Shown one piece after another: positions 1 to 64,000 of a DNA stretch of 64,000 nt. The notes below the pieces were generated by a model. The model made no database searches. It was not told the DNA's origin and saw nothing but the letters and a program-made list of their open reading frames with translations. Both the position numbers and the translations under genes were made by a program. The stretch's first letter is position 1; each line of letters starts with the position of its first letter. The DNA comes from Clostridiaceae bacterium (GTDB lineage Bacteria > Bacillota > Clostridia > Lachnospirales > Lachnospiraceae). Location: positions 1-64,000 of the forward strand of contig QXWR01000021.1 in the NCBI GenBank assembly GCA_009911065.1, in the 5' to 3' direction.

Positions 1-1
1 G

Positions 2-187
2 CGTAAGATCGGATATGAAGTGATGAGATGCCTAAAAACCCATAAAGAACCAGAAGATGCGGCAGTATATAAATTTATTTTGAAGAAAGAAAAAGAAGGA
101 AAGTCAAAACGTGCAGCAAAAATAGCGGGATTAAATAAATTCCTTAGGATTTATTATGCGCGTGTGATGGAAGTATACCAGAAGTAA
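2..187 (+). pseudogene. IS110-family transposase, C-terminal end only
   Basis: An open frame enters from the left edge and gives 61 residues ending in a TAA stop. The tail contains KIAGLNKFLRIYYARVMEVY, which closely resembles the end of IS110/IS1111-type (DEDD plus serine) transposases as I remember the family. These enzymes move insertion sequences without terminal inverted repeats, guided by a bridge RNA encoded in a non-coding end. Only the C-terminus is visible, so the gene may be complete to the left of the window. The stop is followed by about 190 bases without a gene, which would include the right end of the element. Confidence 0.7.
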
Positions 188-272
188 AAAGAACTAAAAC
201 AGAGGATAAGGCAGACCGGATTTTCCACCGGTCTAATTGTCGTGGAAAAAATTCATACCAAAAATTTATTTA

Positions 273-312
273 AAAACCTGCTAAAAAGTCTTGACTTTTG
301 TTAGCAGGTTTT
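273..312. repeat. Long imperfect hairpin beside the IS110 tail
   Basis: AAAACCTGCTAA at 273-284 pairs with TTAGCAGGTTTT at 301-312. The inner AAAGTC/GACTTT arms continue the stem across a two-base loop with a small bulge. The hairpin lies between the transposase stop and the broken tape-measure gene. It could be a factor-independent stop signal or part of the insertion sequence end; the sequence does not decide. Confidence 0.6.
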
Positions 313-327
313 GTTGCATTTTTGTGG

Positions 328-350
328 GAGCCAGTGACGGCTCTTTTTTT
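328..350 (+). terminator. Intrinsic terminator
   Basis: GAGCC at 328-332 pairs with GGCTC at 339-343, followed directly by seven T. It lies just upstream of the tape-measure remnant and may originally have ended the preceding phage gene. Confidence 0.6.
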
Positions 351-376
351 CGTTGGAGAAAGGCGGGTGAAGGTTC

Positions 377-2322
377 GTGGCATCTAGGATTCAGGGGATT
401 ACGGTGGAGATTGGCGGGGATACTACGAAGCTCTCCACGGCGCTTTCAAAGGTGAATAAGGAGATCCGGGATACGCAGGCACAGCTAAAGGACGTGAACA
501 AGCTGTTGAAGCTGGACCCTGGCAATGCGGAGCTGATGGCGCAGAAGCAGAGGCTTTTGTCCCAAGCGGTCAGTGAGACGAAGGAGAAGATGGATGCTTG
601 GAAGCTTGCGGGGCAGCAGGCCAATGAGGCGCTGGCGAAGGGGGAGATTTCCAGGAGCCAGTAGGATGCCCTGCAGAGGGAGATTGCGGAGACGGAGCAG
701 GCCCTGCGGGATCTGGAGCGGCAGGCGGAGCAGTCTTCGGTGGCTCTGCAGAAGATCGGGGCAGCAGGGGAGAATCTGCAGGGCGTGGGCTCTGCCATTG
801 AGGGGCCAGGCAGAAGCTGATGCCGGTCACGGCGGCTGTGGGCGGGCTTTCTGCGGCTGCGGTGAAGGTGGCGTCTGATTTTGATTCTGCCATGAGCCAG
901 GTGGCGGCGGTGTCCGGGGCCGCAGGGAAGGAGCTGGTTGCCCTGCGGGACAAGGCCAGGGAGATGGGGAGCAAGACCAAGTTCTTTGCTTCCAAGGCGG
1001 CGGAGGCTATGAACTATATGGCTATGGCCGGGTGGAAGACCGGGGACATGCTGGACGGCATTGAGGGGATCATGAACCTTGCGGTGGCATCCGGGGAGGA
1101 CCTGGCTGCTACTTCGGATATTGTGACGGACGCTTTGACTGCCCTTAGATTGTCGGCGGCGGATTCGGGGCATTTTGCAGATATTCTTGCGGCGGCGAGT
1201 TCTAATGCGAACACGAACATATCTATGATGGGGGAGACGTTCAAGTATTGTGCGCCGGTTGCCGGGGCTTTGGGGTTCACGGCGGAGGATACGGCGGAAG
1301 CCATCGGGCTGATGGCGAATGCGGGAATCAAGTCTTCCCAGGCCGGCACGGCCATGAGGACCATGCTGACCAGCCTGACGGGGGAAGTGACTTTCGTTGG
1401 GGATGCCTTTGGGGAGCTGACGGTGCAGACTACCAATGCGGACGGGAGTATGCGGAGCCTGGGGGATATCCTGACGGACTGCCGGACGGCGTTCGCGCAG
1501 ATGTCGGAGTCGGAGCGGGTGGCCAATGCGGAGGCATTGGTGGGGAAGAACGCCATGAGCGGTTTTTTAACCGTGATGAATGCGGCTCCGGGGGATATTG
1601 AGAAGCTGAACAGCGCCATTAACAACTGTGACGGCACGGCGGAGCGGATGGCCGAGACCATACAGGACAATCTGGCGGGGCAGCTTACGATTTTGAAGAG
1701 CCAGTTGGAGGAACTGGCGATTTCCATAGGGGAGATTCTGATGCCGTCCATCCGGCAGATTGTGGGTTCTGCGGTGCAGGGGCTGGTGAACCATGTTTCT
1801 ATCCTGCTGTCGGGGCTGCGGGATTTCATGGGGAACCTGTGGTCTGCGGTGTCCTCTGCGGCGGCTTCGGCCTGGAACGGGCTGAAAAATCTGGTGGTGT
1901 CCACGGTGTCGAATTTGAAGCAGTCGGCGGTGGAGGCTTTCCAGGCGATGGTGTCGGGGATCGGTTCGGCGCTGGCTTCTCTGGGGAGCGTGGTGCAAGA
2001 TGGGTTCCAGTCTGCCATCAGTTTTATCACGTCCCTGCCGGGGAAGGCTTTGCAGTGGGGGATGGATTTTATCAACGGGATTGCGGAAGGTGTCCGCAGG
2101 GCCATCGGGAACGTGGTGGGCGCGGTTTCCGATGTGGCGGATGCCATCCGGTCTTATATGCATTTCTCTGTGCCGGACGTGGGGCCTCTGACGGATTATG
2201 AGAGCTAGATGCCGGATTTTATGGGCGGTCTGGCGAGAGGGATTGAGAAGAGCCGGGGGCTGGTGAGGAAGGCCGTGGAGGGTGTGGCCGGGGATATGGT
2301 GGTCAGCCCGAAGCTGGCTCAG
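377..2322 (+). pseudogene. Phage tail tape measure protein, degenerate
   Basis: The product would set tail length and help DNA entry in a siphophage-type virion. It starts at GTG 377 with a typical tape-measure coiled-coil start (MASRIQGITVEIGG...LSKVNKEIRD). The frame is broken by TAG at 662-664, then by a one-base loss in the GGGG run near 802-805 that moves it to the frame opening at ATG 820. It is broken again by TAG at 2206-2208. The same protein logic continues through each break (SQ*DALQREI; DYES*MPDFMGG), so these are mutations of one gene. The middle is rich in Ala/Gly with hydrophobic helices (LASLGSVVQDGFQSAISFIT). Similarity stops near 2320, where recombinase sequence begins. It is GC-rich compared with the next gene. 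Confidence 0.85.
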
Positions 2323-2344
2323 CAGGACGGCTCAAAAGGACGGC

Positions 2345-2728
2345 AGGGTGGCGGTTCTTGAAAAGACGGTTGCGGAGAGTGTGAAAGAGTTGACACAGTG
2401 GAAGGGAAGGAAGATGCGGCTGTATGAGCGGTATAAGGCCGGGGAAATCAGCAGGGAGGATTATGTGGAGCGGATTGAGACGGGCAGGGTGCCGATGGAA
2501 GAGCTAGAGCGGAGCAGGCGTGAAGCGCAGGCGGAGCTTGAATGTATGCGGGAGGCTGCCGGTTTAGAGGAAGTGGCAGACGAGGAACTGGCTGGATTTT
2601 CTGTACTGGACGTTTTTGATAGGGAGAGGGTGAAGATGCTGATTGAGAAGGTGGTGGTCTATGGGGAGGATGCTATGGAGATTGTGTGGAAGGTGAGGAA
2701 TCCGTTTGAGGGTGAGGTTTCTGCCTGA
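2345..2728 (+). pseudogene. Large serine recombinase, C-terminal coiled-coil remnant
   Basis: About 127 residues are open from a junction with the tape-measure remnant to the stop at 2726-2728. The pattern ERYKAGEISREDYVERIE followed by a charged coiled coil and VFDRERVKMLIEKVVVY is typical of the C-terminal part of large serine recombinases, after the zinc ribbon. The catalytic resolvase domain, recombinase domain and zinc ribbon are all absent, so it cannot recombine DNA. The enclosing frame can be read from 2282, but the first 20 or so residues are out-of-frame tape-measure sequence. A deletion probably fused the two ends of a prophage or transposon. Confidence 0.75.
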
Positions 2729-2822
2729 AAGATAGTTCCAATTTTGGGAAAGTAGTGGTAAAATCGAGCCATGGGCAGGTGGTGTCTGTGACTCAATTTT
2801 ACTTCGCATTGGGAGGAATGAT

Positions 2823-3914
2823 ATGTATAAAGGAATCGTTTTAGATAAGGTGCAGACAAATACCTTTTTGTCAATGGCCGCACAAGAGGGGGTGATTTGT
2901 GAAAAAGGGAAGACAGATGGAGTTTTTGGAACGGTGACACAGTACACGCCTTCGTTACGGTTTGCACGAATGGTCCTTGAACAATTTATTGTGGTAGGTG
3001 CAGTTTATGTAGATCCGTTTACATATGGATGTATGGATGGGGAACTGATTGAAAACGGAATTATTTTACCCTATAAAAAATATGAAAAAGATGTAGAAGG
3101 TTTTTTTACTTTTAATGTAGATATTGTTCAATTTATGATGGTAGAGAAAGGGCTTGATATCAAGTATTATACAGTAGATAAAATTAGGGAGATATTCGAT
3201 GAATGGGTTGAAAAATATGATGAGTTCCAAGAGTTTGAGAATCAATACAATCTTAACTACAATAGAGTTCGGTTTCTCAAAGCATTCCAGCTTGAACCTA
3301 AAGAGGATTATACCGGTATTGACATTGACCATTTCATAGAACTTGGTGATTTTGTTTTTCATAATCCTGTCTTTGAAGTGCTTAATGAATATAGGGAGTT
3401 ATTCAATATTGCTTATCATAATGATTTACTATCTCCAGTGATTGATGCTACGAATTTAGGTGTGGATGAATCCTCCAATGTTGGTGCAAAAATTTCTGTA
3501 ATGGAGGGAACTGAGGCCGTTAAAATCTTAAAATATACGTCTAAAAAATTAGATAGAATATATACTGCGTCTTCATTAGAAGATAGTATCAAATTGGTGC
3601 AAACAGATGAGGCAAAGGCATATAGACGTAAAGTTGATGAGTGGATATCTGCTTTTTCTGAACAAAACTATGATAATATGCAAATGATAGAAGACGATAT
3701 TGTTAAAGCCCAGAAAGCGATGAAATTTAAAGGAGTTATTGAAAATATCGGAAAGGTATGTGCAACTAGCGGAGTGATTGCCACAGTGCTTGCGCCATTT
3801 TTGCCGCCCGCAGGTGTGATTTCTACAATAGCGACATTCGTTGGTCTGCCAACAGCTTTCTTTGATCCAACGAAGAAACATTTATGGGCTTCCTTTGGAG
3901 TCTATAGCAGATAG
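2823..3914 (+). CDS. Hypothetical protein, 363 residues
   Basis: I do not recognise the family. ATG 2823 has a clear GGGAGG site about 7 bases upstream. The protein is acidic and rich in aromatic residues, with charged helical stretches in the middle (EIFDEWVEKYDEFQEFENQYN) and a small-residue hydrophobic segment near the C-terminus (GVIATVLAPFLPPAGVISTIATFVGL, about residues 318-343). That segment could be a membrane hairpin or a buried helix pair. The gene is much more AT-rich than the phage remnant before it and has no partner gene. It lies between two recombinase fragments, so horizontal arrival is likely. A role in defence or a toxin-like role is possible from context only. Confidence 0.7.
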   Translation: MYKGIVLDKVQTNTFLSMAAQEGVICEKGKTDGVFGTVTQYTPSLRFARMVLEQFIVVGAVYVDPFTYGCMDGELIENGIILPYKKYEKDVEGFFTFNVDIVQFMMVEKGLDIKYYTVDKIREIFDEWVEKYDEFQEFENQYNLNYNRVRFLKAFQLEPKEDYTGIDIDHFIELGDFVFHNPVFEVLNEYRELFNIAYHNDLLSPVIDATNLGVDESSNVGAKISVMEGTEAVKILKYTSKKLDRIYTASSLEDSIKLVQTDEAKAYRRKVDEWISAFSEQNYDNMQMIEDDIVKAQKAMKFKGVIENIGKVCATSGVIATVLAPFLPPAGVISTIATFVGLPTAFFDPTKKHLWASFGVYSR

Positions 3915-3959
3915 GAAAATAACATTTATGTAAGGATTGTTTTTTGAAGGCAGGTATGA

Positions 3960-3986
3960 GAATAAAATTATAAAAAATTTTTATTC
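3960..3986. terminator. AT-rich hairpin between convergent genes
   Basis: GAATAAAA at 3960-3967 can pair with TTTTATTC at 3979-3986 around an AT loop. It lies between the convergent ends of the 363-residue gene and the integrase remnant and could stop both, but the stem is weak. Confidence 0.35.
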
Positions 3987-4271
3987 CTTACTTGACACAA
4001 GTAGATATTTTGCATTAACACACTTTTCCAATTTCGAGAATAAAGAATTAAATTGATTCAAAGTTAGTTGACTGCAATTTCTTGTTTTGGAATTTAAAAA
4101 AGCTCGTATATGTTCTGTACCTATTTCATTTACTTTATGTATCTCTGGATATGATTCTCTCATAAAATTGGCAAAATTAGCTGATAAATCTATAAGGTTA
4201 CTTCGTGCCGAGTAGGAATAAATCTTATCTGTATTTCTTATTCCGTTTGCTTTGTCTGCATGTTTATCCAC
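3981..4271 (-). pseudogene. Tyrosine recombinase N-terminal (SAM-like) fragment
   Basis: The 96-residue reading frame contains NFMRESYPEIHKVNEIGTEHIRAFLNSK...LTLNQFNSLFSKLEKCVN. This resembles the core-binding SAM-like domain of phage/transposon tyrosine recombinases. The catalytic domain (R..HxxR..H..Y) is missing, so this is a remnant or at most a DNA-binding stub. It sits about 420 bases left of the intact mobilizable element, on the same strand as its integrase. It may mark an earlier insertion at the same hot spot. Confidence 0.55.
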
Positions 4272-4827
4272 ATTTTCAGACTACTTCTGCCACACCGATA
4301 CAGGCACAACCTAAATGGAATCCCCGACAACACGATAGGATTCATTCCCCACTACAGGGACAAATTTTGTATACCGCCCCTTTCTGTATAATACCCATAC
4401 CACCCATTACAAAAACAGACCGTCCTGCAAAGGATCAGCCTGTCTCTTTATGGGTGTTATACAATCTGGATTGCCTTGTATAACACTTTATTCAATGAAG
4501 AAATAAAATGGATTGGCAATTCATAAACCAGACTTCCCTGTTTATCAATTTACCCTTTCTATTGCAGTCACAAATATGTAACTGTCCTTTATATCTTGAT
4601 GATACATTATATTTTAGAATAGAATAGAAATAGTATTCACAAAAGTTGTATGATTGTGTATAAAAGTATGATATAATCAAATTGACAAATCGAAATTTGC
4701 AGATGATTTTCTTGAACTTTCCTTATTTTTCAAGGCTTTTTGAGCCTCATATAGTGAAATGATATGTATTTTCCCTTGTTTTTGCCCTTATGGGTATTTT
4801 ACAAGGGAAAGTTTTTGTGAAATGTAC
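4272..4827. other. Gene-free left flank and left end of the mobilizable element
   Basis: No convincing gene is present. A perfect 11-bp inverted repeat GTGTTATACAA (4454-4464) / TTGTATAACAC (4476-4486) may be a terminator for leftward or rightward transcription. The candidate element boundary lies at 4688-4699. TTTCCCTTGT (4770-4779) and ACAAGGGAAA (4801-4810) form an inverted pair next to the integrase stop; they could be integrase arm sites, an integrase terminator, or both. Confidence 0.5.
4688..4699. repeat. Candidate att repeat, left end of IME
   Basis: AATCGAAATTTG here is repeated exactly at 13040-13051, about 8.35 kb away. A shorter alternative pair, TTTTCAAGG, is at 4727-4735 and 12967-12975. 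Confidence 0.4.
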
Positions 4828-6126
4828 TTAATCGTTGCCTGCCACTTTATCCAAGAGCCTAGCGGAAGTCCGTTTTGCTTCCCTTGTGGCATGGGCATAT
4901 ACATTCATTGTGGTACTCACGTCAGAGTGTCCTAAGAGTTCCTGCACATCTTTTGGGGCTGCACCGTTTGACAGAAGATTGCTTGTGTAAGTGTGGCGTA
5001 ACTGGTGGAAATGGAATCCCTCAAATCCGTCTAACTTCTTTGCAAGCGTCCTGCATACGATACTAAGTGTGCTTGGCGTTTCAAGGCATCCGTCTGGTCT
5101 TATGCAGACAAAGGATATTACGTTGTAACCTGCCGGAACTTCCTGCGTATTTTCCAAGCTGTAATACTCATAGTAAACCCTGTTTTTTTCATGCACTTCT
5201 TTGTAGTAATTGTGATGGTACAGTTCTCCGTACTGCATCTGGTTTTTAAGCTGTTCCTTCCTTGCCTTTTTCAGAATGGCGGTAAGGGTATCCCCAAAAT
5301 CAACAGTCCGTACTTTTTTGCGTTTTGTCGGTCCGATAATCGTTTTGTGCTTTGCACCGTCATAGCGGACACTGCGCTTTACCGTAAGATACTGTTCCTC
5401 AAGATTGATGTCCTGCCAAGTCAGCCCGCATACTTCGCCAATCCTAAGACCGGCATAATAGGCTATCTGTATCGGCAGAACCGCAGGGGGATTTTTCTTT
5501 TCCAAATACGCAATCAGCTTTTCGTATTCTTCATGGGAAATAGGCTGTGTTCCTGTATGCCCCATATCTTCCTCTGAAAATAAGTCCACTTCTTCAGCTT
5601 TGCGTTTCAGTTTGATGTACTGCATTGGATTGAACGTAATCAGTTGCTTTGGGAATACCGCAAAACGGAATGACTGTTGCAAAACCGCTGAGAAAGAGTG
5701 GATATAATCTTTGCTCATGCCTCTCTTTACTGTTCCGTCGGGATAAGTGCCGCCGAAAGTAAGTAAATCGAGGAACGTCTGCAAATGTTCCGCTGTTACG
5801 GTTTTCAGTTTACGGTCAGCAATCGGATGTTTCTTAATGCAGCGGATAGCGCCGAGGTAATTTTCAACCGTACCATTGCTGAGAGTGCCAACCTTTAATT
5901 CTTCCTCCGCCCAAATGTCGAGCAGCTCCCCAAGCGTGATGTTGTCAGCCTTTGCAATGAATTTCTTGCTTTCGTAGTCCTCCATTGCCTGCCTTAACAG
6001 CTTTTCCGTTTCACTCTTGCTTTCCGTACCTGTAAACTCTTTCTGTACCAAGTTGCCGCTTGCGTCCTCCACATAGAAGCGGTAGTACCATTTTTTTCCT
6101 TTTTTTCTTACAGAACCTTTTGCCAT
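4828..6126 (-). CDS. int: Tyrosine integrase of the mobilizable element
   Basis: This 432-residue enzyme would integrate and excise the element by site-specific recombination. The N-terminus (KGSVRKKGKKWYYRFYVED) is a Tn916-type arm-DNA-binding domain. A SAM-like core-binding domain follows at about residues 62-170, then the catalytic domain. Visible catalytic residues are Arg228 (YYAGLRIGEVCGL), His374 and Arg377 (HFHQLRH), His400 (LLGHSD) and the nucleophile Tyr410 (MNVYAH), so it appears functional. The gene points towards the left end of the element, the usual Tn916-like arrangement. The start ATG follows a GGAG site (reverse strand, near 6140). The direct neighbour is the XRE regulator. 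Confidence 0.93.
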   Translation of the reverse strand: MAKGSVRKKGKKWYYRFYVEDASGNLVQKEFTGTESKSETEKLLRQAMEDYESKKFIAKADNITLGELLDIWAEEELKVGTLSNGTVENYLGAIRCIKKHPIADRKLKTVTAEHLQTFLDLLTFGGTYPDGTVKRGMSKDYIHSFSAVLQQSFRFAVFPKQLITFNPMQYIKLKRKAEEVDLFSEEDMGHTGTQPISHEEYEKLIAYLEKKNPPAVLPIQIAYYAGLRIGEVCGLTWQDINLEEQYLTVKRSVRYDGAKHKTIIGPTKRKKVRTVDFGDTLTAILKKARKEQLKNQMQYGELYHHNYYKEVHEKNRVYYEYYSLENTQEVPAGYNVISFVCIRPDGCLETPSTLSIVCRTLAKKLDGFEGFHFHQLRHTYTSNLLSNGAAPKDVQELLGHSDVSTTMNVYAHATREAKRTSARLLDKVAGND

Positions 6127-6213
6127 AATAATCTGTTCTCCTTTCGATAACGGGCAATCGGAACTGATGAAATGCTTTCTGCGTGTAAGTATATCATAAC
6201 TCCGGTTGCCTGA

Positions 6214-6843
6214 CTATACCGATTCGGATTCTTCCTCTGATACCATAGAAAGAAGATTTGCAAGCCTTACGGTGGCTGTTTCGGGATTTTTGGAATAGAG
6301 CCGCACAATGTCGCCCATATCATTGAACATATTTACGGTGTGGGTGATTTCCCGAAGGAACATAATCTCGTTATATTCCTTATTCGATTCAAACCCCATT
6401 GTCCGGGCGAGTGCGGCATTTTCCGCATTTTCCTTGAAATTCTTACAGGCAAACTGAAAAGAATCCACGAACAGTTCATATTCCTTTAACATCAGCAGCA
6501 GTAAATCCTTTGTAAAGTCTGACTCCGCCTGTTCCATGTCAAAAGGCAGCTTTGAGAGAATGGAGGACATCACATCACGAATAAACAGTTCCCTTTTATC
6601 CGTAATATCCGTTTCGTATTCCTCCGTTTCCCCTTTCAGCCACTCCACAGATACATGAAGTGCTTCTGACAGACCTTCCAAGACCAGCTTCTTTGTGTTG
6701 TCGATTGTCCCTGCCTCGTAGCGCACGATTGTGGAAGTGGCTACCCCCATCTTCTCTGCGACATAAGGCTGGTTCAGTCCTAACTCCACCCTCCGTTGTT
6801 TTGCCCTGCTACCGATCAGCCTGCGCAATTCTTTATCTTTCAT
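6214..6843 (-). CDS. XRE-family repressor of the mobilizable element
   Basis: The 209-residue protein has an N-terminal helix-turn-helix at about residues 10-60 (RVELGLNQPYVAEKMGVATSTIVRYEAG), the Cro/C1 type. A longer helical C-terminal part has no recognised domain. It is divergent from the excisionase gene and has its own sigma-A-like promoter on the minus strand. It is therefore well placed to repress excision and perhaps itself. A strong AAGGAGG site precedes ATG 6843. Proteins in this position commonly hold an element quiescent; the operator is inferred to be the palindrome at 6979-6992. Confidence 0.88.
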   Translation of the reverse strand: MKDKELRRLIGSRAKQRRVELGLNQPYVAEKMGVATSTIVRYEAGTIDNTKKLVLEGLSEALHVSVEWLKGETEEYETDITDKRELFIRDVMSSILSKLPFDMEQAESDFTKDLLLLMLKEYELFVDSFQFACKNFKENAENAALARTMGFESNKEYNEIMFLREITHTVNMFNDMGDIVRLYSKNPETATVRLANLLSMVSEEESESV

Positions 6844-6874
6844 ATTGATACGCCTCCTTTGTCGGTATGTTTAT

Positions 6875-6903
6875 ACTATACCACACCACACACAATAATG
6901 CAA
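6875..6903 (-). promoter_or_regulatory. Promoter of the XRE repressor gene
   Basis: On the minus strand TTGCAT (6898-6903) and TATAGT (6875-6880) are separated by exactly 17 bases, a good sigma-A-type pair upstream of the repressor start. Confidence 0.6.
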
Positions 6904-6941
6904 TATGCAACTTAAAAATAATTTTTATATTATCATAATGC

Positions 6942-6992
6942 TTGACAAAGGAATATAAAAGCAGTATAGTATCAGTACACGCAAAATTGCGT
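6942..6992 (+). promoter_or_regulatory. Excisionase promoter with downstream operator palindrome
   Basis: TTGACA at 6942-6947 and TATAGT at 6965-6970 have a 17-base spacer, a near-consensus sigma-A promoter. Just downstream lies a perfect 14-bp palindrome ACGCAAAATTGCGT (6979-6992), placed where a bound repressor would block transcription start. A related CGCA-AAAA-TGCG inverted repeat lies downstream of the DeoR promoter at 9712-9723. Confidence 0.65.
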
Positions 6993-7018
6993 AATGCAAT
7001 TCAAAAGGAGGGAAGTTG

Positions 7019-7249
7019 ATGACAGAAACGAAGATTGCAATGACAATCGAGGAGGCGTCCGAGTATACGGGAATCGGCAGGAACACCATGAGAAACCTCG
7101 TGGAATGGGAAAAGCTACCAGTCTTAAAAGTCGGGCGAAAAGTACTTATCAAAAGCGATATTCTTGAAAAATTCATGGAAGTGAACGAGGGAAAGAACTT
7201 GCGGGATAAGGGCGATGTAAAAGCGGTAACACGAAAATCAGCAGTATAA
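7019..7249 (+). CDS. xis: Excisionase / helix-turn-helix protein
   Basis: This 76-residue protein has the MerR/excisionase fold: MTIEEASEYTGIGRNTMRNLVEW then VLKVGRKVLIKSDILEKFM. Such proteins bend DNA and direct the integrase towards excision. The start is taken as ATG 7019, 6 bases after AGGAGGG; an in-frame TTG at 7016 is less likely. The gene is driven by a strong promoter and lies opposite the XRE repressor, a lambda-like switch layout. About 700 bases without another gene follow. Confidence 0.85.
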   Translation: MTETKIAMTIEEASEYTGIGRNTMRNLVEWEKLPVLKVGRKVLIKSDILEKFMEVNEGKNLRDKGDVKAVTRKSAV

Positions 7250-7550
7250 AAGGCGGCTTCAAAGGAAACCGCCCAATGGTATGTATCAGACCGAAGCCAT
7301 GATATACCTACACGCAAATAGATTATATCATGTGCTTCCTTCCGGTACAAGCGGAAATTTGCGGGAACGGGCAGAAAGTGGGTTGAAAAAATAAGTCCAT
7401 ATGGCAAAAGCTGACTTAAAAAATCGACTGATTTCTGTATTTATAGTTGAAAAATTCAACTGATGTTTTAGTGGCGTTTTCAATACAGCATAAAATGACT
7501 GTAAAAGTTCAACTGATTTTCTCCATTTTCAGTTAAAAGAAAGTTCAGAC

Positions 7551-7663
7551 TGGCACTTTTGCTATCATATGTGGCAGCACTTTTTGATAGCATGATGGCA
7601 GTTTTTACTATCATAAGTGCCATCACTTTTTGCTATCATAGCGGCAATTTTTACAGGCATAAT
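7551..7663. repeat. Iteron-like imperfect direct repeats
   Basis: Five units of about 22-25 bases follow one another, each built as TGGCA(gca)-CTTTTTGCTATCATA with variations. They start near 7551, 7572, 7596, 7618 and 7642. Some units contain GATAGCAT/CTATCAT, so they also have partial dyad symmetry. Such phased arrays usually bind a relaxase accessory or replication protein. Confidence 0.6.
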
Positions 7664-7725
7664 TCGAGCGTCATAGGGGAGATTCCTTTCTTTCTAAAGC
7701 CCTCGGCGTTTGAGAGCGAAATACA

Positions 7726-7801
7726 CCCATTGCACAAACTTCGTTTATGCAATGGGGATTTCGCCCCTGCGGGGGGGGGCAAAGTCACGCCAGCGTGACT
7801 T
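7726..7801. other. Putative origin of transfer (oriT) stem-loops
   Basis: CCCATTGCA (7726-7734) pairs with TGCAATGGG (7748-7756), with an inner AAAC/GTTT stem. Then a GCCCC/GGGG hairpin with a run of nine G follows, then the perfect AAGTCACGC (7782-7790) / GCGTGACTT (7793-7801). A string of hairpins directly ahead of a relaxase gene is the usual oriT signature. The nick site cannot be read from sequence alone. Confidence 0.5.
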
Positions 7802-7950
7802 GTTCCACCATAAGGCGGATATGTTCGTAAACGTGCCGCCTATGCCGCCCACTCACAGTCTGTCCTGTCAATACCTCCGTTTTCCCAATCTGATACTGCC
7901 ATTTGCAGGAGGGAGGACAAAGCACAATACTGAGACATTCATTTATCCGC

Positions 7951-9525
7951 ATGAGCAAACTGCCTGATGTCAGGGGCAGGATCACTTATATATCCAGCCA
8001 CGCAAAGCAGGAAAACCTGTATGCGGTCTATGAAACTACAGACCGCCGTTATTGGACGGAGCTTGCGAAATGCAACCAGCAGGAATTTCAAAAAAGCGGT
8101 ACGCAGGGGACGTGTATTGAGGCGAGGGAATTTGTCATTGCCCTGCCCGAATCATTCCCTAATCTTTATGAGCCAAACAAGCTGTTGCAGCTTTTTACAG
8201 ACCGATTTAAGGAAAAGTATAGAGTGGAGTGCGTATCAGCACTGCACCATAACAAACGAAAGACAAATTACCATATCCACCTTATTTTTTCTGAACGGGA
8301 ACTGTTGCCCGAACCCATAGAAAAAACCGCGACACGCAATATGTTCTATGACGAAAACGGGAGACACGTCCGCACCAAGAAAGAGATACTTGACGAAAAC
8401 GGGAATGTCCGCAAAGGCTGTAAAATCGTGAAGAAAGGCGAAGTATATGAGCGCAATCTCTTTACTGCCAAGAACAAGCTGTTCAAGCAGGAGAATTTTG
8501 TTGACGAGGTAAAGCATTTCTATACTGACCTTATCAATCTTCTTGTAAAAGATGACAAAGAGAAACTCCATGTGTTCGACAGCAACGGATTGTATCTTGC
8601 CACCAAGAAGATAGGAAAGAATAACCCGAAAGCGGAACAAATACAGACCGATAACGAAATGCGTATGCGCTGGAATTGTGAAGTAGACAGGGCGATTGTC
8701 AGCGGCGTTTCTGAAACGGAGATACAACAGATAAAGAAAAAATATATCACTGACCGCATCAGAGAATCCGTTGATATATTTGGCAGCCATCCGGAACGTC
8801 TGAGAAGTATTATTATGACTGCTGTTACGGCACTGGCATTGCTGATTTCTAAAGTATTGGATAAGGCAAGGGAACTGTCGGCAAAGTTATTTGAGAAAGA
8901 AACGATACAGCCGATTGCAGAGCCAAACGAGAGAAGAACAACACAAATAATACCGCAGACGGATAAAACAACAAAGTCGGAAAAAATCGCCCATAAAGAA
9001 CCAACTGCCAATCTGTCAGCACCGAAACGGGAGTTGCAACCAAAAACACAGACTACAGAGCTAGAAACGCCAAAGATACCGCCAAAGCCTGTTATGTCTG
9101 CCGAAGCTGCCGCATATCCAAAGCTATTGAAGATTTATAAGGAACTAAACCGCCAAAACGGAATTATCTTTGACGCAGAGAGGGAACGCAATGAGTTGGA
9201 ACTTGAGCGTGACAGCCTGAAAGGATTTGCAAAACTGACAAAGAAAGGGGAACTGCAAAGCAGGATTGACCGCAAGAATGAGGAAATAGACCTTCTGAAA
9301 GTCGGTTTGTCGGGGATAGTCAAACGGTATGGATTCCAAATGGTACATGATTTTTACAAATCCTTTGCCGCCGTTAAGACAGCTTATGATGATTATCGGA
9401 ACAAATCGGACAAGTGGGAAGAAAGATATGGTAAAGGTAAAGCTGCACATAGGAAGGAAAAAGAAAGCGTACACAATCGATTACAGAATTATCAAAAGGA
9501 AAATGCAGACCAGCATATAAGGTAA
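7951..9525 (+). CDS. MobA/MobL-type relaxase
   Basis: The protein would nick one strand at oriT and lead it into a recipient through a helper conjugation channel. It begins with SKLPDVRGRITYISSHAKQENLYAVYETTDRRYW, typical of Clostridia mobilization relaxases. The NYHIHLIFSE segment supplies the metal-binding H-x-H motif. The second half is helical and charged, with a hydrophobic stretch (MTAVTALALLIS) and a Pro/Lys-rich linker, then a coiled coil near the C-terminus. The start is uncertain: ATG 7951 gives 524 residues, but the frame is open to TTG 7903. The strong AGGAGGGAGG at 7907-7916 lies within that extension and is 35 bases from the ATG, so a rare start codon near 7927-7930 is possible. 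Confidence 0.85.
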   Translation: MSKLPDVRGRITYISSHAKQENLYAVYETTDRRYWTELAKCNQQEFQKSGTQGTCIEAREFVIALPESFPNLYEPNKLLQLFTDRFKEKYRVECVSALHHNKRKTNYHIHLIFSERELLPEPIEKTATRNMFYDENGRHVRTKKEILDENGNVRKGCKIVKKGEVYERNLFTAKNKLFKQENFVDEVKHFYTDLINLLVKDDKEKLHVFDSNGLYLATKKIGKNNPKAEQIQTDNEMRMRWNCEVDRAIVSGVSETEIQQIKKKYITDRIRESVDIFGSHPERLRSIIMTAVTALALLISKVLDKARELSAKLFEKETIQPIAEPNERRTTQIIPQTDKTTKSEKIAHKEPTANLSAPKRELQPKTQTTELETPKIPPKPVMSAEAAAYPKLLKIYKELNRQNGIIFDAERERNELELERDSLKGFAKLTKKGELQSRIDRKNEEIDLLKVGLSGIVKRYGFQMVHDFYKSFAAVKTAYDDYRNKSDKWEERYGKGKAAHRKEKESVHNRLQNYQKENADQHIR

Positions 9526-9660
9526 ACTTCTAAAAACAGGGACAAAGGAGCTAGGTAATTTAGTTGAGGAATAGCATTTTACCGTTGATTTTCAATAAGG
9601 TAATATTTGCAAACGTATAAAATGTTATTCCTTATTTTTTACAATATTTATTAATGAGGC

Positions 9661-9723
9661 TTGCATATTCGCGAGTAAACAAGTATAATCAAATATAAAC
9701 AAGATAAAACACGCAAAAATGCG
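9661..9723 (+). promoter_or_regulatory. Promoter and operator-like repeat of the DeoR-kinase-PHP operon
   Basis: TTGCAT (9661-9666) and a perfect TATAAT (9684-9689) are spaced by 17 bases. Downstream, CGCA-AAAA-TGCG (9712-9723) forms an inverted repeat resembling the palindrome at the excisionase promoter. It could bind the XRE repressor or DeoR itself. Confidence 0.65.
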
Positions 9724-9740
9724 AAAACGAGGTATTTATT

Positions 9741-10523
9741 ATGTTTATGGAAGAACGACAGAAAGATATTATTCGAAAAGTAAACCAAACAGGACGAATC
9801 TTAGTATCAGAAATTCAGGAAAATTATCAGATTTCGGCGGATTGTGCAAGGCGGGATCTAAGGATGTTGGAAAGGAAAGGATTGCTGCAGAGAACACATG
9901 GCGGCGCCATTGCAGTTAATCAAAAAGAAATCTATCCCACGCCGACATATAATCCAATAGATATAAAAGAAATTCAGACGGATTACCTAGCAGTTGCCAA
10001 AAAAGCAATCGAGTATATTCAAAATAAGGATGTCATCTATATTACTACATCTTTAGTTGGATACTATATGGCTGAAAATCTGCCGGAAAATATAACCACT
10101 ACAGTATTGACAAATTCCGTTACCATTGCAGAGGTATTGCGCAAAAAAATAAATATATCCGTTATATTATTGGGCGGAGAAATGTCCCATCGTGGGCACT
10201 GCCACGATTTTTATACCATTCAAATGGTGAATAATATCCGCATGGATAAAGCTTTTTTGTCACACGCAGCATTGTCTTTGGATTTTGGGGCATCCATTCA
10301 CGATCCTGCCGGTGTGGAATTTGGAAAAGCTGTTATGAAGAACAGCGGGATGAATATCGGGTTATATCCGTCTAAGAAGATAGGGCGAAATTCCATCCAT
10401 TCTGTATGCGGGATAAAAGAGTATGACTTACTGATTACGGACAATAATGTATCAGAGGATTTTCTAACACAGATCAGGGAACTTGGAGTGGCTGTAGAAA
10501 CAGTTAGTTTGAAGGAGGTATGA
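9741..10523 (+). CDS. DeoR/GlpR-family transcriptional regulator
   Basis: The 260-residue protein has an N-terminal winged helix-turn-helix (ERQKDIIRKVNQTGRILVSEIQENYQISADCARRDLRMLERKGLLQRTHGG). A DeoR C-terminal sugar-phosphate sensing domain of isomerase-like fold follows. Family members repress sugar or nucleoside genes and release DNA when bound to a phosphorylated metabolite. It starts an operon: its stop is 3 bases before the kinase start. The best guess is that it senses the kinase substrate or product and controls its own operon. The ribosome site before ATG 9741 is weak, and ATG 9747 is an alternative. Confidence 0.88.
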   Translation: MFMEERQKDIIRKVNQTGRILVSEIQENYQISADCARRDLRMLERKGLLQRTHGGAIAVNQKEIYPTPTYNPIDIKEIQTDYLAVAKKAIEYIQNKDVIYITTSLVGYYMAENLPENITTTVLTNSVTIAEVLRKKINISVILLGGEMSHRGHCHDFYTIQMVNNIRMDKAFLSHAALSLDFGASIHDPAGVEFGKAVMKNSGMNIGLYPSKKIGRNSIHSVCGIKEYDLLITDNNVSEDFLTQIRELGVAVETVSLKEV

Positions 10524-10526
10524 GAA

Positions 10527-11144
10527 ATGTATTGTATATTAGTGACAGGTATTCCGGCAGCAGGAAAAAGCACTATGGCAAAGGTTATGTCAGAAAAGCT
10601 GAAACTGCCTTTTATTTCAAAGGATACCATAAAAGAATTGCTGTTTGACAATGTTGGGTTTCAGTCGAGAGCAGAAAAAGTAAAACTTGGAATTGCCAGT
10701 ATGGAAATCATGTATTATGCCGCAGGTCAGCTTATGAAAGCAGGGCAGGCTTTTATCTTGGAGAATAATTTTGAGTATTCGTCAGAACAAGGAATGAAAA
10801 GTCTTTTAGAAAAATATCAATATTCCGCATTGACCATTACTTTGACGGGCGATTATAAAGTGATTTACCAACGCTTTTTGGAGCGAGAAAGCAGTCCTGA
10901 CAGGCACAGAGGACATGTTGTGAATGACTGTTATCCGGAAAAGAAAGAGAATAATCCGACAAAACTGAAGGCAAAAACGATTTTTTATGAAAACTTTGTT
11001 CATGGAATAGAACAGAGGGGATTTGATGCCTTTTGCGTCGATGGCAGGCAGATTAAGGTTGACACGACAGATTTTTCAAAAATTAATATGGGAGAATTAT
11101 TTTCACGGATTGAGGCATGGAAGGAGGAAATTCTGCATGATTGA
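10527..11144 (+). CDS. P-loop kinase / ATP-binding protein
   Basis: The 205-residue protein opens with a Walker A motif, GIPAAGKST at residues 8-16, followed by ISKDTIKELLFD, the pattern of small-molecule kinases such as the chloramphenicol phosphotransferase/zeta-like and AAA_33 group. A basic lid-like segment (RFLERESSPDRHRG) near residue 115-130 fits a phosphate-binding lid. The substrate is unknown. It has an AAGGAGG site, and its end overlaps the PHP gene by 8 bases, so the two are translationally coupled. The partner phosphatase-like gene suggests a paired phosphorylation/dephosphorylation step. Confidence 0.8.
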   Translation: MYCILVTGIPAAGKSTMAKVMSEKLKLPFISKDTIKELLFDNVGFQSRAEKVKLGIASMEIMYYAAGQLMKAGQAFILENNFEYSSEQGMKSLLEKYQYSALTITLTGDYKVIYQRFLERESSPDRHRGHVVNDCYPEKKENNPTKLKAKTIFYENFVHGIEQRGFDAFCVDGRQIKVDTTDFSKINMGELFSRIEAWKEEILHD

Positions 11145-11925
11145 CGCGCATGTGCATTTGGAAAAAGGCGATTATTCGGTAGAATGGATCAACCAGTTTG
11201 TTGCGTATGCTGTAAAAAGAAATATAGACGAAGTTTACTTTTTGGAACATACTCATATTTTCAAAGAATGCCGTAATCTCTATAATGAAATGTCTGTATA
11301 TAATGAATATCAGAAGAATTGGTATCAGAAAAAATGGGAACAGGCACGTCCTCTAAAGGATTATATAGATTACATAGAAAAATTAAAACAAATAGATTTC
11401 CCGATACGATTAAAATTTGGTCTGGAAGTATGTTATTCTCCTGAGCATGAAATTGACATTGCACAAATGAAACAAATGTATTCCCTTGATTTTTTAGCAG
11501 GCTCAATCCATTTTATTGATGGATGGGCATTCAGTCATCGGAAACAGCGGTGGGACAGGAACGATTATGATATGGATGAACTGTACGAAAGGTATTACGC
11601 ACTTATGCTGTCATTAATTAACAGCCGATTATTTTCAGGATTGGCACACCCACAGTCATTACAATGTTATGGGGCATACCCGCAAAAGGATTTTAGACAT
11701 ATTTATTTACAGCTTGCACAAGCGCTTTGTTTAAATGATATGTATATTGAGGAAAGCAGCGGATTGGCGATTAATTATGGCGATAAGCAGTTGGGAATGA
11801 ATGCGGATATGTTGGAGTGCATGGTAAGGTGTAATGTGCCAATTCTGACAGCATCAGATGCACACTCGCCACAAAATGTTGGTCTGTATATTAAAGAAAT
11901 GAACGAATTGATTCAATCTTTCTAA
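11137..11925 (+). CDS. PHP-domain phosphoesterase (histidinol-phosphatase-like)
   Basis: ATG 11137 follows AAGGAGG and overlaps the kinase end. The 262-residue product starts MIDAHVHLEKGD, with the metal ligands D3, H5 and H7 at the very N-terminus. It contains EHTH, a GSIHFIDGW segment, LAHPQ and a terminal SDAHSP, together the metal-binding set of PHP phosphoesterases related to HisK histidinol phosphatase. The rest of the histidine pathway is absent, so the substrate is probably another phospho-compound made or used by the neighbouring kinase. A longer frame from 11023 is only overlap with the kinase gene. Confidence 0.85.
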   Translation: MIDAHVHLEKGDYSVEWINQFVAYAVKRNIDEVYFLEHTHIFKECRNLYNEMSVYNEYQKNWYQKKWEQARPLKDYIDYIEKLKQIDFPIRLKFGLEVCYSPEHEIDIAQMKQMYSLDFLAGSIHFIDGWAFSHRKQRWDRNDYDMDELYERYYALMLSLINSRLFSGLAHPQSLQCYGAYPQKDFRHIYLQLAQALCLNDMYIEESSGLAINYGDKQLGMNADMLECMVRCNVPILTASDAHSPQNVGLYIKEMNELIQSF

Positions 11926-11989
11926 TGGAATGTTACAAATGTATTTATGGTGTGAAATTTTCAAATAACGTAAAGGAATGGTTATTGGC

Positions 11990-12484
11990 ATGGAAGATAT
12001 TATAGAAAAGTATAGAGGAAATTATATAGCAGAGATGCGTAAAGTAGTAGGGCATGCGCCGCTTAGGACAATAGGGTGCGGAGTTATTATTGAAAACGAC
12101 AAAGGGGAAATATTACTTCAAAAGCGACGCGATAATGGGCTTTGGGCAATCATTGGCGGTTCTATGGAGATTGGGGAAAAATTTATAGAAACGGTAAAAA
12201 GAGAAGCATTTGAGGAAGCCGGAATTGAAATAAAAGAACTGACATTGTTCGGCATTTATTCAGGTGAGGATAGAATTATCACTTATCCAAATGGAGATAT
12301 TTGCTGTGGGACGGGTATCATTTTTAAAACAACTGCGTATAGTGGGGAAATACAAAATAATACAGAAGAAGCACTAGAACATAGATTTTTTGATAAAACA
12401 AATCTACCCGATAATATTAATAAATACGATAAACAAATAATTATTGATTGGACAAAAAATTTTCAGCAAGTAATTGTTGATTGA
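11990..12484 (+). CDS. NUDIX hydrolase
   Basis: A complete NUDIX box is present: G57 SMEIG E63 KFIETVK R71 E72 AF E75 E76 A G78. It coordinates metal for hydrolysis of a nucleoside diphosphate linked to another moiety. The substrate cannot be predicted; phosphate-bearing sugar nucleotides or damaged nucleotides are typical. The start is chosen as ATG 11990, 12 bases after AAAGGAA; ATG 11978 sits almost on top of that site. It follows the kinase/PHP operon by about 60 bases and ends at a strong hairpin. Confidence 0.9.
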   Translation: MEDIIEKYRGNYIAEMRKVVGHAPLRTIGCGVIIENDKGEILLQKRRDNGLWAIIGGSMEIGEKFIETVKREAFEEAGIEIKELTLFGIYSGEDRIITYPNGDICCGTGIIFKTTAYSGEIQNNTEEALEHRFFDKTNLPDNINKYDKQIIIDWTKNFQQVIVD

Positions 12485-12488
12485 TTTT

Positions 12489-12517
12489 CCTTCCCCACAG
12501 TTATGCTGTGGGGAAGG
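12489..12517 (+). terminator. Hairpin terminator after the NUDIX gene
   Basis: CCTTCCCCACAG (12489-12500) pairs perfectly with CTGTGGGGAAGG (12506-12517) around TTATG. The following T run is short (TTGTATT). It lies between convergent genes and may act in both directions. Confidence 0.7.
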
Positions 12518-12533
12518 TTGTATTAAATGATTT

Positions 12534-12773
12534 TTACCATAAATCCAAAGAATCCTCCGCATCCACCCACATCTGCATATTTCCTTCAAGATACAGTCTT
12601 GCATACTCAATCGGTTCATCTATTGCCAAAGCATTTAAGGCGCATTCAGAGCATGGTGTAGTTTTCAATCCTTCTTCTGCCTTGTTGCAGTCTATTCGTA
12701 AAAAGTAGCCTGCATAGGTGTATACGTCAATGCTGTTATGGTGGATATTGTATGTTGCGTAAATTATATTCAT
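12534..12773 (-). CDS. Small DUF6061-type protein
   Basis: The 79-residue product (MNIIYATYNIHHNSIDVYTYAGYFLRIDCNKAEEGLKTTPCSECALNALAIDEPIEYARLYLEG...) matches the DUF6061 pattern as I recall it, common in Clostridia mobile DNA. The function is unknown. ATG 12773 has an AGAGGA site 8 bases upstream; a longer reading from 12833 adds 20 residues with no better ribosome site. It is the last gene before the right end of the element. Confidence 0.7.
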   Translation of the reverse strand: MNIIYATYNIHHNSIDVYTYAGYFLRIDCNKAEEGLKTTPCSECALNALAIDEPIEYARLYLEGNMQMWVDAEDSLDLW

Positions 12774-13065
12774 TTTATCTGTCCTCTTTTCATTGTTTTT
12801 TGAAAGCATTTCAATCAGTTTACCAATTCCCATATATTATGTGTTATAATGTTTTAGGTGATTTTGTTTCCCTCATTTTTTCCCTTATCAGGGTTCGTAA
12901 TGCCCTGTGGGAAGATATAACACAAGGGAAACGATAAGGGAAAGCTCACTTGCGATAAACTTAGTATTTTCAAGGGTTAGCAGGAATTTTAATAACAAAA
13001 TATAATAGCTATTGTTTCCCTTAAAAATCATCAAAACACAATCGAAATTTGGAGGATGGTACACA
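12774..13065. other. Right end of the mobilizable element
   Basis: There is no gene here. TTTCCCTTATC (12879-12889) and GATAAGGGAAA (12933-12943) are inverted. ACAAGGGAAA (12922-12931) repeats the word beside the integrase at 4801, and TTTCCCTT recurs at 13015-13022. These look like integrase arm-type sites. The 12-bp att candidate is at 13040-13051. Confidence 0.5.
13040..13051. repeat. Candidate att repeat, right end of IME
   Basis: An exact copy of the 12 bases at 4688-4699. Its last base is the first G of the GGAGG ribosome site of the acetyltransferase gene. Confidence 0.4.
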
Positions 13066-13515
13066 GTGAACATAATCGAATATTTCAGTACAGATAACAA
13101 AGAATATTGGCTTTCAAAGATTAAAGAAAGTGATTGGGGAGCGGGTCAGTTTTTATATGAACTATTAAAAAATCAAAAGTTAAAGGAATATGTTGGTGAA
13201 AATACAAAGGTGCTTATGTTGGTAGACGGAGAAAATTTGATTTCTTTTTGCACATTTGCTGAAAAAGATGATATTCAACCAACAGAATTAACACCATGGA
13301 TTGGGTGGGTATATACCTTTCCGCATTATAGAGGACATCGTTATGTTGGAAAGTTGTTAAGTTATGCTGAAGCATTGGCAAAAACAGATGGAATTAATAG
13401 TATTTATATTTCAACGAATCATAATGGGCTATATGAGAAATATGGGTATGAGTTTTTTGAAATGATGAAAGATATGCATGGAGAAGATTCAAGAGTCTAT
13501 GTAAGATATCTATAA
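13066..13515 (+). CDS. GNAT-family acetyltransferase
   Basis: The product of about 149 residues contains WVYTFPHYRGHRYVGKLLSYAEALAKTDGINSIYISTNHNGLYEKYGYEFFE. This is the acetyl-CoA binding (R/Q-x-x-G-x-G/A-like HRYVGKLL) and GLYEKYGYE motif region of GNAT enzymes. The substrate is unknown. GTG 13066 is preferred because GGAGG lies 11 bases upstream; a frame from TTG 13012 lacks such a site. It sits directly right of the proposed element end. Confidence 0.85.
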   Translation: MNIIEYFSTDNKEYWLSKIKESDWGAGQFLYELLKNQKLKEYVGENTKVLMLVDGENLISFCTFAEKDDIQPTELTPWIGWVYTFPHYRGHRYVGKLLSYAEALAKTDGINSIYISTNHNGLYEKYGYEFFEMMKDMHGEDSRVYVRYL

Positions 13516-13544
13516 TTCCAGTTTGTAGAATAAAAGCATAAACA

Positions 13545-13579
13545 AGAGGTTGTTAGAAAAAAACTGTCTAACAACCTCT
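13545..13579 (+). terminator. Hairpin after the acetyltransferase gene
   Basis: AGAGGTTGTTAGA (13545-13557) pairs perfectly with TCTAACAACCTCT (13567-13579). No strong T run follows, so termination strength is uncertain. Confidence 0.55.
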
Positions 13580-13903
13580 ATCACAATTATCTTTCGTGAA
13601 AACTTGTAAACTGTTTGCTTTGCAAATTTTTTTTCAGAAAAAACAGGCAGTTGACAAGTTAGTTACACTCAATTAGCTGATGTGCGAAAAACTCCTTTCT
13701 ATGAGGGTTTGCGGTACAGGGAAATTCTTTCAAGTCCCATCTCCCGCAGTCGATTGAAACCCTTGAGATACTGGACGATGTAAAGCAATTTTCAGACACA
13801 CCATCCAGACAGAAATCAAAGCTGTCAACTAGCGGGAATAGTTGACAGCTATTTTTCATCCCATAGAGGTACGGATCGAACCTTAGTACCGTTTGTAAAA
13901 TGC
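13580..13903. other. Gene-poor patch with fragmentary coding look
   Basis: Short stretches in different frames look protein-like, for example QSIETLEILDDVKQFSDTPSR read from about 13745, but stops follow quickly. This may be the remains of a lost gene. No ribosome site or intact frame was found. Confidence 0.4.
13820..13856 (+). terminator. Intrinsic terminator
   Basis: AGCTGTCAACTA (13820-13831) pairs perfectly with TAGTTGACAGCT (13839-13850), followed by ATTTTT. It is a strong stem in an otherwise gene-poor patch. Confidence 0.7.
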
Positions 13904-14416
13904 TCAATTATTACATAGATAACAACCAAAAATGGTTAAAAACACTGGATGTTTTTGACAACAAGGATAGCCGCACATAACAGGATCTTTTGGTGTTTCC
14001 ATACAATCCTTCAGCCAGTTTAGAGTAGTAGTTGGATTAAGCATATTTGTATCTACATTGGAAATTAGATGATAAAATTGGTCGAAACAAGGGAATAAAA
14101 GTTCCTCATTAGGCTGATAATCCAGAAATTCCCATCCAATTTTCCTTTTAGCGCCTTCAATGACATTCAGCAGAAAACACTTTGCAGCATAAAAGCTTAC
14201 AAGATTCCAAGGCATCTCACAAATGTCAAAGCCCACAGTACCACTGCCAATCGCACTTTGGTCCTTTTCTAAGAGCCAAATAATCATGCGTTTCTCGTCA
14301 TCGGTTTTCGCCAAACGGGTTCCGCTTAGACCTAATGTACTGATAAATACGCTTGTTAGTCCGTTACTCATAGAAATATGTTGTCCACATATGTCAAGTG
14401 AAATGATGTTTCCCAT
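13904..14416 (-). CDS. Hypothetical protein, 170 residues
   Basis: I do not recognise the family. ATG 14416 has GGGGAG 8 bases upstream. The protein starts MGNIISLDICGQHIS and has a middle section with WNLVSFYAAKCFLLNVIEGAKRK that looks like an amphipathic helix. The C-terminus is Cys-rich (VMCGYPCCQKHPVFLTIFGCYLC), which could bind a metal or form disulfides. No signal peptide or clear membrane segment is seen. It stands alone between an apparently degraded patch and a long AT-rich spacer. Confidence 0.6.
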   Translation of the reverse strand: MGNIISLDICGQHISMSNGLTSVFISTLGLSGTRLAKTDDEKRMIIWLLEKDQSAIGSGTVGFDICEMPWNLVSFYAAKCFLLNVIEGAKRKIGWEFLDYQPNEELLFPCFDQFYHLISNVDTNMLNPTTTLNWLKDCMETPKDPVMCGYPCCQKHPVFLTIFGCYLCNN

Positions 14417-14652
14417 ACTGTTTCTCCCCTAAAATCGTTATGATTCACAGGATCATCTTCTTGTCCAGTTTTTCCCGCCCTGTGAATTGTAATCAAAAAT
14501 TTCGGCATGACCTCCTAAATGTAGTTATCAATATCTGCATATAGGCAAATTATAGCAGGAAAATTATGTTATGACAACCATACGTTTGTGGTCTCACCTA
14601 CCTTCTAAAAGAAATGGGATTGTGGACACATGATTTCAAAGAACATCTTAAA

Positions 14653-14718
14653 ATGTGAAGAAATAAAAATGTGAAGAAATAAAAATGTGAAGAAATAAAA
14701 ATATGTAGAAACTAAAAT
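14653..14718. repeat. 16-base tandem repeat
   Basis: ATGTGAAGAAATAAAA occurs three times exactly (14653-14700) and once in a diverged form (ATATGTAGAAACTAAA). Copy number is likely to vary between strains by slippage. Confidence 0.85.
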
Positions 14719-14815
14719 ATAGAAATGCCATAGCATATAAAACATAATTCAAATGTCTGTAGAAGCACGGTACTTGGCTCATTCTTGCACAAACAGAATA
14801 ATATCACAAAAAACA

Positions 14816-14844
14816 TTGATAAAAGTGAATAAAAGTAATATGAT
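14816..14844 (+). promoter_or_regulatory. Promoter of the RibD/DHFR-like gene
   Basis: TTGATA (14816-14821) and TATGAT (14839-14844) with a 17-base spacer lie 46 bases before the start codon. Confidence 0.6.
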
Positions 14845-14890
14845 TATAACTATAAAGAGGATGGAACAAACTGGAACGAGGAGATAGACT

Positions 14891-15430
14891 ATGAACCAAT
14901 TAATTTTATATATTGCGATGTCTTTAGATGGATATATTGCGGAAAAAGATGGAGGCATTGGTTTTTTAGATGAAACGTCAAGTCCTTCACCGGATCTTGA
15001 TTATGAGAAATTTTATAATTCTTTACAGGCGATTATACTGGGAGGAAAAACCTACCGCCAAATAAAAAATGAAATCTCACCCAATCAATGGCCTTATGAG
15101 GGAATGCCTTGTTATGTATGTACACGTCAGCAGCACCCATATGACCCCAATGTTCAGTTTACGTCGTTACCGCCAGGGCAGCAAGTCTTGGATTTAATTT
15201 CTAAAAAACATCAGGGAAATATTTGGCTTATGGGTGGGGGCGAAATCGTTCGCTGTTTTATGCGTGAAAATTTAATTGATAAATATTACATTTACATTAT
15301 GCCAATTGTTCTTGGAAACGGAATTTTACTATTTCCTCCAGAATTTCCGAAAACGAATCTTAAATTAATGAGCAGCAAAAATATCGGGGAAATTGTTGAG
15401 TTAATCTATCAAAAAAGTGATGTCTTGTAG
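14891..15430 (+). CDS. RibD C-terminal / dihydrofolate reductase-like protein
   Basis: The 179-residue protein begins NQLILYIAMSLDGYIAEKDGGIGFL and contains ILGGKTYRQI and GNIWLMGGGEIVRCFMRENLIDKYYIYIMPIVLGNGILLF, the typical NADPH-binding pattern of the RibD C-terminal/DHFR fold. Its members are pyrimidine reductases or orphan relatives such as the Bacillus yyaP group. It is a single domain without the deaminase half of RibD, so riboflavin synthesis is not implied. GAGGAG lies just upstream of ATG 14891. The actual substrate is unknown. Confidence 0.88.
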   Translation: MNQLILYIAMSLDGYIAEKDGGIGFLDETSSPSPDLDYEKFYNSLQAIILGGKTYRQIKNEISPNQWPYEGMPCYVCTRQQHPYDPNVQFTSLPPGQQVLDLISKKHQGNIWLMGGGEIVRCFMRENLIDKYYIYIMPIVLGNGILLFPPEFPKTNLKLMSSKNIGEIVELIYQKSDVL

Positions 15431-15479
15431 CAGGATAAGGTGTGTCTGAAAAAGGAAAAACAAAATTTGGAGGAAAAAT

Positions 15480-15770
15480 ATGGCGGTAAAATATATTGCA
15501 GTATTAACAATAAAACTTCATGCCCCCTGGGTGCATTCTCTGAAAGAAAAACGGATGATTGTAAAAAGCGTTGTGGCAAAGATACAGAACAAATTTCAGG
15601 TATCTGCTGCAGAAGTAGAGGACCAGGATATTCATCAGTCTATTGTGATCGGTGTGGCATCTATTGTGCCAAACCATGCTTTTGGAGATCATAGGATGGA
15701 TGAAATTGTAAATTTTGTGGAGCAGTGTACTGAGGCGGAGATTGTGATGGAGGAGCGAGAAATTCGATAA
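15480..15770 (+). CDS. ylxP: DUF503 / YlxP family protein
   Basis: The 96-residue protein has the DUF503 signature LHAPWVHSLKEKRMIVKSVVAKIQNKFQVSAAEVEDQDIHQSIVIGVASI. YlxP proteins of Bacillota have a ferredoxin-like fold, are often encoded near translation initiation genes, and are poorly understood. Here the gene stands alone between a reductase and ybaK, not in a nusA-infB-rbfA operon. The TTGGAGG site gives ATG 15480. Confidence 0.88.
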   Translation: MAVKYIAVLTIKLHAPWVHSLKEKRMIVKSVVAKIQNKFQVSAAEVEDQDIHQSIVIGVASIVPNHAFGDHRMDEIVNFVEQCTEAEIVMEEREIR

Positions 15771-15841
15771 AAGAATACCCTGGTTGACGGAGGGGTATAA
15801 CGGGAAAGACAAAATAATCGGAAAGACGTATGGAGAAAATC

Positions 15842-16315
15842 ATGGAAGAAAAGACGAATGTAATGCGGATTTTGGATCAGAAAAAGGTGCCGTATCAACC
15901 GCATTTTTATGAAAATACAGGCGCTGTGGGCGGGACTTATGTGGCTTTGGTTCTAGGCGAAGATCCTGCCAAGGTTTTTAAAACATTAGTGACAGAAGGA
16001 AAGAGCAAGCAGCATTATGTATTTGTGATTCCAGTGGAAAAAGAACTGGATTTAAAGAAAGCGGCAAAAGCGGCAGGAGAAAAATCCGTTTCCATGTTAA
16101 AATCAAAGGAGCTGTTGCCTCTTACTGGTTATATTCATGGAGGATGTTCTCCCATTGGAATGAAAAAATTTTTCCCTACTTTTATTGACCGTCAGGTGGA
16201 AGGGCTGGAAACCTTCTTTTTTAGCGGTGGAAAAGTGGGAGCGCAGGTGGAAATGGCGCCGGAGGACTTAAAAAAGGTGATTGTATACAAAATTGCGGAT
16301 GTGACGGCAGAGTGA
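15842..16315 (+). CDS. ybaK: Cys-tRNA(Pro)/Cys-tRNA(Cys) deacylase YbaK
   Basis: The protein edits mischarged Cys-tRNA(Pro) in trans, protecting translation accuracy. The body (VPYQPHFYENTGAVGGTYVALVLGEDPAKVFKTLVTEGKSKQHYVFVIPVEKELDLKKAAKAAG...GCSPIGMKKFFPTFID) contains the conserved K-T-L and GGCSPIG features of the YbaK/EbsC family at normal length (157 residues). GGAG lies 7 bases before ATG 15842; a start at ATG 15830 would add four residues. The oxidoreductase follows 28 bases after its stop, so they are likely co-transcribed. Confidence 0.93.
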   Translation: MEEKTNVMRILDQKKVPYQPHFYENTGAVGGTYVALVLGEDPAKVFKTLVTEGKSKQHYVFVIPVEKELDLKKAAKAAGEKSVSMLKSKELLPLTGYIHGGCSPIGMKKFFPTFIDRQVEGLETFFFSGGKVGAQVEMAPEDLKKVIVYKIADVTAE

Positions 16316-16343
16316 ATGAAAGAGTAAGAAAGGACAACAAAAA

Positions 16344-17330
16344 ATGAAAACGTATAACTGGGCTGTTTTGGGATGTGGCACGATAGCAAACGAGCTGGCG
16401 CAGGCAATGGCAAAGGAAGGGCGGACCCTTTATGGGGTTGCAAACAGAACTTATGAGAATGGAGTAAAGTTTGCAGAGAAGTATAAGGTTTCCAAAGTTT
16501 ATTCAAGTATAGAGGAGATTTTTCTGGATGATTCGGTGGATATTATTTATTTGTCCACCCCCCACAATACGCATATTTCCTATTTAAGGGAAGCTTTAAA
16601 ACATGGGAAACATGTTTTGTGTGAAAAATCCATTACATTAAATGGGGCGGAGCTGGCCAAAGCCCAGAAACTGGCTATAGACCATCAGGTAATTCTGGCA
16701 GAAGCCATGACTCTTTATCATATGCCGATTTATAAGGAACTTCGCAAGAGGATGGAGAGGGGGGATTTGGGCGGCCTTCGAATGGTTCAGATGAATTTTG
16801 GCAGCTATAAAGAGTATGACATGAATAATCGGTTTTTCAACCCGTCTCTGGCTGGAGGAGCGTTGCTGGATATTGGAGTATATGCTCTTGCTTTTATTCG
16901 ATGGTTTATGTCGGAGCGTCCGGACAATGTGGTATCCCAGGTGAAGTTTGCGCCCAGCGGCGTGGACGAGCAGGCAAGCATTCTTTTGATGAATCCAGCA
17001 GGGGAGATGGCGGCAGCAACGCTTAGCCTTCATGCAAAACAGCCAAAAAGGGGGATGGCGGCATTTGAGAGGGCTTATGTGGAAATCTATGACTATCCCC
17101 GGGCAGAGAAAGCTGTGATCACCTATACAGAGGACAACCAGCAGGAAATCATTGAGCTTGGAAAAACATCGGATGCTCTTGTATATGAAATCCGGGATAT
17201 GGAACAGGCTGTTTCCGGCTGCGGAAATGAAATGTATTTGGAGTATACCAGGGATGTTATGGATATTATGACAGAAATAAGGAAAACATGGGGACTGGTT
17301 TATCCGGAAGAAAAAGCAGAAGTTCTTTGA
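16344..17330 (+). CDS. Gfo/Idh/MocA-family NAD(P)-dependent oxidoreductase
   Basis: The 328-residue protein has an N-terminal Rossmann fold (WAVLGCGTIANELAQAMA). The family signature HVLCEKSITLNGAE follows, with the catalytic lysine in EKS, and a C-terminal substrate domain begins near residue 125 and includes GGALLDIGVYALAF. Members oxidise sugars, dihydrodiols or related alcohols, and the substrate cannot be named here. AAAGGAC precedes ATG 16344. It follows ybaK closely and ends before an A-rich repeat-like stretch. Confidence 0.92.
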   Translation: MKTYNWAVLGCGTIANELAQAMAKEGRTLYGVANRTYENGVKFAEKYKVSKVYSSIEEIFLDDSVDIIYLSTPHNTHISYLREALKHGKHVLCEKSITLNGAELAKAQKLAIDHQVILAEAMTLYHMPIYKELRKRMERGDLGGLRMVQMNFGSYKEYDMNNRFFNPSLAGGALLDIGVYALAFIRWFMSERPDNVVSQVKFAPSGVDEQASILLMNPAGEMAAATLSLHAKQPKRGMAAFERAYVEIYDYPRAEKAVITYTEDNQQEIIELGKTSDALVYEIRDMEQAVSGCGNEMYLEYTRDVMDIMTEIRKTWGLVYPEEKAEVL

Positions 17331-17436
17331 GAAAAAATAGAAAAGATAAAAAAGAGTAAAAGATTAAAAGAAATAAAAGATTAAAAGTAGTAAAAAATTA
17401 AAGGATTACAAGACAAAACAGGAGGGAAAGGTACAG

Positions 17437-18096
17437 ATGAAACGAAACATGCTTATCATAAACCCAGAATATGTTTCTCCGAATGAACTGGCTCACCAAC
17501 TGAGAGCTATGGCAGTTCTTGATATTGTGATGAATCCATTAGAGGACAGCTGGCTTCGTCTGGTACAAAAAGATCCACTTGAGGAAGCCTATTATGTTCG
17601 CAATGGGGCTGGAGATGAAATGGATATTTTCTTTGAGGAAAAGGATGTGTTTATCCGGGGATTTGACCATGAAAATGATCTGAATCAGTTTGGAGCAGAT
17701 GAGTGGGACGAAAGTTTTTTTAAAGATTCTTATGCAGGTTTTCCTCAAAAGTTTCTCGATCTTTACGAGGAGGAAGAGCAAAGGTATTCTATGACATTCT
17801 GCATGTGGTATGATGGTTTTCATAAGTGCTGGAAGCAGAATGCTGTGGAGGGAAATGACGGGGGACAAGATTATCTGCTAAGTTATATTTGCAAAAATGG
17901 TGAAGAGTGGATTTCGTGGGCAGAAAGTTATTATGAGACAAAGCTGAATCGGTCGGTGGCAAACAAGGTGTTTGAGGGAAAACCCTTGACCTGGGAGGAG
18001 ATTCAGGAGATGAATCCACAACGGGACGGGAAAGCTGCATTGGAGGAGATTCGCGAAAACCAGTTGGAAATTGATATTAATTGGAAATCGATGTAA
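17437..18096 (+). CDS. Hypothetical protein, 219 residues
   Basis: I do not recognise the family. The protein is acidic and aromatic-rich (EEAYYVRNGAGDEMDIFFEEKDVFIRGFDHENDLNQFG; FCMWYDGFHKCWKQNAVEG). It has no signal peptide or membrane segment, so it is probably cytoplasmic. The sequence style recalls small immunity or SUKH/SMI1-like proteins, but I see no defining motif. GGAGGG precedes ATG 17437. A strong terminator follows at 18146-18212, so it is probably a single-gene unit or the tail of the ybaK operon. Confidence 0.75.
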   Translation: MKRNMLIINPEYVSPNELAHQLRAMAVLDIVMNPLEDSWLRLVQKDPLEEAYYVRNGAGDEMDIFFEEKDVFIRGFDHENDLNQFGADEWDESFFKDSYAGFPQKFLDLYEEEEQRYSMTFCMWYDGFHKCWKQNAVEGNDGGQDYLLSYICKNGEEWISWAESYYETKLNRSVANKVFEGKPLTWEEIQEMNPQRDGKAALEEIRENQLEIDINWKSM

Positions 18097-18145
18097 CAAA
18101 GTGTTAGATGACAGATGTTATTTTGGAAATAAAATCACAGAAAGG

Positions 18146-18212
18146 CTCTCATGGGGCAAACAGGAGGAATGGGTTTCAAGGTTCTTCTGTTAGCCTCATG
18201 GGAGTTTTTTTA
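18146..18212 (+). terminator. Long intrinsic terminator
   Basis: CTCTCATGGGGC (18146-18157) pairs with GCCTCATGGGAG (18193-18204) using some G-U pairs. An inner AACAG/TGTT stem extends it, and eight T follow. Confidence 0.75.
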
Positions 18213-18274
18213 ACAAATTGGTTTATAAGGAATTTGGTTTTAAAGGAATTTTCAGATACGTTTTCATACAGCAA

Positions 18275-18973
18275 TCAAAAACATTCCAATTTGTCTAAAA
18301 CTTGTTTGTACACGGAAGAGGGAGCGGCAGAATAAGCTTGCATATCGTAAAAGTAATCCAGGGCCGCTTTTCGGCAGGATTCAATATGATTCTTCATCAG
18401 GTTCATAGCTCGGTCTGTATCCTTAGCAAGAAGTGCGTTAATGATCTCTAAGTGTTCCAAACGGGCGTCATGGATTTGGATCTGGTTTTGCTTGCTGGAG
18501 ATAATTACCCGTGTGTTGTCCTGAAACAGCTTTTGCATCATCTCAATTAAATACCGGTTGCCGCAGTGTTCGATAATAAAAAGATGCATGGCTGTGTCTA
18601 AACGATAGCTGTTTTTTATATCCAAAAGATTTTCGGAAAATTTATGCTGGAAGTCAAGAAGCTCGGTCTGAGGCAGGTGAGGAGCAGCCATGCAGAGTGT
18701 GACCGGTTCGATTTCCAGACGTGCCTGGAAGATCTGCTGCACGTCCGTAAGAGATATGTCTGACACAAGAATCCCTTTTTTGGGCATAACGGTAACAAGA
18801 TTGTCGTATTCCAGGCGGCTGATGGCCTCCCGGACCGGGGTGCGGCTGCAGCCAAGGTCTGCGGCAAGCTGTGCTTCATTGAGAAAGCTGCCAGGTTCGT
18901 AGACACAGTTAATCAGGCGGTCTTTGATAATGGTATAAGCCTGACTTTTGAAATTGTGGTTGGAAGTGCTCAT
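18275..18973 (-). CDS. GntR-family (FCD/FadR-type) transcriptional regulator
   Basis: The 232-residue protein has an N-terminal winged helix (DRLINCVYEPGSFLNEAQLAADLGCSRTPVREAISRLEYDNLVTVMPKKGILV, about residues 18-70). An all-helical FCD ligand-binding domain follows, with the D-x3-H...H metal-site pattern (DTAMHLFIIEHCGN). Such regulators bind organic acids or sugar acids. It is divergent from the ABC importer operon and two palindromic sites lie between them, so it most likely controls that operon and itself. GGGAG precedes ATG 18973. Confidence 0.92.
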   Translation of the reverse strand: MSTSNHNFKSQAYTIIKDRLINCVYEPGSFLNEAQLAADLGCSRTPVREAISRLEYDNLVTVMPKKGILVSDISLTDVQQIFQARLEIEPVTLCMAAPHLPQTELLDFQHKFSENLLDIKNSYRLDTAMHLFIIEHCGNRYLIEMMQKLFQDNTRVIISSKQNQIQIHDARLEHLEIINALLAKDTDRAMNLMKNHIESCRKAALDYFYDMQAYSAAPSSVYKQVLDKLECF

Positions 18974-19069
18974 TTTTCGTCTCCCTTTTGTGGATAGTTC
19001 CTTTTGTATTATCCCTATTTGGATAATCTGAATTTATATCGCCTGAAGCGAGAAAATTATTATAAGTAG

Positions 19070-19079
19070 ATTGTACAAT
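19070..19079. promoter_or_regulatory. GntR-type operator candidate
   Basis: ATTGTACAAT is a perfect 10-bp palindrome. TTGTAC half sites recur at 19176-19196, supporting one regulator binding both. Confidence 0.5.
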
Positions 19080-19156
19080 AGAAAAATGGAAATAGCAAGA
19101 AAGGAGATCGGAAAAAGTGCATAAAAATCTACTTATAAATGTAGTAAATTTGTCTA

Positions 19157-19196
19157 TTGTATATCATATAAAACTGTTGTATACTACACGTACAAC
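19157..19196 (+). promoter_or_regulatory. ABC operon promoter with overlapping operator
   Basis: TTGTAT (19157-19162) and TATACT (19180-19185) are 17 bases apart. The inverted repeat GTTGTA...TACAAC (19176-19196) covers the -10 element, so a bound GntR repressor would block polymerase. Confidence 0.6.
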
Positions 19197-19438
19197 AAAA
19201 GAAGCTAAGATGTTTATCACAAATATGATATTGTGTCGGTAAATTGATTTCCATGAGCCATGAGCTAAGAGCCATGCTTGTATGGACCTATGGTGAATGC
19301 CGTGAGGATCAAATACTTTAAAGATCAAATACCCCGCAGCTTGCAGCATTGCTTATGGGATGACCAGCAGCTTGCAGTGTGGTATTTGACCTAATCAAAG
19401 GTTTATGGGCAGGGAAAGCGGTAGAAGGGAGAAGAGCG

Positions 19439-20515
19439 ATGAAGAGAATTATGACAGCAGGAATGGCGATGATCCTGGCAGTGAGTTTGACTGCATGTAG
19501 CGGCAGCGAGACGGTCCGAGAGGAGAAAACCACTGCAGCAAAAGGTACCGAGGAAACCAAAGACACAGGGACAAACGGTGCAGAAAAGACAGATACCCCG
19601 GCAGCAAACAGCAATAAGGTGAAAAAGAATCCTTACACAGAGAATATTAAACTTGCATATATAGCCCATGATTTAAGCACTCCCAATAATCAGGCATGGC
19701 TGGAAGGAATTGAGCGGGAATGTGCTTCTTGGAACAATATTGTGATACAGGCTTTTAACGGAGAAAGCAGCGCGGAAACGCAGGTCAAGATTATGTCGGA
19801 TGTGATTCATCAAAAATATGATGGAATTATCTTACAGTGCTCCGACGGGACAGCTCTGGCTCCCTCTGTGGAGGAAGCAGAGAAGGCGGGGATTCCGGTG
19901 ATTACGCTGAATCTGGATGCTTATACCACACACAGCGCCCTTGTGATGGCTGTGGATTATGATGCAGGGCGCATGGTGGCGGACGAGATGGCAAAAGAGC
20001 TGAGCGGCCAGGGAAATGTGGTGATCATTCAGGGAGTAGCCGGACTGACCAGAACCGATCATCTGGAAAAAGGCTTTCGGGATACCATTGCCAGTTATCC
20101 GGATATTAAAATCATAGATGCCCAGTCCGCATCTTTTGAGAAGGAGACAGCCATCACGGTGATGAACAGTTTTTTGCAGAATTACGATAAAATAGACGGT
20201 GTATTTTGTATCAACGATGCCATGGCAGAGGGAGCCGCTCTGGCAGTTCAGTCGGCAGGGCGAAAAGGGGAAATGGTGATTTGGGGGGCGGACGGTGAGT
20301 CGGATGCTCTTGCCATGATTGAGTCTGGGGATATGACCGGAACCATTTACACCAACAGCTGGGACCAGGGATCTACTGCTGCAAAGATTGCCCTTTTGAT
20401 GATTGGGTCTGAGTATGATTCCGTTGTTTTGACAGAAACTCCCAGGGTGATTATGGAACCTGTGGTGGTGACAGTCGAGACGGTTGGGCTTATCCCGCCG
20501 GAAGATCGGTGGTAA
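19439..20515 (+). CDS. Sugar-type ABC importer substrate-binding lipoprotein
   Basis: The protein is exported, lipid-anchored and captures the ligand outside the membrane. The signal peptide ends in the lipobox LTAC, making Cys20 the lipidated residue, followed by a Glu/Lys/Thr-rich linker. The mature part is a periplasmic-binding-protein type I fold (IKLAYIAHDLSTPNNQAWLEGIERECASWNN...KYDGIILQCSDGTALAPSVEEAEKAGIPVITLNLDA), like ribose- or galactose-binding proteins. ATG 19439 follows GGGAGAAG; an open extension to 19379 has no ribosome site. A terminator follows immediately, allowing excess binding protein over the permease. Confidence 0.93.
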   Translation: MKRIMTAGMAMILAVSLTACSGSETVREEKTTAAKGTEETKDTGTNGAEKTDTPAANSNKVKKNPYTENIKLAYIAHDLSTPNNQAWLEGIERECASWNNIVIQAFNGESSAETQVKIMSDVIHQKYDGIILQCSDGTALAPSVEEAEKAGIPVITLNLDAYTTHSALVMAVDYDAGRMVADEMAKELSGQGNVVIIQGVAGLTRTDHLEKGFRDTIASYPDIKIIDAQSASFEKETAITVMNSFLQNYDKIDGVFCINDAMAEGAALAVQSAGRKGEMVIWGADGESDALAMIESGDMTGTIYTNSWDQGSTAAKIALLMIGSEYDSVVLTETPRVIMEPVVVTVETVGLIPPEDRW

Positions 20516-20570
20516 ACCCTTTTGGGTTTTCACATAGGGGGATTACAGGGGAGTATACAAAAGAGAAAAG

Positions 20571-20598
20571 GGCAGGGTGAAAAGCCCTGCCTTTTTTT
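20571..20598 (+). terminator. Intra-operon terminator after the binding-protein gene
   Basis: GGCAGGG (20571-20577) pairs with CCCTGCC (20585-20591), followed by seven T. It lies between the binding protein and the first permease, so only part of transcription would continue. Confidence 0.8.
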
Positions 20599-20626
20599 AC
20601 GAACATTTACGAAGGGAAGTGAAGGT

Positions 20627-21619
20627 GTGAAGCAGGCAACAATTCGGCGGTTTATTTCACTGGGAATGCTGGGTGTGCTGGTAATTTTGTTTTCCTTTTT
20701 AAGCAGTTATTATTGGAGTGGAGATAATCTGCTGGCGATTTTAAGAGATGCCTCTGTGGCAGGAATCATTGGCGTAGGAGTGACCTATGTGATTCTTACT
20801 GCTGGCATTGATCTGTCAACTGGAAGCATGATGGCCCTGGTTGCCATGACTATGGCCAACATTTACCGTTACACGCTACTTCCCATCTGGATGATGATTC
20901 TTTTGGGGATTTTTACAGGACTTGCAGCAGGGCTTTTCAATGGGCTGGTGGTGGCAAAACTTCACCTTCCGGAGTTTATTGCCACGCTGGCCACCATGGG
21001 AATTTTTCGGGCATTGACCTATACTATTGCCATTCGGGATGGGGGTGGTGTAATTACCAGTCAGGCAATGACCTATTCTTCTTTTGTAAAATTAGGAGGC
21101 GGGGTGGGCCGACTTCACTATGTATCCATTGCATTTGTGATCGTGACAATCGCAGGTCAGGTGGTGTTAAAGAAAACCAGATTCGGCACCAATCTGTATG
21201 CAGTTGGAGCAAACAAAAAGGCGGCTCGTCTGTCTGGAATTTCCATTGAAAAGACTCGGATTCTTGCCTATATGATTGTGGGATTGTGTTCTGCTGTGGG
21301 AGCTGTTTTTACCACAGCACGTCTTCAAAGCACCACGGTACTTTTGGGAAGCGGATTTGAATTTAATCCCATTGCCGCCGCAGTCGTAGGGGGAGTTTCT
21401 TTGTCCGGGGGATATGGAGATGTGGTAGGAACCTTTATTGGAGCGCTGTTTTTGTCGGCTTTGGACAATGGGGTTTTAAAGCTGCAGATGAATACCGCTT
21501 ACCAGTACGTGATTAAGGGAACCATTCTTATTTTGGTGGTCATGTTTGATTCCTGGTATAACGGATGGATGGAAAAGCGGGCTTATGAGCAGGGAAGAAG
21601 GGAGGCGGCAAACAGGTGA
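20627..21619 (+). CDS. ABC sugar transporter permease (RbsC-like), first copy
   Basis: The 330-residue integral membrane protein has about 8-10 hydrophobic helices. It carries the BPD_transp_2 family marks GIIGVGVTYVILTAGIDLSTGSMMAL and VGANKKAARLSGISIEKTRILAYMIVG. It forms the membrane channel with the second permease and the ATPase. GTG 20627 is selected because GGGAAG lies 7 bases upstream; a frame to 20522 would run through the terminator. Its stop overlaps the ATPase start (GTGA), so translation is coupled. Confidence 0.92.
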   Translation: MKQATIRRFISLGMLGVLVILFSFLSSYYWSGDNLLAILRDASVAGIIGVGVTYVILTAGIDLSTGSMMALVAMTMANIYRYTLLPIWMMILLGIFTGLAAGLFNGLVVAKLHLPEFIATLATMGIFRALTYTIAIRDGGGVITSQAMTYSSFVKLGGGVGRLHYVSIAFVIVTIAGQVVLKKTRFGTNLYAVGANKKAARLSGISIEKTRILAYMIVGLCSAVGAVFTTARLQSTTVLLGSGFEFNPIAAAVVGGVSLSGGYGDVVGTFIGALFLSALDNGVLKLQMNTAYQYVIKGTILILVVMFDSWYNGWMEKRAYEQGRREAANR

Positions 21620-23136
21620 AGGAAGAAGTGATTTTGGAGGCAAAAAATATCTGCAAAAGCTTTTCCAAAGTTCCGGTACTGGAATATGTAAATTTTGCCG
21701 TCAGAAAAGGAGAGGTCCACGGACTGATGGGAGAGAACGGGGCCGGAAAATCCACACTGATTAAAATTCTCACAGGAGTATACAAAAAAGACAGCGGCAC
21801 AGTGTTTTGGGACGGAAGAGAAGTTGTCATAAACAGTTATAAAGATTGTCAGAATCTTGGAATGGCGTGTATTTATCAGGAGCTGTCTGTGATTCCATCT
21901 TTGACAGTAGCTCAAAATGTATTTTTAGGCAGGGAGCCAAAAAAGCTGGGACTGATTGACCACAAAAAAATGAATGAGGAGACAAAGGCATGGATTGACC
22001 AGTATGATTTTCCTTTAAAACCGGATGCGCTGGTATCGGAGCTTGGAGTTGGTCTTCGTCAGCTGGTGGAGATTTTAAAAGGATTGTCCTGCAATTTCAA
22101 AGTGCTGATCATGGATGAACCGACAGCCAGTTTAAGCGGAAAAGAGGCAAAAAGTCTGTTTTCCATCATTCATACCCTTCGGAAAAATGGAGTGTCCGTC
22201 ATTTATATTTCCCACAGGCTGGAAGAGGTGTATCAGTTAGCAGACCGTTTGACGGTGCTTCGGGACGGGAAAAATGCAGCTGTGTTAAACCATAATGAGA
22301 TTGAGCCAAAGAAAGTGATTCAGACCATGATTGGAAAGACGGTGGATGAGTCGGCTGGTTCTGGAAAAAAGATGCACAAAAGTCATCAGGAGCCTGTACT
22401 TTGGGTGGAACATCTTTCTCATAAAACAGGGTGTTTTCACAATATCAGTTTTCAGGCTCACAAAGGGGAGATTCTTGGTTTTGGAGGTTTAATTGGGTCA
22501 GGGCGGACCGAGTTGGTTCGGGCTGTTTACGGAATCGATCCTTACAAGGAAGGCGCCATTTGGCTGAATGGAAAAAAGCTTGTGCCCTCTCCTAAAAAAA
22601 GTATCCGTGCTGGATTTGGATTTGTCCCGGAGGACCGGAGAGAGCAAGGGTTTATTCCTCTTTTATCCATTGAGAAAAACATTGCCCTGACCAATTATGA
22701 TCAGATTAGAAAGACTGGATTTGCCCTGTGGAGCAGACAAGAGAGAAAGCTGTGTGAAAAGGCTATCCGCCAAATGGATATTCGTCCAGCCAATCCAGAT
22801 AAACCAGTAGGGTTGATGTCTGGCGGCAATCAACAGAAAGTGGTTTTAGGAAAATGGCTGATGCGGGATTTAAAGGTGCTGATTGTGGACGAGCCGACAG
22901 CTGGAATCGATGTGGGCGCAAAGGACGAGATTTACCGTATTTTGGAGGAGCTGGCCAAAAAGGGGGTTGTGGTGATTCTTGTGTCGTCGGATTTGCAGGA
23001 ATTGATTCGGGTATCCCATCGAATTTTGGTTATGCGCAAAGGAGCGATTGTACGGGAGTTTGACCAGGGAATGGTCACTCAGTCCATGATTTTGGAAGCA
23101 GCTTCTGGATTGACGGGAAAGGAGAGGTCGATGTGA
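21616..23136 (+). CDS. ABC sugar transporter ATP-binding protein (RbsA/MglA-like)
   Basis: The 506-residue protein has two tandem ATPase domains, as in RbsA, MglA and XylG. The first has Walker A GENGAGKST at residues 39-47 and Walker B VLIMDEPTASLSG. The second has a degenerate P-loop (GGLIGSGRTELV), then LMSGGNQQKVVLGKW and VLIVDEPTAGIDVG, normal for this family. It energises import on the cytoplasmic side. It starts at GTG 21616 inside the permease stop and overlaps the next permease by 4 bases. Confidence 0.94.
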   Translation: MKEEVILEAKNICKSFSKVPVLEYVNFAVRKGEVHGLMGENGAGKSTLIKILTGVYKKDSGTVFWDGREVVINSYKDCQNLGMACIYQELSVIPSLTVAQNVFLGREPKKLGLIDHKKMNEETKAWIDQYDFPLKPDALVSELGVGLRQLVEILKGLSCNFKVLIMDEPTASLSGKEAKSLFSIIHTLRKNGVSVIYISHRLEEVYQLADRLTVLRDGKNAAVLNHNEIEPKKVIQTMIGKTVDESAGSGKKMHKSHQEPVLWVEHLSHKTGCFHNISFQAHKGEILGFGGLIGSGRTELVRAVYGIDPYKEGAIWLNGKKLVPSPKKSIRAGFGFVPEDRREQGFIPLLSIEKNIALTNYDQIRKTGFALWSRQERKLCEKAIRQMDIRPANPDKPVGLMSGGNQQKVVLGKWLMRDLKVLIVDEPTAGIDVGAKDEIYRILEELAKKGVVVILVSSDLQELIRVSHRILVMRKGAIVREFDQGMVTQSMILEAASGLTGKERSM

Positions 23137-24131
23137 AGAAAATTTCCTGGTCAGCATACACAAAACCAATGATTCTTGTTTTGTTTATGGTGATTCTTAC
23201 GGTTTTAAGGCCAGCCAGTTTTCTGACGGTGGGGAATCTGTCCAATGTGCTTTGGTCTGTGTCAGTTTACGGAATTATGGTGTGCGGGACGATTTTTGTG
23301 TTTCTAATTGGGGGAATTGATTTGTCAATCGGCAGTCTGTGCGGCCTTTGTGCAGTGATCGCAGTACGGATCATCCGATTTTTTGATTATACCAATACTG
23401 GCGTGATTCTTGGAATTATGGCAGCTCTTTTGACCGGAATTATGGCCGGATTGGTTCATGGAGTGATTATTACCAAATTTCGGGTGCCAGCCTTTTTGAT
23501 TACCTTTGCCACACAAATTATTTTTCTTGGATTGTCTATGATTCTCACAGGAAATAAAATCTTAAGCTGCCTGCAGCCAGAACTGTTTACGGCAATCGGA
23601 ATGAAAAAAATACTGCGTTTTCCCATTCCGATTTACCTTATGCTTTTGATTGCCCTGATCAGCTGGTTTATTCTTGGAAAAACGGTTTTGGGCCGGTATG
23701 TCTATGCAGTGGGAGGCAATGGTCCTGCGGCCCGTCTGTCAGGAATACAGGACCGGAAAATCACAGTTTTAGCCTATGTTTTTTCTGGATTTACCACAGC
23801 AGTAGGAGGAATTGTTCTGGCTTCTATGACTCAGCAGTGTATGGCATTCACAGGCAGCGGGTATGAGACAGAGGTGATTACAGCGGCAGTAATTGGAGGA
23901 GTCAGCCTTTTGGGAGGAGAAGGAACGGTGTCAGGGGCCTTGTTTGGAGCTGTTTTAATGGGGCTTTTGAACAATGGACTCAATCTGTTAAGCATACCCT
24001 CCACAGAACATGGTCTGGTTAAGGGGATTGTGATTCTTGTGGCAGTAGGATTGGATGCTATGGAAAACAAGGAGAAGTTTCAAAACTGGTTGGGCCAGTT
24101 TCAGTGGAAAAAGGAGAAGACAAAAGGGTGA
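23133..24131 (+). CDS. ABC sugar transporter permease (RbsC-like), second copy
   Basis: The 332-residue membrane protein is related to the first permease and keeps GIMVCGTIFVFLIGGIDLSIGSLCGL and VGGNGPAARLSGIQDRKITVLAYVFSG. Two different permeases suggest a heterodimeric channel instead of the homodimer usual for RbsC. It overlaps the ATPase by 4 bases (GTGA). A short spacer of 144 bases leads to the amidohydrolase. Confidence 0.92.
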   Translation: MKKISWSAYTKPMILVLFMVILTVLRPASFLTVGNLSNVLWSVSVYGIMVCGTIFVFLIGGIDLSIGSLCGLCAVIAVRIIRFFDYTNTGVILGIMAALLTGIMAGLVHGVIITKFRVPAFLITFATQIIFLGLSMILTGNKILSCLQPELFTAIGMKKILRFPIPIYLMLLIALISWFILGKTVLGRYVYAVGGNGPAARLSGIQDRKITVLAYVFSGFTTAVGGIVLASMTQQCMAFTGSGYETEVITAAVIGGVSLLGGEGTVSGALFGAVLMGLLNNGLNLLSIPSTEHGLVKGIVILVAVGLDAMENKEKFQNWLGQFQWKKEKTKG

Positions 24132-24275
24132 GAGCCTGGAAACAGGAAGGAATGTGACCTGCACCAGTGTGCCGATAAAATATACTGCGGTTAGTAAACT
24201 GGTTAAAAGGGAGATACAAAAGATCGAACGGAAGCAAAGAGGGAGTTCACAGAAGAGAGAAAGAGAGACTGACAT

Positions 24276-25271
24276 ATGAGAGACTGGCAGGAAATGACAA
24301 AAGAGACAGTGAAAGGAAACTATGAGAACAGGCAGGGGAAGAAGGAAGGGACAAGAAGAAAAATAGATGCGCATCTTCATCTGGCCCAGGTGGTGGCCGG
24401 ATACTGCAGACGGGGCGAGCTTCGGGCAGTGGGAGGCGGAAAGGCTATGTGGGGAAACGGGGAGATTTTTCAGTTGTTTCCGCCGGAATTTGGCGATCTG
24501 TGTTTTACTGCAGAACGGGCCCTTGAGATTATGGAAGAAAACCAGGTGGAAAAAGCAGTGCTGATGCAGGGGAGCATGTATGGATTTCAAAATCAGTATC
24601 ATATTCAAGTGATGAAAAAGTATCCAGACCGGTTTTGCCCTTCCTGTACGGTGGACCCTTTTATGACCCATTATCTGGAAACTCTGAAATTTTATCTGAA
24701 AGAACAGAAATTCCGTGCGGTTAAGTTTGAGGTAAGCTCTGGAGGCGGACTTATGGGGTGTCACGATCCGTTTCATCTGGCAGGAGAGCGGATGATGGAA
24801 ATTTATCGTCTGATTGAAAGCTGTCAGGGAGTGGTTGCATTGGATGTGGGGGATATTTCCATGCCAAGCCATCAGCCTCAGGCTCTTGCAAAAATCGCCG
24901 GAAAATGTCCGGGACTGAAACTGGTGATCTGTCATTTACTGGCTCCGGTGAGAGGACGGCAAAAGGAGTGGAGAGAAAGTCTGGAGCTTTTGAATCAGGA
25001 AAATGTATGGTTTGACATTGCCGCTCTGCCAAAGATTATGGAGCCAGATTCCTATCCTTATCCGGAAACCATGGAATATCTGGCTAGAGCAAAGGAGATT
25101 TTGGGCGCGGAGAAGCTTCTGTGGGGTACGGATGCCCCTTATGCAGCAGTCAGGGACAGTTACGGACATCTGTGTGATTATCTGGAGAAAAGCGATCTGT
25201 TTACAGAGGAGGAACTGGAAAAGGTGTATTATCACAATAGTCAGAAGGTGTATTTTTCTTTCCAAGCATAA
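24276..25271 (+). CDS. Amidohydrolase-2 family metal-dependent hydrolase
   Basis: The 331-residue protein has a TIM-barrel amidohydrolase pattern: RRKIDAHLHL (metal ligands), AVKFEVSSGGG, LKLVICHLLAP and LLWGTDAPYAAV with the closing Asp. Relatives hydrolyse or decarboxylate aromatic acids, lactones or cyclic amides. It follows the importer on the same strand, so it probably acts on the imported compound. ATG 24276 has only a weak ribosome site; a start within the first 29 residues cannot be excluded because the conserved domain begins at RRKIDAH (residue 27). Confidence 0.85.
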   Translation: MRDWQEMTKETVKGNYENRQGKKEGTRRKIDAHLHLAQVVAGYCRRGELRAVGGGKAMWGNGEIFQLFPPEFGDLCFTAERALEIMEENQVEKAVLMQGSMYGFQNQYHIQVMKKYPDRFCPSCTVDPFMTHYLETLKFYLKEQKFRAVKFEVSSGGGLMGCHDPFHLAGERMMEIYRLIESCQGVVALDVGDISMPSHQPQALAKIAGKCPGLKLVICHLLAPVRGRQKEWRESLELLNQENVWFDIAALPKIMEPDSYPYPETMEYLARAKEILGAEKLLWGTDAPYAAVRDSYGHLCDYLEKSDLFTEEELEKVYYHNSQKVYFSFQA

Positions 25272-25406
25272 TGTTTGATGTTTACGGGATGATTACTTTT
25301 CTGTTACAGTTGGCAAAATGGAGTTGGCAGGGCGGGGAGAACAATAATGCTTTTATCTTAGAAAGGAAGGCAGAAAAAGAAAGTGCTGTAAAATTGGCTC
25401 TGTTTA

Positions 25407-25415
25407 TGGTATAAT
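25407..25415 (+). promoter_or_regulatory. Extended -10 promoter
   Basis: TGG followed by TATAAT (25410-25415) forms an extended -10 element about 70 bases before the next gene. The -35 region is poor. Confidence 0.45.
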
Positions 25416-25487
25416 TTTTGTCTGGAAGACGGGAAGAATGGATTTTGCAAAACCGTAATTGAGAATCCAGATAAGAGGAGGTATCGT

Positions 25488-25877
25488 ATGAGCCAAAAGG
25501 AAGAAAGAAAGACTACTACAGATGTGCTTTTTGAAAAGACAGACTGCAATATGGAACGGAATATAAGGACTCAGGAAATTGACAAAATGGCGTCATCCTG
25601 GGAGATGGTGGAGGAATGTCTCCTGGAGATGTTTTTAGATGACAATGAGTTTGTGACTTTGACCATTCAGGAAATTCATCACAACATTCGGTTTATCCAG
25701 GCGTGTCAGGGAAAGGATGGGATTGTGGTGCAGCTGGGGATTGAGGAAGGAGAAAAGGTGCGGCTGGTAGAAAAAGAATGTATGGAAGATGAGTGTATGG
25801 ATATTTTTTATGAGTTTTACAATTCTACTTATGTGAAAGAGGTAGAGACGTATCATCCGGTGGAATTTTTTGTGTAG
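25488..25877 (+). CDS. Hypothetical acidic protein, 129 residues
   Basis: I do not recognise the family. ATG 25488 follows AAGAGGAGG. The N-terminal 30 residues are hydrophilic, then a mixed region (VEECLLEMFLDDNEFVTLTIQEIHHNIRFIQACQGKDGIVVQLGIEEGEKVRLVEKECMEDECMDIFYEFYNSTYV) looks like a compact alpha/beta domain. It is strongly acidic and cytoplasmic. A bidirectional terminator separates it from the MATE exporter, so it appears monocistronic. Confidence 0.7.
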   Translation: MSQKEERKTTTDVLFEKTDCNMERNIRTQEIDKMASSWEMVEECLLEMFLDDNEFVTLTIQEIHHNIRFIQACQGKDGIVVQLGIEEGEKVRLVEKECMEDECMDIFYEFYNSTYVKEVETYHPVEFFV

Positions 25878-25900
25878 GCGAAAGTTTTGCAGACATAAAA

Positions 25901-25947
25901 AACAGAGGTTTGTTTCTTGACGAAATCTGGAAACAAACCTCTGTTTT
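25901..25947. terminator. Bidirectional terminator between convergent genes
   Basis: AACAGAGGTTTGTTTC (25901-25916) pairs perfectly with GAAACAAACCTCTGTT (25930-25945). A T run follows to the right and an A run precedes it on the left, serving both convergent genes. Confidence 0.85.
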
Positions 25948-26008
25948 TTGCTGTTATTATTTTTTGAGACAATGCATCTTTTTGCCTGTCTGCGGGGAAA
26001 AGGATTTT

Positions 26009-27379
26009 CTATTCTCCCAAATGCCGGATTTTTTTCTTATAAATCCGGACAAACAGAGCCGTAGTCATGGCAACGGATATTATCTCTGCCAGAGGGAAGG
26101 CATACCACACTGCATGAAGACCAAACAGTCTGGCAAATAAGTAGGCCAGAGGCAGCAGACACAAAAGCTGTCTGGCCACAGAGGTAAGGAGGCTGTACAC
26201 ACCGTTTCCAAGGGCCTGGAATACAGATCCTACAATAATACAGTACCCAGCAAAAAGGAAGCTAAGGCTGATGATTCTCAATGCAGGAATACCGATTTCC
26301 AGCATGTGCTCCGAAGCGTCAAACATCAGCAGCATCCGGTCAGGGAAAAGCTGGAATAAAGCAAGACCTGCCAGCATAATTGAGACTGCAATAAAAATAC
26401 TGAAAGTGGCTGTCTCCATGATTCTCTTCTTGCTGCGGGCGCCGTAATTGTAGGCAATAATGGGAATCATACCATTGTTCAGTCCAAAAATAGGCATAAA
26501 AATAAAGCTTTGCAGTTTAAAATAGACGCCCAGGACTGTAACTGCCGTTGTGGAGAAAGCAGCCAGAATCAAATTCAGGAAATAGGTCATAACCGAGCCA
26601 ATGGACTGCATGATAATGGAGGGAACGCCCACCGCATAGATGATCTTAATAATCTGCAAGTTTGGGGTAAATCCCTTCATACTGATGCTGACGTCGGTGT
26701 TTTTCCACAGATTGAAAATCAGGGAAAGGGTCATGGCCAGAATCTGTCCGGCTACAGTTGCAATGGCAGCTCCCCGGATTCCCAGCGCCGGAAAGCCATA
26801 AAGGCCAAAAATTAGAATCGGGTCCAGAACAATGTTGGTAATGGCGCCGATTCCCTGTGAGTACATATTGTAGATGGTCCGTCCAGTAGACTGAAGAATC
26901 CGTTCAAATACAATCTCCAGAAAAATACCAAAGGAAAAGATCAGGCAGATGGATAAATACTGCACTCCGTACTCAATAATTGTGGCATCGTCCGTCTGGC
27001 TGGCAAAATACAGCCGGGAACCAAAGATGCCAAAAAGTCCAAAACAGACAGCGCCTAAAATGGCAAGAAAAATACCGTTGACTGCAGCCTTCTGGGCGTC
27101 TTCCCGGTTTCCTGCTCCAAGAGAGCGGGACAAAAGGGCATTGACGCCCACGCAGGTTCCGGCAGAAACTGCGATCAGAAGATTTTGAATGGGAAAGGCC
27201 ATGGACACAGCGGTCAGCGCCCGTTCTTCCAGCTTTGCCACGAATATACTGTCAATAATATTGTACATGGCCTGAACCAGCATGGAAAGAATCATAGGCA
27301 GGGACATGGTCAGCAGAAGCGGTTTAATGGGCATAGTTCCCATTTTGTTCTGTTCTGGCTTTGTGGTAGCTTCCGACAT
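26009..27379 (-). CDS. MATE-family efflux transporter
   Basis: The 456-residue protein has about 12 membrane helices in two related halves. It contains MATE marks such as PIKPLLLTMSLPMILSMLVQAMYNIIDSIFVAKLEERALTAVSMAFPIQN and SAGTCVGVNALLSRSLGAGN. It would export drugs or cationic metabolites using an ion gradient. GAAAGGAG precedes ATG 27379. Catabolite-type cre-like sites lie in its upstream region. Confidence 0.93.
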   Translation of the reverse strand: MSEATTKPEQNKMGTMPIKPLLLTMSLPMILSMLVQAMYNIIDSIFVAKLEERALTAVSMAFPIQNLLIAVSAGTCVGVNALLSRSLGAGNREDAQKAAVNGIFLAILGAVCFGLFGIFGSRLYFASQTDDATIIEYGVQYLSICLIFSFGIFLEIVFERILQSTGRTIYNMYSQGIGAITNIVLDPILIFGLYGFPALGIRGAAIATVAGQILAMTLSLIFNLWKNTDVSISMKGFTPNLQIIKIIYAVGVPSIIMQSIGSVMTYFLNLILAAFSTTAVTVLGVYFKLQSFIFMPIFGLNNGMIPIIAYNYGARSKKRIMETATFSIFIAVSIMLAGLALFQLFPDRMLLMFDASEHMLEIGIPALRIISLSFLFAGYCIIVGSVFQALGNGVYSLLTSVARQLLCLLPLAYLFARLFGLHAVWYAFPLAEIISVAMTTALFVRIYKKKIRHLGE

Positions 27380-27406
27380 AAAAGTCTCCTTTCAGAATGT
27401 ATTTTC

Positions 27407-27434
27407 AAAAACGCTTTCGTGCAAACGCTTTTGT
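27407..27434 (-). promoter_or_regulatory. Two cre/LacI-like half-operator repeats upstream of the MATE gene
   Basis: On the minus strand CAAAAGCGTTTGCA and CGAAAGCGTTTTTG lie in tandem. The first matches 12 of 14 positions of the CcpA cre consensus by my count. They could bind CcpA or another LacI-type repressor. Confidence 0.4.
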
Positions 27435-27595
27435 GCGTATGTACCATTCTACACTTGATAAAATTGATTGTCAATCGGTTTCCAAAAGGATGGAACATTG
27501 TTATATAAATCACATACAAGAATGATTGATTTTCAAGTTTACAACTGAACCAATACTTGGTAGAATAGACACAAAAGAGACAAAAGAAGAAGGAT

Positions 27596-28363
27596 ATGGG
27601 AGGAAAGCAGAAAGAAAAGAGGGATTTTGTGAAAAGTAAGTGGATGAAGCTGGGAGCATTTAACTTATGGATTGTGTTTCTGGCTGTGTGTTTGTATTCT
27701 CCGGGTCTGATCGGTTTGTCTCCGGCCCATGAAAATATTCTGATTGCTGCCAGTTCCATTACGACCGGAGTGATGTTGACGCTGATATTTCTCATGGTCA
27801 ACTGGTATCTGTTAGCAGGGAAGAAGACGGAGCTGATTCAAATGGGAGATGAAAATTTGAAAGAAAAGGTAGTGGAAGTGATGAGAAGACGAACAAAAAA
27901 CAAAGATTTAGACGAGATTGGAAAAGTTACAGTAGCACAGTTGGAACGGACTGAAGTGGTTAAGAAGAATTTTCAAAAACTAGTAAAGCGAAGATTTAAG
28001 TCAGGAACTTTAAGTTATAAGAAGTTTATGGGAGCTGTGGAGAAGGCAGACTATGCTATGCTAACCGGATATGTTAAGATGACCGCCAAGGCTATGGTTA
28101 TAGATGAGCCTGAGTATGTCAAATTCTCCTTAGAGGAATACCAAAATGACGTGATTTTAGATGACATTGAGGAGGAAAAGAAAAAACTGTATCACAAGAG
28201 TCTGGAAAGTATGCGGGACATATTGAGGGAAAATGAAAAAATACTCCTTAGGCTGGATCATTTGATGCTGGAGATTGCAGACACAGATTATTCAGAACAA
28301 AATGTGGACGATGCAGTGGAAGAGATCAACAACCTGATTACGCAGCTTGAATTTTATTGTTAG
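27596..28363 (+). CDS. Membrane-anchored helical protein of the VWA-TelA cluster
   Basis: I do not recognise a named family. The 255-residue protein has two N-terminal membrane segments (about residues 20-40 and 48-72: NLWIVFLAVCLYSPG; ILIAASSITTGVMLTLIFLMVNWYLL). A long charged helical cytoplasmic part follows, rich in Lys and Glu, likely a coiled coil. The VWA protein starts 14 bases after its stop and TelA follows, so the three probably form one unit. The ORF begins at 27596; GTG or ATG codons slightly downstream (ATG 27644) are alternative starts. Confidence 0.75.
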   Translation: MGGKQKEKRDFVKSKWMKLGAFNLWIVFLAVCLYSPGLIGLSPAHENILIAASSITTGVMLTLIFLMVNWYLLAGKKTELIQMGDENLKEKVVEVMRRRTKNKDLDEIGKVTVAQLERTEVVKKNFQKLVKRRFKSGTLSYKKFMGAVEKADYAMLTGYVKMTAKAMVIDEPEYVKFSLEEYQNDVILDDIEEEKKKLYHKSLESMRDILRENEKILLRLDHLMLEIADTDYSEQNVDDAVEEINNLITQLEFYC

Positions 28364-28376
28364 AAAGGAGATTTTT

Positions 28377-30062
28377 ATGAAAAACAGTCAGAAGTCTATA
28401 CTTGCCATAGGCGGAATCGGAATCCTTGTCTTTGTGTCTGCTTTTGGGGGAATTTTCCTTACAAGGAACTTAGGAAAAACAGCAAAGACCGTCAATATGG
28501 AAGAAGCTTCTGCTGTCATTGAGCGATATGCAAAAAAAATCGGGGCCACACAGGCTGAGGTGATTAAATCTGCGGTGGAGCTGGCTGATACCCAGGTGGA
28601 TGAGCTGCCAGACATTGATAAGAACGAAGTGACAATCCAGCCTGTGACAAAATTGTACGCTGAAATTTTTTCCACTTATGAGAAATGCGGAAAAGGAAAA
28701 AACGGTTGGATGAATGAAGTGGCAGAGAAGTTTAATCAGGCGGGATATGAGGTGGACGGACAGCCAGTGTCTGTGATGATTCGAAATGTGGCTTCTGGAC
28801 TTGGCATGGATTATATCAGCACTGGAAAGTATGTTCCTGACGGGTATTCTCCCTCCAACGATTTTTGGGGCAAAATGCTTTTGGCAGACGGTATTTTCAT
28901 GGAGGAGATCAGCAGCGGTCTGGTCAATAACACGGCTGGGATTCTCCTTTCCAAAGACACCCAGGAAAAACTGACAAAACGGTATGGTTCCATCAACTTA
29001 AAGACCATTGTGGAGGCAACGGCAGGGGGAGAGTTTGCCATGGGTTACACAAACCCCAATGCTTCGGCCACGGGCCTTAACTTTCTGATCTCCACCTTAC
29101 AGACCTACAATGCCAAAGAACCTTTGAGCGAAGAGTCCGTTGAGGGATTTCAGGCGTTTCAGACCAATGTTCCTTTTGTGGCTTATACGACTGAGCAGAT
29201 GTCCAAGGCAGCGGAAACCGGATCTTTAGACGGATTTATTATGGAGTATCAGACCTATATTAACGACCCAGGACTGACCCGGAAGTATCAGTTTACTCCT
29301 TTTGGCTTTCTCCACACCAATCCTTTGTACACCACAAGGGATACCGATGTAAGAAAAAAGGAGATTTTGAAGCTTTTTTCAGAATTTTCCGCAAATGAGG
29401 AGAATCAAAGGTTAGCGGCAGAGTACGGATTTAATGCGGATTTGAATTACATTGTAGAGCAGGCAGAGGTGGATGGAGACACCCTTTTAAGCGCTCAGGA
29501 GCTGTGGAAGAAGGAGAAGGACAGCGGGAAACCGATTTTAGCTGTGTTTGTGGCTGACGTGTCCGGTTCCATGGATGGAGAGCCGTTAAATTCCTTAAAG
29601 ACCTCTTTGATTAACGGAATGAAATACATTAACACCAACAATTACATTGGTCTGGTTTCTTATTCGGATGAGGTGGTCATTCATGTGCCGGTGGGGGAAT
29701 TTAATTTGAATCATCAGTCTGCTTTTAAGGGAGCAGTGGAAAATTTGAGCGCAGCCGGAGGAACTGCTACCTTTGACGGGATTATTGTTGCGGCGGATAT
29801 GTTGATTCAGGCCAAGGAACAGTATCCAGATGCAAAGCTTATGATGTTTGTCCTGTCAGACGGGGAGACCAACCGGGGGTATTCTTTAAAAGATATTCAA
29901 AATCCTATAGATGCCCTTAACATTCCCATTTATACCATTGGGTATAATGCGGATCTTCCGGCCCTTGAGAGTATTTCTGCCATTAATGAGGCGGCAAGCA
30001 TCAATGCAGATTCTGACGATGTGATTTACAAGCTGAAAAATCTGTTTAATTCCAGTTTATAA
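28377..30062 (+). CDS. VWA-domain protein with solute-binding-like ectodomain
   Basis: The 561-residue protein has one N-terminal membrane anchor (ILAIGGIGILVFVSAFGGIFLT), so the rest is likely extracellular. Residues about 50-370 resemble a periplasmic binding protein type II fold, the form seen in extracellular solute-binding/VWA proteins. The VWA domain begins near residue 388 with the metal-site motif DVSGSMDG (Asp394, Ser396, Ser398), continuing with GGTATFDG and VLSDGETNRG, so metal binding looks intact. AAAGGAG precedes ATG 28377. With TelA and the membrane protein it may form a surface stress or adhesion complex. Confidence 0.85.
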   Translation: MKNSQKSILAIGGIGILVFVSAFGGIFLTRNLGKTAKTVNMEEASAVIERYAKKIGATQAEVIKSAVELADTQVDELPDIDKNEVTIQPVTKLYAEIFSTYEKCGKGKNGWMNEVAEKFNQAGYEVDGQPVSVMIRNVASGLGMDYISTGKYVPDGYSPSNDFWGKMLLADGIFMEEISSGLVNNTAGILLSKDTQEKLTKRYGSINLKTIVEATAGGEFAMGYTNPNASATGLNFLISTLQTYNAKEPLSEESVEGFQAFQTNVPFVAYTTEQMSKAAETGSLDGFIMEYQTYINDPGLTRKYQFTPFGFLHTNPLYTTRDTDVRKKEILKLFSEFSANEENQRLAAEYGFNADLNYIVEQAEVDGDTLLSAQELWKKEKDSGKPILAVFVADVSGSMDGEPLNSLKTSLINGMKYINTNNYIGLVSYSDEVVIHVPVGEFNLNHQSAFKGAVENLSAAGGTATFDGIIVAADMLIQAKEQYPDAKLMMFVLSDGETNRGYSLKDIQNPIDALNIPIYTIGYNADLPALESISAINEAASINADSDDVIYKLKNLFNSSL

Positions 30063-30156
30063 ACAGGGGGCAGTAAAATTTAACCGGCGTGCAGATGAAA
30101 GACAACCATTTGACCGTCTGATGTGACAGGGCAAATGGGCCAGAAAGGGGAGAAAT

Positions 30157-31314
30157 ATGGCGTTTACATTAGATATTCCGCAAAAGGAAGAAATAAAAAA
30201 GGTGGTGGAGGAGCAGGTTTCCCTGGACACGGAGACCACTTTGATGATTTCGGACGCTTCCAAGGAGAAGGGCCAGGAAATTCTGAAAGCGGATTACACC
30301 GACTTTGCAGAGCGAAAGGAATTGACAAAGGCCATTGAGGAGTTTGGCACAGATGTGGTGAAACAGTCTGCAAATAAAAATACCCTGATGAAAAACCGGC
30401 TGGGAGATTTGTCAAAAGCAGGAGGGGAGGCCGGGGAAGTGGCAAGAGGGCTGGCCCGATTGTCGGATCAGATGAAGGATTTGGACCCGTCGGGAATTGA
30501 TTTTCTCCGATCTGGTCCCCTGGGAAAGTTATTCAGCCCGGTCCGCGCCTATTTTAACAAATATAAAGCGGCGGATACCGTGATTGGGGAAATTATAGAT
30601 TCTCTCAACACAGGGGTAAAGGTATTAAGAGATGACAATACCACTTTGGAAATTGAGCAGGCTTCCATGCGGGATTTGACAAAACAGCTGAATCAGAAAA
30701 TCCTTTTGGGAGAAGAGCTGGACGTGTATTTGACGGCGCAGATTGAACATCAAAAGGTGGTCAACAAAGACCCGGAAAAGATTCAATTTCTGGAGGAGGA
30801 GATCTTGTTTCCTTTAAGGCAGCGGATGTTGGATTTTCATCAGATGCTTGCTGTGAACCAGAACGGCATCATTGCCATGGAAGTGATTCGAAAAAATAAT
30901 TATGAGCTGATTCGTTCGGTAAACCGTGCCCAGACGGTGACCATTGCCGCCTTAAACGTGGCAGTGACCGTGGCAGGAGCTTTGTACAATCAGAAAATTG
31001 TCTTAGAGAAGGTGAAGGCCCTTAACCAGGCTACCAACAATATGATCGCCTCCACTTCTCGGATGTTAAATACCCAGGGGACGGAGATTCAAAAGCAGGC
31101 CATGGACACCAACATTCAGGTGGAGACGTTAAAGGAGGCTTTCCGGGAGACGTTGGAAGCGTTGGATTCGATTAGTCAGTACAAACAGAAGGCTCTGCCT
31201 TTGATGAAAAATACCATCACAGAGTTTCGGGAACTGGCAGATGAGGGGGAGCAGGTGATTCAAAATATGGAAGAGTCGGAGATTATGCGGAGACGGCCAG
31301 GAGAAGGTGAGTAG
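30157..31314 (+). CDS. telA: TelA/KlaA-family toxic anion resistance protein
   Basis: The 385-residue protein matches the TelA family: LADYTDFAERKELTKAIEEFGTDVVKQSANKN-like N-terminal region and SGIDFLRSGPLGKLFSPVRAYFNKYKAADTVIGEIIDSLNTGVKVLRDDNTTLEIEQASMR. It is largely helical without membrane spans. TelA was named for tellurite resistance, but most homologues act in poorly defined envelope or antimicrobial stress responses. GGGGAG precedes ATG 30157. It ends the cluster that begins with the membrane protein at 27596. Confidence 0.92.
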   Translation: MAFTLDIPQKEEIKKVVEEQVSLDTETTLMISDASKEKGQEILKADYTDFAERKELTKAIEEFGTDVVKQSANKNTLMKNRLGDLSKAGGEAGEVARGLARLSDQMKDLDPSGIDFLRSGPLGKLFSPVRAYFNKYKAADTVIGEIIDSLNTGVKVLRDDNTTLEIEQASMRDLTKQLNQKILLGEELDVYLTAQIEHQKVVNKDPEKIQFLEEEILFPLRQRMLDFHQMLAVNQNGIIAMEVIRKNNYELIRSVNRAQTVTIAALNVAVTVAGALYNQKIVLEKVKALNQATNNMIASTSRMLNTQGTEIQKQAMDTNIQVETLKEAFRETLEALDSISQYKQKALPLMKNTITEFRELADEGEQVIQNMEESEIMRRRPGEGE

Positions 31315-31352
31315 GGGAATTTTACATCGTTAGGAAAGGAAAGAATCCGGGG

Positions 31353-31381
31353 TTGCTATTCTTGAAAAGTAGTGTTAGAAT
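31353..31381 (+). promoter_or_regulatory. Promoter of yebC
   Basis: TTGCTA (31353-31358) and TAGAAT (31376-31381) with a 17-base spacer, about 50 bases before the yebC start. Confidence 0.55.
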
Positions 31382-31431
31382 AGGTTTGTATTTGATCAAG
31401 AAGGACGAGAAGATAAGGAGAATTAGCTTTT

Positions 31432-32160
31432 ATGTCAGGACATTCTAAGTTTGCCAATATTAAGCACAAAAAAGAGAAGAATGACGCTGCCAAAGGCAAG
31501 GTTTTTACTGTCATCGGAAGAGAGCTGGCAGTGGCGGTGAAGGAGGGCGGTCCGGACCCGGCTAACAACAGTAAGCTTCGGGATGTAATCGCCAAGGCCA
31601 AGGCCAACAATATGCCAAATGATACCATTGACCGGGGGATTAAGAAGGCGGCTGGAGATGCTGGTTCAGTGAATTATGAACTGCTGACTTATGAGGGATA
31701 CGGGCCAAACGGAGTTGCCATTATTGTGGATGCTCTGACGGACAACAAGAACCGTACTGCAGCCAATGTGAGAAGTGCATTTACAAAAGGCAACGGCAAT
31801 GTGGGAACTCAGGGCAGTGTGTCTTTTATGTTTGATAAGAAGGGGCAGATCATTATCGGCAAAGAAGATTGTGAGATGGACCCGGATGAGTTGATGATGA
31901 TGGCCTTGGATGCAGGGGCAGAGGATTTTGCGGAAGAGGAAGACAGCTTTGAAGTGATCACGGCTCCAGAAGATTTCAGTCAGGTTCGGGAGACTTTGGA
32001 GAAGGCAGGGATTGAGATGCTGGAAGCAGATGTGACGATGATTCCTCAGACCTGGGTGGAGCTTACGGCAGAGGAAGATATTAAGCGGATGAACCGGCTT
32101 TTGGATTTGTTGGATGCAGATGATGACGTACAAGCGGTATATCATAACTGGGATGAATAA
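31432..32160 (+). CDS. yebC: YebC/PmpR-family protein
   Basis: The 242-residue protein starts [39 protein letters not shown], the family signature, and is full length. YebC-type proteins are reported as transcription regulators and more recently as factors that help ribosomes on difficult sequences such as polyproline. The latter is interesting because the nearby collagen-like gene encodes long PPx runs. AAGGAG precedes ATG 31432, and a hairpin terminator follows. Confidence 0.95.
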
Positions 32161-32223
32161 GAATTTGGTGCCGGTTAAAACAGTCTGGTGCGCTTTTAGG
32201 CAGGGGTCTGTTGTTTGAAACAG

Positions 32224-32268
32224 AAACAGGAAGGATTTGAAGCGCAGCTTCAGTCGTTCCTGTTTTTT
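32224..32268 (+). terminator. Intrinsic terminator after yebC
   Basis: AACAGGAA (32225-32232) pairs with TTCCTGTT (32257-32264) with an inner TGAAGC/GCTTCA stem. Six T follow the stem. Confidence 0.8.
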
Positions 32269-32356
32269 GTGACGGTTCAGACGACAACCCTGCCTGTTTT
32301 CTGTCAGGAAACAAACAGCAGAGAAAAGGATTTGGAAATAAGGAGAGTTATGAAGT

Positions 32357-33814
32357 ATGAGGACGTTTAGTGAACAGCAGATTGTGGCTCTTGCGCCAAA
32401 TGCAAACGCAGTGAGCAATGGCAGGAAGATCTCCAATGGGGGTGGATTTGTATCCCGTATGCGGTCAGAGGACGATACCTTTTACATGGGGGAATGTAAA
32501 GGGAGCGGGAAATCCAATTATGTGGTGTCAGCAGATTTTGTGGAGGAGGATAAGCCGGTTTTTCGGTGCAGCTGCCCAAGCCGGCAGTTTCCCTGCAAGC
32601 ACAGTTTGGGACTGATGTTTGAGATGGCAGCGGGAAAAGACTTTGCCATAGGGGAGATTCCAAAGGATATTTTGGAAAAACGGGAAAAGAAGCAGGCCAA
32701 AGAGGCAAAGAAGGCAGACGGGTCCAGTGAAAAGAAACCAGTATCCGAAAAAAGCGCCAAGGCAAGCAAGGCTGCCAAAACAAAAAAGATCAAGAAACAG
32801 CTGGAAGGTCTGAAACTGATGAAACAGATGACGGATCAGCTGATGCACACAGGACTTTCTTCTATGGGAAGTGTGTCCCTGAAAAGCTACCGGGATTTGG
32901 CAAAGCAGCTGGGAGACTATTATCTGCCTGGACCGCAGAATTATTTTAACCGGCTGGTGCTGGAGATGGAAGCCTACCAAAAGGATTCGGACAAGAAGCA
33001 TTATCACCAGGCTGTGGAAGTGTTAAAGCGGCTGCGGGCGCTGGAGAGAAAGGCTGCGGTTTACCTTCAGGGAAAATTAGAGACGGATTCGCCGGAAGCG
33101 GACGATGATATTTTATATGAAAAGCTGGGGGGAATCTGGAAGCTTGACCAGTTAAATGATTTGGGCCTGAAAAAGGAGAATGCAAAATTGATTCAGCTTT
33201 CCTTTCAGGTGATTTACGACGAGGCCCGAAAGGAATATGTGGATACGGGATATTGGGCAGATGTGGATACAGGGGAAATTTCCTGTACATTCAATTATCG
33301 TCCGGTTAAGGCGTTAAAGTATGTGAAGCAGGAGGATTCTTGTTTTGCATTGGTTCAAACACCCCTTCTTAGCTATTATCCAGGGGGGATGAATCGGAGA
33401 ATCCGGTGGGAGAGCGCTTCTTATGATCCTGTCACCAAAGAAGTTTTAAGTCAGGTGATCAGTCATGGACATGGGGATATTGGTGCAGCAGTGAAGCTGG
33501 CCAAAAATGAGATCAAAAATCTTCTCTCGGAAGATTTTTGTGGAATGCTGATTCGGTATAAGCAGATTGGGGTGGTAAGTACCGAAACTGGGGATTGGTT
33601 TGTCATGGAGGATGAGTCCGGAGAGAGGATAGAATTGTCTGGAAGAGAAGGCTGGGCAGATACAATGGCGGCTCTTTCTATGATTCCCAAAAAAAATGTG
33701 TTTCAGAATCAGGCATTGTTTGGTCTGATGTATTATGATTCCGATGACCATAAGCTTCGGATGTATCCCTGCAGCATTGTGACTGGAGAAGGGATTGTAA
33801 GGCTGCTGTATTAA
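32357..33814 (+). CDS. SWIM zinc-finger protein (YehQ-like)
   Basis: The 485-residue protein carries a SWIM zinc motif C-x-C-x6-C-x-H (FRCSCPSRQFPCKHSLGL) at about residues 71-86, a DNA- or protein-binding module. A Lys/Ala-rich linker of about 45 residues follows, then a long region without a known domain (YRDLAKQLGDYYLPGPQNYFNRLVLEMEAY...). It is the first gene of the five-gene set continuing with HEAT-like, MoxR, DUF5682 and VWA proteins. E. coli YehQ is a SWIM protein in a comparable neighbourhood. AAGGAG precedes ATG 32357. Confidence 0.85.
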   Translation: MRTFSEQQIVALAPNANAVSNGRKISNGGGFVSRMRSEDDTFYMGECKGSGKSNYVVSADFVEEDKPVFRCSCPSRQFPCKHSLGLMFEMAAGKDFAIGEIPKDILEKREKKQAKEAKKADGSSEKKPVSEKSAKASKAAKTKKIKKQLEGLKLMKQMTDQLMHTGLSSMGSVSLKSYRDLAKQLGDYYLPGPQNYFNRLVLEMEAYQKDSDKKHYHQAVEVLKRLRALERKAAVYLQGKLETDSPEADDDILYEKLGGIWKLDQLNDLGLKKENAKLIQLSFQVIYDEARKEYVDTGYWADVDTGEISCTFNYRPVKALKYVKQEDSCFALVQTPLLSYYPGGMNRRIRWESASYDPVTKEVLSQVISHGHGDIGAAVKLAKNEIKNLLSEDFCGMLIRYKQIGVVSTETGDWFVMEDESGERIELSGREGWADTMAALSMIPKKNVFQNQALFGLMYYDSDDHKLRMYPCSIVTGEGIVRLLY

Positions 33815-33848
33815 TCGGTGTTTTACGTTAAGTAAGGAGAACTGGGTT

Positions 33849-35777
33849 ATGAATTTGGATGCTATGTATGAATTGCGGGAGCGGCTGGAGACGGCGGCAG
33901 TGGCAGGCGTGGGTCTGATTCAGGAGGATTTCCGCCTGAAAAGAGCTGTGCAGCAGATAGAGCCTTTTGCTAAGGCATCGCCGGTGTTTCAGAAAATCTA
34001 TGGTCTGGCAGGAACTTTGACGGCACAGGAATGTGAGGACCGGGCGGGGGTTTTGCTGGATACCCTGGGACTTTTAGATGCAGTGCTTTGTACTCAGGGT
34101 TCTGTGGGAACGAAAGGTGAGTTAAAGGAGCTGGAAGTGGTTTTGACAGAGGGAGATCCTTACAGAGAGATTTCCTATGGCCGGATTGCTTCTGTGCTTC
34201 AGGCATTTCAGACCACCGGAGGGGGACGGTACGCCATTATCCGGGATGCCTATGACACGGACCCGGAGATTTTCAAGGATTACCGGATGAAATATTGGAT
34301 GGTGCGGGCTTTGGGGGACAGTTATGCAGAACTAGCTGAACTGGTTGCAAACTGGCTTGTCCTGGAGGGAGAGGCAGTGATTCCTTTATTGAAGCGGGGA
34401 TTTTTGCCGGACGGAAAGAGAGAGATGGCAAGGCGGATTGAGGTGATAGAGCAGATTGCCGGTGAGAAGGAAAATGATTTTTACCGGTATGCGGCAAAGG
34501 AAGGAAACAAGGAAATTCGGGAAGCAGCGCTTTTGGCCTTTCGCCATGATGCTTCCAATGAGGCGCTTCTTTTGGATTACCAAAAGTCAGAAAAGGGGAA
34601 ATGCAAGGAAGCGGCTTTGCGGTCTCTGGCCTTTATGGAAGGGGAGGCTGCTGCTGCTTTCTGGAAAATTAGACTGGAGAAAAAGCCTGAGGAGACTGTA
34701 AACTATCTGACTCCTTCTGGCGTAAACTGGGCAGGAGATCTGATTGCAGATGCCATTGAAACGTGGATTGATAAAGGGGAGCCGGAATCTGCGTCCGTGG
34801 AGGAAAAGCCCAAAGGGAAGGAGACAAAGGAGGAGCGGGCAAAGGAGAAGGCCCAGGCAAGGGAGGAGCGGGACCGGTATCGGCACCGGCTTGGTATTTT
34901 GTGGGAGGCTGCCGCGGGCAAAAGCTCGGAGCGGATTCGCCAGTGCTATGAAAAGGTTTATTCGATTCTTCCCAGAGAGGTGCCTAAGATTTTAAGCCAG
35001 TCGGTAATCCGCACTGGAGATCCTTCTTTGTATCGTCTGGCAGGAGAACTGTATGAGCAGTATGGGGATGAATTTTTGGAGCCGGTATTTTTGGCGTCTC
35101 TTCTCTCATGTTCTGCCCAGGAGACTTATGAGCGGTTTCACAAATTCATTCATCCAGACGGACTTTTGCGGACATTGACAGGCAAAAAGGCAGATGCCAC
35201 TGGAGTTCTTTACGGGTTTGCCCGGATTGTGTATCGGGAGGAGGAAGGAAAGTATGGAATCACCCTGGAGGACATGAACAGTCCCATACGGGAACGGGCG
35301 ATCTGCCGGTGGATTCCAGCAGGGCTGGATTTGCGCTGGTATCCGCTGCTTTTAAATTATCCGGGCCGGTTTGCCACAGGGAGGCGGAACAATTACAGTA
35401 TGTACCGGAATTACTATGACTGGATGATGGCAAAATTGTACCGGCCGGATGTGGAGGAATTTCAGGAGGCTTACGGAAGATTTTTCTATGAGGGAGCTTT
35501 ACAGCTTACGCCTACTACAGAAGGGATTCAGATGATGAAACGGTGTGGGTGGAAAAAATATGATGGGCTTTTGGCAGCCTGCATAAAAGATGCAAATTCC
35601 ATTCCCAGCTATTTGATTCGAAATCTTCTTGGGGAACTTCCTTTAAGTAACAAAGAGATTGCGGAGGAGTTAAGCCAGATTATTGAGAAAAGGAAAGGAA
35701 AGGCAATAAACGGAATTTCCATTTTGGAACATTGGAGGGATGGGCTTTTAAGCGGAGTTCCGGTAGAAAAGCTGTAA
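33849..35777 (+). CDS. HEAT-repeat-like protein of the MoxR/VWA cluster
   Basis: The 642-residue protein is almost wholly helical and shows HEAT-like repeats (EIREAALLAFRHDASNEALLLDYQ; GKCKEAALRSLAFMEGEAAAAFWKIRLEK). A very charged Glu/Lys segment lies at about residues 315-345. It has no catalytic motif, so a scaffold or adaptor role is likely. It follows the SWIM gene by 34 bases and precedes MoxR on the same strand. It may belong to the DUF5691 group, but I cannot confirm that by eye. TAAGGAG precedes ATG 33849. Confidence 0.7.
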   Translation: MNLDAMYELRERLETAAVAGVGLIQEDFRLKRAVQQIEPFAKASPVFQKIYGLAGTLTAQECEDRAGVLLDTLGLLDAVLCTQGSVGTKGELKELEVVLTEGDPYREISYGRIASVLQAFQTTGGGRYAIIRDAYDTDPEIFKDYRMKYWMVRALGDSYAELAELVANWLVLEGEAVIPLLKRGFLPDGKREMARRIEVIEQIAGEKENDFYRYAAKEGNKEIREAALLAFRHDASNEALLLDYQKSEKGKCKEAALRSLAFMEGEAAAAFWKIRLEKKPEETVNYLTPSGVNWAGDLIADAIETWIDKGEPESASVEEKPKGKETKEERAKEKAQAREERDRYRHRLGILWEAAAGKSSERIRQCYEKVYSILPREVPKILSQSVIRTGDPSLYRLAGELYEQYGDEFLEPVFLASLLSCSAQETYERFHKFIHPDGLLRTLTGKKADATGVLYGFARIVYREEEGKYGITLEDMNSPIRERAICRWIPAGLDLRWYPLLLNYPGRFATGRRNNYSMYRNYYDWMMAKLYRPDVEEFQEAYGRFFYEGALQLTPTTEGIQMMKRCGWKKYDGLLAACIKDANSIPSYLIRNLLGELPLSNKEIAEELSQIIEKRKGKAINGISILEHWRDGLLSGVPVEKL

Positions 35778-35842
35778 AGGAATATTGGGATGTTGAAAAG
35801 AATGGACAGGAACATTTTTTGGAAAGGGGAGAAAGGTTGATT

Positions 35843-36928
35843 ATGGAACAGGAGATGCAGCGGCTGCCGGCAGAGCAGTTGTTTCAAAAGGAGATTGATG
35901 CGCTGATTGCCAATGAAACGTATCCAATACCTACTGGGTGGCGGATGTCGCCTCGGTCGGTGCTTACTTATATCTGCGGAGGGAAGTCTGGGGATGTGGA
36001 GATTACCCCTAAGTATATTGGTCATGAACGTCTGGTGGAGATTGCTATTTCCACGCTGGTTACAGATCGGGCTTTGCTTCTCATTGGAGAGCCGGGAACC
36101 GCAAAGTCCTGGCTGTCGGAACATTTGACGGCAGCGATCAATGGGGATTCCACCAGAGTCATTCAGGGGACTGCCGGGACTACAGAGGAGCAGATTCGGT
36201 ATTCTTGGAACTATGCCATGTTGATTGCAAACGGCCCTTCCAGGGAGGCCATGATTCCAAGTCCGATTTACCGGGCTATGGAACAGGGGATGATTGCCCG
36301 TGTGGAGGAGATTTCCCGGTGTGCGTCGGAAGTACAGGATGCTCTTATTTCGATTTTGTCGGAAAAGCGGATTTCCGTTCCTGAGCTGGGGGTGGAGATT
36401 CCTGCCAGAAAAGGGTTTTCAGTTATTGCCACAGCGAATACCCGGGATAAGGGAGTCAATGACATGTCAGCGGCTTTAAAACGGCGGTTTAATATTGTGG
36501 TTTTGCCGTCTCCGGAAAGCCTGGAGGCGGAGATGGAGATTGTAGAAACCCGAATCCGGCAGCTGGCGGGAAATCTGGACTTGAATGCACGGCTTCCTGA
36601 GGCAGAGGTGGTGAAAAAGGTATGCACCATTTTCCGAGAACTTCGCGCTGGTGTAACTTTGGACGGAAAACAGAAGTTAAAATCAACTTCCGGAGTTCTT
36701 TCCACAGCTGAGGCCATTTCCCTTCTTGCCAACAGCATGGCGTTGGCGGGAAGTTTTGGGAATGGGCAGGTGACGGATGCTGATCTTGCCGCAGGACTTC
36801 AGGGAGCCGTAGTCAAGGAGGACAGCAAGGACGGAAAGGTTTGGGAAGAGTATCTGGAAAACATTATGAAGAAGCGAGGGTCCAAGTGGCTGTCCTTGTA
36901 TCAGGAGTGCAGGGAGCTGAATGGTTAA
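35843..36928 (+). CDS. MoxR-type AAA+ ATPase (YehL-like)
   Basis: The 361-residue protein has Walker A GEPGTAKSWL at about residues 83-92 and the sensor/arginine-finger region KGFSVIATANTRDKGVNDMSAALKRRFNIVVLPSP, typical of MoxR ATPases. Such ATPases act with a VWA partner to remodel or insert metal cofactors into target proteins. ATG 35843 follows GGGGAGAAAGG; an open extension to 35732 lies within the preceding gene. Its TAA stop overlaps the next ATG (TAATG), giving coupled translation. Confidence 0.9.
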   Translation: MEQEMQRLPAEQLFQKEIDALIANETYPIPTGWRMSPRSVLTYICGGKSGDVEITPKYIGHERLVEIAISTLVTDRALLLIGEPGTAKSWLSEHLTAAINGDSTRVIQGTAGTTEEQIRYSWNYAMLIANGPSREAMIPSPIYRAMEQGMIARVEEISRCASEVQDALISILSEKRISVPELGVEIPARKGFSVIATANTRDKGVNDMSAALKRRFNIVVLPSPESLEAEMEIVETRIRQLAGNLDLNARLPEAEVVKKVCTIFRELRAGVTLDGKQKLKSTSGVLSTAEAISLLANSMALAGSFGNGQVTDADLAAGLQGAVVKEDSKDGKVWEEYLENIMKKRGSKWLSLYQECRELNG

Positions 36929-39369
36929 TGGAGGGCAAGGTGATAGGGCAGGATAAGAAAAGCAGCCGGAAACAGGGAAAAGTCAGTCCTCATGTGTTCG
37001 GAATTCGCCATCTGTCTCCGGCGGGAGCTTATTTTGTGCGGAAGTTTCTGGATAAAACCGCTCCGGAGTTGGTGCTGATTGAGGGACCGTCCGATTTTAC
37101 GGAGCTTTTGGAAGATTTGGGGAAGAAAGAGGTAAAACCGCCAGTGGCGGTGATGGCGTATACATCAGAGCTGCCTGTCCAAACCGTTCTCTATCCTTTT
37201 GCCGTGTATTCCCCGGAGTATCAGGCCATTTTGTGGGCAAAGGAACATGGCTGTGCCTGTCGGTTCTGCGATCTGCCTTCCGAGGTGTTTTTGGGACTAC
37301 GAAATCAAGAGCGGCTGCGGCAGCAGGAAAAGATGATAAAAGAGCTTGCAGAGTCTAAGAACGGGGAAGATTTGGCGGAAGGTGAGATGAGGCTGCCAGA
37401 GAACGGTTCGGAAGCTGTGGTAAAAGGCGTTCCGGAAGTTACAGCGGAAAGTGAGACAGGTCTGCGAAAGGAGAGTCCAACCGCTTATGTGTACCGACGG
37501 CTGGACGAGCTTTCCGGAGACGGGGACCATGAGACTTTCTGGGAGAGGACCATGGAACAGGCCATGGAGGAAGACGGGTACCAGAAGGGAGCCTGGGAGT
37601 TTGGCAGTTCTCTTAGGGAACTTTCGGAGAAAGATGAGAACGGGGAGAATCAAATCCGGGAGGCTTTTATGCGCCGGGAGATTGCCCGTGCCGTGAAGGA
37701 AGGGATTTCTCCAGATAAGATTGTGGTGGTTACTGGAGCGTTTCATGTAAACGGAATTTTAGAAGACAAAAAGCCCATGACGGAAAAGGAGTTTAAGAAA
37801 CTTCCCCGAATGGAAATAAATAAAACCTTAATGCCTTACTCTTATTTCAGGCTCTCAGAACGGGCCGGATATGGAGCTGGAAACCGGGCGCCTGCTTACT
37901 ATGAATTTTTGTGGGACGGATTGTGCAGGGAGAAGCCGGATTATGCAGGACGCCGGTATCTGGCTGCTCTGGCCAAGTTTCAGAGGGAACATGGAAATAT
38001 GGTATCCTCAGCCGAGATCATTGAAGGGGTACAGTTGGCGTATTCTCTGGCAGCCCTTCATGATGGAAAGATTCCTGCTTTAAGGGATTTGCGGGATGCG
38101 GCAGTAACTTGCATGGGTCATGGGAATTTTTCAGAGATAGCTCTGGCTGTGGCAGATACCGAGATTGGAACCTGCATTGGCAGGCTGCCAGAGGGGGTTA
38201 GCCAGACTTCCATCCAGTCGGATTTTTACCGAAGATTAAAGGAGCTTCGACTAGAAAAGTACAGATCTGTGACAATGCAGGAATTGACTTTGGATTTGCG
38301 GGAAAAATTGACTGTAAAATCAGAGAAGGCAGCATTTCTTGATCTGGAACGGTCCTTTTTCCTTCATCGGCTGAAGGTGCTTGGAATCTCTTTTGCGGAA
38401 CCTGTGGCAGTGCGGCAGGAGCGGGCTACCTGGGCGGAGCAGTGGGCTTTGCGCTGGACTCCGGAGGCGGAGATTCAGATTGTGGAGGCTGTGTTAAAAG
38501 GAGATACCGTGGAACAGGCGGCTTCCTTTGTTTTGAAGGAGCGGACAGAAGGGGCTGGCATTGGGGAAATTGCCGCAGTGATTGAGGAGGCATGTAATTG
38601 CGGAATGCCGTCTTCCATGGAGTATGGGGTGACTGCTTTACAGAGTACGGCAGTGGAGGCTGTGGCTCTTCATGAGATAGCAGAGACATCCAGACGGCTT
38701 TCTATGGTTCTTCGATATGGGGATATTCGCAGATTAAACCGCGACCCTCTGATTCCGATTTTGTCTCAGCTGTTTTTGCGTGCATGTCTCATTTTAACCG
38801 GAGAGTGCGTCTGTGATGACACTGCAGCTAAGTCGGTCGCCCAGTCGGTTTTAACCCTCCATGAGGTGTCGGTAAACCATGACTTTCTTGACGGAAAACG
38901 CTGGCTTACAGAGCTTTGGGAGATTGCCAGAAGAGATGATTTAAACACCCGCCTGTCTGGACTTGCAGCTGCCATTCTTTTGGAAATGGGACAGATGGAT
39001 AAAGAGGAATTGGGACAGGAGGTTCAAAGGCGTTTGTCCAAAGGGAATCCGGCAGAGCTTGGGGCTGGATGGTTTGAAGGTCTGTCTATGAAAAATCATT
39101 ATGCTCTGATTGCCCGTCTGACTTTGTGGGAAAAGCTAAGCGACTATTTGGAAGAGTTGGATGACGAGGAGTTTAAGCGGGCTTTGGTCTTTTTGCGTCG
39201 GGCGTTTGCAGATTTTAGTTCTGAGGAGAAAAATCAGATAGCAGAGAATTTGGGAGAGATCTGGCAGGTAAATCCGACCCAGGTCAGTGAGCTTGTAAAT
39301 GGACCGATTTTGGAGGAAGAGATTTCTTTATTGTCTGGGTTGGATGATTTTGATTTTGGGGATATTTGA
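36928..39369 (+). CDS. DUF5682 family protein (YehM-like)
   Basis: The 813-residue protein starts with FGIRHLSPAGAYFVRKFLDKTAPELVLIEGPSDFTELL, and near residue 265-275 has IVVVTGAFHVNGIL. These H-x-S-P, E-G-P and G-A-F-H elements resemble the EreA/ChaN/TraB-like hydrolase fold, which would make it the catalytic member. The long C-terminal half is helical without a recognised domain. ATG 36928 is coupled to the MoxR stop; the longer frame from 36841 lies inside the MoxR gene. The substrate is unknown. Confidence 0.85.
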   Translation: MEGKVIGQDKKSSRKQGKVSPHVFGIRHLSPAGAYFVRKFLDKTAPELVLIEGPSDFTELLEDLGKKEVKPPVAVMAYTSELPVQTVLYPFAVYSPEYQAILWAKEHGCACRFCDLPSEVFLGLRNQERLRQQEKMIKELAESKNGEDLAEGEMRLPENGSEAVVKGVPEVTAESETGLRKESPTAYVYRRLDELSGDGDHETFWERTMEQAMEEDGYQKGAWEFGSSLRELSEKDENGENQIREAFMRREIARAVKEGISPDKIVVVTGAFHVNGILEDKKPMTEKEFKKLPRMEINKTLMPYSYFRLSERAGYGAGNRAPAYYEFLWDGLCREKPDYAGRRYLAALAKFQREHGNMVSSAEIIEGVQLAYSLAALHDGKIPALRDLRDAAVTCMGHGNFSEIALAVADTEIGTCIGRLPEGVSQTSIQSDFYRRLKELRLEKYRSVTMQELTLDLREKLTVKSEKAAFLDLERSFFLHRLKVLGISFAEPVAVRQERATWAEQWALRWTPEAEIQIVEAVLKGDTVEQAASFVLKERTEGAGIGEIAAVIEEACNCGMPSSMEYGVTALQSTAVEAVALHEIAETSRRLSMVLRYGDIRRLNRDPLIPILSQLFLRACLILTGECVCDDTAAKSVAQSVLTLHEVSVNHDFLDGKRWLTELWEIARRDDLNTRLSGLAAAILLEMGQMDKEELGQEVQRRLSKGNPAELGAGWFEGLSMKNHYALIARLTLWEKLSDYLEELDDEEFKRALVFLRRAFADFSSEEKNQIAENLGEIWQVNPTQVSELVNGPILEEEISLLSGLDDFDFGDI

Positions 39370-39488
39370 ATGTGTCAGAGGGAGTTGGAAGGAAGCTTAT
39401 CACCCATTCCAGGTTGTTAAAAAATGGGGGTTGTTAGATATGCCTTCTGTTTTGCGGGAGATTTGGTATGAATGAGGGAGGTTGATGG

Positions 39489-40673
39489 ATGGAGATTAAA
39501 GAGCAGATGAAGCGGTGGCGGCTGATTTTGGGGGAGGAAAGCCAGGGGCAGTTTGATTCGATGACAGGAGGATCGGATGCCTCCCTTTCTGAAGAACAAT
39601 GGCTGATGGATCAGGCTTTGGCTGCAATTTACAATAACAGCTCTGCGGGAGGCTTTGGCATGAAGGGAGCTGGAAAAGGCCCGTCAAGTCCAAGGATTAC
39701 CCAGTGGCTGGGAGATGTGAGAACTTTATTTGATAAGGATTTGGTGAAAATCGTTCAGTCGGATGCCATGGAGCGGTGCGGTTTAAAGCAGCTGATTTTT
39801 GAGCCGGAGCTTTTGGAGCAGATGGAGCCGAACATGAATCTTGCCACTACCATTTTGCTTTTAAAAGATCAGGTGCCAAAGAGGAGCAAGGACAGTGTAA
39901 GGGAATTTATTGGGAAGATTGTGGAAGAGATCAATAAGCTTTTAGAAAGCGACATTCGGCGGGCTGTGACAGCGGCCATAAACCGCCGTCAGCATTCCCC
40001 GATCCCTTCGGCAGCAGCCCTTGATTTTCCTACCACCATCCGCCGCGGAATCAAAAATTACAACCGGGAGTTGAAACGGATTATCCCGGAGCATTACTAC
40101 TTTTTTGACCGGACTACCCTTACTGCATCCAGCAAATTTACTGTGATTTTGGATGTGGACCAGAGTGGTTCCATGGGAGAATCGGTCATTTATTCTTCTA
40201 TCATAAGCTGTATTCTGGCAAGTATGGCTGCCATTAAAACAAGGATTGTGGCCTTTGATACTCAGGTGGTGGATTTGACGGAAAAATGTGAAGACCCAGT
40301 GGATTTGCTTTTTGGATTTCAGCTGGGTGGCGGGACGGACATTAACAAATCCATTGTTTACTGCCAGCAGTTTGTGGAAAATCCCAAGAAGACCTTATTC
40401 TTTTTGATCAGCGACCTGATGGAAGGCGGCAATCGGGCCGGAATGCTTCGACGGCTGGAGGAGATGAAGGAATCCGGGGTGACGGTGGTTTGTCTTCTGG
40501 CGATTGCAGATGGAGGAAAGCCTTATTATGATGCTCAGATGGCTCAGAGAATCGCCTCCGTGGGGATTCCCTGTTTTGCCTGTAATCCTCAAAAGCTGCC
40601 TCTTTTGTTGGAGCGGGCTTTAAAGGGGCTGGATTTAACAGGGTTTCAGAAGGAATTTGAAGAGAAAAAATAG
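39489..40673 (+). CDS. CoxE-like VWA-domain protein (YehP-like)
   Basis: The 394-residue protein has a helical N-terminal half and a VWA domain starting near residue 217 (KFTVILDVDQSGSMGESVIYSSII). Its metal-site motif is DQSGS (Asp224, Ser226, Ser228), then GGGTDINKSIVYC and FLISDLMEGG. There is no signal peptide, so it is cytoplasmic, unlike the VWA protein at 28377. It is the expected partner of the MoxR ATPase two genes upstream. ATG 39489 follows GGGAGG (39476-39481). A very strong terminator follows and closes the operon. Confidence 0.88.
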   Translation: MEIKEQMKRWRLILGEESQGQFDSMTGGSDASLSEEQWLMDQALAAIYNNSSAGGFGMKGAGKGPSSPRITQWLGDVRTLFDKDLVKIVQSDAMERCGLKQLIFEPELLEQMEPNMNLATTILLLKDQVPKRSKDSVREFIGKIVEEINKLLESDIRRAVTAAINRRQHSPIPSAAALDFPTTIRRGIKNYNRELKRIIPEHYYFFDRTTLTASSKFTVILDVDQSGSMGESVIYSSIISCILASMAAIKTRIVAFDTQVVDLTEKCEDPVDLLFGFQLGGGTDINKSIVYCQQFVENPKKTLFFLISDLMEGGNRAGMLRRLEEMKESGVTVVCLLAIADGGKPYYDAQMAQRIASVGIPCFACNPQKLPLLLERALKGLDLTGFQKEFEEKK

Positions 40674-40707
40674 AAGAGAAAAATAGATTTGTAGAAAAGT
40701 TAAGATC

Positions 40708-40782
40708 AAAAAGTCCGGATTTGAGGAAAGAGAGAACGTATGAAAATACGTATCTTCATTTTCAAATCCGGACTTTTTCGAT
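40708..40782 (+). terminator. Strong intrinsic terminator closing the MoxR/VWA operon
   Basis: AAAAAGTCCGGATTTGA (40708-40724) pairs perfectly with TCAAATCCGGACTTTTT (40762-40778), 17 bp. The loop holds a second small ATACGT-type hairpin. Confidence 0.88.
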
Positions 40783-40853
40783 TTTTCAAACAGGGGATGT
40801 GTCCTGGAAAATCATTGATTCATAATCTGTTAGAAAGAATATTTTAGGAGTCT

Positions 40854-41957
40854 ATGATTTTGGTCACGATCAGTTTGTGTATGATTGTAAAAAATGAGGA
40901 GCTGGTTTTGGAGCGTTGTCTTGCGTCAGCAAAAAATATTGCAGATGAAATTATTATTGTGGATACAGGCTCTACAGATAGGACAAGGGAAATTGGAAAA
41001 CGGTATGGAAAGGTGTATGATTTTACGTGGATTGACGATTTTTCCGCTGCCAGAAACGAGTCTTTTTTCCGGGCAAACATGGATTACTGCATGTGGTTGG
41101 ATGCAGATGATGTGGTGACAGAGGAAAACCAGAAGAAATTATTGGAGCTGAAAATGTCTCTGAATCCAGATACGGATGTGGTGATGATGAAGTATGCAAT
41201 CTCGGAAGATGAGGAAGGAAAGCCTTTGTTTTCTTACTATCGGGAGAGAATGGTGAAAAATGGGAAGGGATTTTTGTGGGAGGGAAGAGTCCATGAAGCG
41301 ATTGTGCCAAGGGGGAAGGTGGTCTATTCGGATATTGTGATTGCTCACCGGAAAATGGCTGCTGGTGACAAAGAGCGGAATCTTAGAATCTATGAGACAA
41401 TGCTTCAGGAGGGAGAGGTTTTAAAGGGGAGAAACTTGTTTTATTATGGGAGGGAACTGATGGCTCATGGCAGGTACCAAGATGCGGTGTGTGTCATGGA
41501 AGAGTTTTTGGATGGAGAAGGATGGGTGGAAAATCAGATTGAAGCATGTTTGAACTTGGCGTTTTGTTTTGGTGCATTGGGACAGGAGACAGAACGGGCG
41601 AAAGCTTTGCTTCGCAGTTTTTTGTATGATTCTCCCCGGGGAGAGGCATGTTTTGAGATTGGACAATATTTCCAGAGACAGAAAAAATGGCAGCAGGCGG
41701 TTTTTTGGTATGAGACTGCTTTGAAGGGAAATCCCCGGACCGAGAGCGGGGGATTTGTCCGGTCCGATTATTATGGTTATCTTCCGGAAATAAACTTGTG
41801 TGTCTGTTATGACCAGATGGGAGAGAGGGAAAAGGCATATGAGTATCATTTGAGGGCAAAGAAACGAAAACCAGAGTCGAAAGAAGTAAAATGGAATGAG
41901 GAGTATTTTCGGAATTTCAGGGACGAACCAAATGGACAGGAGGGACATAGGATATAG
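40854..41957 (+). CDS. Glycosyltransferase family 2 with TPR-like C-terminus
   Basis: The 367-residue enzyme has a GT-A fold start ([40 protein letters not shown]) and the metal/nucleotide-binding WLDADD at about residues 82-87, then a C-terminal part of TPR-like helices ([24 protein letters not shown]). It transfers a sugar from a nucleotide donor. The neighbouring collagen-like gene is rich in Thr/Ser-containing GXY repeats, as are spore-surface collagen-like glycoproteins, so that protein is a plausible acceptor. AGGAG precedes ATG 40854. Confidence 0.9.
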
Positions 41958-42033
41958 TAAACCAACAGCAGTGGATGAATCGTACCGGGAAATGGTTTGC
42001 TGTTGGCGGGGAGAAGAAGAAAGGAGCAATTCT

Positions 42034-42999
42034 ATGTATTATGATTCTGTAGATTCTGGCTGTGGAACAAATCAGGGGTGTGGGATGGGCCGTCGGTGCT
42101 GTCGTCATAATCCGCCAAGGCCACCAAGACCGCCGATGCCGCCAGGACCACCCATGCCGCCAGGACCGCCGATGCCGCCGGGACCACCGATGCCGCCGGG
42201 ACCACCAAGACTACCCATGCCGCCGGGACCGCCAAGACCACCGATGCCGCCAAGACCGCCGATGCCACCGGGACCACCCATGCCGCCGGGACCACCAAGA
42301 CCGCCGATGCCGCCAGGACAACCGATGCCACCTAGACTGCCGATGCCACCTAGACCACCCATGCCGCCAGGACCGCCGATGCCGCCGGGACCGCCAAGAC
42401 CACCAATGCCACCAGGACCGCCGATGCCGCCGGAACCGCCATACCCATATCCACTAGGTTCTTTTTGTTGCTGTCGGGGACCGGAAGGACCAGAAGGTCC
42501 GCCAGGTCCTATGGGATTGAGGGGAGCTACCGGACCAGAAGGACCCATGGGGATGCAGGGTCCAACTGGTCCGATTGGTCCTATGGGTCTTCCAGGAGTG
42601 ACTGGTCCTTCCGGACCAGCGGGGATACAGGGTCCAGCGGGTCCGGAAGGGCCTATGGGTTTGCCAGGAGCGACTGGCCCAACCGGCCCAATGGGACCTA
42701 TGGGAGTACAAGGACCTATTGGGCCTCAGGGTCCAGCGGGAGTGCCAGGAATGACTGGCGCCCCAGGAGCTGTGGGTCCGGCTGGAGCCACGGAGCCATA
42801 TATTTATATAAAAGTGCTACAAACCCGCATGGTTACGGGATTTTCTGCAAATCAAAATATTACGGAAATCTCTATAATCACACACATTCTCATGGCAGGT
42901 GGGTTTGGACAAGCTGAAATTCAAAAATCCCAGAGTAAAAATTTAACGGAATTTAATACATATTTTATTGTGACCAGAGAGTTAAAAATACTTTACTGA
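42034..42999 (+). CDS. Proline-rich, collagen-like surface protein
   Basis: The 321-residue product has a short Cys-rich start, about 105 residues of PPx repeats ([17 protein letters not shown]...), a CCC cluster, then about 105 residues of G-x-y collagen repeats ([19 protein letters not shown]). A C-terminal tail of about 65 residues has no recognised domain. Such proteins form trimers on spore or cell surfaces, like BclA. ATG 42034 follows AAAGGAG. The C-terminal tail looks atypical and the ICE begins within about 100 bases, so the gene may have been truncated or have a replaced end. Confidence 0.85.
42118..42438. repeat. DNA repeat encoding PPx units
   Basis: Nine-base units of the CCGATGCCGCCG/GGACCACC type are repeated about 35 times with variation (arginine and glycine alternating). 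The array is prone to length change. Confidence 0.85.
42478..42798. repeat. DNA repeat encoding collagen G-x-y units
   Basis: The repeats are GGxCCx-type triplets for GPx and are more diverged than the PPx repeat. The reading frame is uninterrupted. Confidence 0.8.
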
Positions 43000-43093
43000 T
43001 ATAAAGCTGAGTATTCTAAACAATTAGCAAAACTACTAAAAATATCAGTCACAGACGGCTATAAAGGCATGGGGTTTTCAGTAATTCTACAAT

Positions 43094-43127
43094 AAAGGAC
43101 GCTATCTTACGGTGGTGTCCTTTTTTT
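43094..43127 (+). terminator. Intrinsic terminator at the element left end
   Basis: AAAGGAC (43094-43100) pairs with GTCCTTT (43117-43123) and more T follow. The loop ends in GGTGGT. It lies between the collagen-like gene and RepA. Confidence 0.65.
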
Positions 43128-43176
43128 CATGCCTTTTTCTGGTCTGCTGACTGCGGAAAGGTGGTGAAGCAAAGCC

Positions 43177-44082
43177 ATGCCAGACCCTGCCATGCTGGAT
43201 TACTTTTATGGCGATGAAGCGGAGCAGTATACCTTCTACCGGATACCCAAGGTGCTGTTCACTGACCCCGGCTACCGGCGCATATCTTCTGACGCCAAGA
43301 TCCTCTACGGCCTTATGCTTGACCGCATGGGGCTATCCATTCGCAACGGCTGGCTGGATGATTTAAACCGGGTATTTATCTACTTCACTTTGGAGGACGC
43401 TTTGGAATATTTGTGCTGCGGTCATACAAAGGCGGTTTCTCTCTTTGGGGAACTGGATAAGAATGGGCTGATCGAACGGAAGAAGCAGGGCCAGGGAAAG
43501 CCCACGATTATCTACGTGAAAAACTTCATTCGGAAACCGGAAATCCAGACTTCCGAAAAACGGAAGTCTAAAGTTCCGCAAACGGGAAGTCAAGACTTCC
43601 AGAAAACGGCTACTAATAATACTGAGAGAAATAAAACTGAATTAAGTGATACCGACCTATCAATCTATCCGGTCAGGGAACAGGTGGAAAGCCATGAGCC
43701 AACGATAGATGATAGGATTGATAGGATACGGGCTTACCGGAGGTTGATTAAGGAAAATATTGAGTATGACATTACCAGGGATCGCCTTGGCTATGACGCC
43801 GAAATTCTGGACGAGATATTAGACATTATGGTGGACACGGTATGCGGCACAAAACCCATGGTGCGGATCAGCGGCCAGGACTTCCCTACGGAAGTGGTAA
43901 GGAGCCGTCTGTTAAAACTCAACTCGGAGCATATCAAGTACGTGGTGGACTGCTTAAAGTCCAACACTACAAAAGTACGCAATATCCGTTCCTACCTGCT
44001 TACCTCCCTTTACAACGCCCCTACAACCATAAGCAGCTACTACACAGCCCTGGTCAACCATGACCTTTACGGCGGCGGGTAA
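43177..44082 (+). CDS. repA: Replication initiator protein A (RepA-like)
   Basis: The 301-residue protein starts MLDYFYGDEAEQYTFYRIPKVLFTDPGYRRISSDAKILYGLMLDRMGLS, the RepA N-terminal family. It binds DNA through a winged helix (EDALEYLCCGHTKAVSLFGELDKNGLIERKKQGQGKPTIIYVKNF). The C-terminal half (RIRAYRRLIKENIEYDITRDRLGYDAEILDEILDIMVDTVCG) is a DUF6017-like domain. In conjugative elements it is thought to support replication of the excised circle. GGAAAGGTGG precedes ATG 43177. Confidence 0.9.
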   Translation: MPDPAMLDYFYGDEAEQYTFYRIPKVLFTDPGYRRISSDAKILYGLMLDRMGLSIRNGWLDDLNRVFIYFTLEDALEYLCCGHTKAVSLFGELDKNGLIERKKQGQGKPTIIYVKNFIRKPEIQTSEKRKSKVPQTGSQDFQKTATNNTERNKTELSDTDLSIYPVREQVESHEPTIDDRIDRIRAYRRLIKENIEYDITRDRLGYDAEILDEILDIMVDTVCGTKPMVRISGQDFPTEVVRSRLLKLNSEHIKYVVDCLKSNTTKVRNIRSYLLTSLYNAPTTISSYYTALVNHDLYGGG

Positions 44083-44130
44083 CTGCTTTTTTCTTGCCTA
44101 TACCGGCGTTGCCGGAGAAAGGAGTGTTCC

Positions 44131-44484
44131 ATGAAAAAACCATTCGCTTACATTACCGCTGTCTGGAAGGGTGGCGAGTTTACGGTCGCTGACCAGGCAA
44201 GCGTTTACTGCCGGAAAGTCTATGAGGCCGGGTTTACCCCAATCTGTCCGGTTCTCTACCTGCCCAATTTCCTGCGGGACGCTATCCCCGCCGAGCATAA
44301 GGACGGCATTGACATGGCCCGTGAACTTCTGCGCCGGAGCCATGTTCTGATCGTCTGCGGTGAAGAAGTAGACGAGGCGGTGAAGAACGACATCGCCGTT
44401 GCCCAGCGGCTGGGTATCACGGCGACCACCCTGGACGGGATTTTAACGATACGCTCCCAGGGAGAAAACCAGGTGGAACCTTAA
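44131..44484 (+). CDS. DUF4406/nucleoside deoxyribosyltransferase-like protein
   Basis: The 117-residue protein has an N-terminal FAYITAVWKGGEFTVADQASVYCRKVYEAGFTPICPVLYLP, followed by GIDMARELLRRSHVLIVCGEEVDEAVKNDIAVAQRLGI. This pattern fits the nucleoside 2-deoxyribosyltransferase fold (DUF4406). Its role in the element is unknown; it could handle nucleotides or sense them. AAAGGAG precedes ATG 44131. It lies between RepA and PcfB, as in other elements of this family as far as I recall. Confidence 0.8.
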   Translation: MKKPFAYITAVWKGGEFTVADQASVYCRKVYEAGFTPICPVLYLPNFLRDAIPAEHKDGIDMARELLRRSHVLIVCGEEVDEAVKNDIAVAQRLGITATTLDGILTIRSQGENQVEP

Positions 44485-44520
44485 TGGTTCCCTCCTGCCA
44501 GGGAAAGGAGTGGTGACAGA

Positions 44521-45003
44521 TTGCAGGAAGAAGTTGAAAACAAGTCAGTTGCACTTAGCATTAAAACTACCAAGCTGACCGCCAGTGTGCTGAAGGCGGC
44601 GCTCATAAAGGCTCTTGCGGAAATGGAGAAGCAGCGGAAAAATCCAAAAGTCTATAAGGGCAAACAGAGCGTGAAACATCTTGTCCGGCAGGGGGGCGGG
44701 GTCAGCAACATTGAGATTACGGACGGCAATATCAAGTCCTTTGAGAAAGTGGCTCGGAAATATGGCATTGACTTCGCTCTGAAAAAGGACGCCTCCACCC
44801 AGCCGCCCCGGTATCTTGTTTTTTTCAAGAGCCGGGACGCTGACGCACTGACAGCGGCCTTCCGGGAGTATTCGGGCCGGGTGGTTAAGGACAAGTCCAG
44901 GGAAAAGCCCTCTATCCGCAAGCAACTTGTCAAATTGCAGGAGATGGTCAAAAACATGGCCAAGTCCCTCTCCCGGAACAAACAGCAGGAGGTGGACAGA
45001 TAA
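44521..45003 (+). CDS. pcfB: PcfB family conjugation protein
   Basis: The 160-residue protein has the PcfB/DUF3801 pattern: SVALSIKTTKLTASVLKAALIKAL and GKQSVKHLVRQGGGVSNIEITDGNIKSFEKVARKYGIDFALKKD. PcfB homologues assist the relaxase/coupling step of conjugation in Enterococcus plasmids. The start is TTG 44521, with AAAGGAG at 44504-44510. Its TAA overlaps the VirD4 ATG (TAATG), so translation is coupled. Confidence 0.88.
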   Translation: MQEEVENKSVALSIKTTKLTASVLKAALIKALAEMEKQRKNPKVYKGKQSVKHLVRQGGGVSNIEITDGNIKSFEKVARKYGIDFALKKDASTQPPRYLVFFKSRDADALTAAFREYSGRVVKDKSREKPSIRKQLVKLQEMVKNMAKSLSRNKQQEVDR

Positions 45004-46017
45004 TGAAACTAAAAAAAATCAACAAGGCCAGGCTATTAAAAGCCACTTTCCCCTATCTTCTTATGGGGCTTATGGCCACCAAATTGGGGCAGGCGTACCG
45101 CATGACTTCGGGGGGCGACGTGCTGGATCGGGTTTTTGGGGCCTTCCTCACTATTGGACAAACACTCACAAACCCTTTGCCAAGCCTCCACCCCTTTGAC
45201 CTGCTGGTGGGGGCCTTTTGCGGCGTTCTTTTATGGTTCGTTGTCTACCAGAAGGGCAAGAACGCCCGGAAATTTCGGCGTGGCGCTGAGTATGGAACGG
45301 CCCGCTGGGGGACGGCAAAGGACATTGAGCCGTTTATCGACCCGGATTTTTCCCAGAACATTCTCCTATCCGACACGGAACGCCTGACCCTGGGGAAAAT
45401 CGCTGACCCGGAAAAGAGAAACGTCAACTTAAACGTGCTGGTCATCGGCGGCTCCGGCAGCGGCAAGACCCGCTACCACATCAAGCCCAACCTGCTCCAG
45501 ATGAATGCCTCGTATGTCTGTTCTGATCCGAAAGGTACAGTGGTCGAAGAGGTGGGACGTGCGCTGGTGCGTGGAGGATATCAGATCAAGATTTTAAATA
45601 CCATTGATTTCTCCTGCTCCATGCACTATAACCCCTTTGTCTATCTTCACGGGGAAACGGATATTCTCACCCTGGTCACGGTGATTATGACCAACACCCA
45701 GGGGGAGGCCAAGGGCGGCGATGATTTCTGGCAGAAGGCGGAAGCCCTGCTGTACCAGGCGCTGATCGCTTACATTTACTATGAGGCCCCGGCGGAGGAA
45801 AAGAACATGAACACCCTGCTGGACATGATAAACGCCTGCGAGTGCCGGGAGGACGATGAGAATTTCAAGTCAGCGGTTGACCTTCTCTTTGAGCAGTTGG
45901 AGCAGCGTGACCCAAACCATTTTGCGGCACGGCAGTATAAAAAATTTAAAATGGCCGCTGGCAAGACCCTAAAAAGTATTTTAATTTCCTGCGGGGCCAG
46001 GCTTGCCCCCTTTGACA
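45003..46017 (+). CDS. virD4: VirD4-like coupling protein (CD1115 type), exon 1
   Basis: The coupling ATPase hands the relaxase-DNA complex to the secretion channel. Exon 1 encodes 338 residues: two N-terminal membrane helices (FPYLLMGLMATKLG; LLVGAFCGVLLWFVVYQ), Walker A VIGGSGSGKTRYHIKPN at about residue 147-162 and KTLKSILISCGARLAPFD. The frame then runs into a group II intron at 46018, and a stop follows at 46041-46043. The remaining C-terminus is encoded after the intron. Exons of 1015 and 785 bases add to exactly 1800, giving 599 residues if splicing uses the ends proposed here. Confidence 0.85.
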
Positions 46018-48787
46018 GTGCAGCGACACGTTGTCGCATATAAACTCTGCGTGGGATTTTCCTGCAAAGAGGTAAAAGTGACGGAAAGGCTATAGCCTTT
46101 CTAACTGATATTCCGAGAAGTGGAATGACGGGGTAACGCCCTGAAACGCTTCCCTTGATACTGCGTTGGAAGAAACGGGACGTATTTCCCGCGACTGACA
46201 CAGCACGCTGAAGTCGGCTGTCTGCACCCGCGACTGTCCCCTTTGGGGGATAAAGCAAAGCCGAGCCAGAGGTGGCCGGGGGTGTTAGGCCGGAGGTCTA
46301 TAAAGTACCTATGTCCAGAATGCGGCTGACTACCGCTGACAAAAGCCCGAATGTACAGGTCTATAACGGGATATGGCAGAAATGCCATAGCCGTGAAAAC
46401 GGCGTATGTGGGGTAAAGTAAGATTTGTCGATATGAAATTCCCTATGGTGTTACAGGCACCATCAGGCATACAGGCCTAAAGGGCAGGGTTAAGGGTATT
46501 ATGCAAAGATAGGAATATCGGAACGTGGAAAGCCCCGGATGTGGAGTGGATACGCATGATGAAGCAATGGGCGGGAAAATCGTGCCGCCTTTTATGGGAG
46601 GTGCGGTATAACCGTTCTTAATCCGGGAGGAAAGAGCAGCCATGCTACCTGTGAAGCCGTGAACAAAGTAAGCGGTGGAGGGACGGGCTGTAGTCAGGAA
46701 CAGAAACAAAATCATATTCAATAAACACGCATAGGTTCGAGTAGGACTAAGAAAGGCGAAAATCCAAACGAAAGTGGGGATAAGTAACCGACTATGGCAA
46801 CAGGAAAGGCAAAGAAGAAAGATAAGTTAAGGCACGCCGAGTATTATGACTTTCAGGCAATTCAAGATAAGCTGTATGCCGACAGCAATAAAGGCAAAGT
46901 TTTCAAACATCTGGTTGAAATCATTGCATTACCCGAAAACATACGGCTGGCATACCGCAACATCAAGAAGAACCACGGGAGTACGACGCCCGGCACAGAT
47001 GGAAAAACAATCACAGAATTATCAGCACTCTCTGATGAACAGCTTATATGCGCCGTACAGCGCAAATTAAACTGGTATGCCCCACAAAGCGTCCGGCGGG
47101 TAGAAATTCCGAAAGGAAATGACCCAATGAAGAAGCGCCCGCTCGGAATACCGACGATTATGGACAGGCTGATACAACAGTGCGTATTGCAGGTCATGGA
47201 GCCGATATGTGAGGCGAAATTCCACGACCACAGTTATGGATTCCGCCCTAACCGGAACCAACAGCACGCAATCGCCCAGGTTCACAAAAATATGCAGAGA
47301 AGCAATCTCCACTATGTCGTAGACATAGATGTTAAGGGGTTCTTTGACAACGTGAACCACGGAAAACTGCTGAAACAGCTCTGGACAATGGGAATCCAAG
47401 ACAAGAAGCTGCTTAGTATTATATCAGCTATGCTAAAAGCGGAGGTGGCCGGGATAGGATTCCCGGAGGTGGGTACGCCGCAGGGAGGTGTTATCTCTCC
47501 CCTGCTATCCAATGTAGTTCTAAACGAATTGGATTGGTGGCTTGCCAGCCAATGGGAAGAAATACCAACGGAGTTCCCTTACAAGGAATCGGTCAATTAC
47601 AACGGAAGCGTGAGCAAGAGCCATAAATTTGCCGCACTGCGGAGGACAAGGCTGAAAGAAGTCACCTGCGTCCGATACGCTGATGATTTTAAGATATTCA
47701 CGAACAGCTATCAAAATGCGGTGAAGTTATTCCACGCAACCAAAAGCTGGCTCCATGAAAGGCTTTCTCTTGAAATCAGTCCTGAAAAATCAAAGGTGAT
47801 TAACCTGAAAGAGCAGTATTCAGAGTTTCTTGGTTTCAAGTTAAAGGTTATCCCCCGTGGGAAACGGAGCAACGGACGCGCCAAATATGTAGTAGAGAGC
47901 CATATCAGAGAGAAATCTATTGCGAAAATAAAACCAAACTTAAAACGGCTGATTTACGACATTGAGTTCCCGTCACAAGGCAAACGTACTGAATATCAGG
48001 CGATTTGCCGCTACAACGTTTATGTAATGGGAATCCATGACTACTATCAATTAGCCACAAAGGTCTGCGATGACCTTACGCCATTCGCCTTATCTGTCCA
48101 CAAGAGCCTGCGGGCAAGACTGAAAGAACGGGTTAAAACTGCAAAACAGGTCAGAAAAAGGAAGATTCCGTGTGAAGTTCCGAAAGTTATCAGGGAACGG
48201 TATGGGAAAAGCAAACAGCTCCGATATGTAGCCGGACACGCAGTTGTCCCGATTGGCTACATACGGCACAAGCCCCCAAAGTCCATGAACCGCAAAATCA
48301 ATTCCTATACGCCCGAGGGCAGAGCCGAAATCCATAAGAATCTGGACAGAATCGACATGACGGTTCTTCATTACTTAATGAGGAACCCGGTTCTGTACCG
48401 TACTATCGAATACAACGATAACAGGCTCTCACTGTATTCGGCCCAAATGGGAAAATGCGCCGTATCTGGCAAAGTGCTTTCTATTGGCGATATTCATTGC
48501 CATCACAAAGTGCCACGGTATTTAGGCGGCAAGGACAATTATCAAAATCTGGTGTTGGTATGTGAAGATGTACATCACCTGATTCATGCTACAAACCCTG
48601 ATATTATCAGAAAGTATATGGAAATCCTAGGCCTTGACCAAAAGCAGAAAGAAAAACTCAATAAGTTAAGAAGCCTTGTCCACGTTGAGAGTTATTGAGA
48701 TGAAATAAATTCTGTTCCTGATGGCAAGCCGGGTGAGCTGAAAGGTTCATGCCCGGTTTAGGGCGGGGGAAAATCCGGAGATAACAT
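46018..48787 (+). mobile_element. Group II intron inserted in virD4
   Basis: It begins GTGCAG at 46018, near the usual GUGYG start. The hairpin GCGACA/TGTCGC follows. A long structured non-coding region (46044-46793) forms the ribozyme core. Domain V is seen at 48726-48760: AAGCCGGG...CCCGGTT with a GAAA loop. The exon end TTGACA (46012-46017) pairs with a likely EBS1 TGTCGA at 46426-46431. The 3-prime end is less certain; ending at AT 48787 keeps virD4 in frame. The size is about 2.77 kb. Confidence 0.85.
46794..48698 (+). CDS. ltrA: Group II intron reverse transcriptase/maturase with HNH endonuclease
   Basis: The 634-residue protein copies the spliced intron RNA into DNA and assists splicing. 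It has a reverse transcriptase with the GxP...VVDIDVKGFFDNVNH and catalytic VRYADDFKIF (about residues 293-302). A maturase/domain X follows near 350-450, then a Lys/Arg-rich DNA-binding region. The HNH endonuclease is at about 554-595 (CAVSGKVLSIGDIHCHHKVPRYLGGKDNYQNLVLVCEDVHHLIH). All key residues are visible and the frame is intact, so the intron is probably mobile. Confidence 0.93.
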   Translation: MATGKAKKKDKLRHAEYYDFQAIQDKLYADSNKGKVFKHLVEIIALPENIRLAYRNIKKNHGSTTPGTDGKTITELSALSDEQLICAVQRKLNWYAPQSVRRVEIPKGNDPMKKRPLGIPTIMDRLIQQCVLQVMEPICEAKFHDHSYGFRPNRNQQHAIAQVHKNMQRSNLHYVVDIDVKGFFDNVNHGKLLKQLWTMGIQDKKLLSIISAMLKAEVAGIGFPEVGTPQGGVISPLLSNVVLNELDWWLASQWEEIPTEFPYKESVNYNGSVSKSHKFAALRRTRLKEVTCVRYADDFKIFTNSYQNAVKLFHATKSWLHERLSLEISPEKSKVINLKEQYSEFLGFKLKVIPRGKRSNGRAKYVVESHIREKSIAKIKPNLKRLIYDIEFPSQGKRTEYQAICRYNVYVMGIHDYYQLATKVCDDLTPFALSVHKSLRARLKERVKTAKQVRKRKIPCEVPKVIRERYGKSKQLRYVAGHAVVPIGYIRHKPPKSMNRKINSYTPEGRAEIHKNLDRIDMTVLHYLMRNPVLYRTIEYNDNRLSLYSAQMGKCAVSGKVLSIGDIHCHHKVPRYLGGKDNYQNLVLVCEDVHHLIHATNPDIIRKYMEILGLDQKQKEKLNKLRSLVHVESY

Positions 48788-49572
48788 CAAAGGATTACCT
48801 ATCGCTATTCGCCGCCGTCCGGGAAATGATGGCTTATGACGAACTGGGGCTTGAGAAGCTGGGGGACGAAAAGACCGCCCTCTTTGCGGTAGTGTCGGAC
48901 GCTGACCCCACCTTTAACTTCCTCTCGGCCATGATGTACTCCCAGATGTTCAATGTCCTCTGTGACCGGGCCTTAAAGGTTTACCATGGCAGGCTCCCCG
49001 TCCATGTGACCTGCCTGTTTGACGAGTTCGCCAACCAGAAGATTCCCAACTGGGAGCATTTGGTATCGGTAATCCGGTCAAGGAACATCTCGGCCCACAT
49101 CGTGCTGCAAACCTTCAGCCAGTTGAAGGGAATGTACAAGGACAACGCTGAAACCGTGGCCGGGTGCTGCTCCACCATGCTGTTTTTAGGCGGGAAGGAG
49201 GAAAGCAGCTTAAAAATGGTATCCGGCCTTTTGGGGAAGGAAACCATTGACACCATGAATGAGAGTGATTCCCGTGGGGCGCAGCGCACTTACGGATTAA
49301 ACTACCAGCGTCTGGGAAAGGAGTTGATGAGCGTGGACGAACTGGCGGTTATGCCCTCCAGCCGCTGCATTGTCCAGGTGCAGGGGGTGCGCCCGTTCTA
49401 CTCCAAGAAATATGACCTTACCCGCCACCCCCAGTACAAATACACGGCGGACGCCAATCCCAAGTACGCCTTTGACGTGAAGGCTTACCTGGAACACCGG
49501 CTCAAAGTAAAGCCGGAGGAGGAATATGAACTTTATGAGTTAGGAGAACTGCCGCCGGAAACGGCTGGGTAA
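48788..49572 (+). CDS. virD4: VirD4-like coupling protein, exon 2
   Basis: This exon continues the coupling protein with REMMAYDELGLEKLGDEKTALFAVVSDADPTFNFLSAMMYSQMFNVLCDRA. Then come VHVTCLFDEFANQKIPNWEHLVSVIRSRNISAHIVLQTFSQL with the Walker B-type DEFAN, and a terminal PEEEYELYELGELPPE. It has no start of its own at the right place; ATG 48826 lies inside the conserved core, so this is an exon, not a separate gene. A terminator follows at 49574-49627. Confidence 0.85.
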
Positions 49573-49573
49573 A

Positions 49574-49627
49574 GGCTCCACCGACAGGATATCCCTTGCG
49601 GGTTTTCAAAATCGGTGGGGCCTTTTT
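49574..49627 (+). terminator. Terminator after virD4
   Basis: GGCTCCACCGA (49574-49584) pairs with TCGGTGGGGCC (49612-49622) with one G-U pair, and five T follow. Confidence 0.75.
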
Positions 49628-49681
49628 CTTTTTGCCAAAATCCGACGGATACCGGAAAAAGCAACGTAAAAGGAGGCTGTT

Positions 49682-49897
49682 ATGGGATTCTGTTTTAATG
49701 AAGCGGTCAGGGTACTGGAGGCAATCGTGGAGGCGCTAAATGGAGCGTCTGGAAAAAGCTATCCGCCCCAGGTTTCCAGACACCGGAGGAGAAAGACAGC
49801 GTGCCCGGAATTTACCAAAACCATGGTGCGGGTGAAAAAGCACGTCCGCCCGCCGGTGAGGGCTGACCCGGAAGAAGGCCGACACCTAAATACCTAA
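49682..49897 (+). CDS. Small hypothetical protein, 71 residues
   Basis: ATG 49682 has a good AAAAGGAGG site 7 bases upstream, and the frame is open for 71 residues. The start (MGFCFNEAVRVLEAIVEALNG) looks like a helix, then a basic stretch (SRHRRRKT) and a basic C-terminus (RVKKHVRPPVRADPEEGRH) follow. I do not recognise it. It sits between virD4 and the Maff2 gene. Confidence 0.5.
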   Translation: MGFCFNEAVRVLEAIVEALNGASGKSYPPQVSRHRRRKTACPEFTKTMVRVKKHVRPPVRADPEEGRHLNT

Positions 49898-49953
49898 AAA
49901 CCAGTTACAGATAACCAGCAGACAACACATTTTCAAAAACAGGAGGAAAATAT

Positions 49954-50172
49954 ATGGGTTTCTTTACTACAGCCGTTTCAACGATGTCAACCTTAGTCGT
50001 GGCCCTTGGCGGAGGCGTGGGCGTGTGGGGCGTGATCAACCTTATGGAAGGGTACGGGTCGGACAACCCGGCCAGCAAGAGCCAGGGCGTTAAACAATTA
50101 ATGGCCGGCGGTGGGATTATGCTCCTGGGCCTCAAGGTGGTTCCCATGCTGTCCACCCTGATCACAATCTAA
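49954..50172 (+). CDS. Maff2-family small membrane protein
   Basis: The 72-residue protein (MGFFTTAVSTMSTLVVALGGGVGVWGVINLMEGYGSDNPASKSQGVKQLMAGGGIMLLG) has two Gly-rich hydrophobic segments and the Maff2 signature found next to virB6-like genes in these elements. It is likely the VirB2-like membrane subunit of the channel. AGGAGG precedes ATG 49954. The TrbL gene follows 17 bases later. Confidence 0.9.
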   Translation: MGFFTTAVSTMSTLVVALGGGVGVWGVINLMEGYGSDNPASKSQGVKQLMAGGGIMLLGLKVVPMLSTLITI

Positions 50173-50189
50173 GGGAAAGGTAGTGGCCT

Positions 50190-51059
50190 ATGCAGAGTAT
50201 CATCGACGCCATTGAGCAGTGGATCAGGGATTTCCTGATCGGGGCTGTCACCGGCAACTTGTCGGATATGTTTCACGATGTCAACAGCAAAGTGGCCACA
50301 ATCGCTTCGGAAGTGGGAAAGACGCCGGAAACCTGGAACTCCGGCGTCTTTTCAATCATTCTCTCCCTCTCCCGGAACGTGGTCGTCCCCATAGCGGGGC
50401 TTGTGATCGCCGCCGTGCTGACTTATGAGTTAATCTCCATGATTATTGACAAGAACAATCTCCATGACATTGACACGTTTATGTTTTTTAAGTGGGCGTT
50501 CAAGTCAGCGGCGGCGGCAATCATCGTGAACCATACCTTTGATTTTATCATCGCCATTTTTCAGGTAGCCCAGACTATGGTGCAGAGGAGCGCCGGGGTT
50601 ATCAACACCAGTGCCGCCATTGACATTTCGTCTGCCCTGGCCAACATCACCACCCAGCTGGAGGCCATGGAACTGGGGGAGTTGTTCGCCCTCATGCTGG
50701 AAACCTGGGTCATGACCTTTGCCATGAAAGTCATGGGGCTTGTGATCACGGTCATTTTGTATGGCCGCATGATTGAGATCTATATTTACGCCAGTGTCGG
50801 CCCCCTTCCTTTCGCCACCTTGATGAACCGGGAATGGGGGAACATCGGCACCAACTATGTGCGGGGCCTTGCCGCCCTGGGGCTTCAGGGGTTTTTTATC
50901 ATGGTTTGCGTGGGGATTTACGCCGTATTGGTCAATACCCTTACCTTGGGCGGGGATCTCCAGGCCGCCCTCTGGAGCTGCGCCGCCTATACGGTGCTGC
51001 TGTGCTTTAGCTTGTTTAAGACCGGCTCCGTGGCGAAAAGTATCCTGAACGCCCATTAA
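50190..51059 (+). CDS. TrbL/VirB6-like conjugal transfer protein (CD1112 family)
   Basis: The 289-residue membrane protein has about six membrane helices (VVVPIAGLVIAAVLTYELISMII; AFKSAAAAIIVNHTFDFIIAIFQ; TFAMKVMGLVITVILYGRMIEIYIYASVGPLPFATL; GFFIMVCVGIYAVLVNTL). VirB6-type proteins form the inner-membrane translocation pore. It sits between Maff2 and PrgI, the normal order. GGGAAAGG precedes ATG 50190. Confidence 0.9.
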   Translation: MQSIIDAIEQWIRDFLIGAVTGNLSDMFHDVNSKVATIASEVGKTPETWNSGVFSIILSLSRNVVVPIAGLVIAAVLTYELISMIIDKNNLHDIDTFMFFKWAFKSAAAAIIVNHTFDFIIAIFQVAQTMVQRSAGVINTSAAIDISSALANITTQLEAMELGELFALMLETWVMTFAMKVMGLVITVILYGRMIEIYIYASVGPLPFATLMNREWGNIGTNYVRGLAALGLQGFFIMVCVGIYAVLVNTLTLGGDLQAALWSCAAYTVLLCFSLFKTGSVAKSILNAH

Positions 51060-51095
51060 TCAGAACATCAAAACGAAACGGAAAGGAGGATTTCT

Positions 51096-51587
51096 ATGGC
51101 TTACGTGACCATTACCAAGGACTTGACCGAGGTGAAGGACAAAGTAGCCTTCGGCCTTACCAGGCGGCAGATGATCTGTTTCTCCCTGGGCGGCCTTTTG
51201 GGAGCCGGGGGATATTTTCTTACCCGCCACTCCCTGGGGAATGATGTCGCCCTGTTGCTTCTGATTGCCCTGGCAGCCCCCTTTATGCTGCTGGGGCTGT
51301 ATGAGAAAAACGGGCAGCCTCTGGAAAAGATTTTAAGGAATATCATTCGTGTCCGGTTTCTGGCCCCGGCGGTCAGGCCGTACCAGACCAACAACCGCCT
51401 TGCCGCTTTAGAACGGCAGGAACGCTATGAAAAGGAGGTAAAGCAGTTTGTTTCCATTCCGAACAAGACCACAAAAGGCAAGCGCCGTGGGCTGGGAACA
51501 TCTCATTATCCGCCCCGAAACCAGGCTCTCCCCCGCCGACAGACGGCGGGTGGAAAAGGCCGTAAAGCGGGCGAAACGGGAAGGTAA
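51096..51587 (+). CDS. prgI: PrgI-family membrane protein
   Basis: The 163-residue protein has the PrgI pattern: TITKDLTEVKDKVAFGLTRRQMICFSLGGLLGAGGYFLTRHSLGNDVALLLLIALAAPFMLLGLYEKNGQPLEKILRN, with two membrane helices. It is a VirB3-like partner of the VirB4 ATPase. Its last 47 codons overlap the VirB4 frame, and that tail (KGKRRGLGTSHYPPRNQALPRR) is basic and low in structure. AAAGGAGG precedes ATG 51096. Confidence 0.88.
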   Translation: MAYVTITKDLTEVKDKVAFGLTRRQMICFSLGGLLGAGGYFLTRHSLGNDVALLLLIALAAPFMLLGLYEKNGQPLEKILRNIIRVRFLAPAVRPYQTNNRLAALERQERYEKEVKQFVSIPNKTTKGKRRGLGTSHYPPRNQALPRRQTAGGKGRKAGETGR

Positions 51588-53880
51588 GATCGCCCGGACT
51601 GCCCAGCAGACCATTCCCTATGAGGAAATGTACCAGGACGGCGTCTGCCGCATTACTGACCGGCTTTACAGCAAAAGCGTGGTGTGTGAGGACATCAACT
51701 ACGCCAAGGCTTCTGACGATGAAAAAGCGGTATTGTTTGAACTTTACTGCAAGCTGGTCAATTATTTCGGCCCCTCCGTGGGGTTTGAGTTGTCCGTTGT
51801 CTGCTACCCGGCGGACATGGTGGAATACCGGAAAATGCTGGCCATTACTCTCCAGGGGGATTCTTTTGATGAAATCCGTAAGGAGTACAGCGATATGCTC
51901 ATTGGCCAGGTTTCCAGGAACCGGTATGAGAGGCGTATCTGCCTGACTTATACCATTGAGGCGGAGGGCGTTAAGCAGGCACGTTCCCGCCTTGGGCAGA
52001 TTGACAGTGACGTGGTGAGCCATTTCCATGCCCTCATGGTAACGGCCCGCCCCATGGACGGGTATGAGCGTCTGGCCCTGCTCCACAAATGCCTGCACTT
52101 GGAGGAGGGGAGGAAGTTCCGGTTTAACTGGGATTCCTTAAACGGCACCGGCCTTTCCAGCAAGGACTATATCGCTCCCAGTTCCTTCTTTTTCGGGGAC
52201 GGGCGGTATTTTCGTACCGGCGCTTCTTTCGGCGCTGTTTCTTTTTTACAGATACAAGCCACCAAGTTATATGACACCCTGCTCAACAGCATTTTAGACC
52301 TGGAGGGCAGCCAGATTGTCAGTATCCACGCCAAGGCTCTTGATCAGAACGCCGCCTTAAAAGCGGTGAAGCGGAAATTAAGCGATCTGGACAAGGCAAA
52401 GATTGACGAGCAGAAACGGGCCGTGCGCTCCGGGTTTGACATGGATATCCTGCCCCCTGACCTTGTGACTTTTGGCAGAGAGGCCCAGAAATTATTGGAG
52501 GACTTACAGAACCATGATGAAAAAATGTTTATGGTCACAATCCTCATTGTCCACATGGCCTCCAGCCGCCAGAAGCTGGAAAACCTGGTTTACTCGGCGG
52601 ACGGGATTACCAACACCCAGAACTGTGACTTAATCCGTCTGGATTACCAGCAGGAGCAGGGCTTTCTATCCGCCCTCCCTATTGGGATTAACCAGGTGGA
52701 GATCCAGCGGGGGCTGACCACCAGCGGCACGGCTATTTTCCTGCCATTTCGGGCCTGTGAGGTATTCCAGAAGGGCGGGGTTTATTACGGGTTAAACGCC
52801 ACCACGGGGCGCATGATACTGGCTGACCGCAAGAAACTGAAATGCCCCAACGGGGTGGTGCTGGGAACCCCCGGCTCCGGCAAGTCCTTTAGCTGCAAGA
52901 GGGAGGCGACGGACGTGTACCTGCACACCGATGACGACCTGCTGTTTTTAGACCCGGAGCATGAGTACCTTTCCCTCTGCCAGCAGCTTTCCGGCCAGAT
53001 TATCCGGCTGGCCCCGGACAGCGGCGATTACATCAACCCCCTGGACGTGGACTTGTCTGTGGATACGGGGGAGAACCCGCTGCTCATGAAGGCGGATTTT
53101 ATTATGTCCTTCTGTGAATTGATTTTATCCGCCTCCCAGGGCGGCTTAAAGCCCATAGAGAAATCGGTGATCGACCGGTGTATCCCCAAGGTTTACCGGG
53201 AGTATTTAAAAAAGCCCAGGCCGGAACGTATGCCGGTGCTTGGGGATTTGTACCAGTGCCTGCGCTCCCAGGAGGAAGGCCAGGCCCAGGAACTGGCCAC
53301 GGCCCTGGAGTTGTATGTGTCCGGCTCCCTTTCTTATTTAAACCACCAGACCAATGTGAACATCAACAACCGGGTAGTCTGCTATGACATCAGCGCCCTG
53401 GGGCAGAACTTAAAAAAGCCGGGTATGCTGACGGTGCAAAACAACATCTGGCAGCGAACCACCATAAACCGCTACGCCGGGAAAACCACCCGTATCTACT
53501 TAGACGAGTTCCACCTTTTATTAAAGGAACCCCAGACAGCGGCCTACACAGCGGAGATTTACAAGCGTTTCCGCAAGTGGAACGGTATTCCCACGGCTTT
53601 GACCCAGAACGTGAAAGACCTTTTGGACAGCCCGGAGATTGAGAATATCCTGGAAAACAGCGACTTTATCTTAATGCTGAACCAGGCGGCCAGCGACCGG
53701 AATATCCTTGCCCAGAGGCTGGGGATCTCGCCCCAGGAACTGACTCATATCACCAACAGCGGGGCCGGGGAAGGGCTTTTGTTCTTCGGGGACAAGATCA
53801 TTCCTTTTATTGATAAGTTCCCCACGGACACCAAACTGTACCAGGTCATGACCACCAAGCCCGCCGATCTTACGGAGTAA
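51448..53880 (+). CDS. virB4: VirB4-like conjugal transfer ATPase (CD1110 family)
   Basis: The 810-residue motor ATPase powers assembly and substrate movement. Walker A LGTPGSGKSFSCKRE is at about residue 470-484, and Walker B-type LLFLDPEHEYLSLC and TRIYLDEFHLLL follow, then TALTQNVKDLLDSPEIENILENSDFILMLNQ. The start is TTG 51448, with AGGAGG 8 bases upstream (51434-51439). This makes a 140-base overlap with prgI in a different frame. It is full length for the family. Confidence 0.93.
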   Translation: MFPFRTRPQKASAVGWEHLIIRPETRLSPADRRRVEKAVKRAKREGKIARTAQQTIPYEEMYQDGVCRITDRLYSKSVVCEDINYAKASDDEKAVLFELYCKLVNYFGPSVGFELSVVCYPADMVEYRKMLAITLQGDSFDEIRKEYSDMLIGQVSRNRYERRICLTYTIEAEGVKQARSRLGQIDSDVVSHFHALMVTARPMDGYERLALLHKCLHLEEGRKFRFNWDSLNGTGLSSKDYIAPSSFFFGDGRYFRTGASFGAVSFLQIQATKLYDTLLNSILDLEGSQIVSIHAKALDQNAALKAVKRKLSDLDKAKIDEQKRAVRSGFDMDILPPDLVTFGREAQKLLEDLQNHDEKMFMVTILIVHMASSRQKLENLVYSADGITNTQNCDLIRLDYQQEQGFLSALPIGINQVEIQRGLTTSGTAIFLPFRACEVFQKGGVYYGLNATTGRMILADRKKLKCPNGVVLGTPGSGKSFSCKREATDVYLHTDDDLLFLDPEHEYLSLCQQLSGQIIRLAPDSGDYINPLDVDLSVDTGENPLLMKADFIMSFCELILSASQGGLKPIEKSVIDRCIPKVYREYLKKPRPERMPVLGDLYQCLRSQEEGQAQELATALELYVSGSLSYLNHQTNVNINNRVVCYDISALGQNLKKPGMLTVQNNIWQRTTINRYAGKTTRIYLDEFHLLLKEPQTAAYTAEIYKRFRKWNGIPTALTQNVKDLLDSPEIENILENSDFILMLNQAASDRNILAQRLGISPQELTHITNSGAGEGLLFFGDKIIPFIDKFPTDTKLYQVMTTKPADLTE

Positions 53881-53890
53881 GGGGGCTGCC

Positions 53891-55618
53891 ATGAAACGAA
53901 AAGCGAACATCTATGACACGGACGATGTGGAGCGCAGCAAACGGCTTTTGTTCAGCCCGGAGGAACGGGCGGCCCGTGCCCAGCACAAGGCGGAAATCCT
54001 GGGAACCAAGCTGGAACGGGCAAAAAAGAAAATCCCCAAAAAGAAAAAGCTGCGGCTGAAAAAGGAACTTGACCCCCAAAAAAGCAGGATGAAGCACACC
54101 CTCCGGTTTGAGGAAACGGAAAAGCGGCGGGGGAAGGAGGCTCTGCCAAAGAAGGCGGCACGGCGTTTGGCCCAGAGCGCCGGCGCTAATCTTCACGCCA
54201 AAGTCTACCAGGCGGAGGAGGAAAACGTGGGAACCAAGGCGGCCCACCGGACGGAACTGGCCGGGGAGGGAACCGCCGCCCTTGCCGCCCAAAGGGTGCG
54301 AAATTATCACCAAAACGTCCCTTATAAGCGGATGGAAAAGCTGAAAATCAAGGCGGATAAGGCCAATGTCAGTGCCGCCTACCGTGCCGCCCTCCGGGAC
54401 AACCCAGAATTACGGAAAGGGGGAATCAAAGGGTTTGTCCAAAAACAGAAAATCAAGCGGCAGTATGCGAAAGATTACCGGAAGGCGAAAAAAGCCAGGA
54501 AGCAGGGCGTGTCCGCTGCCGGGAAAGCAAAGGACATTGCCGGCTCCATAGGGCGGGCAGCTTTAAACATCGCAAAAAAGCACAAGGGCGGCCTGGTGAT
54601 CGTTGGCCTTGGGGCGGCCCTGCTTGTTATGGTGGGTTCCTCCCTTTCCTCCTGCTCCATGATGATGGAGGGAGCCATAAGCGCCGCCCTGGGCACGTCC
54701 TACACGTCCGAAGACCCGGACATTATCCAGACGGAGGCGGATTTTGCCGCACTGGAAACCGATCTGCAAAACCAGTTGTCGAATATTGAGGGCACTTACC
54801 CCGGCTTTGACGAGTACCGCTATGACGTGGACAGTATTGGCCACAATCCCAATGAACTGATCTCCTACCTGACGGCCAGGTATGACGCTTTTACCCCTGG
54901 CCAGGTGGGGACGGAATTACAGAGGCTTTTTGATCTGCAGTACAGCCTTACCACTTGTGAGGTGATTGAGATCCGGACACGAACTGTCACCCACACGGAT
55001 TCGGAAACCGGGGACACCTGGGAGGAAGATGAGGAATATGAGTACAAGATTCTCTATGTGACCCTGCAAAATAAAGGAACCGGCACGGTAGCTATGGGAG
55101 AACTGACGGCGGAGCAAAAGGAACGGTACACGGCAATCCTCTCCTTAAAGGGCAACAAGCCGGATTTGTTTGGAAATGATATTTACGCCAATGAAAGCGC
55201 CGGGGAGGATTACGACATTCCGGGGGAGGCTCTGGCTGACCCGGAGTTTGCGGCCCTTATCCGGGAGGCGGAGAAATACCTGGGATTCCCCTACGTCTGG
55301 GGAGGTTCCAGCCCAAGTACCAGCTTTGATTGCAGCGGCTTCGTGTGCTACGTCTACACCCACAGCGGCGTCCACAACCTGCCACGCACCACGGCCCAGG
55401 GCATTTATAACCAGTGCGCCCATATCCCAAAATCCGAGGCCAGGCCAGGGGACATCATCTTCTTTACCGGCACGTACAACTCGCCGGGGCCGGTGAGCCA
55501 TATAGGGATCTATGTGGGGGAAAACCGCATGATTCACTGTGGTTCCCCAATCCAATACGCCCGGACGGACAGCCCCTACTGGACAGCCCATTACTACGCC
55601 ATGGGCAGGCTCCAGTAA
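53891..55618 (+). CDS. NlpC/P60 cell-wall hydrolase (CD1108 family)
   Basis: The 575-residue protein would open peptidoglycan for the conjugation channel. It has a long Lys/Arg-rich cytoplasmic N-terminal part (about residues 1-225), a membrane segment (GGLVIVGLGAALLVMVGSSLSS, near 233-255), and a C-terminal NlpC/P60 domain. That domain contains AEKYLGFPYVWGGSSPSTSFDCSGFVCYVY (catalytic Cys near 481), PVSHIGIYVGENRMIHCG (His near 537) and a third residue after. It follows VirB4 by 10 bases. GGGGG-type ribosome site, ATG 53891. Confidence 0.9.
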   Translation: MKRKANIYDTDDVERSKRLLFSPEERAARAQHKAEILGTKLERAKKKIPKKKKLRLKKELDPQKSRMKHTLRFEETEKRRGKEALPKKAARRLAQSAGANLHAKVYQAEEENVGTKAAHRTELAGEGTAALAAQRVRNYHQNVPYKRMEKLKIKADKANVSAAYRAALRDNPELRKGGIKGFVQKQKIKRQYAKDYRKAKKARKQGVSAAGKAKDIAGSIGRAALNIAKKHKGGLVIVGLGAALLVMVGSSLSSCSMMMEGAISAALGTSYTSEDPDIIQTEADFAALETDLQNQLSNIEGTYPGFDEYRYDVDSIGHNPNELISYLTARYDAFTPGQVGTELQRLFDLQYSLTTCEVIEIRTRTVTHTDSETGDTWEEDEEYEYKILYVTLQNKGTGTVAMGELTAEQKERYTAILSLKGNKPDLFGNDIYANESAGEDYDIPGEALADPEFAALIREAEKYLGFPYVWGGSSPSTSFDCSGFVCYVYTHSGVHNLPRTTAQGIYNQCAHIPKSEARPGDIIFFTGTYNSPGPVSHIGIYVGENRMIHCGSPIQYARTDSPYWTAHYYAMGRLQ

Positions 55619-55628
55619 GGAAAAAGGA

Positions 55629-56852
55629 TTGAGGATCGGATTGATTGATGTGGATGGCCACCGCTGGCCAAATCTATGCCTGATGAAACTCTCGGCCTAC
55701 CACAAGGGCCGGGGTGACACCGTGGAATGGCATAGGGAAAGCCGGCGTTATGACCTGGTTTACATGAGCCGTGTCTTTACGGACAGCTACTCCAAGGATT
55801 TTACGGGGATAATCCACGCCGACCGCATTGTGCGGGGAGGCACGGGCTATGACCTGGACAACCGGCTTCCGGAGGAGGTGGAACACACCTGCCCGGATTA
55901 CGCCCTCTATCCCCAGTTTGCCGACACCGCCTACGGCTTTTTGTCACGGGGCTGCCCCCGTGGGTGCGGTTTCTGTATCGTGGGGAAAAAGGAGGGGTTA
56001 AGGAGTGTGGCGGTGGCTGACCTCTCGGAATTCTGGCGTGGGCATAAGGAGATCAAGCTGCTGGACGCCAACCTTTTGGCCTGCCCGGACTGGGAACGGC
56101 TCCTTGCCCAGCTTGCGGACAGCGGGGCCACGGTGGACTTTACCCAGGGGCTGGACGTGCGGCTTATGACCCCCAAAAAGGCGGCCATGCTCAACCGGGT
56201 CAGGACAAAAATGCTGCATTTCGCCTGGGACAACCCGGAAGACGACCTGACCCCGTATTTCAAACAGTTCGCCCAGATGACCGCCGTTAAGGACTGCCGG
56301 AAGCGCCGGGTTTACGTGCTGACGAATTACGGGAGCAGCCATGAGCAGGATTTATACCGGATTTACACCCTACGGGACATGGGGTACGACCCTTACGTGA
56401 TGATCTATGAGAAGGCCACCGCCCCGCCCATTACCAGGCGGCTCCAGCGGTGGGTGAACAACAAGCGTTTGTTCTGGGCTATTGGGGATTTCAATGATTA
56501 TGACCCGGACTGGCGGAAACGTAACGCCCCGGCAGCAGAGCGTTCTGGAAAGGAAAACAGAAAAAGGAGGATTTACGATTTGAATTCGAGCAATAAGCTT
56601 CAGAAAGTCCTGACAGAGATCAGCAGGACAAAGGAAAAGATCACCGCCCAGCAGACCCGGCTTCGGGAACTGGAACAGCAAAAGATTGAACTGGAAAACG
56701 TGGAAATCGTCGGCATGGTTCGTGGGCTTAGTGTGGCCCCGGAGGAACTGGCGGCGTTTATCAAGGCGTTCCGTGGCTCAAAAGCCGGGGCGCCTATTTT
56801 CATGGAGAGGGAGGAGAATGAGAATGATGGACTGGAACAGAAAACGGAATAA
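55629..56852 (+). CDS. Radical SAM protein fused in frame to DUF4315
   Basis: The 407-residue product has a radical SAM core. RGCPRGCGFCIVG gives Cys109, Cys113 and Cys116, the C-x3-C-x2-C that holds a 4Fe-4S cluster. Upstream it begins LRIGLIDVDGHRWPNLCLMKLSAYHKGRGD, like B12-binding/MiaB-type radical SAM starts, and it ends NNKRLFWAIGDFNDYDPDW. The start is TTG 55629, after AAGGAAAAAGG. The last 90 residues match DUF4315, which is normally a separate gene; no stop separates them. It could modify a peptide, RNA or metabolite. Confidence 0.75.
   Translation: MRIGLIDVDGHRWPNLCLMKLSAYHKGRGDTVEWHRESRRYDLVYMSRVFTDSYSKDFTGIIHADRIVRGGTGYDLDNRLPEEVEHTCPDYALYPQFADTAYGFLSRGCPRGCGFCIVGKKEGLRSVAVADLSEFWRGHKEIKLLDANLLACPDWERLLAQLADSGATVDFTQGLDVRLMTPKKAAMLNRVRTKMLHFAWDNPEDDLTPYFKQFAQMTAVKDCRKRRVYVLTNYGSSHEQDLYRIYTLRDMGYDPYVMIYEKATAPPITRRLQRWVNNKRLFWAIGDFNDYDPDWRKRNAPAAERSGKENRKRRIYDLNSSNKLQKVLTEISRTKEKITAQQTRLRELEQQKIELENVEIVGMVRGLSVAPEELAAFIKAFRGSKAGAPIFMEREENENDGLEQKTE
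56580..56852 (+). CDS. DUF4315 coiled-coil protein with internal start
   Basis: This lies inside the C-terminal end of the radical SAM frame. A strong AAAAAGGAGG (56561-56570) precedes TTG 56580 by 9 bases and would give the normal-size DUF4315 protein of 90 residues: NSSNKLQKVLTEISRTKEKITAQQTRLRELEQQKIELENVEIVGMVRGLSVAPEELAAFIKAF. It may be made alone and also as the tail of the fused radical SAM protein. It overlaps the DUF4366 gene by 29 bases. Confidence 0.7.
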   Translation: MNSSNKLQKVLTEISRTKEKITAQQTRLRELEQQKIELENVEIVGMVRGLSVAPEELAAFIKAFRGSKAGAPIFMEREENENDGLEQKTE

Positions 56853-58866
56853 GAGGCTCACCGGGACGGCCTGCCTGCTGCTCTCTCTGTTTCTTTTCGC
56901 CGTGCCGCTTCTTGGCATGGCGGCGGAAAATACGGGTTCCGAGGACAGCGCCGGTGTCTGCGTCTGTGACAGCTTATGCACGGCGGAGGCTTTCAACCAG
57001 GAGTGTCCGGTATGCCGGGAAAACGCCGAAAGCTGCACGGGGCAGGCGGCAGCGGAGGAGGAAACGCCACAAAAGCCGCCCTGCTTTTGCGAGAAGCGTT
57101 GTACCAAGAACAGCCACAATACCCAGTGCCCGGCCTGCGCCGCCGACATGGATCTGTGTATTGCCCCGGAGGTTGAGGAGCCGCCCGCTGCCTGCTCCTG
57201 CGCTGAAAAATGCTGGGAGGGTTTCGTCAATCCGGAGTGCGCCCTTTGCCAGACTGACCGGACACAGTGTACCGGCAAAGAGCCGGAGAAGCCGTCAGAA
57301 TCGGAGAAGCCGTCAGAACCGGAAAAACCGTCAGAATCAGAGAAACCGTCAGCCGAGCCGGAGAAATGCGTTTGCAAAGAAAAATGCGCCGCCGGTGCGG
57401 TCAATACGGACTGCCCGCTCTGCAAAAACGACCAGACAAAATGTACCGGCCAGGAACCGGCAACCCCTAAGTTTACCATTTCCATTCTCTCCCCGGACGG
57501 CTGGCACACCAGGAAAGCCAAGGTGACAATCCGGGTCAGGGACGTAAACGGAACCGGTTGGGAAACCGTGGAGGCGAAGATCAACAGCGGCGGCAGCTGG
57601 GTGGACTTGACGGACGACCTGGCGGAGAAGGAGAAAACCGCCGTGGAGATTTCGGAGAACTGCACCATTTATGTGACTGTCACCGACAAGAATGGGAAGA
57701 CCCACACCAAGAACCGGTACATAGAAGTCTTTGACCGGGAGGCCCCCACTGTCCGGGCCGGGATTGACGGGGAACTTCTGCGGGTGGAGGCCAGTGACGA
57801 CCTTTCCGGCGTGGATCAGGTGTATGTGTGCGGAAATGCCTTTTCCGATTTGAACAATGGCACTCTGGACGTGCGGCTGAAGGATTACGCCGACAATTAC
57901 CAGCAGATCACCATTCAGGCCACGGACAACGCCGGCAACAAAAGCAGCATGACCCAGATGAGAAACCCCTACTATGAGGAACCGGGAAAAGAAACCGGGG
58001 CAGATTCCGGAAGCGCCGCCAACCCCACGGCCCAGGCCCCAGCAGCCCAGAACCCGGCTGCGTCACCGGCTGCTCCGGGGACGGCTGCCTCCGGTGGCGG
58101 AACCGCTGTCCCTGGCGGCCAGAAAGGGAACGGTTCTGTATCCGGGCAATCGGAAAAGCCCGGTGGTTCCGGCCAGACCTTAAAGGAAGATACAGAGGAA
58201 AAAGACCCTTCTGCGGTAAATCCCACGGCTATGGAAGAAAAGGAGGACAACCCGTTTACCCCGGAAGGCAGCGCTACGGTGGTGGACAACGCCACGGACA
58301 GCCAGGGCAAGGAGTTTTACACCATTATGACGCCGGACGAAAACGTGTTTTACCTGGTCATTGACAAGCAGCGTGACAGCGAGAACGTCTATTTCCTCAA
58401 TGCCGTGACGGAAAGCGATCTCATGGCCCTGGCGCAAAAGGACACCCAGAACCAGGCCGCTGTCACCGCCACAGAACCGGAGAAACCGCCGGAGGAAACA
58501 GAGCCAGTGACCGAACCGCCGGCACAGCCGGAGGAACCAAAGGAGGATGAGCCGGAACCGCCCGCACCAAAAAGCAATAACGGCATTTTGTTCCTTGCCC
58601 TGGTGGTCGCCCTTGCCGCTGGCGGCCTTGGCTACTATTTTAAGGTTTACAGGCCCAAACATGAACTGGACGACGCCGAGGATATTGACGAGTTTGATTT
58701 TGAGGGGCCAGAGGAGCCTATGGTCAATGAGGATATGGCGCAGCCCTTTGGGGAGGAGCCGGAAACACGGGATATTTCCGAGGAAGAAGAAGCCGAACAG
58801 CGCCGGCTCTACGAGGAAGATAGCGAGGACATTCCCATAGAGGGTGACGATGACCTTGTTTTCTGA
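56824..58866 (+). CDS. DUF4366 (CD1107 family) surface protein with Cys-rich repeats
   Basis: The 680-residue protein has a signal peptide (KRLTGTACLLLSLFLFAVPLLGMAAE). Four Cys-rich repeats follow in residues about 46-225, each C-x-C-x3-C-x8-C-x2-C-x6-C (CVCDSLC...CPVCRENAESC), with Glu/Pro/Ser-rich linkers (SEKPSEPEKPSE). Then an Ig-like/transglutaminase-like beta region (KFTISILSPDGWHTRKAKVTIRVRD), a Pro/Ala linker, the DUF4366 core (DNATDSQGKEFYTIMTPDENVFYLVIDKQ), a membrane helix (NGILFLALVVALAAGGLGYYF) and an acidic tail. ATG 56824 follows GGAGG. Confidence 0.85.
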   Translation: MMDWNRKRNKRLTGTACLLLSLFLFAVPLLGMAAENTGSEDSAGVCVCDSLCTAEAFNQECPVCRENAESCTGQAAAEEETPQKPPCFCEKRCTKNSHNTQCPACAADMDLCIAPEVEEPPAACSCAEKCWEGFVNPECALCQTDRTQCTGKEPEKPSESEKPSEPEKPSESEKPSAEPEKCVCKEKCAAGAVNTDCPLCKNDQTKCTGQEPATPKFTISILSPDGWHTRKAKVTIRVRDVNGTGWETVEAKINSGGSWVDLTDDLAEKEKTAVEISENCTIYVTVTDKNGKTHTKNRYIEVFDREAPTVRAGIDGELLRVEASDDLSGVDQVYVCGNAFSDLNNGTLDVRLKDYADNYQQITIQATDNAGNKSSMTQMRNPYYEEPGKETGADSGSAANPTAQAPAAQNPAASPAAPGTAASGGGTAVPGGQKGNGSVSGQSEKPGGSGQTLKEDTEEKDPSAVNPTAMEEKEDNPFTPEGSATVVDNATDSQGKEFYTIMTPDENVFYLVIDKQRDSENVYFLNAVTESDLMALAQKDTQNQAAVTATEPEKPPEETEPVTEPPAQPEEPKEDEPEPPAPKSNNGILFLALVVALAAGGLGYYFKVYRPKHELDDAEDIDEFDFEGPEEPMVNEDMAQPFGEEPETRDISEEEEAEQRRLYEEDSEDIPIEGDDDLVF

Positions 58867-59041
58867 CAACCCCGGACTGGAGCGCATGATGACGCAGAAG
58901 CCCACGGGTGGGCGTGTGAGAAGGGGAAACCCCTCTGCCGCCCAGGATTCCCCCTGCCATGACTGTAGTTATGGCAGGGGGCGGCGCTGTGTGGGGATTT
59001 GCTATCGGGAACTGATGAACGGAAGGAGGAAGAAACATTGA
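58850..59041 (+). CDS. Small Cys-containing protein, 63 residues
   Basis: The frame overlaps the DUF4366 stop and the topoisomerase start (its TGA is at 59039-59041). The product (MTLFSDNPGLERMMTQKPTGGRVRRGN...CHDCSYGRGRRCVGICYREL) has a C-x2-C and C-x4-C pattern, a possible zinc site. I recall similar small proteins at this location in such elements, without a function. The start could be GTG 58844 or ATG 58850, both close to GAGGG. Confidence 0.65.
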   Translation: MTLFSDNPGLERMMTQKPTGGRVRRGNPSAAQDSPCHDCSYGRGRRCVGICYRELMNGRRKKH

Positions 59042-61149
59042 GTGGACTTCGTTTGGTGATCGCTGAGAAGCCCAGCGTGGCCCAGAGCCTAGCCGCTGTG
59101 CTGGGGGCCGGAAAACGGGGGCAGGGGTATCTGGAGGGGAACGGCTATCTTGTGTCCTGGTGCGTGGGGCATTTGGTTGGGCTGGCGGCGGCTGACGCTT
59201 ACGACCCTAAGTATTCCAGGTGGTGTTATGAGGACTTGCCCATTATACCGGAGAAATGGAAATACGCTGTCGCCCCGGATAAAAAGGAACAGTATGAGGT
59301 GCTGGTTTCGCTGATGAACCGCCCGGACGTGGAGAGCCTGGTCTGTGCCACGGACGCAGGCCGGGAGGGGGAACTGATTTTCCGGCTGGTCTATGACCAT
59401 GCAGACTGCAAAAAGCCTTTTGACCGGTTATGGATCAGCAGCATGGAGGATACCGCTATCCGGGAAGGTTTTGCCGCACTGCGCCCTGGAAAGGACTATG
59501 ACCGGCTGTATGAAGCCGCCCTCTGCCGTGCCAAGGCGGACTGGCTGGTGGGGATCTCCGGCACACGGCTGTTTTCTTCCCTTTACCAGAAAACCCTGAA
59601 CGTGGGCCGGGTTATGACGCCGACCCTGGCCCTGGTGGTGGAACGGGAGGCAGCGATCTCTGGGTTTAAAAAGGAAAAATTTTATACCGTTGCTCTGGAT
59701 TGTGGAAAGTTTTCCGCTGTCAGCGGGCGGTGTGAAAACCGCAAAGCCGCCGACCATTTGGCTGCCGCCTGCGCTGTCCAAACCGCTGTTGTAAACAAGG
59801 TGGAGAAGAAACAAAAGTCTGCCCAGCCCCCCAAGCTGTATGACCTGACCTCCCTTCAGAGGGACGGGAACCGGATCTTTGGCTATACGGCCCAGCAAGT
59901 CCTGGATTACGCCCAGGCGTTATATGAGAAGAAACTGCTGACCTACCCACGCACAGATTCTAATTATCTAACGGAGGACATGAGGGATACTCTCCCCGGA
60001 CTGTGTGAGGCGGTCATTTCTGCCTTGCCTTTTCCGGTGACAGTTTCCGGCGTGGACGCCGCCCGTGTGACAGACAACGCCAAAGTGAGCGACCACCATG
60101 CCCTGCTCCCCACAAATCAGATGGCCGGGGCTGACCTTTCGGCGCTGCCTGCGGGGGAACGGAACCTTCTGACCCTGGTGACGATACGGCTTTTGTGCGC
60201 CGTGGGGGAAAAGCAGGTTTATGAGGACACGGAGGCGGAGATCACCTGCGGCGGCGGTCTGTTTACGGCAAAGGGACGGGTGATCGTTTCCCCCGGATTT
60301 ACGGAAATGGAGCAGGTGTTCCTTTCCACCCTGAAAAAGAAACCGGAAAGCGATTCTAAGGAAGAACCGGGAGCCTTGCCGCCTCTCTCCCAGGGGCAGA
60401 CCTTTGAGAAAGTGAAAGCGTCTGCAAAGGAGGGAACCACAAGCCCGCCCCGGCATTTCACGGAAGATCTGCTCCTCTCGGCTATGGAACACGCCGGCGC
60501 TAAAGAGTTTGCCCAGATCGGGGACGTGGAGCGCACGGGCCTTGGAACCCCGTCCACCCGTGCCGGCGTGCTGGAGAAGCTGGTGCGAGGGGGATTTTTG
60601 GAGCGCAAAGGCAGACAGTTACTCCCCACCAAAAAAGGAACCGACCTGATCGCTGTCCTGCCGGACACGGTGAAATCCGCCAGCCTCACCGCCCAGTGGG
60701 AATCGGGCTTAAAAGACGTGGAACGTGGGGAACAGTCCGCCGCCGCTTTCATGGAGGGGATCGAGGGCATGGTTTCTGACCTGGTGGCCCAATACCGGGG
60801 CGTTTCCGTGGATACCTCTATGTTTCGGTCAAGGGAAGTGATCGGAGCCTGCCCCCGCTGCGGGAGTGACGTGGTGGAGGGAAAGAAGAATTTTTACTGT
60901 ACCTGCCGGGAATGCCAGTTTTCCATGTGGAAAGACGACCGGTTTTTTACTTCCAAGCACAAGGAACTGACCAAGCCCATGGCGGCGGCTCTTTTAAAGA
61001 ACGGGCGTATCAAGGTAAAGGGGCTGTTCAGTGAGAAAAAGGGCGTTCTCTATGACGCTTTCGTGGTGCTGGCAGACACAGGCGGAAAGTATGTCAATTA
61101 TAAGATTGAACTGCCGCCCAGACCGAAGAACACCCAGGGAAAGGAGTAA
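59038..61149 (+). CDS. topB: DNA topoisomerase III
   Basis: The 703-residue type IA topoisomerase has a Toprim domain (LRLVIAEKPSVAQSLAAVLG; VCATDAGREGELIFRLVY). The active tyrosine is in LLTYPRTDSNYLT (Tyr303), and a four-Cys zinc ribbon at the end reads GACPRCGSDVVEGKKNFYCTCRECQFSMW. It would decatenate DNA during conjugal replication. The start is TTG 59038, 9 bases after AAGGAGG (59024-59030); an extension to 58999 lies in the small protein gene. Four residues separate it from the next gene. Confidence 0.95.
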   Translation: MSGLRLVIAEKPSVAQSLAAVLGAGKRGQGYLEGNGYLVSWCVGHLVGLAAADAYDPKYSRWCYEDLPIIPEKWKYAVAPDKKEQYEVLVSLMNRPDVESLVCATDAGREGELIFRLVYDHADCKKPFDRLWISSMEDTAIREGFAALRPGKDYDRLYEAALCRAKADWLVGISGTRLFSSLYQKTLNVGRVMTPTLALVVEREAAISGFKKEKFYTVALDCGKFSAVSGRCENRKAADHLAAACAVQTAVVNKVEKKQKSAQPPKLYDLTSLQRDGNRIFGYTAQQVLDYAQALYEKKLLTYPRTDSNYLTEDMRDTLPGLCEAVISALPFPVTVSGVDAARVTDNAKVSDHHALLPTNQMAGADLSALPAGERNLLTLVTIRLLCAVGEKQVYEDTEAEITCGGGLFTAKGRVIVSPGFTEMEQVFLSTLKKKPESDSKEEPGALPPLSQGQTFEKVKASAKEGTTSPPRHFTEDLLLSAMEHAGAKEFAQIGDVERTGLGTPSTRAGVLEKLVRGGFLERKGRQLLPTKKGTDLIAVLPDTVKSASLTAQWESGLKDVERGEQSAAAFMEGIEGMVSDLVAQYRGVSVDTSMFRSREVIGACPRCGSDVVEGKKNFYCTCRECQFSMWKDDRFFTSKHKELTKPMAAALLKNGRIKVKGLFSEKKGVLYDAFVVLADTGGKYVNYKIELPPRPKNTQGKE

Positions 61150-61152
61150 GGC

Positions 61153-62475
61153 ATGGAGGATTTTAACCAGAAAAACACAGAACGGGAACCAAACACATTT
61201 ACCATTTACCAGCTAAAGGACGGGGAGGCTCTCCATTACCACCGGTTTGAGCCTTTGGAACGGCTGGAAAAGTCCGGGCTTTCCGTGGAGCCGGATAATT
61301 ACAGCCAGGTTTACACCGCCCTGCTGCCGGAGGGCGGCTCTGCCCAGGATAAGCTGAACCAGATTTATGAGCAGTTTAACCTCCGCCACCCGGCGGATTT
61401 TAAGGGGCACAGCCTTTCCGTGTCCGACATTGTGGTATTCCATGAAAATGGCAGGGACACGGCCCACTATGTAGACCGGTTCGGGTTTCAGGAAGTGCCC
61501 CAGTTCATCGCCCAGGAGCCGGGCCGGTTCCGCTATTACATTACCCAGGAAGCCATGAATATCGGCACTTACCCCTACATGGGGCCAACGGACGTGACCA
61601 GGTTCACCGCCAGACCCCACAAGTATGAGCAGGGCACGGTGGAGGCTTTTGGCTACGTGGAATATCCTGGCCCTCTGTCACCGGAACAGTCCCGGTCATA
61701 CGCCCTTACCCCGGCTGCCGCCAATGAGAATTATCTTAAAAACGCCGAGATGTCTATGGAAGCCAACACCAACATGATTGACGGAATCCTGAACAACCTG
61801 CCGGAACAAAAGCAGGAGCCGGAGGATTTGCGGGAGCCGGAAGTCTTTCCCGTGGAGCCAGTGAGCCGGTTTAAACGCCACATCGAGCCGGGAGAGATCA
61901 CCCCGGAGCAGCTGATTATCAAAGGCGGCATTGTCCTCACCCCCTGCGCCTCCAACCCGGAATATTACGAATCCACAAACCGGAACGTGGCAGGCCGGTA
62001 CATTGACGCCCGGATCTATGAAGTGGCAGGGCGGAACAAAAGGGGAAAGCCTACGGCCTTTCGTGTGGCCGAGGGCGCAGCCGTGGAAAATCCCCTGGAA
62101 CCGGCTGGCAAGATGATCGGGATCGCCCAATCCGGCGGGATCGTCTGCGGCCTGGTGGAGAAATATGAGATGGAGGGCTTTGTCCTGGCGGACAAGACGG
62201 TGCTGCTTGAAAAGGAACGTGACGCCCACGGAAACTACTACGCCGGTATCAGTCTGGACGGCATGATGTTAAAGCTGCCGAAGATGTACGCCGCTGTCAC
62301 CGATGAAAAGGGAAAAGTCCTGGCTTTCCGGGAAATGCGGGAGAAGGATTTTTCCAGGGAGGAGCCTCCTAAGAAGGTGGAGAAAAAGCCCTCTATCCGG
62401 GAGCAGCTTGGGAAAAAAGTGAGCGAGAAACCGGAGTTAAAGCCGCCCGCCAAACAGAAAAGCCATGAGAGGTGA
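61153..62475 (+). CDS. YodL/DUF4316-domain protein
   Basis: The 440-residue protein has the YodL-type region FTIYQLKDGEALHYHRFEPLERLEKSG...YSQVYTALLPEGGSAQDKLNQIYEQFNLRHPADFKGHSLSVSDIVVFHENGRDTAHYVDRFGFQEVPQFI. A DUF4316-like part containing VEAFGYVEYPG follows, then a second globular part to residue 410 and a basic tail. Its biochemical role is unknown; it is a standard member of Tn1549-like elements. GGAGTAAGGC lies before ATG 61153. Confidence 0.85.
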   Translation: MEDFNQKNTEREPNTFTIYQLKDGEALHYHRFEPLERLEKSGLSVEPDNYSQVYTALLPEGGSAQDKLNQIYEQFNLRHPADFKGHSLSVSDIVVFHENGRDTAHYVDRFGFQEVPQFIAQEPGRFRYYITQEAMNIGTYPYMGPTDVTRFTARPHKYEQGTVEAFGYVEYPGPLSPEQSRSYALTPAAANENYLKNAEMSMEANTNMIDGILNNLPEQKQEPEDLREPEVFPVEPVSRFKRHIEPGEITPEQLIIKGGIVLTPCASNPEYYESTNRNVAGRYIDARIYEVAGRNKRGKPTAFRVAEGAAVENPLEPAGKMIGIAQSGGIVCGLVEKYEMEGFVLADKTVLLEKERDAHGNYYAGISLDGMMLKLPKMYAAVTDEKGKVLAFREMREKDFSREEPPKKVEKKPSIREQLGKKVSEKPELKPPAKQKSHER

Positions 62476-62479
62476 GGCC

Positions 62480-62761
62480 ATGAACGTGACAAAATATGAG
62501 CAAGAAACTATTATCCTCTTTAATGAGCAGGAGGCCGCCGCCACGATCTACACCTACAATACCGGCTTGCAGCGCACTCTCATCTCCTTGTGCGGAAGCC
62601 ACCCGGCCCAGGTGCGGCAGACCGAGGACAACAAGATTGGGGCGCTGACCTTTGAACTTCCCAAGAAGTGGGTCAAAGTATCCCCGCCCAGGGCGCTGTC
62701 GGAGGCCCAGAAGAAAGTGCTGGAAGATATGAACCGGAAGAACCGGGAGCGCCGGAAATAA
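62480..62761 (+). CDS. Small conserved ICE protein, 93 residues
   Basis: The product (MNVTKYEQETIILFNEQEAAATIYTYNTGLQRTLISLCGSHPAQVRQTEDNKIGALTFELPKKWVKVSPPRALSEAQKK) has the look of a small helical DNA-associated protein. I do not know its role. ATG 62480 follows GAGAGGTGAGG, and a longer reading from 62465 overlaps the YodL gene. It is followed by a terminator. Confidence 0.75.
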   Translation: MNVTKYEQETIILFNEQEAAATIYTYNTGLQRTLISLCGSHPAQVRQTEDNKIGALTFELPKKWVKVSPPRALSEAQKKVLEDMNRKNRERRK

Positions 62762-62846
62762 CATTTATGTGGCCGACAAAATAACAGACTACACAACTCC
62801 CATTACCAAGCAGCTTGTTACCCCACAATCACCTATCCATAAACCA

Positions 62847-62883
62847 CCCGGAATTTGCCCACCCAGCAGGTTCCGGGTTTTTT
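62847..62883 (+). terminator. Intrinsic terminator upstream of the giant helicase-like gene
   Basis: CCCGGAA (62847-62853) pairs with TTCCGGG (62871-62877) and six T follow. The next ribosome site begins at 62891, so this may attenuate the downstream gene. Confidence 0.75.
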
Positions 62884-62903
62884 CGTCTGAAAGGAGGTCA
62901 ACT

Positions 62904-64000
62904 ATGGCAGACAGATGGTTTACGCACATCTCCGAACTGGCAAAGCAGGCCCAGCAGGAAGTCACCAGATCGCCGGAACAATGGCAGAAATTCTTAACTA
63001 CCGCTTCCCGCTTTTACAAAAGTTATAGCTTTGACGACCAGCTTCTAATCTATATCCAGCGCCCGGACGCCACGGCCTGCGCCGACATGGAAACCTGGAA
63101 CGGCAAAATGCGCCGCTGGGTCAACGCCGGCTCCAACGCTATCGGCTTAATCCGCAAGGGAACCGGCGGCAGGCCCTATATTCAGAATGTTCATGACGTT
63201 TCCGATACCCACCGGGTCAGGGGCGGCAAAGACCCCTGGCTCTGGAACATGGAGGAATCTTATCACGCCCCGGTAGTGGAGCGTCTGGCGAAAGCCTTTG
63301 ACATTCCCGGAACCGGCAGCCTGGGCGACACGGTCATGGAGGCTGCCGCCCGTGTGGTGGAGGACAGCTACGGGGAATACCTCCGTGACCTGCACTATGA
63401 GGTGGAGGACAGCTTTTTAGAGGAACTGGACGACCAGAACATCGACCTTATCTTCCGTGACACCTTAAAAGCCAGCGTCCAATATGCGGCCCTGACCCGC
63501 TGCGGCCTGGACGCCTCCCTCTACCTAGACACGGAGGACTTAGGGGGCGTGGTGAATTTCAACAACGTGGGAACCCTGGCCTGCCTGGGAACCGTCACCG
63601 CCCAGGCCAGTCGTGCCGTCTTAATGGAGGTAGGCGAGGCCGTCAGGCTTGCCCAGCTTGAGCAGACAAGGCAGGCGCAGAAAGGGCTTGCCAAAAACCA
63701 GGAGATCGCCTATAATGAAAACAGGAACTTTAGCACTTTAAAGCATGAAAGGAGAAAAGAACATGAACAATCTGACCTACACCAACCGGAACGGATACCT
63801 GATACCCAATCTCGTGATGGACAGCAGGGAGGGAGAACCGGAAACCCTGACCCGTTTTGGCAGGGCCAGGGAGAAATACCTGATGGAACACCGGAAAGCC
63901 CTTTACACCAGCCTGCTTTTGAAGGGAACCCTGTGGAGCCACTTGACGGAGATCGACCAGGCAGCCAACGAACAGATGGACAGCCTGACGGCGGAACTGG
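62904..64000 (+). CDS. ArdC-like N-terminus of a giant ICE helicase/methylase (partial)
   Basis: ATG 62904 follows AAAGGAGG and the frame stays open to the right edge (365 residues seen). The start ADRWFTHISELAKQAQQEVTRSPEQWQKFLTTASRFYKSYSFDDQLLIYIQRPDATACADMETWNGKMRRWVNAGSNAIGLI resembles the ArdC-type ssDNA-binding N-terminal domain. That domain heads very large SNF2-helicase/N6-methylase proteins of Tn1549-like elements. From about residue 290 the sequence becomes a Gly/Asp/Pro-rich linker. This linker overlaps the TnpV-like frame. The helicase and methylase parts would lie off the window. Confidence 0.8.
   Translation, partial: MADRWFTHISELAKQAQQEVTRSPEQWQKFLTTASRFYKSYSFDDQLLIYIQRPDATACADMETWNGKMRRWVNAGSNAIGLIRKGTGGRPYIQNVHDVSDTHRVRGGKDPWLWNMEESYHAPVVERLAKAFDIPGTGSLGDTVMEAAARVVEDSYGEYLRDLHYEVEDSFLEELDDQNIDLIFRDTLKASVQYAALTRCGLDASLYLDTEDLGGVVNFNNVGTLACLGTVTAQASRAVLMEVGEAVRLAQLEQTRQAQKGLAKNQEIAYNENRNFSTLKHERRKEHEQSDLHQPERIPDTQSRDGQQGGRTGNPDPFWQGQGEIPDGTPESPLHQPAFEGNPVEPLDGDRPGSQRTDGQPDGGT
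63763..64000 (+). CDS. tnpV: TnpV-like transposon-encoded protein (partial, overlapping frame)
   Basis: A second open frame, +1 relative to the giant gene, begins at ATG 63763 with AAAGGAG upstream. It reads MNNLTYTNRNGYLIPNLVMDSREGEPETLTRFGRAREKYLMEHRKALYTSLLLKGTLWSHLTEIDQAANEQMDS. This is the recognised TnpV start (LTYT..GYLIPNL; HRKALYTSLLL.GTLW.HL.EID) of Tn4451-type elements. It continues past the window edge (79 residues seen). Its function is unknown. Either the TnpV gene is real and the giant gene ends or is interrupted here, or both frames are used. Confidence 0.65.
   Translation, partial: MNNLTYTNRNGYLIPNLVMDSREGEPETLTRFGRAREKYLMEHRKALYTSLLLKGTLWSHLTEIDQAANEQMDSLTAEL

Follow-up and report, generated by a model that had tools for sequence, protein, structure and literature searches.

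The closest described relative of the locus analysed here is the ddrTUVWX operon of Deinococcus, noted in 2009, named in 2017 and induced by radiation through IrrE/DdrO; the available text of the two papers assigns it no function (PMC5552922, PMC2669436). In D. deserti (Deide_18730-18690) the operon encodes, in order, a SWIM protein, a helical protein, a MoxR ATPase, a DUF5682 protein and a CoxE-like VWA protein. The gene in the DUF5682 position, Deide_18700, goes unnamed in the available text of PMC5552922, which gives the other four genes of the operon as induced. E. coli likewise carries MoxR, DUF5682, VWA and SWIM homologues in a single cluster, yehI-yehL-yehM-yehP-yehQ. The literature we searched gave no answer as to what YehL-class MoxR ATPases do, and contained no paper dedicated to DUF5682. 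MoxR and vWA proteins also pair in the MoxR-vWA ternary conflict systems, in the available description of which neither SWIM nor yeh is mentioned (main text of PMC7159879).

The window, a 64,000-nucleotide stretch of a Lachnospiraceae-related genome, carries five genes in the ddrTUVWX order (Table 1). A sequence-only reading had proposed a five-gene, same-strand operon with tight junctions and a 17-bp terminator, belonging to a probably undescribed system. The five open reading frames (ORFs) were recovered as proposed, and the genes are real and operonic. The junctions are tight in part: the MoxR stop overlaps the DUF5682 start in TAATG at 36926-36930, but 119 bases separate DUF5682 from the VWA gene. 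An alternative upstream opening of the MoxR ORF lies at TTG 35732. The terminator remains likely, with hairpin arms at 40708-40724 and 40762-40778 downstream of the VWA gene and a folding energy of -42 kcal/mol for positions 40690-40800 (z = -7.1; none of 200 shuffles was as stable). A simple terminator scan for loops of 3-8 bases, which found sites no more numerous than in shuffles, did not list this hairpin because its stem is long and encloses an inner hairpin. The label "undescribed" had to be given up, since the same gene order is that of ddrTUVWX.

Table 1 Features of the five-gene locus (window positions)
Feature	Position	Strand	Remarks
SWIM zinc-finger protein, 485 aa	32357..33814	+	DdrT and YehQ counterpart; SWIM motif CSCPSRQFPCKH; predicted C-terminal tandem OB folds
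HEAT-like alpha-helical repeat protein, 642 aa	33849..35777	+	Occupies the DdrU (DUF5691) position
MoxR AAA+ ATPase, 361 aa	about 35843..36928	+	YehL/DdrV type; Walker A GEPGTAKS
DUF5682 protein, 813 aa	36928..39369	+	YehM/DdrW type; N-terminal TraB/Tiki-superfamily domain (by profile) and all-helical C-terminal part
CoxE-like VWA protein, 394 aa	39489..40673	+	YehP/DdrX type; MIDAS motif DQSGSM with GGGT
Likely terminator	40708..40778	+	Long hairpin, 17-bp arms, inner stem, T-rich run after

Eighty related loci were fetched, of which 19 lacked sufficient flank. All 61 testable loci keep the five genes on one strand, which shows that the arrangement is not due to chance, and 53 preserve the exact SWIM-HEAT-MoxR-DUF5682-VWA order. 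The sequence-only reading would have been refuted by genes occurring independently of one another, and this test did not refute it: of 19 genomes that match HEAT strongly, 17 also have DUF5682 (Fisher p = 1.6e-18, kinship ignored), and one of the remaining two retains a decayed remnant of the operon. Our computations show the three core genes, MoxR, DUF5682 and VWA, to be co-inherited. A single Streptomyces ORF joins DUF5682 (residues 35-998) to VWA_CoxE (1027-1248) and, less surely, one from Hymenobacter joins the SWIM motif to DUF5691. Some loci carry varied genes between DUF5682 and VWA (RtcB, PEBP, HSDR-like, PIN), which we take as insertions.

The pairing of a MoxR ATPase with a CoxE-like VWA protein, proposed earlier, is borne out by Pfam (AAA_5, 9.8e-39; VWA_CoxE, 4.8e-42) as well as by the five-gene loci. 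The Walker A motif GEPGTAK[ST] is present in 103 of 112 MoxR ORFs and [DE]xSGSM in 107 of 108 VWA ORFs. Set against YehL among the MoxR subfamilies listed in the available text of PMC3893208, the window MoxR has the AAA+ core, an intact Walker A, similarity to YehL and linkage to a VWA gene. The suggested likeness to the yeh proteins also held, at 39% identity to YehL, 25% to YehM and 32% to YehP; for YehQ, BLAST of the window proteins gave no match, and kinship comes from profiles alone (window-type SWIM against type-B SWIM/YehQ, hhalign probability 96.0 over 294 columns).

Quick trees of DUF5682, MoxR and VWA each divide the family at a branch with SH-aLRT 100 into two types, A and B. The yeh cluster is type B: DUF4132/YehI replaces the HEAT protein, the SWIM gene lies downstream, and in all three trees it falls on the side opposite the window, whose locus has neither a DUF4132/YehI partner nor a downstream SWIM gene. 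The same genome carries a separate type-B set on another contig, with both of these features. A HydF maturase gene lies inside that type-B operon, an occurrence that we treat as a one-off because HydF was found in one of the 24 loci searched. The D. taeanensis locus, which we identify as ddrTUVWX by the extra 78-aa ORF between ddrV and ddrW, has MoxR, DUF5682 and VWA proteins that side with those of the window at this split. Its second gene, by contrast, encodes DUF5691, to which the window's HEAT protein has no detectable relation (hhalign 0.1-0.5%; no PF18944 match by Pfam in the window protein or its Fusobacterium relative), and we therefore file the window operon as a sister subtype and not as ddrTUVWX itself.

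The helical second protein differs by group, being HEAT-like in Bacillota, DUF5691 in Deinococcus and DUF4132 in E. coli. A Pfam scan of the window's helical protein returned no match at all. Its earlier HEAT-like label is supported by a profile of its relatives, which hit mostly designed alphaRep chains in the PDB (best 3e-15), chains that we take to be HEAT-like, and also 6veh, titled a HEAT repeat domain-containing protein (1.3e-9). Against the YehI family, hhalign gave 0.3% with 3 rows and 86.5% over 111 columns with 13 rows, a weak match that may reflect helical repeats alone.

The fourth protein (model pLDDT 86.1) matches DUF5682 (PF18934, 7e-153), and our comparisons give its N-terminal part a superfamily. 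Proteins of the Tiki superfamily (TIKI, TraB/PrgY/GumN, ChaN, Ere) are marked by GxxH and Glu motifs; DUF5682 shares two GxxH-like motifs and, in matching order, the Glu and Arg motifs, but differs in having a lengthy helical C-terminal region and in its association with MoxR and VWA. By profile, its N-terminal domain (about residues 17-330) groups with the TraB/Tiki hydrolase superfamily, a new assignment that sustains the EreA/ChaN-like character suggested earlier: in a single comparison, hhalign matched it to the TraB/PrgY profile with probability 96.2 (E 2.2e-9), as against 0.2-1.8% for reversed or block-shuffled TraB and 0.1-0.4% for VWA, MoxR and SWIM profiles. The TraB set comprised 20 ORFs from the middle of loci L126-L145, two of which (L134, L137) lack GxxH and are possibly wrong frames; with these two left out, the 10 PrgY-like rows still gave 96.2%, and the GumN-like rows alone 10.3%. 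H28, E52, R244, E245 and H273 are invariant in all 44 DUF5682 rows aligned, although these rows and loci were partly picked by the first His motif, the conservation of which is to that extent a selection effect; the motif occurs in 104 of the 112 DUF5682 ORFs overall. The RRSP enzyme has a 2His/2Glu set (available text of PMC6254334), the first Glu of which, two residues before the His, has no counterpart in DUF5682, where Ile or Val stands instead. Pfam searches of the 44 single proteins were all weak (ChaN in two, best 0.004; TraB in one, 0.021), with unrelated families such as AAA_lid_2 (in three, 0.0045) at an equal level, and Ere and ChaN matches in one and two of 119 genomes were too few for profiles. 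Searching the PDB with the DUF5682 sequence yielded nothing useful. A whole-protein fold search was filled by the helical part: its matches were helical-repeat proteins, none of them at E <= 0.001, and it did not confirm the Tiki fold. Hydrolase activity, like its substrate, is putative.

The first protein is predicted to combine a ZSWIM-like finger with tandem OB folds akin to those of HIN-200 and RPA, the OB folds on a middling structural match. Its Pfam SWIM score falls just below the cut-off (18.9 versus 19.6 bits), the CxCx6CxH motif is complete, and CxCPSR..CKH occurs in 72 of 75 SWIM-family ORFs. Model residues 2-99 align best with ZSWIM8 (Z 11.6, rmsd 2.5, 95 aligned), in an entry titled as a complex with AGO2-miR-7-CYRANO. 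Foldseek returned 23 matches at E <= 0.001, all HIN-200 domains (entries not so titled are presumably HIN-200 too), with LEF-3 and RPA next; these reach E 3e-5, yet their TM-scores are low, at 0.16-0.22 of the query. Direct structure comparison gave Z values of at most 6.7 for HIN (rmsd 5.7) and 5.8 for RPA70, under the level that the tool calls safe, and single-OB proteins in the same list reached 7.3. The earlier idea that this protein handles nucleic acid gains some support from the predicted tandem OB folds.

Together these features suggest that the products of the five genes would work as a single machine of several subunits. In it, ATP spent by a MoxR AAA+ ring with its VWA adaptor would serve to load, switch or remodel the DUF5682 protein, the Tiki-superfamily hydrolase-like component that it operates; the SWIM/tandem-OB protein would bind nucleic acid and carry the machine to its site; and the helical-repeat protein, whether HEAT, DUF5691 or DUF4132/YehI, would serve as scaffold or client grip. 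The job would be recovery from nucleic-acid damage or related stress. We give about an even chance to this reading, in which a MoxR/VWA machine drives a Tiki-type enzyme, with a nucleic-acid-binding subunit as guide, in damage or stress recovery. We infer the physical assembly, the nucleic-acid binding and, for this Lachnospiraceae-related organism, the damage role; the radiation link and DdrO control are known from Deinococcus alone. Many MoxR/VWA clients have no tie to DNA, which counts against the reading.

Searches for damage-response boxes bear on the same point. The LexA-type GAACN4GTTC box was absent from the window and upstream of all 63 Bacillota operons searched; over the 1.45 Mb of these loci it occurs 18 times. 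At the D. taeanensis locus, a site five mismatches off the RDRM consensus lies just before the SWIM gene, tied with another place. The E. coli locus has no CTGTN8ACAG site. LexA-like boxes were sought in 12 stretches from Pseudomonadota, Bacteroidota and Actinomycetota. A GTTCN7GTTC site some 700 bases before MoxR in Sinorhizobium is taken as chance because three such sites occur in 20 kb; in stretches L093, L104 and L108 the sites fall within the genes or past them; Nocardia has two, at a locus where the operon start is not fixed; and the remaining stretches have none.

MoxR/VWA pairs are best known as maturation chaperones (available text of PMC3893208 and PMC11432383), and here the pair might load DUF5682, or a client encoded elsewhere, with a metal or other cofactor, in the manner of NorQ/NorD and CoxD/CoxE, with no nucleic acid involved. 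The VWA protein does belong to the CoxE family, yehM is among the mutated genes in the available text of a copper-evolution study, and the HydF maturase gene in this genome's type-B operon fits as well, though it occurs singly. As to the candidate client, Tiki is metal-dependent but RRSP, of the same superfamily, is metal-independent (available text of PMC6254334). This explanation leaves the conserved SWIM/OB protein without a role, and no metalloenzyme recurs nearby: in the flanks scanned, which cover 24 of the 47 usable loci and 96 of the 187 ORFs (called mechanically and counted raw), no Pfam family occurs in more than three of the 96 proteins. We consider maturation rather unlikely. An anti-phage or conflict role, comparable to that of the MoxR-vWA ternary systems in multicellular bacteria, an option raised by the sequence-only reading, found no direct support in PADLOC or in the flanks, and we regard it as improbable. 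It would suit the patchy spread (5 of 299 genomes of the phylum above cut-off, own genome counted, and 28 of 299 of the family), the window MoxR passes the bpMoxR Pfam cut-off (29.1 versus 27, over 51 residues), and next to one plasmid copy stands a type I restriction cluster. PADLOC models of 56 families are matched by flanking proteins at E <= 1e-10 (among the 25 listed, mad3 and mad8 in three of 96 each and ShosA, PsyrA and AriA in two each), and AAA_21 occurs in three of 96, but the 25 of 104 flanking Pfam families listed are mostly metabolic, transport or regulatory. None of the five proteins matches PADLOC at E 0.01, and the five share with the ternary systems (available text of PMC7159879) the MoxR and vWA pair but have no VMAP, beta-propeller or effector module by Pfam and PADLOC; only one of 50,697 phage records was positive.

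OB folds bind both RNA and DNA, and RNA repair or RNA quality control, with the SWIM-OB protein binding RNA, would accord with the AGO2-bound ZSWIM8 as closest SWIM structure and with the RtcB RNA ligase gene between DUF5682 and VWA in one locus. A D. deserti RtcB-family gene, Deide_21600, is moreover induced on irradiation (available text of PMC5552922). Among the gaps inspected, however, RtcB appears in that one locus alone and unrelated inserts occupy the position elsewhere, and we hold RNA repair to be quite improbable. A more specific version of the preferred reading, a MoxR/VWA machine in damage or stress recovery, would make the system a bacterial counterpart of p97-SPRTN, in which an AAA+-driven Tiki-type protease guided by the SWIM/OB protein clears proteins stuck on damaged DNA. 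We think this very doubtful; such a system would exist as two ancient types spread over Bacillota, Fusobacteria, Deinococcus, Pseudomonadota, Bacteroidota and Actinomycetota, E. coli included.

The joined family was not found in print, in a search that was thin on subscription journals. It brings together three orphan sets, ddrTUVWX, the E. coli yeh cluster and the Bacillota operon, and proposes for them a putative hydrolase domain and a candidate nucleic-acid-binding subunit. E. coli K-12 would thereby become a convenient organism for working out the role of YehL-class MoxR ATPases.

As the sequence-only reading had described, the operon consists of five same-strand genes; the MoxR stop codon overlaps the DUF5682 start (TAATG), and downstream of VWA comes a strong hairpin whose arms are 17 bp long. 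None of the five proteins scored above its cut-off in NCBIfam or matched PADLOC at E 0.01, and Rfam gave no match in 31000-41200. The second protein matched no Pfam family; a profile of its relatives matched designed alphaRep chains in the PDB (best 3e-15) and the HEAT-repeat protein 6veh (1.3e-9), and we call it the HEAT protein. A scan of genome contigs for DUF5682 yielded a top 80 of relatives at 46-82% identity, drawn from Lachnospiraceae, other Clostridia and Paenibacillus; 61 of these loci have enough flank to judge and 19 do not. All five genes lie on one strand in 61 of 61 judgeable loci; 53 keep the window's order, and the HEAT gene is doubled in six. Among 299 genomes of the window's family, 28 carry DUF5682. 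The HEAT protein was found in 21 at E <= 0.001, and in 19 of those the match reaches E <= 1e-30. DUF5682 is also present in 17 of the 19 strong-HEAT genomes (18 of all 21), and this co-occurrence gives Fisher p = 1.6e-18 for the 19-genome set with kinship ignored. Exceptions were genome G317, where an operon remnant (L118) holds MoxR, HEAT and SWIM pieces, and G579, with a partial HEAT match. The family is rare in a broader sample of the phylum (5 of 299 above the cut-off, own genome counted). The five genes are a conserved unit, and their expected co-occurrence is borne out.

The suggestion of an undescribed system, by contrast, does not stand, since the same gene order was noted in Deinococcus in 2009 (PMC2669436) and named ddrTUVWX in 2017 (PMC5552922). 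As we read Table 2 of the latter, Deide_18730 (SWIM) is induced more than 10-fold and Deide_18720, Deide_18710 and Deide_18690 more than 5-fold, all IrrE-dependently; the name Deide_18700 does not appear in that paper's text. Its Table 4 appears to place the operon in four of seven Deinococcus species, with the motif present each time, and the function is reported there as unknown (PMC5552922). An extra 78-aa ORF lies between ddrV and ddrW in D. taeanensis (PMC9510100), and our stretch from the same strain (L097) has exactly that ORF between MoxR and DUF5682, so T is SWIM, U DUF5691, V MoxR, W DUF5682 and X VWA. An extra ORF recurs in this gap in DUF5691-subtype operons (Table). Gene order is identical in ddrTUVWX and the window, but slot 2 is DUF5691 in the former and HEAT in the latter. 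The E. coli yeh cluster is a relative of another type (type B; the window is type A), with DUF4132/YehI as partner in place of the HEAT protein. A literature search that covered few subscription journals found no paper joining ddrTUVWX with the yeh cluster or the Bacillota operon.

We assigned the two types by neighbourhood. Type A, the window included, runs SWIM - helical protein - MoxR - DUF5682 - VWA; the helical protein is DUF5691 in copies on plasmid records (Deinococcus, Methylosinus, Rhizobium, Hymenobacter) and the HEAT version in Fusobacterium. In type B, MoxR - DUF5682 - VWA is accompanied, in varying order, by DUF4132/YehI and by a SWIM protein that is longer and often double, as in E. 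coli yehI-yehL-yehM-yehP-yehQ, Iodobacter, Sinorhizobium and Streptomyces; within the window's family and phylum it includes L110-L117 and L122-L124, with YehI inside the fetched stretch in 9 of 11. The window's genome has both, A in the window and B on contig C11; the latter set is interrupted between DUF5682 and VWA by an inserted HydF hydrogenase-maturase gene. Quick trees were built for DUF5682 (17 A and 16 B rows), MoxR (18 and 16) and VWA (17 and 16), leaving out the Streptomyces fusion and any other ORF of at least 1000 aa; the program warned that one branch (L103) is long and that amino-acid composition is uneven in many rows. In every tree a branch with SH-aLRT 100 separates type A from type B. 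The three core genes were thus passed on as a set. Kinship between the SWIM proteins of types A and B extends past the finger (hhalign 96.0% over 294 columns). Profile comparison does not clearly relate the helical partners of different subtypes, HEAT scoring 86.5% over 111 columns against YehI and 0.5% against DUF5691.

Coordinates of the operon and of other features in the window and in stretches fetched around relatives (L handles)
Feature	Stretch	Position	Strand	Content
Five-gene operon	window	32357-40673	+	SWIM zinc-finger, helical-repeat, MoxR AAA+ ATPase, DUF5682, CoxE-like VWA
Probable prophage end	window	820-6126		phage minor tail protein; opposite-strand phage integrase
Genes just upstream of yebC and operon	window	28347-31314		VWA protein adjoining TelA (toxic anion resistance)
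Collagen-like protein	window	41896-42999		long Pro-rich and Gly-X-Y repeats
Conjugative-element genes	window	43177-62475		RepA_N, TrbL_2, TraG P-loop, NlpC/P60, topoisomerase
Reverse transcriptase	window	46794-48698		perhaps group II intron
Type-B set of C11	L004; L005	7923-18719; 344-6226		MoxR, DUF5682, VWA, double-SWIM, YehI-like
DUF5682-VWA gap insert	L068	3499-6839		RtcB RNA ligase (identified by scan) and ankyrin (named by eye)
DUF5682-VWA gap insert	L056	4327-5532		HSDR-like gene, named by eye
DUF5682-VWA gap insert	L027	3737-4486		RHH plus PIN pair, named by eye
MoxR-DUF5682 gap ORF, Deinococcus	L097	8747-8983		78 aa
MoxR-DUF5682 gap ORF, Hymenobacter	L096; L105	8362-8973; 8371-8982		203 aa; no Pfam match

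In the ORF counts that follow, a few loci are represented twice. Walker A is present in 103 of 112 MoxR ORFs and EE(I/L)(S/T)R in all 112; 107 of 108 VWA ORFs have the MIDAS [DE]xSGSM; and of 112 DUF5682 ORFs, 104 have the first His motif and all have RExxM. A profile of 44 DUF5682 N-terminal domains matched a TraB/PrgY/GumN profile (20 ORFs) with probability 96.2 (E 2.2e-9 for that single comparison), the His, Glu, Arg and second His motifs being in register. Type A and type B rows alone each gave 95.0 against TraB; reversed and block-shuffled TraB controls gave 0.2-1.8%, and VWA, MoxR and SWIM profiles 0.1-0.4%. PrgY-like rows scored 96.2 but GumN-like rows only 10.3; GumN and PrgY, of a common Pfam family, score 97.6 against each other. 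H28, E52, R244, E245, G270 and H273 are invariant in all 44 rows, although presence of the first His motif and Glu motif partly guided the choice of loci and rows. The Tiki superfamily takes in esterases and metal-dependent and metal-independent endopeptidases, some members lacking the catalytic set (PMC6254334). These matches suggest that DUF5682 is a putative Tiki-type enzyme.

In the SWIM protein model (pLDDT 88.9), residues 2-99 match ZSWIM8 (Z 11.6, rmsd 2.5), and residues ~250-480 match tandem OB proteins: HIN-200 aligns over 182 residues at rmsd 5.7 (Z to 6.7) and RPA70 over the same number at rmsd 5.0 (Z 5.8). Foldseek gave 23 matches at E <= 0.001, all to HIN domains, with TM-scores only 0.16-0.22 of the query. 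The model likely holds two OB folds; a HIN/RPA-type pairing is less likely, because single-OB proteins score equally high (Z to 7.3).

Some neighbouring genes are fused. A 1257-aa Streptomyces ORF joins DUF5682 to VWA_CoxE, arranged likewise in S. atratus (L109). A 1009-aa ORF in Hymenobacter sp. HDW8 joins a SWIM motif to DUF5691; this fusion is less sure because the near twin H. radiodurans encodes the two as separate, overlapping ORFs, and the record concerned also has DUF5682 split in three. The DUF5682-VWA gap holds unrelated genes, as if a favoured insertion site: besides those tabulated, a PEBP gene, named by eye, follows DUF5682 in L049 and L052.

Probable prophage genes (before 6.2 kb) precede the operon and conjugative-element genes (from 43.2 kb) follow it; yebC sits just ahead of it, and the operon does not obviously belong to either element. 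A DUF5682 protein with 54% identity to that of the window is encoded on a 14-kb phage record, MT835988.1 ("Bacteriophage sp."), which is perhaps a misnamed bacterial contig. On E. coli plasmid NZ_CP103756.1 (IncF; L101), a chromosome-like yehI to mlrA stretch is flanked by IS26 copies near blaCTX-M-15; on the chromosome, the DUF4132/yeh region is described as harbouring a resistance transposon (PMC9334617).

Several functions could be served by these genes. A pure maturation chaperone is possible, as is an RNA repair system. Defence is also possible, and some flanking proteins match PADLOC models (among the 25 of 56 rows listed); however, we found no direct support for it, and no family recurs in more than three of 96 scanned flanking proteins from 24 loci (raw counts; 187 from 47 loci were usable). 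Recovery from damage has its own counter-evidence: a damage box was found upstream of 0 of 63 Bacillota loci, and the expression data come from one genus, Deinococcus. The five-gene architecture is well supported. We infer that a MoxR ring and VWA adaptor would operate a Tiki-type DUF5682 enzyme, with the SWIM/OB protein, through putative nucleic-acid binding, picking the places where they act and the helical protein as scaffold; in the window's organism this machine may serve to help the cell recover after nucleic-acid damage or a related stress.
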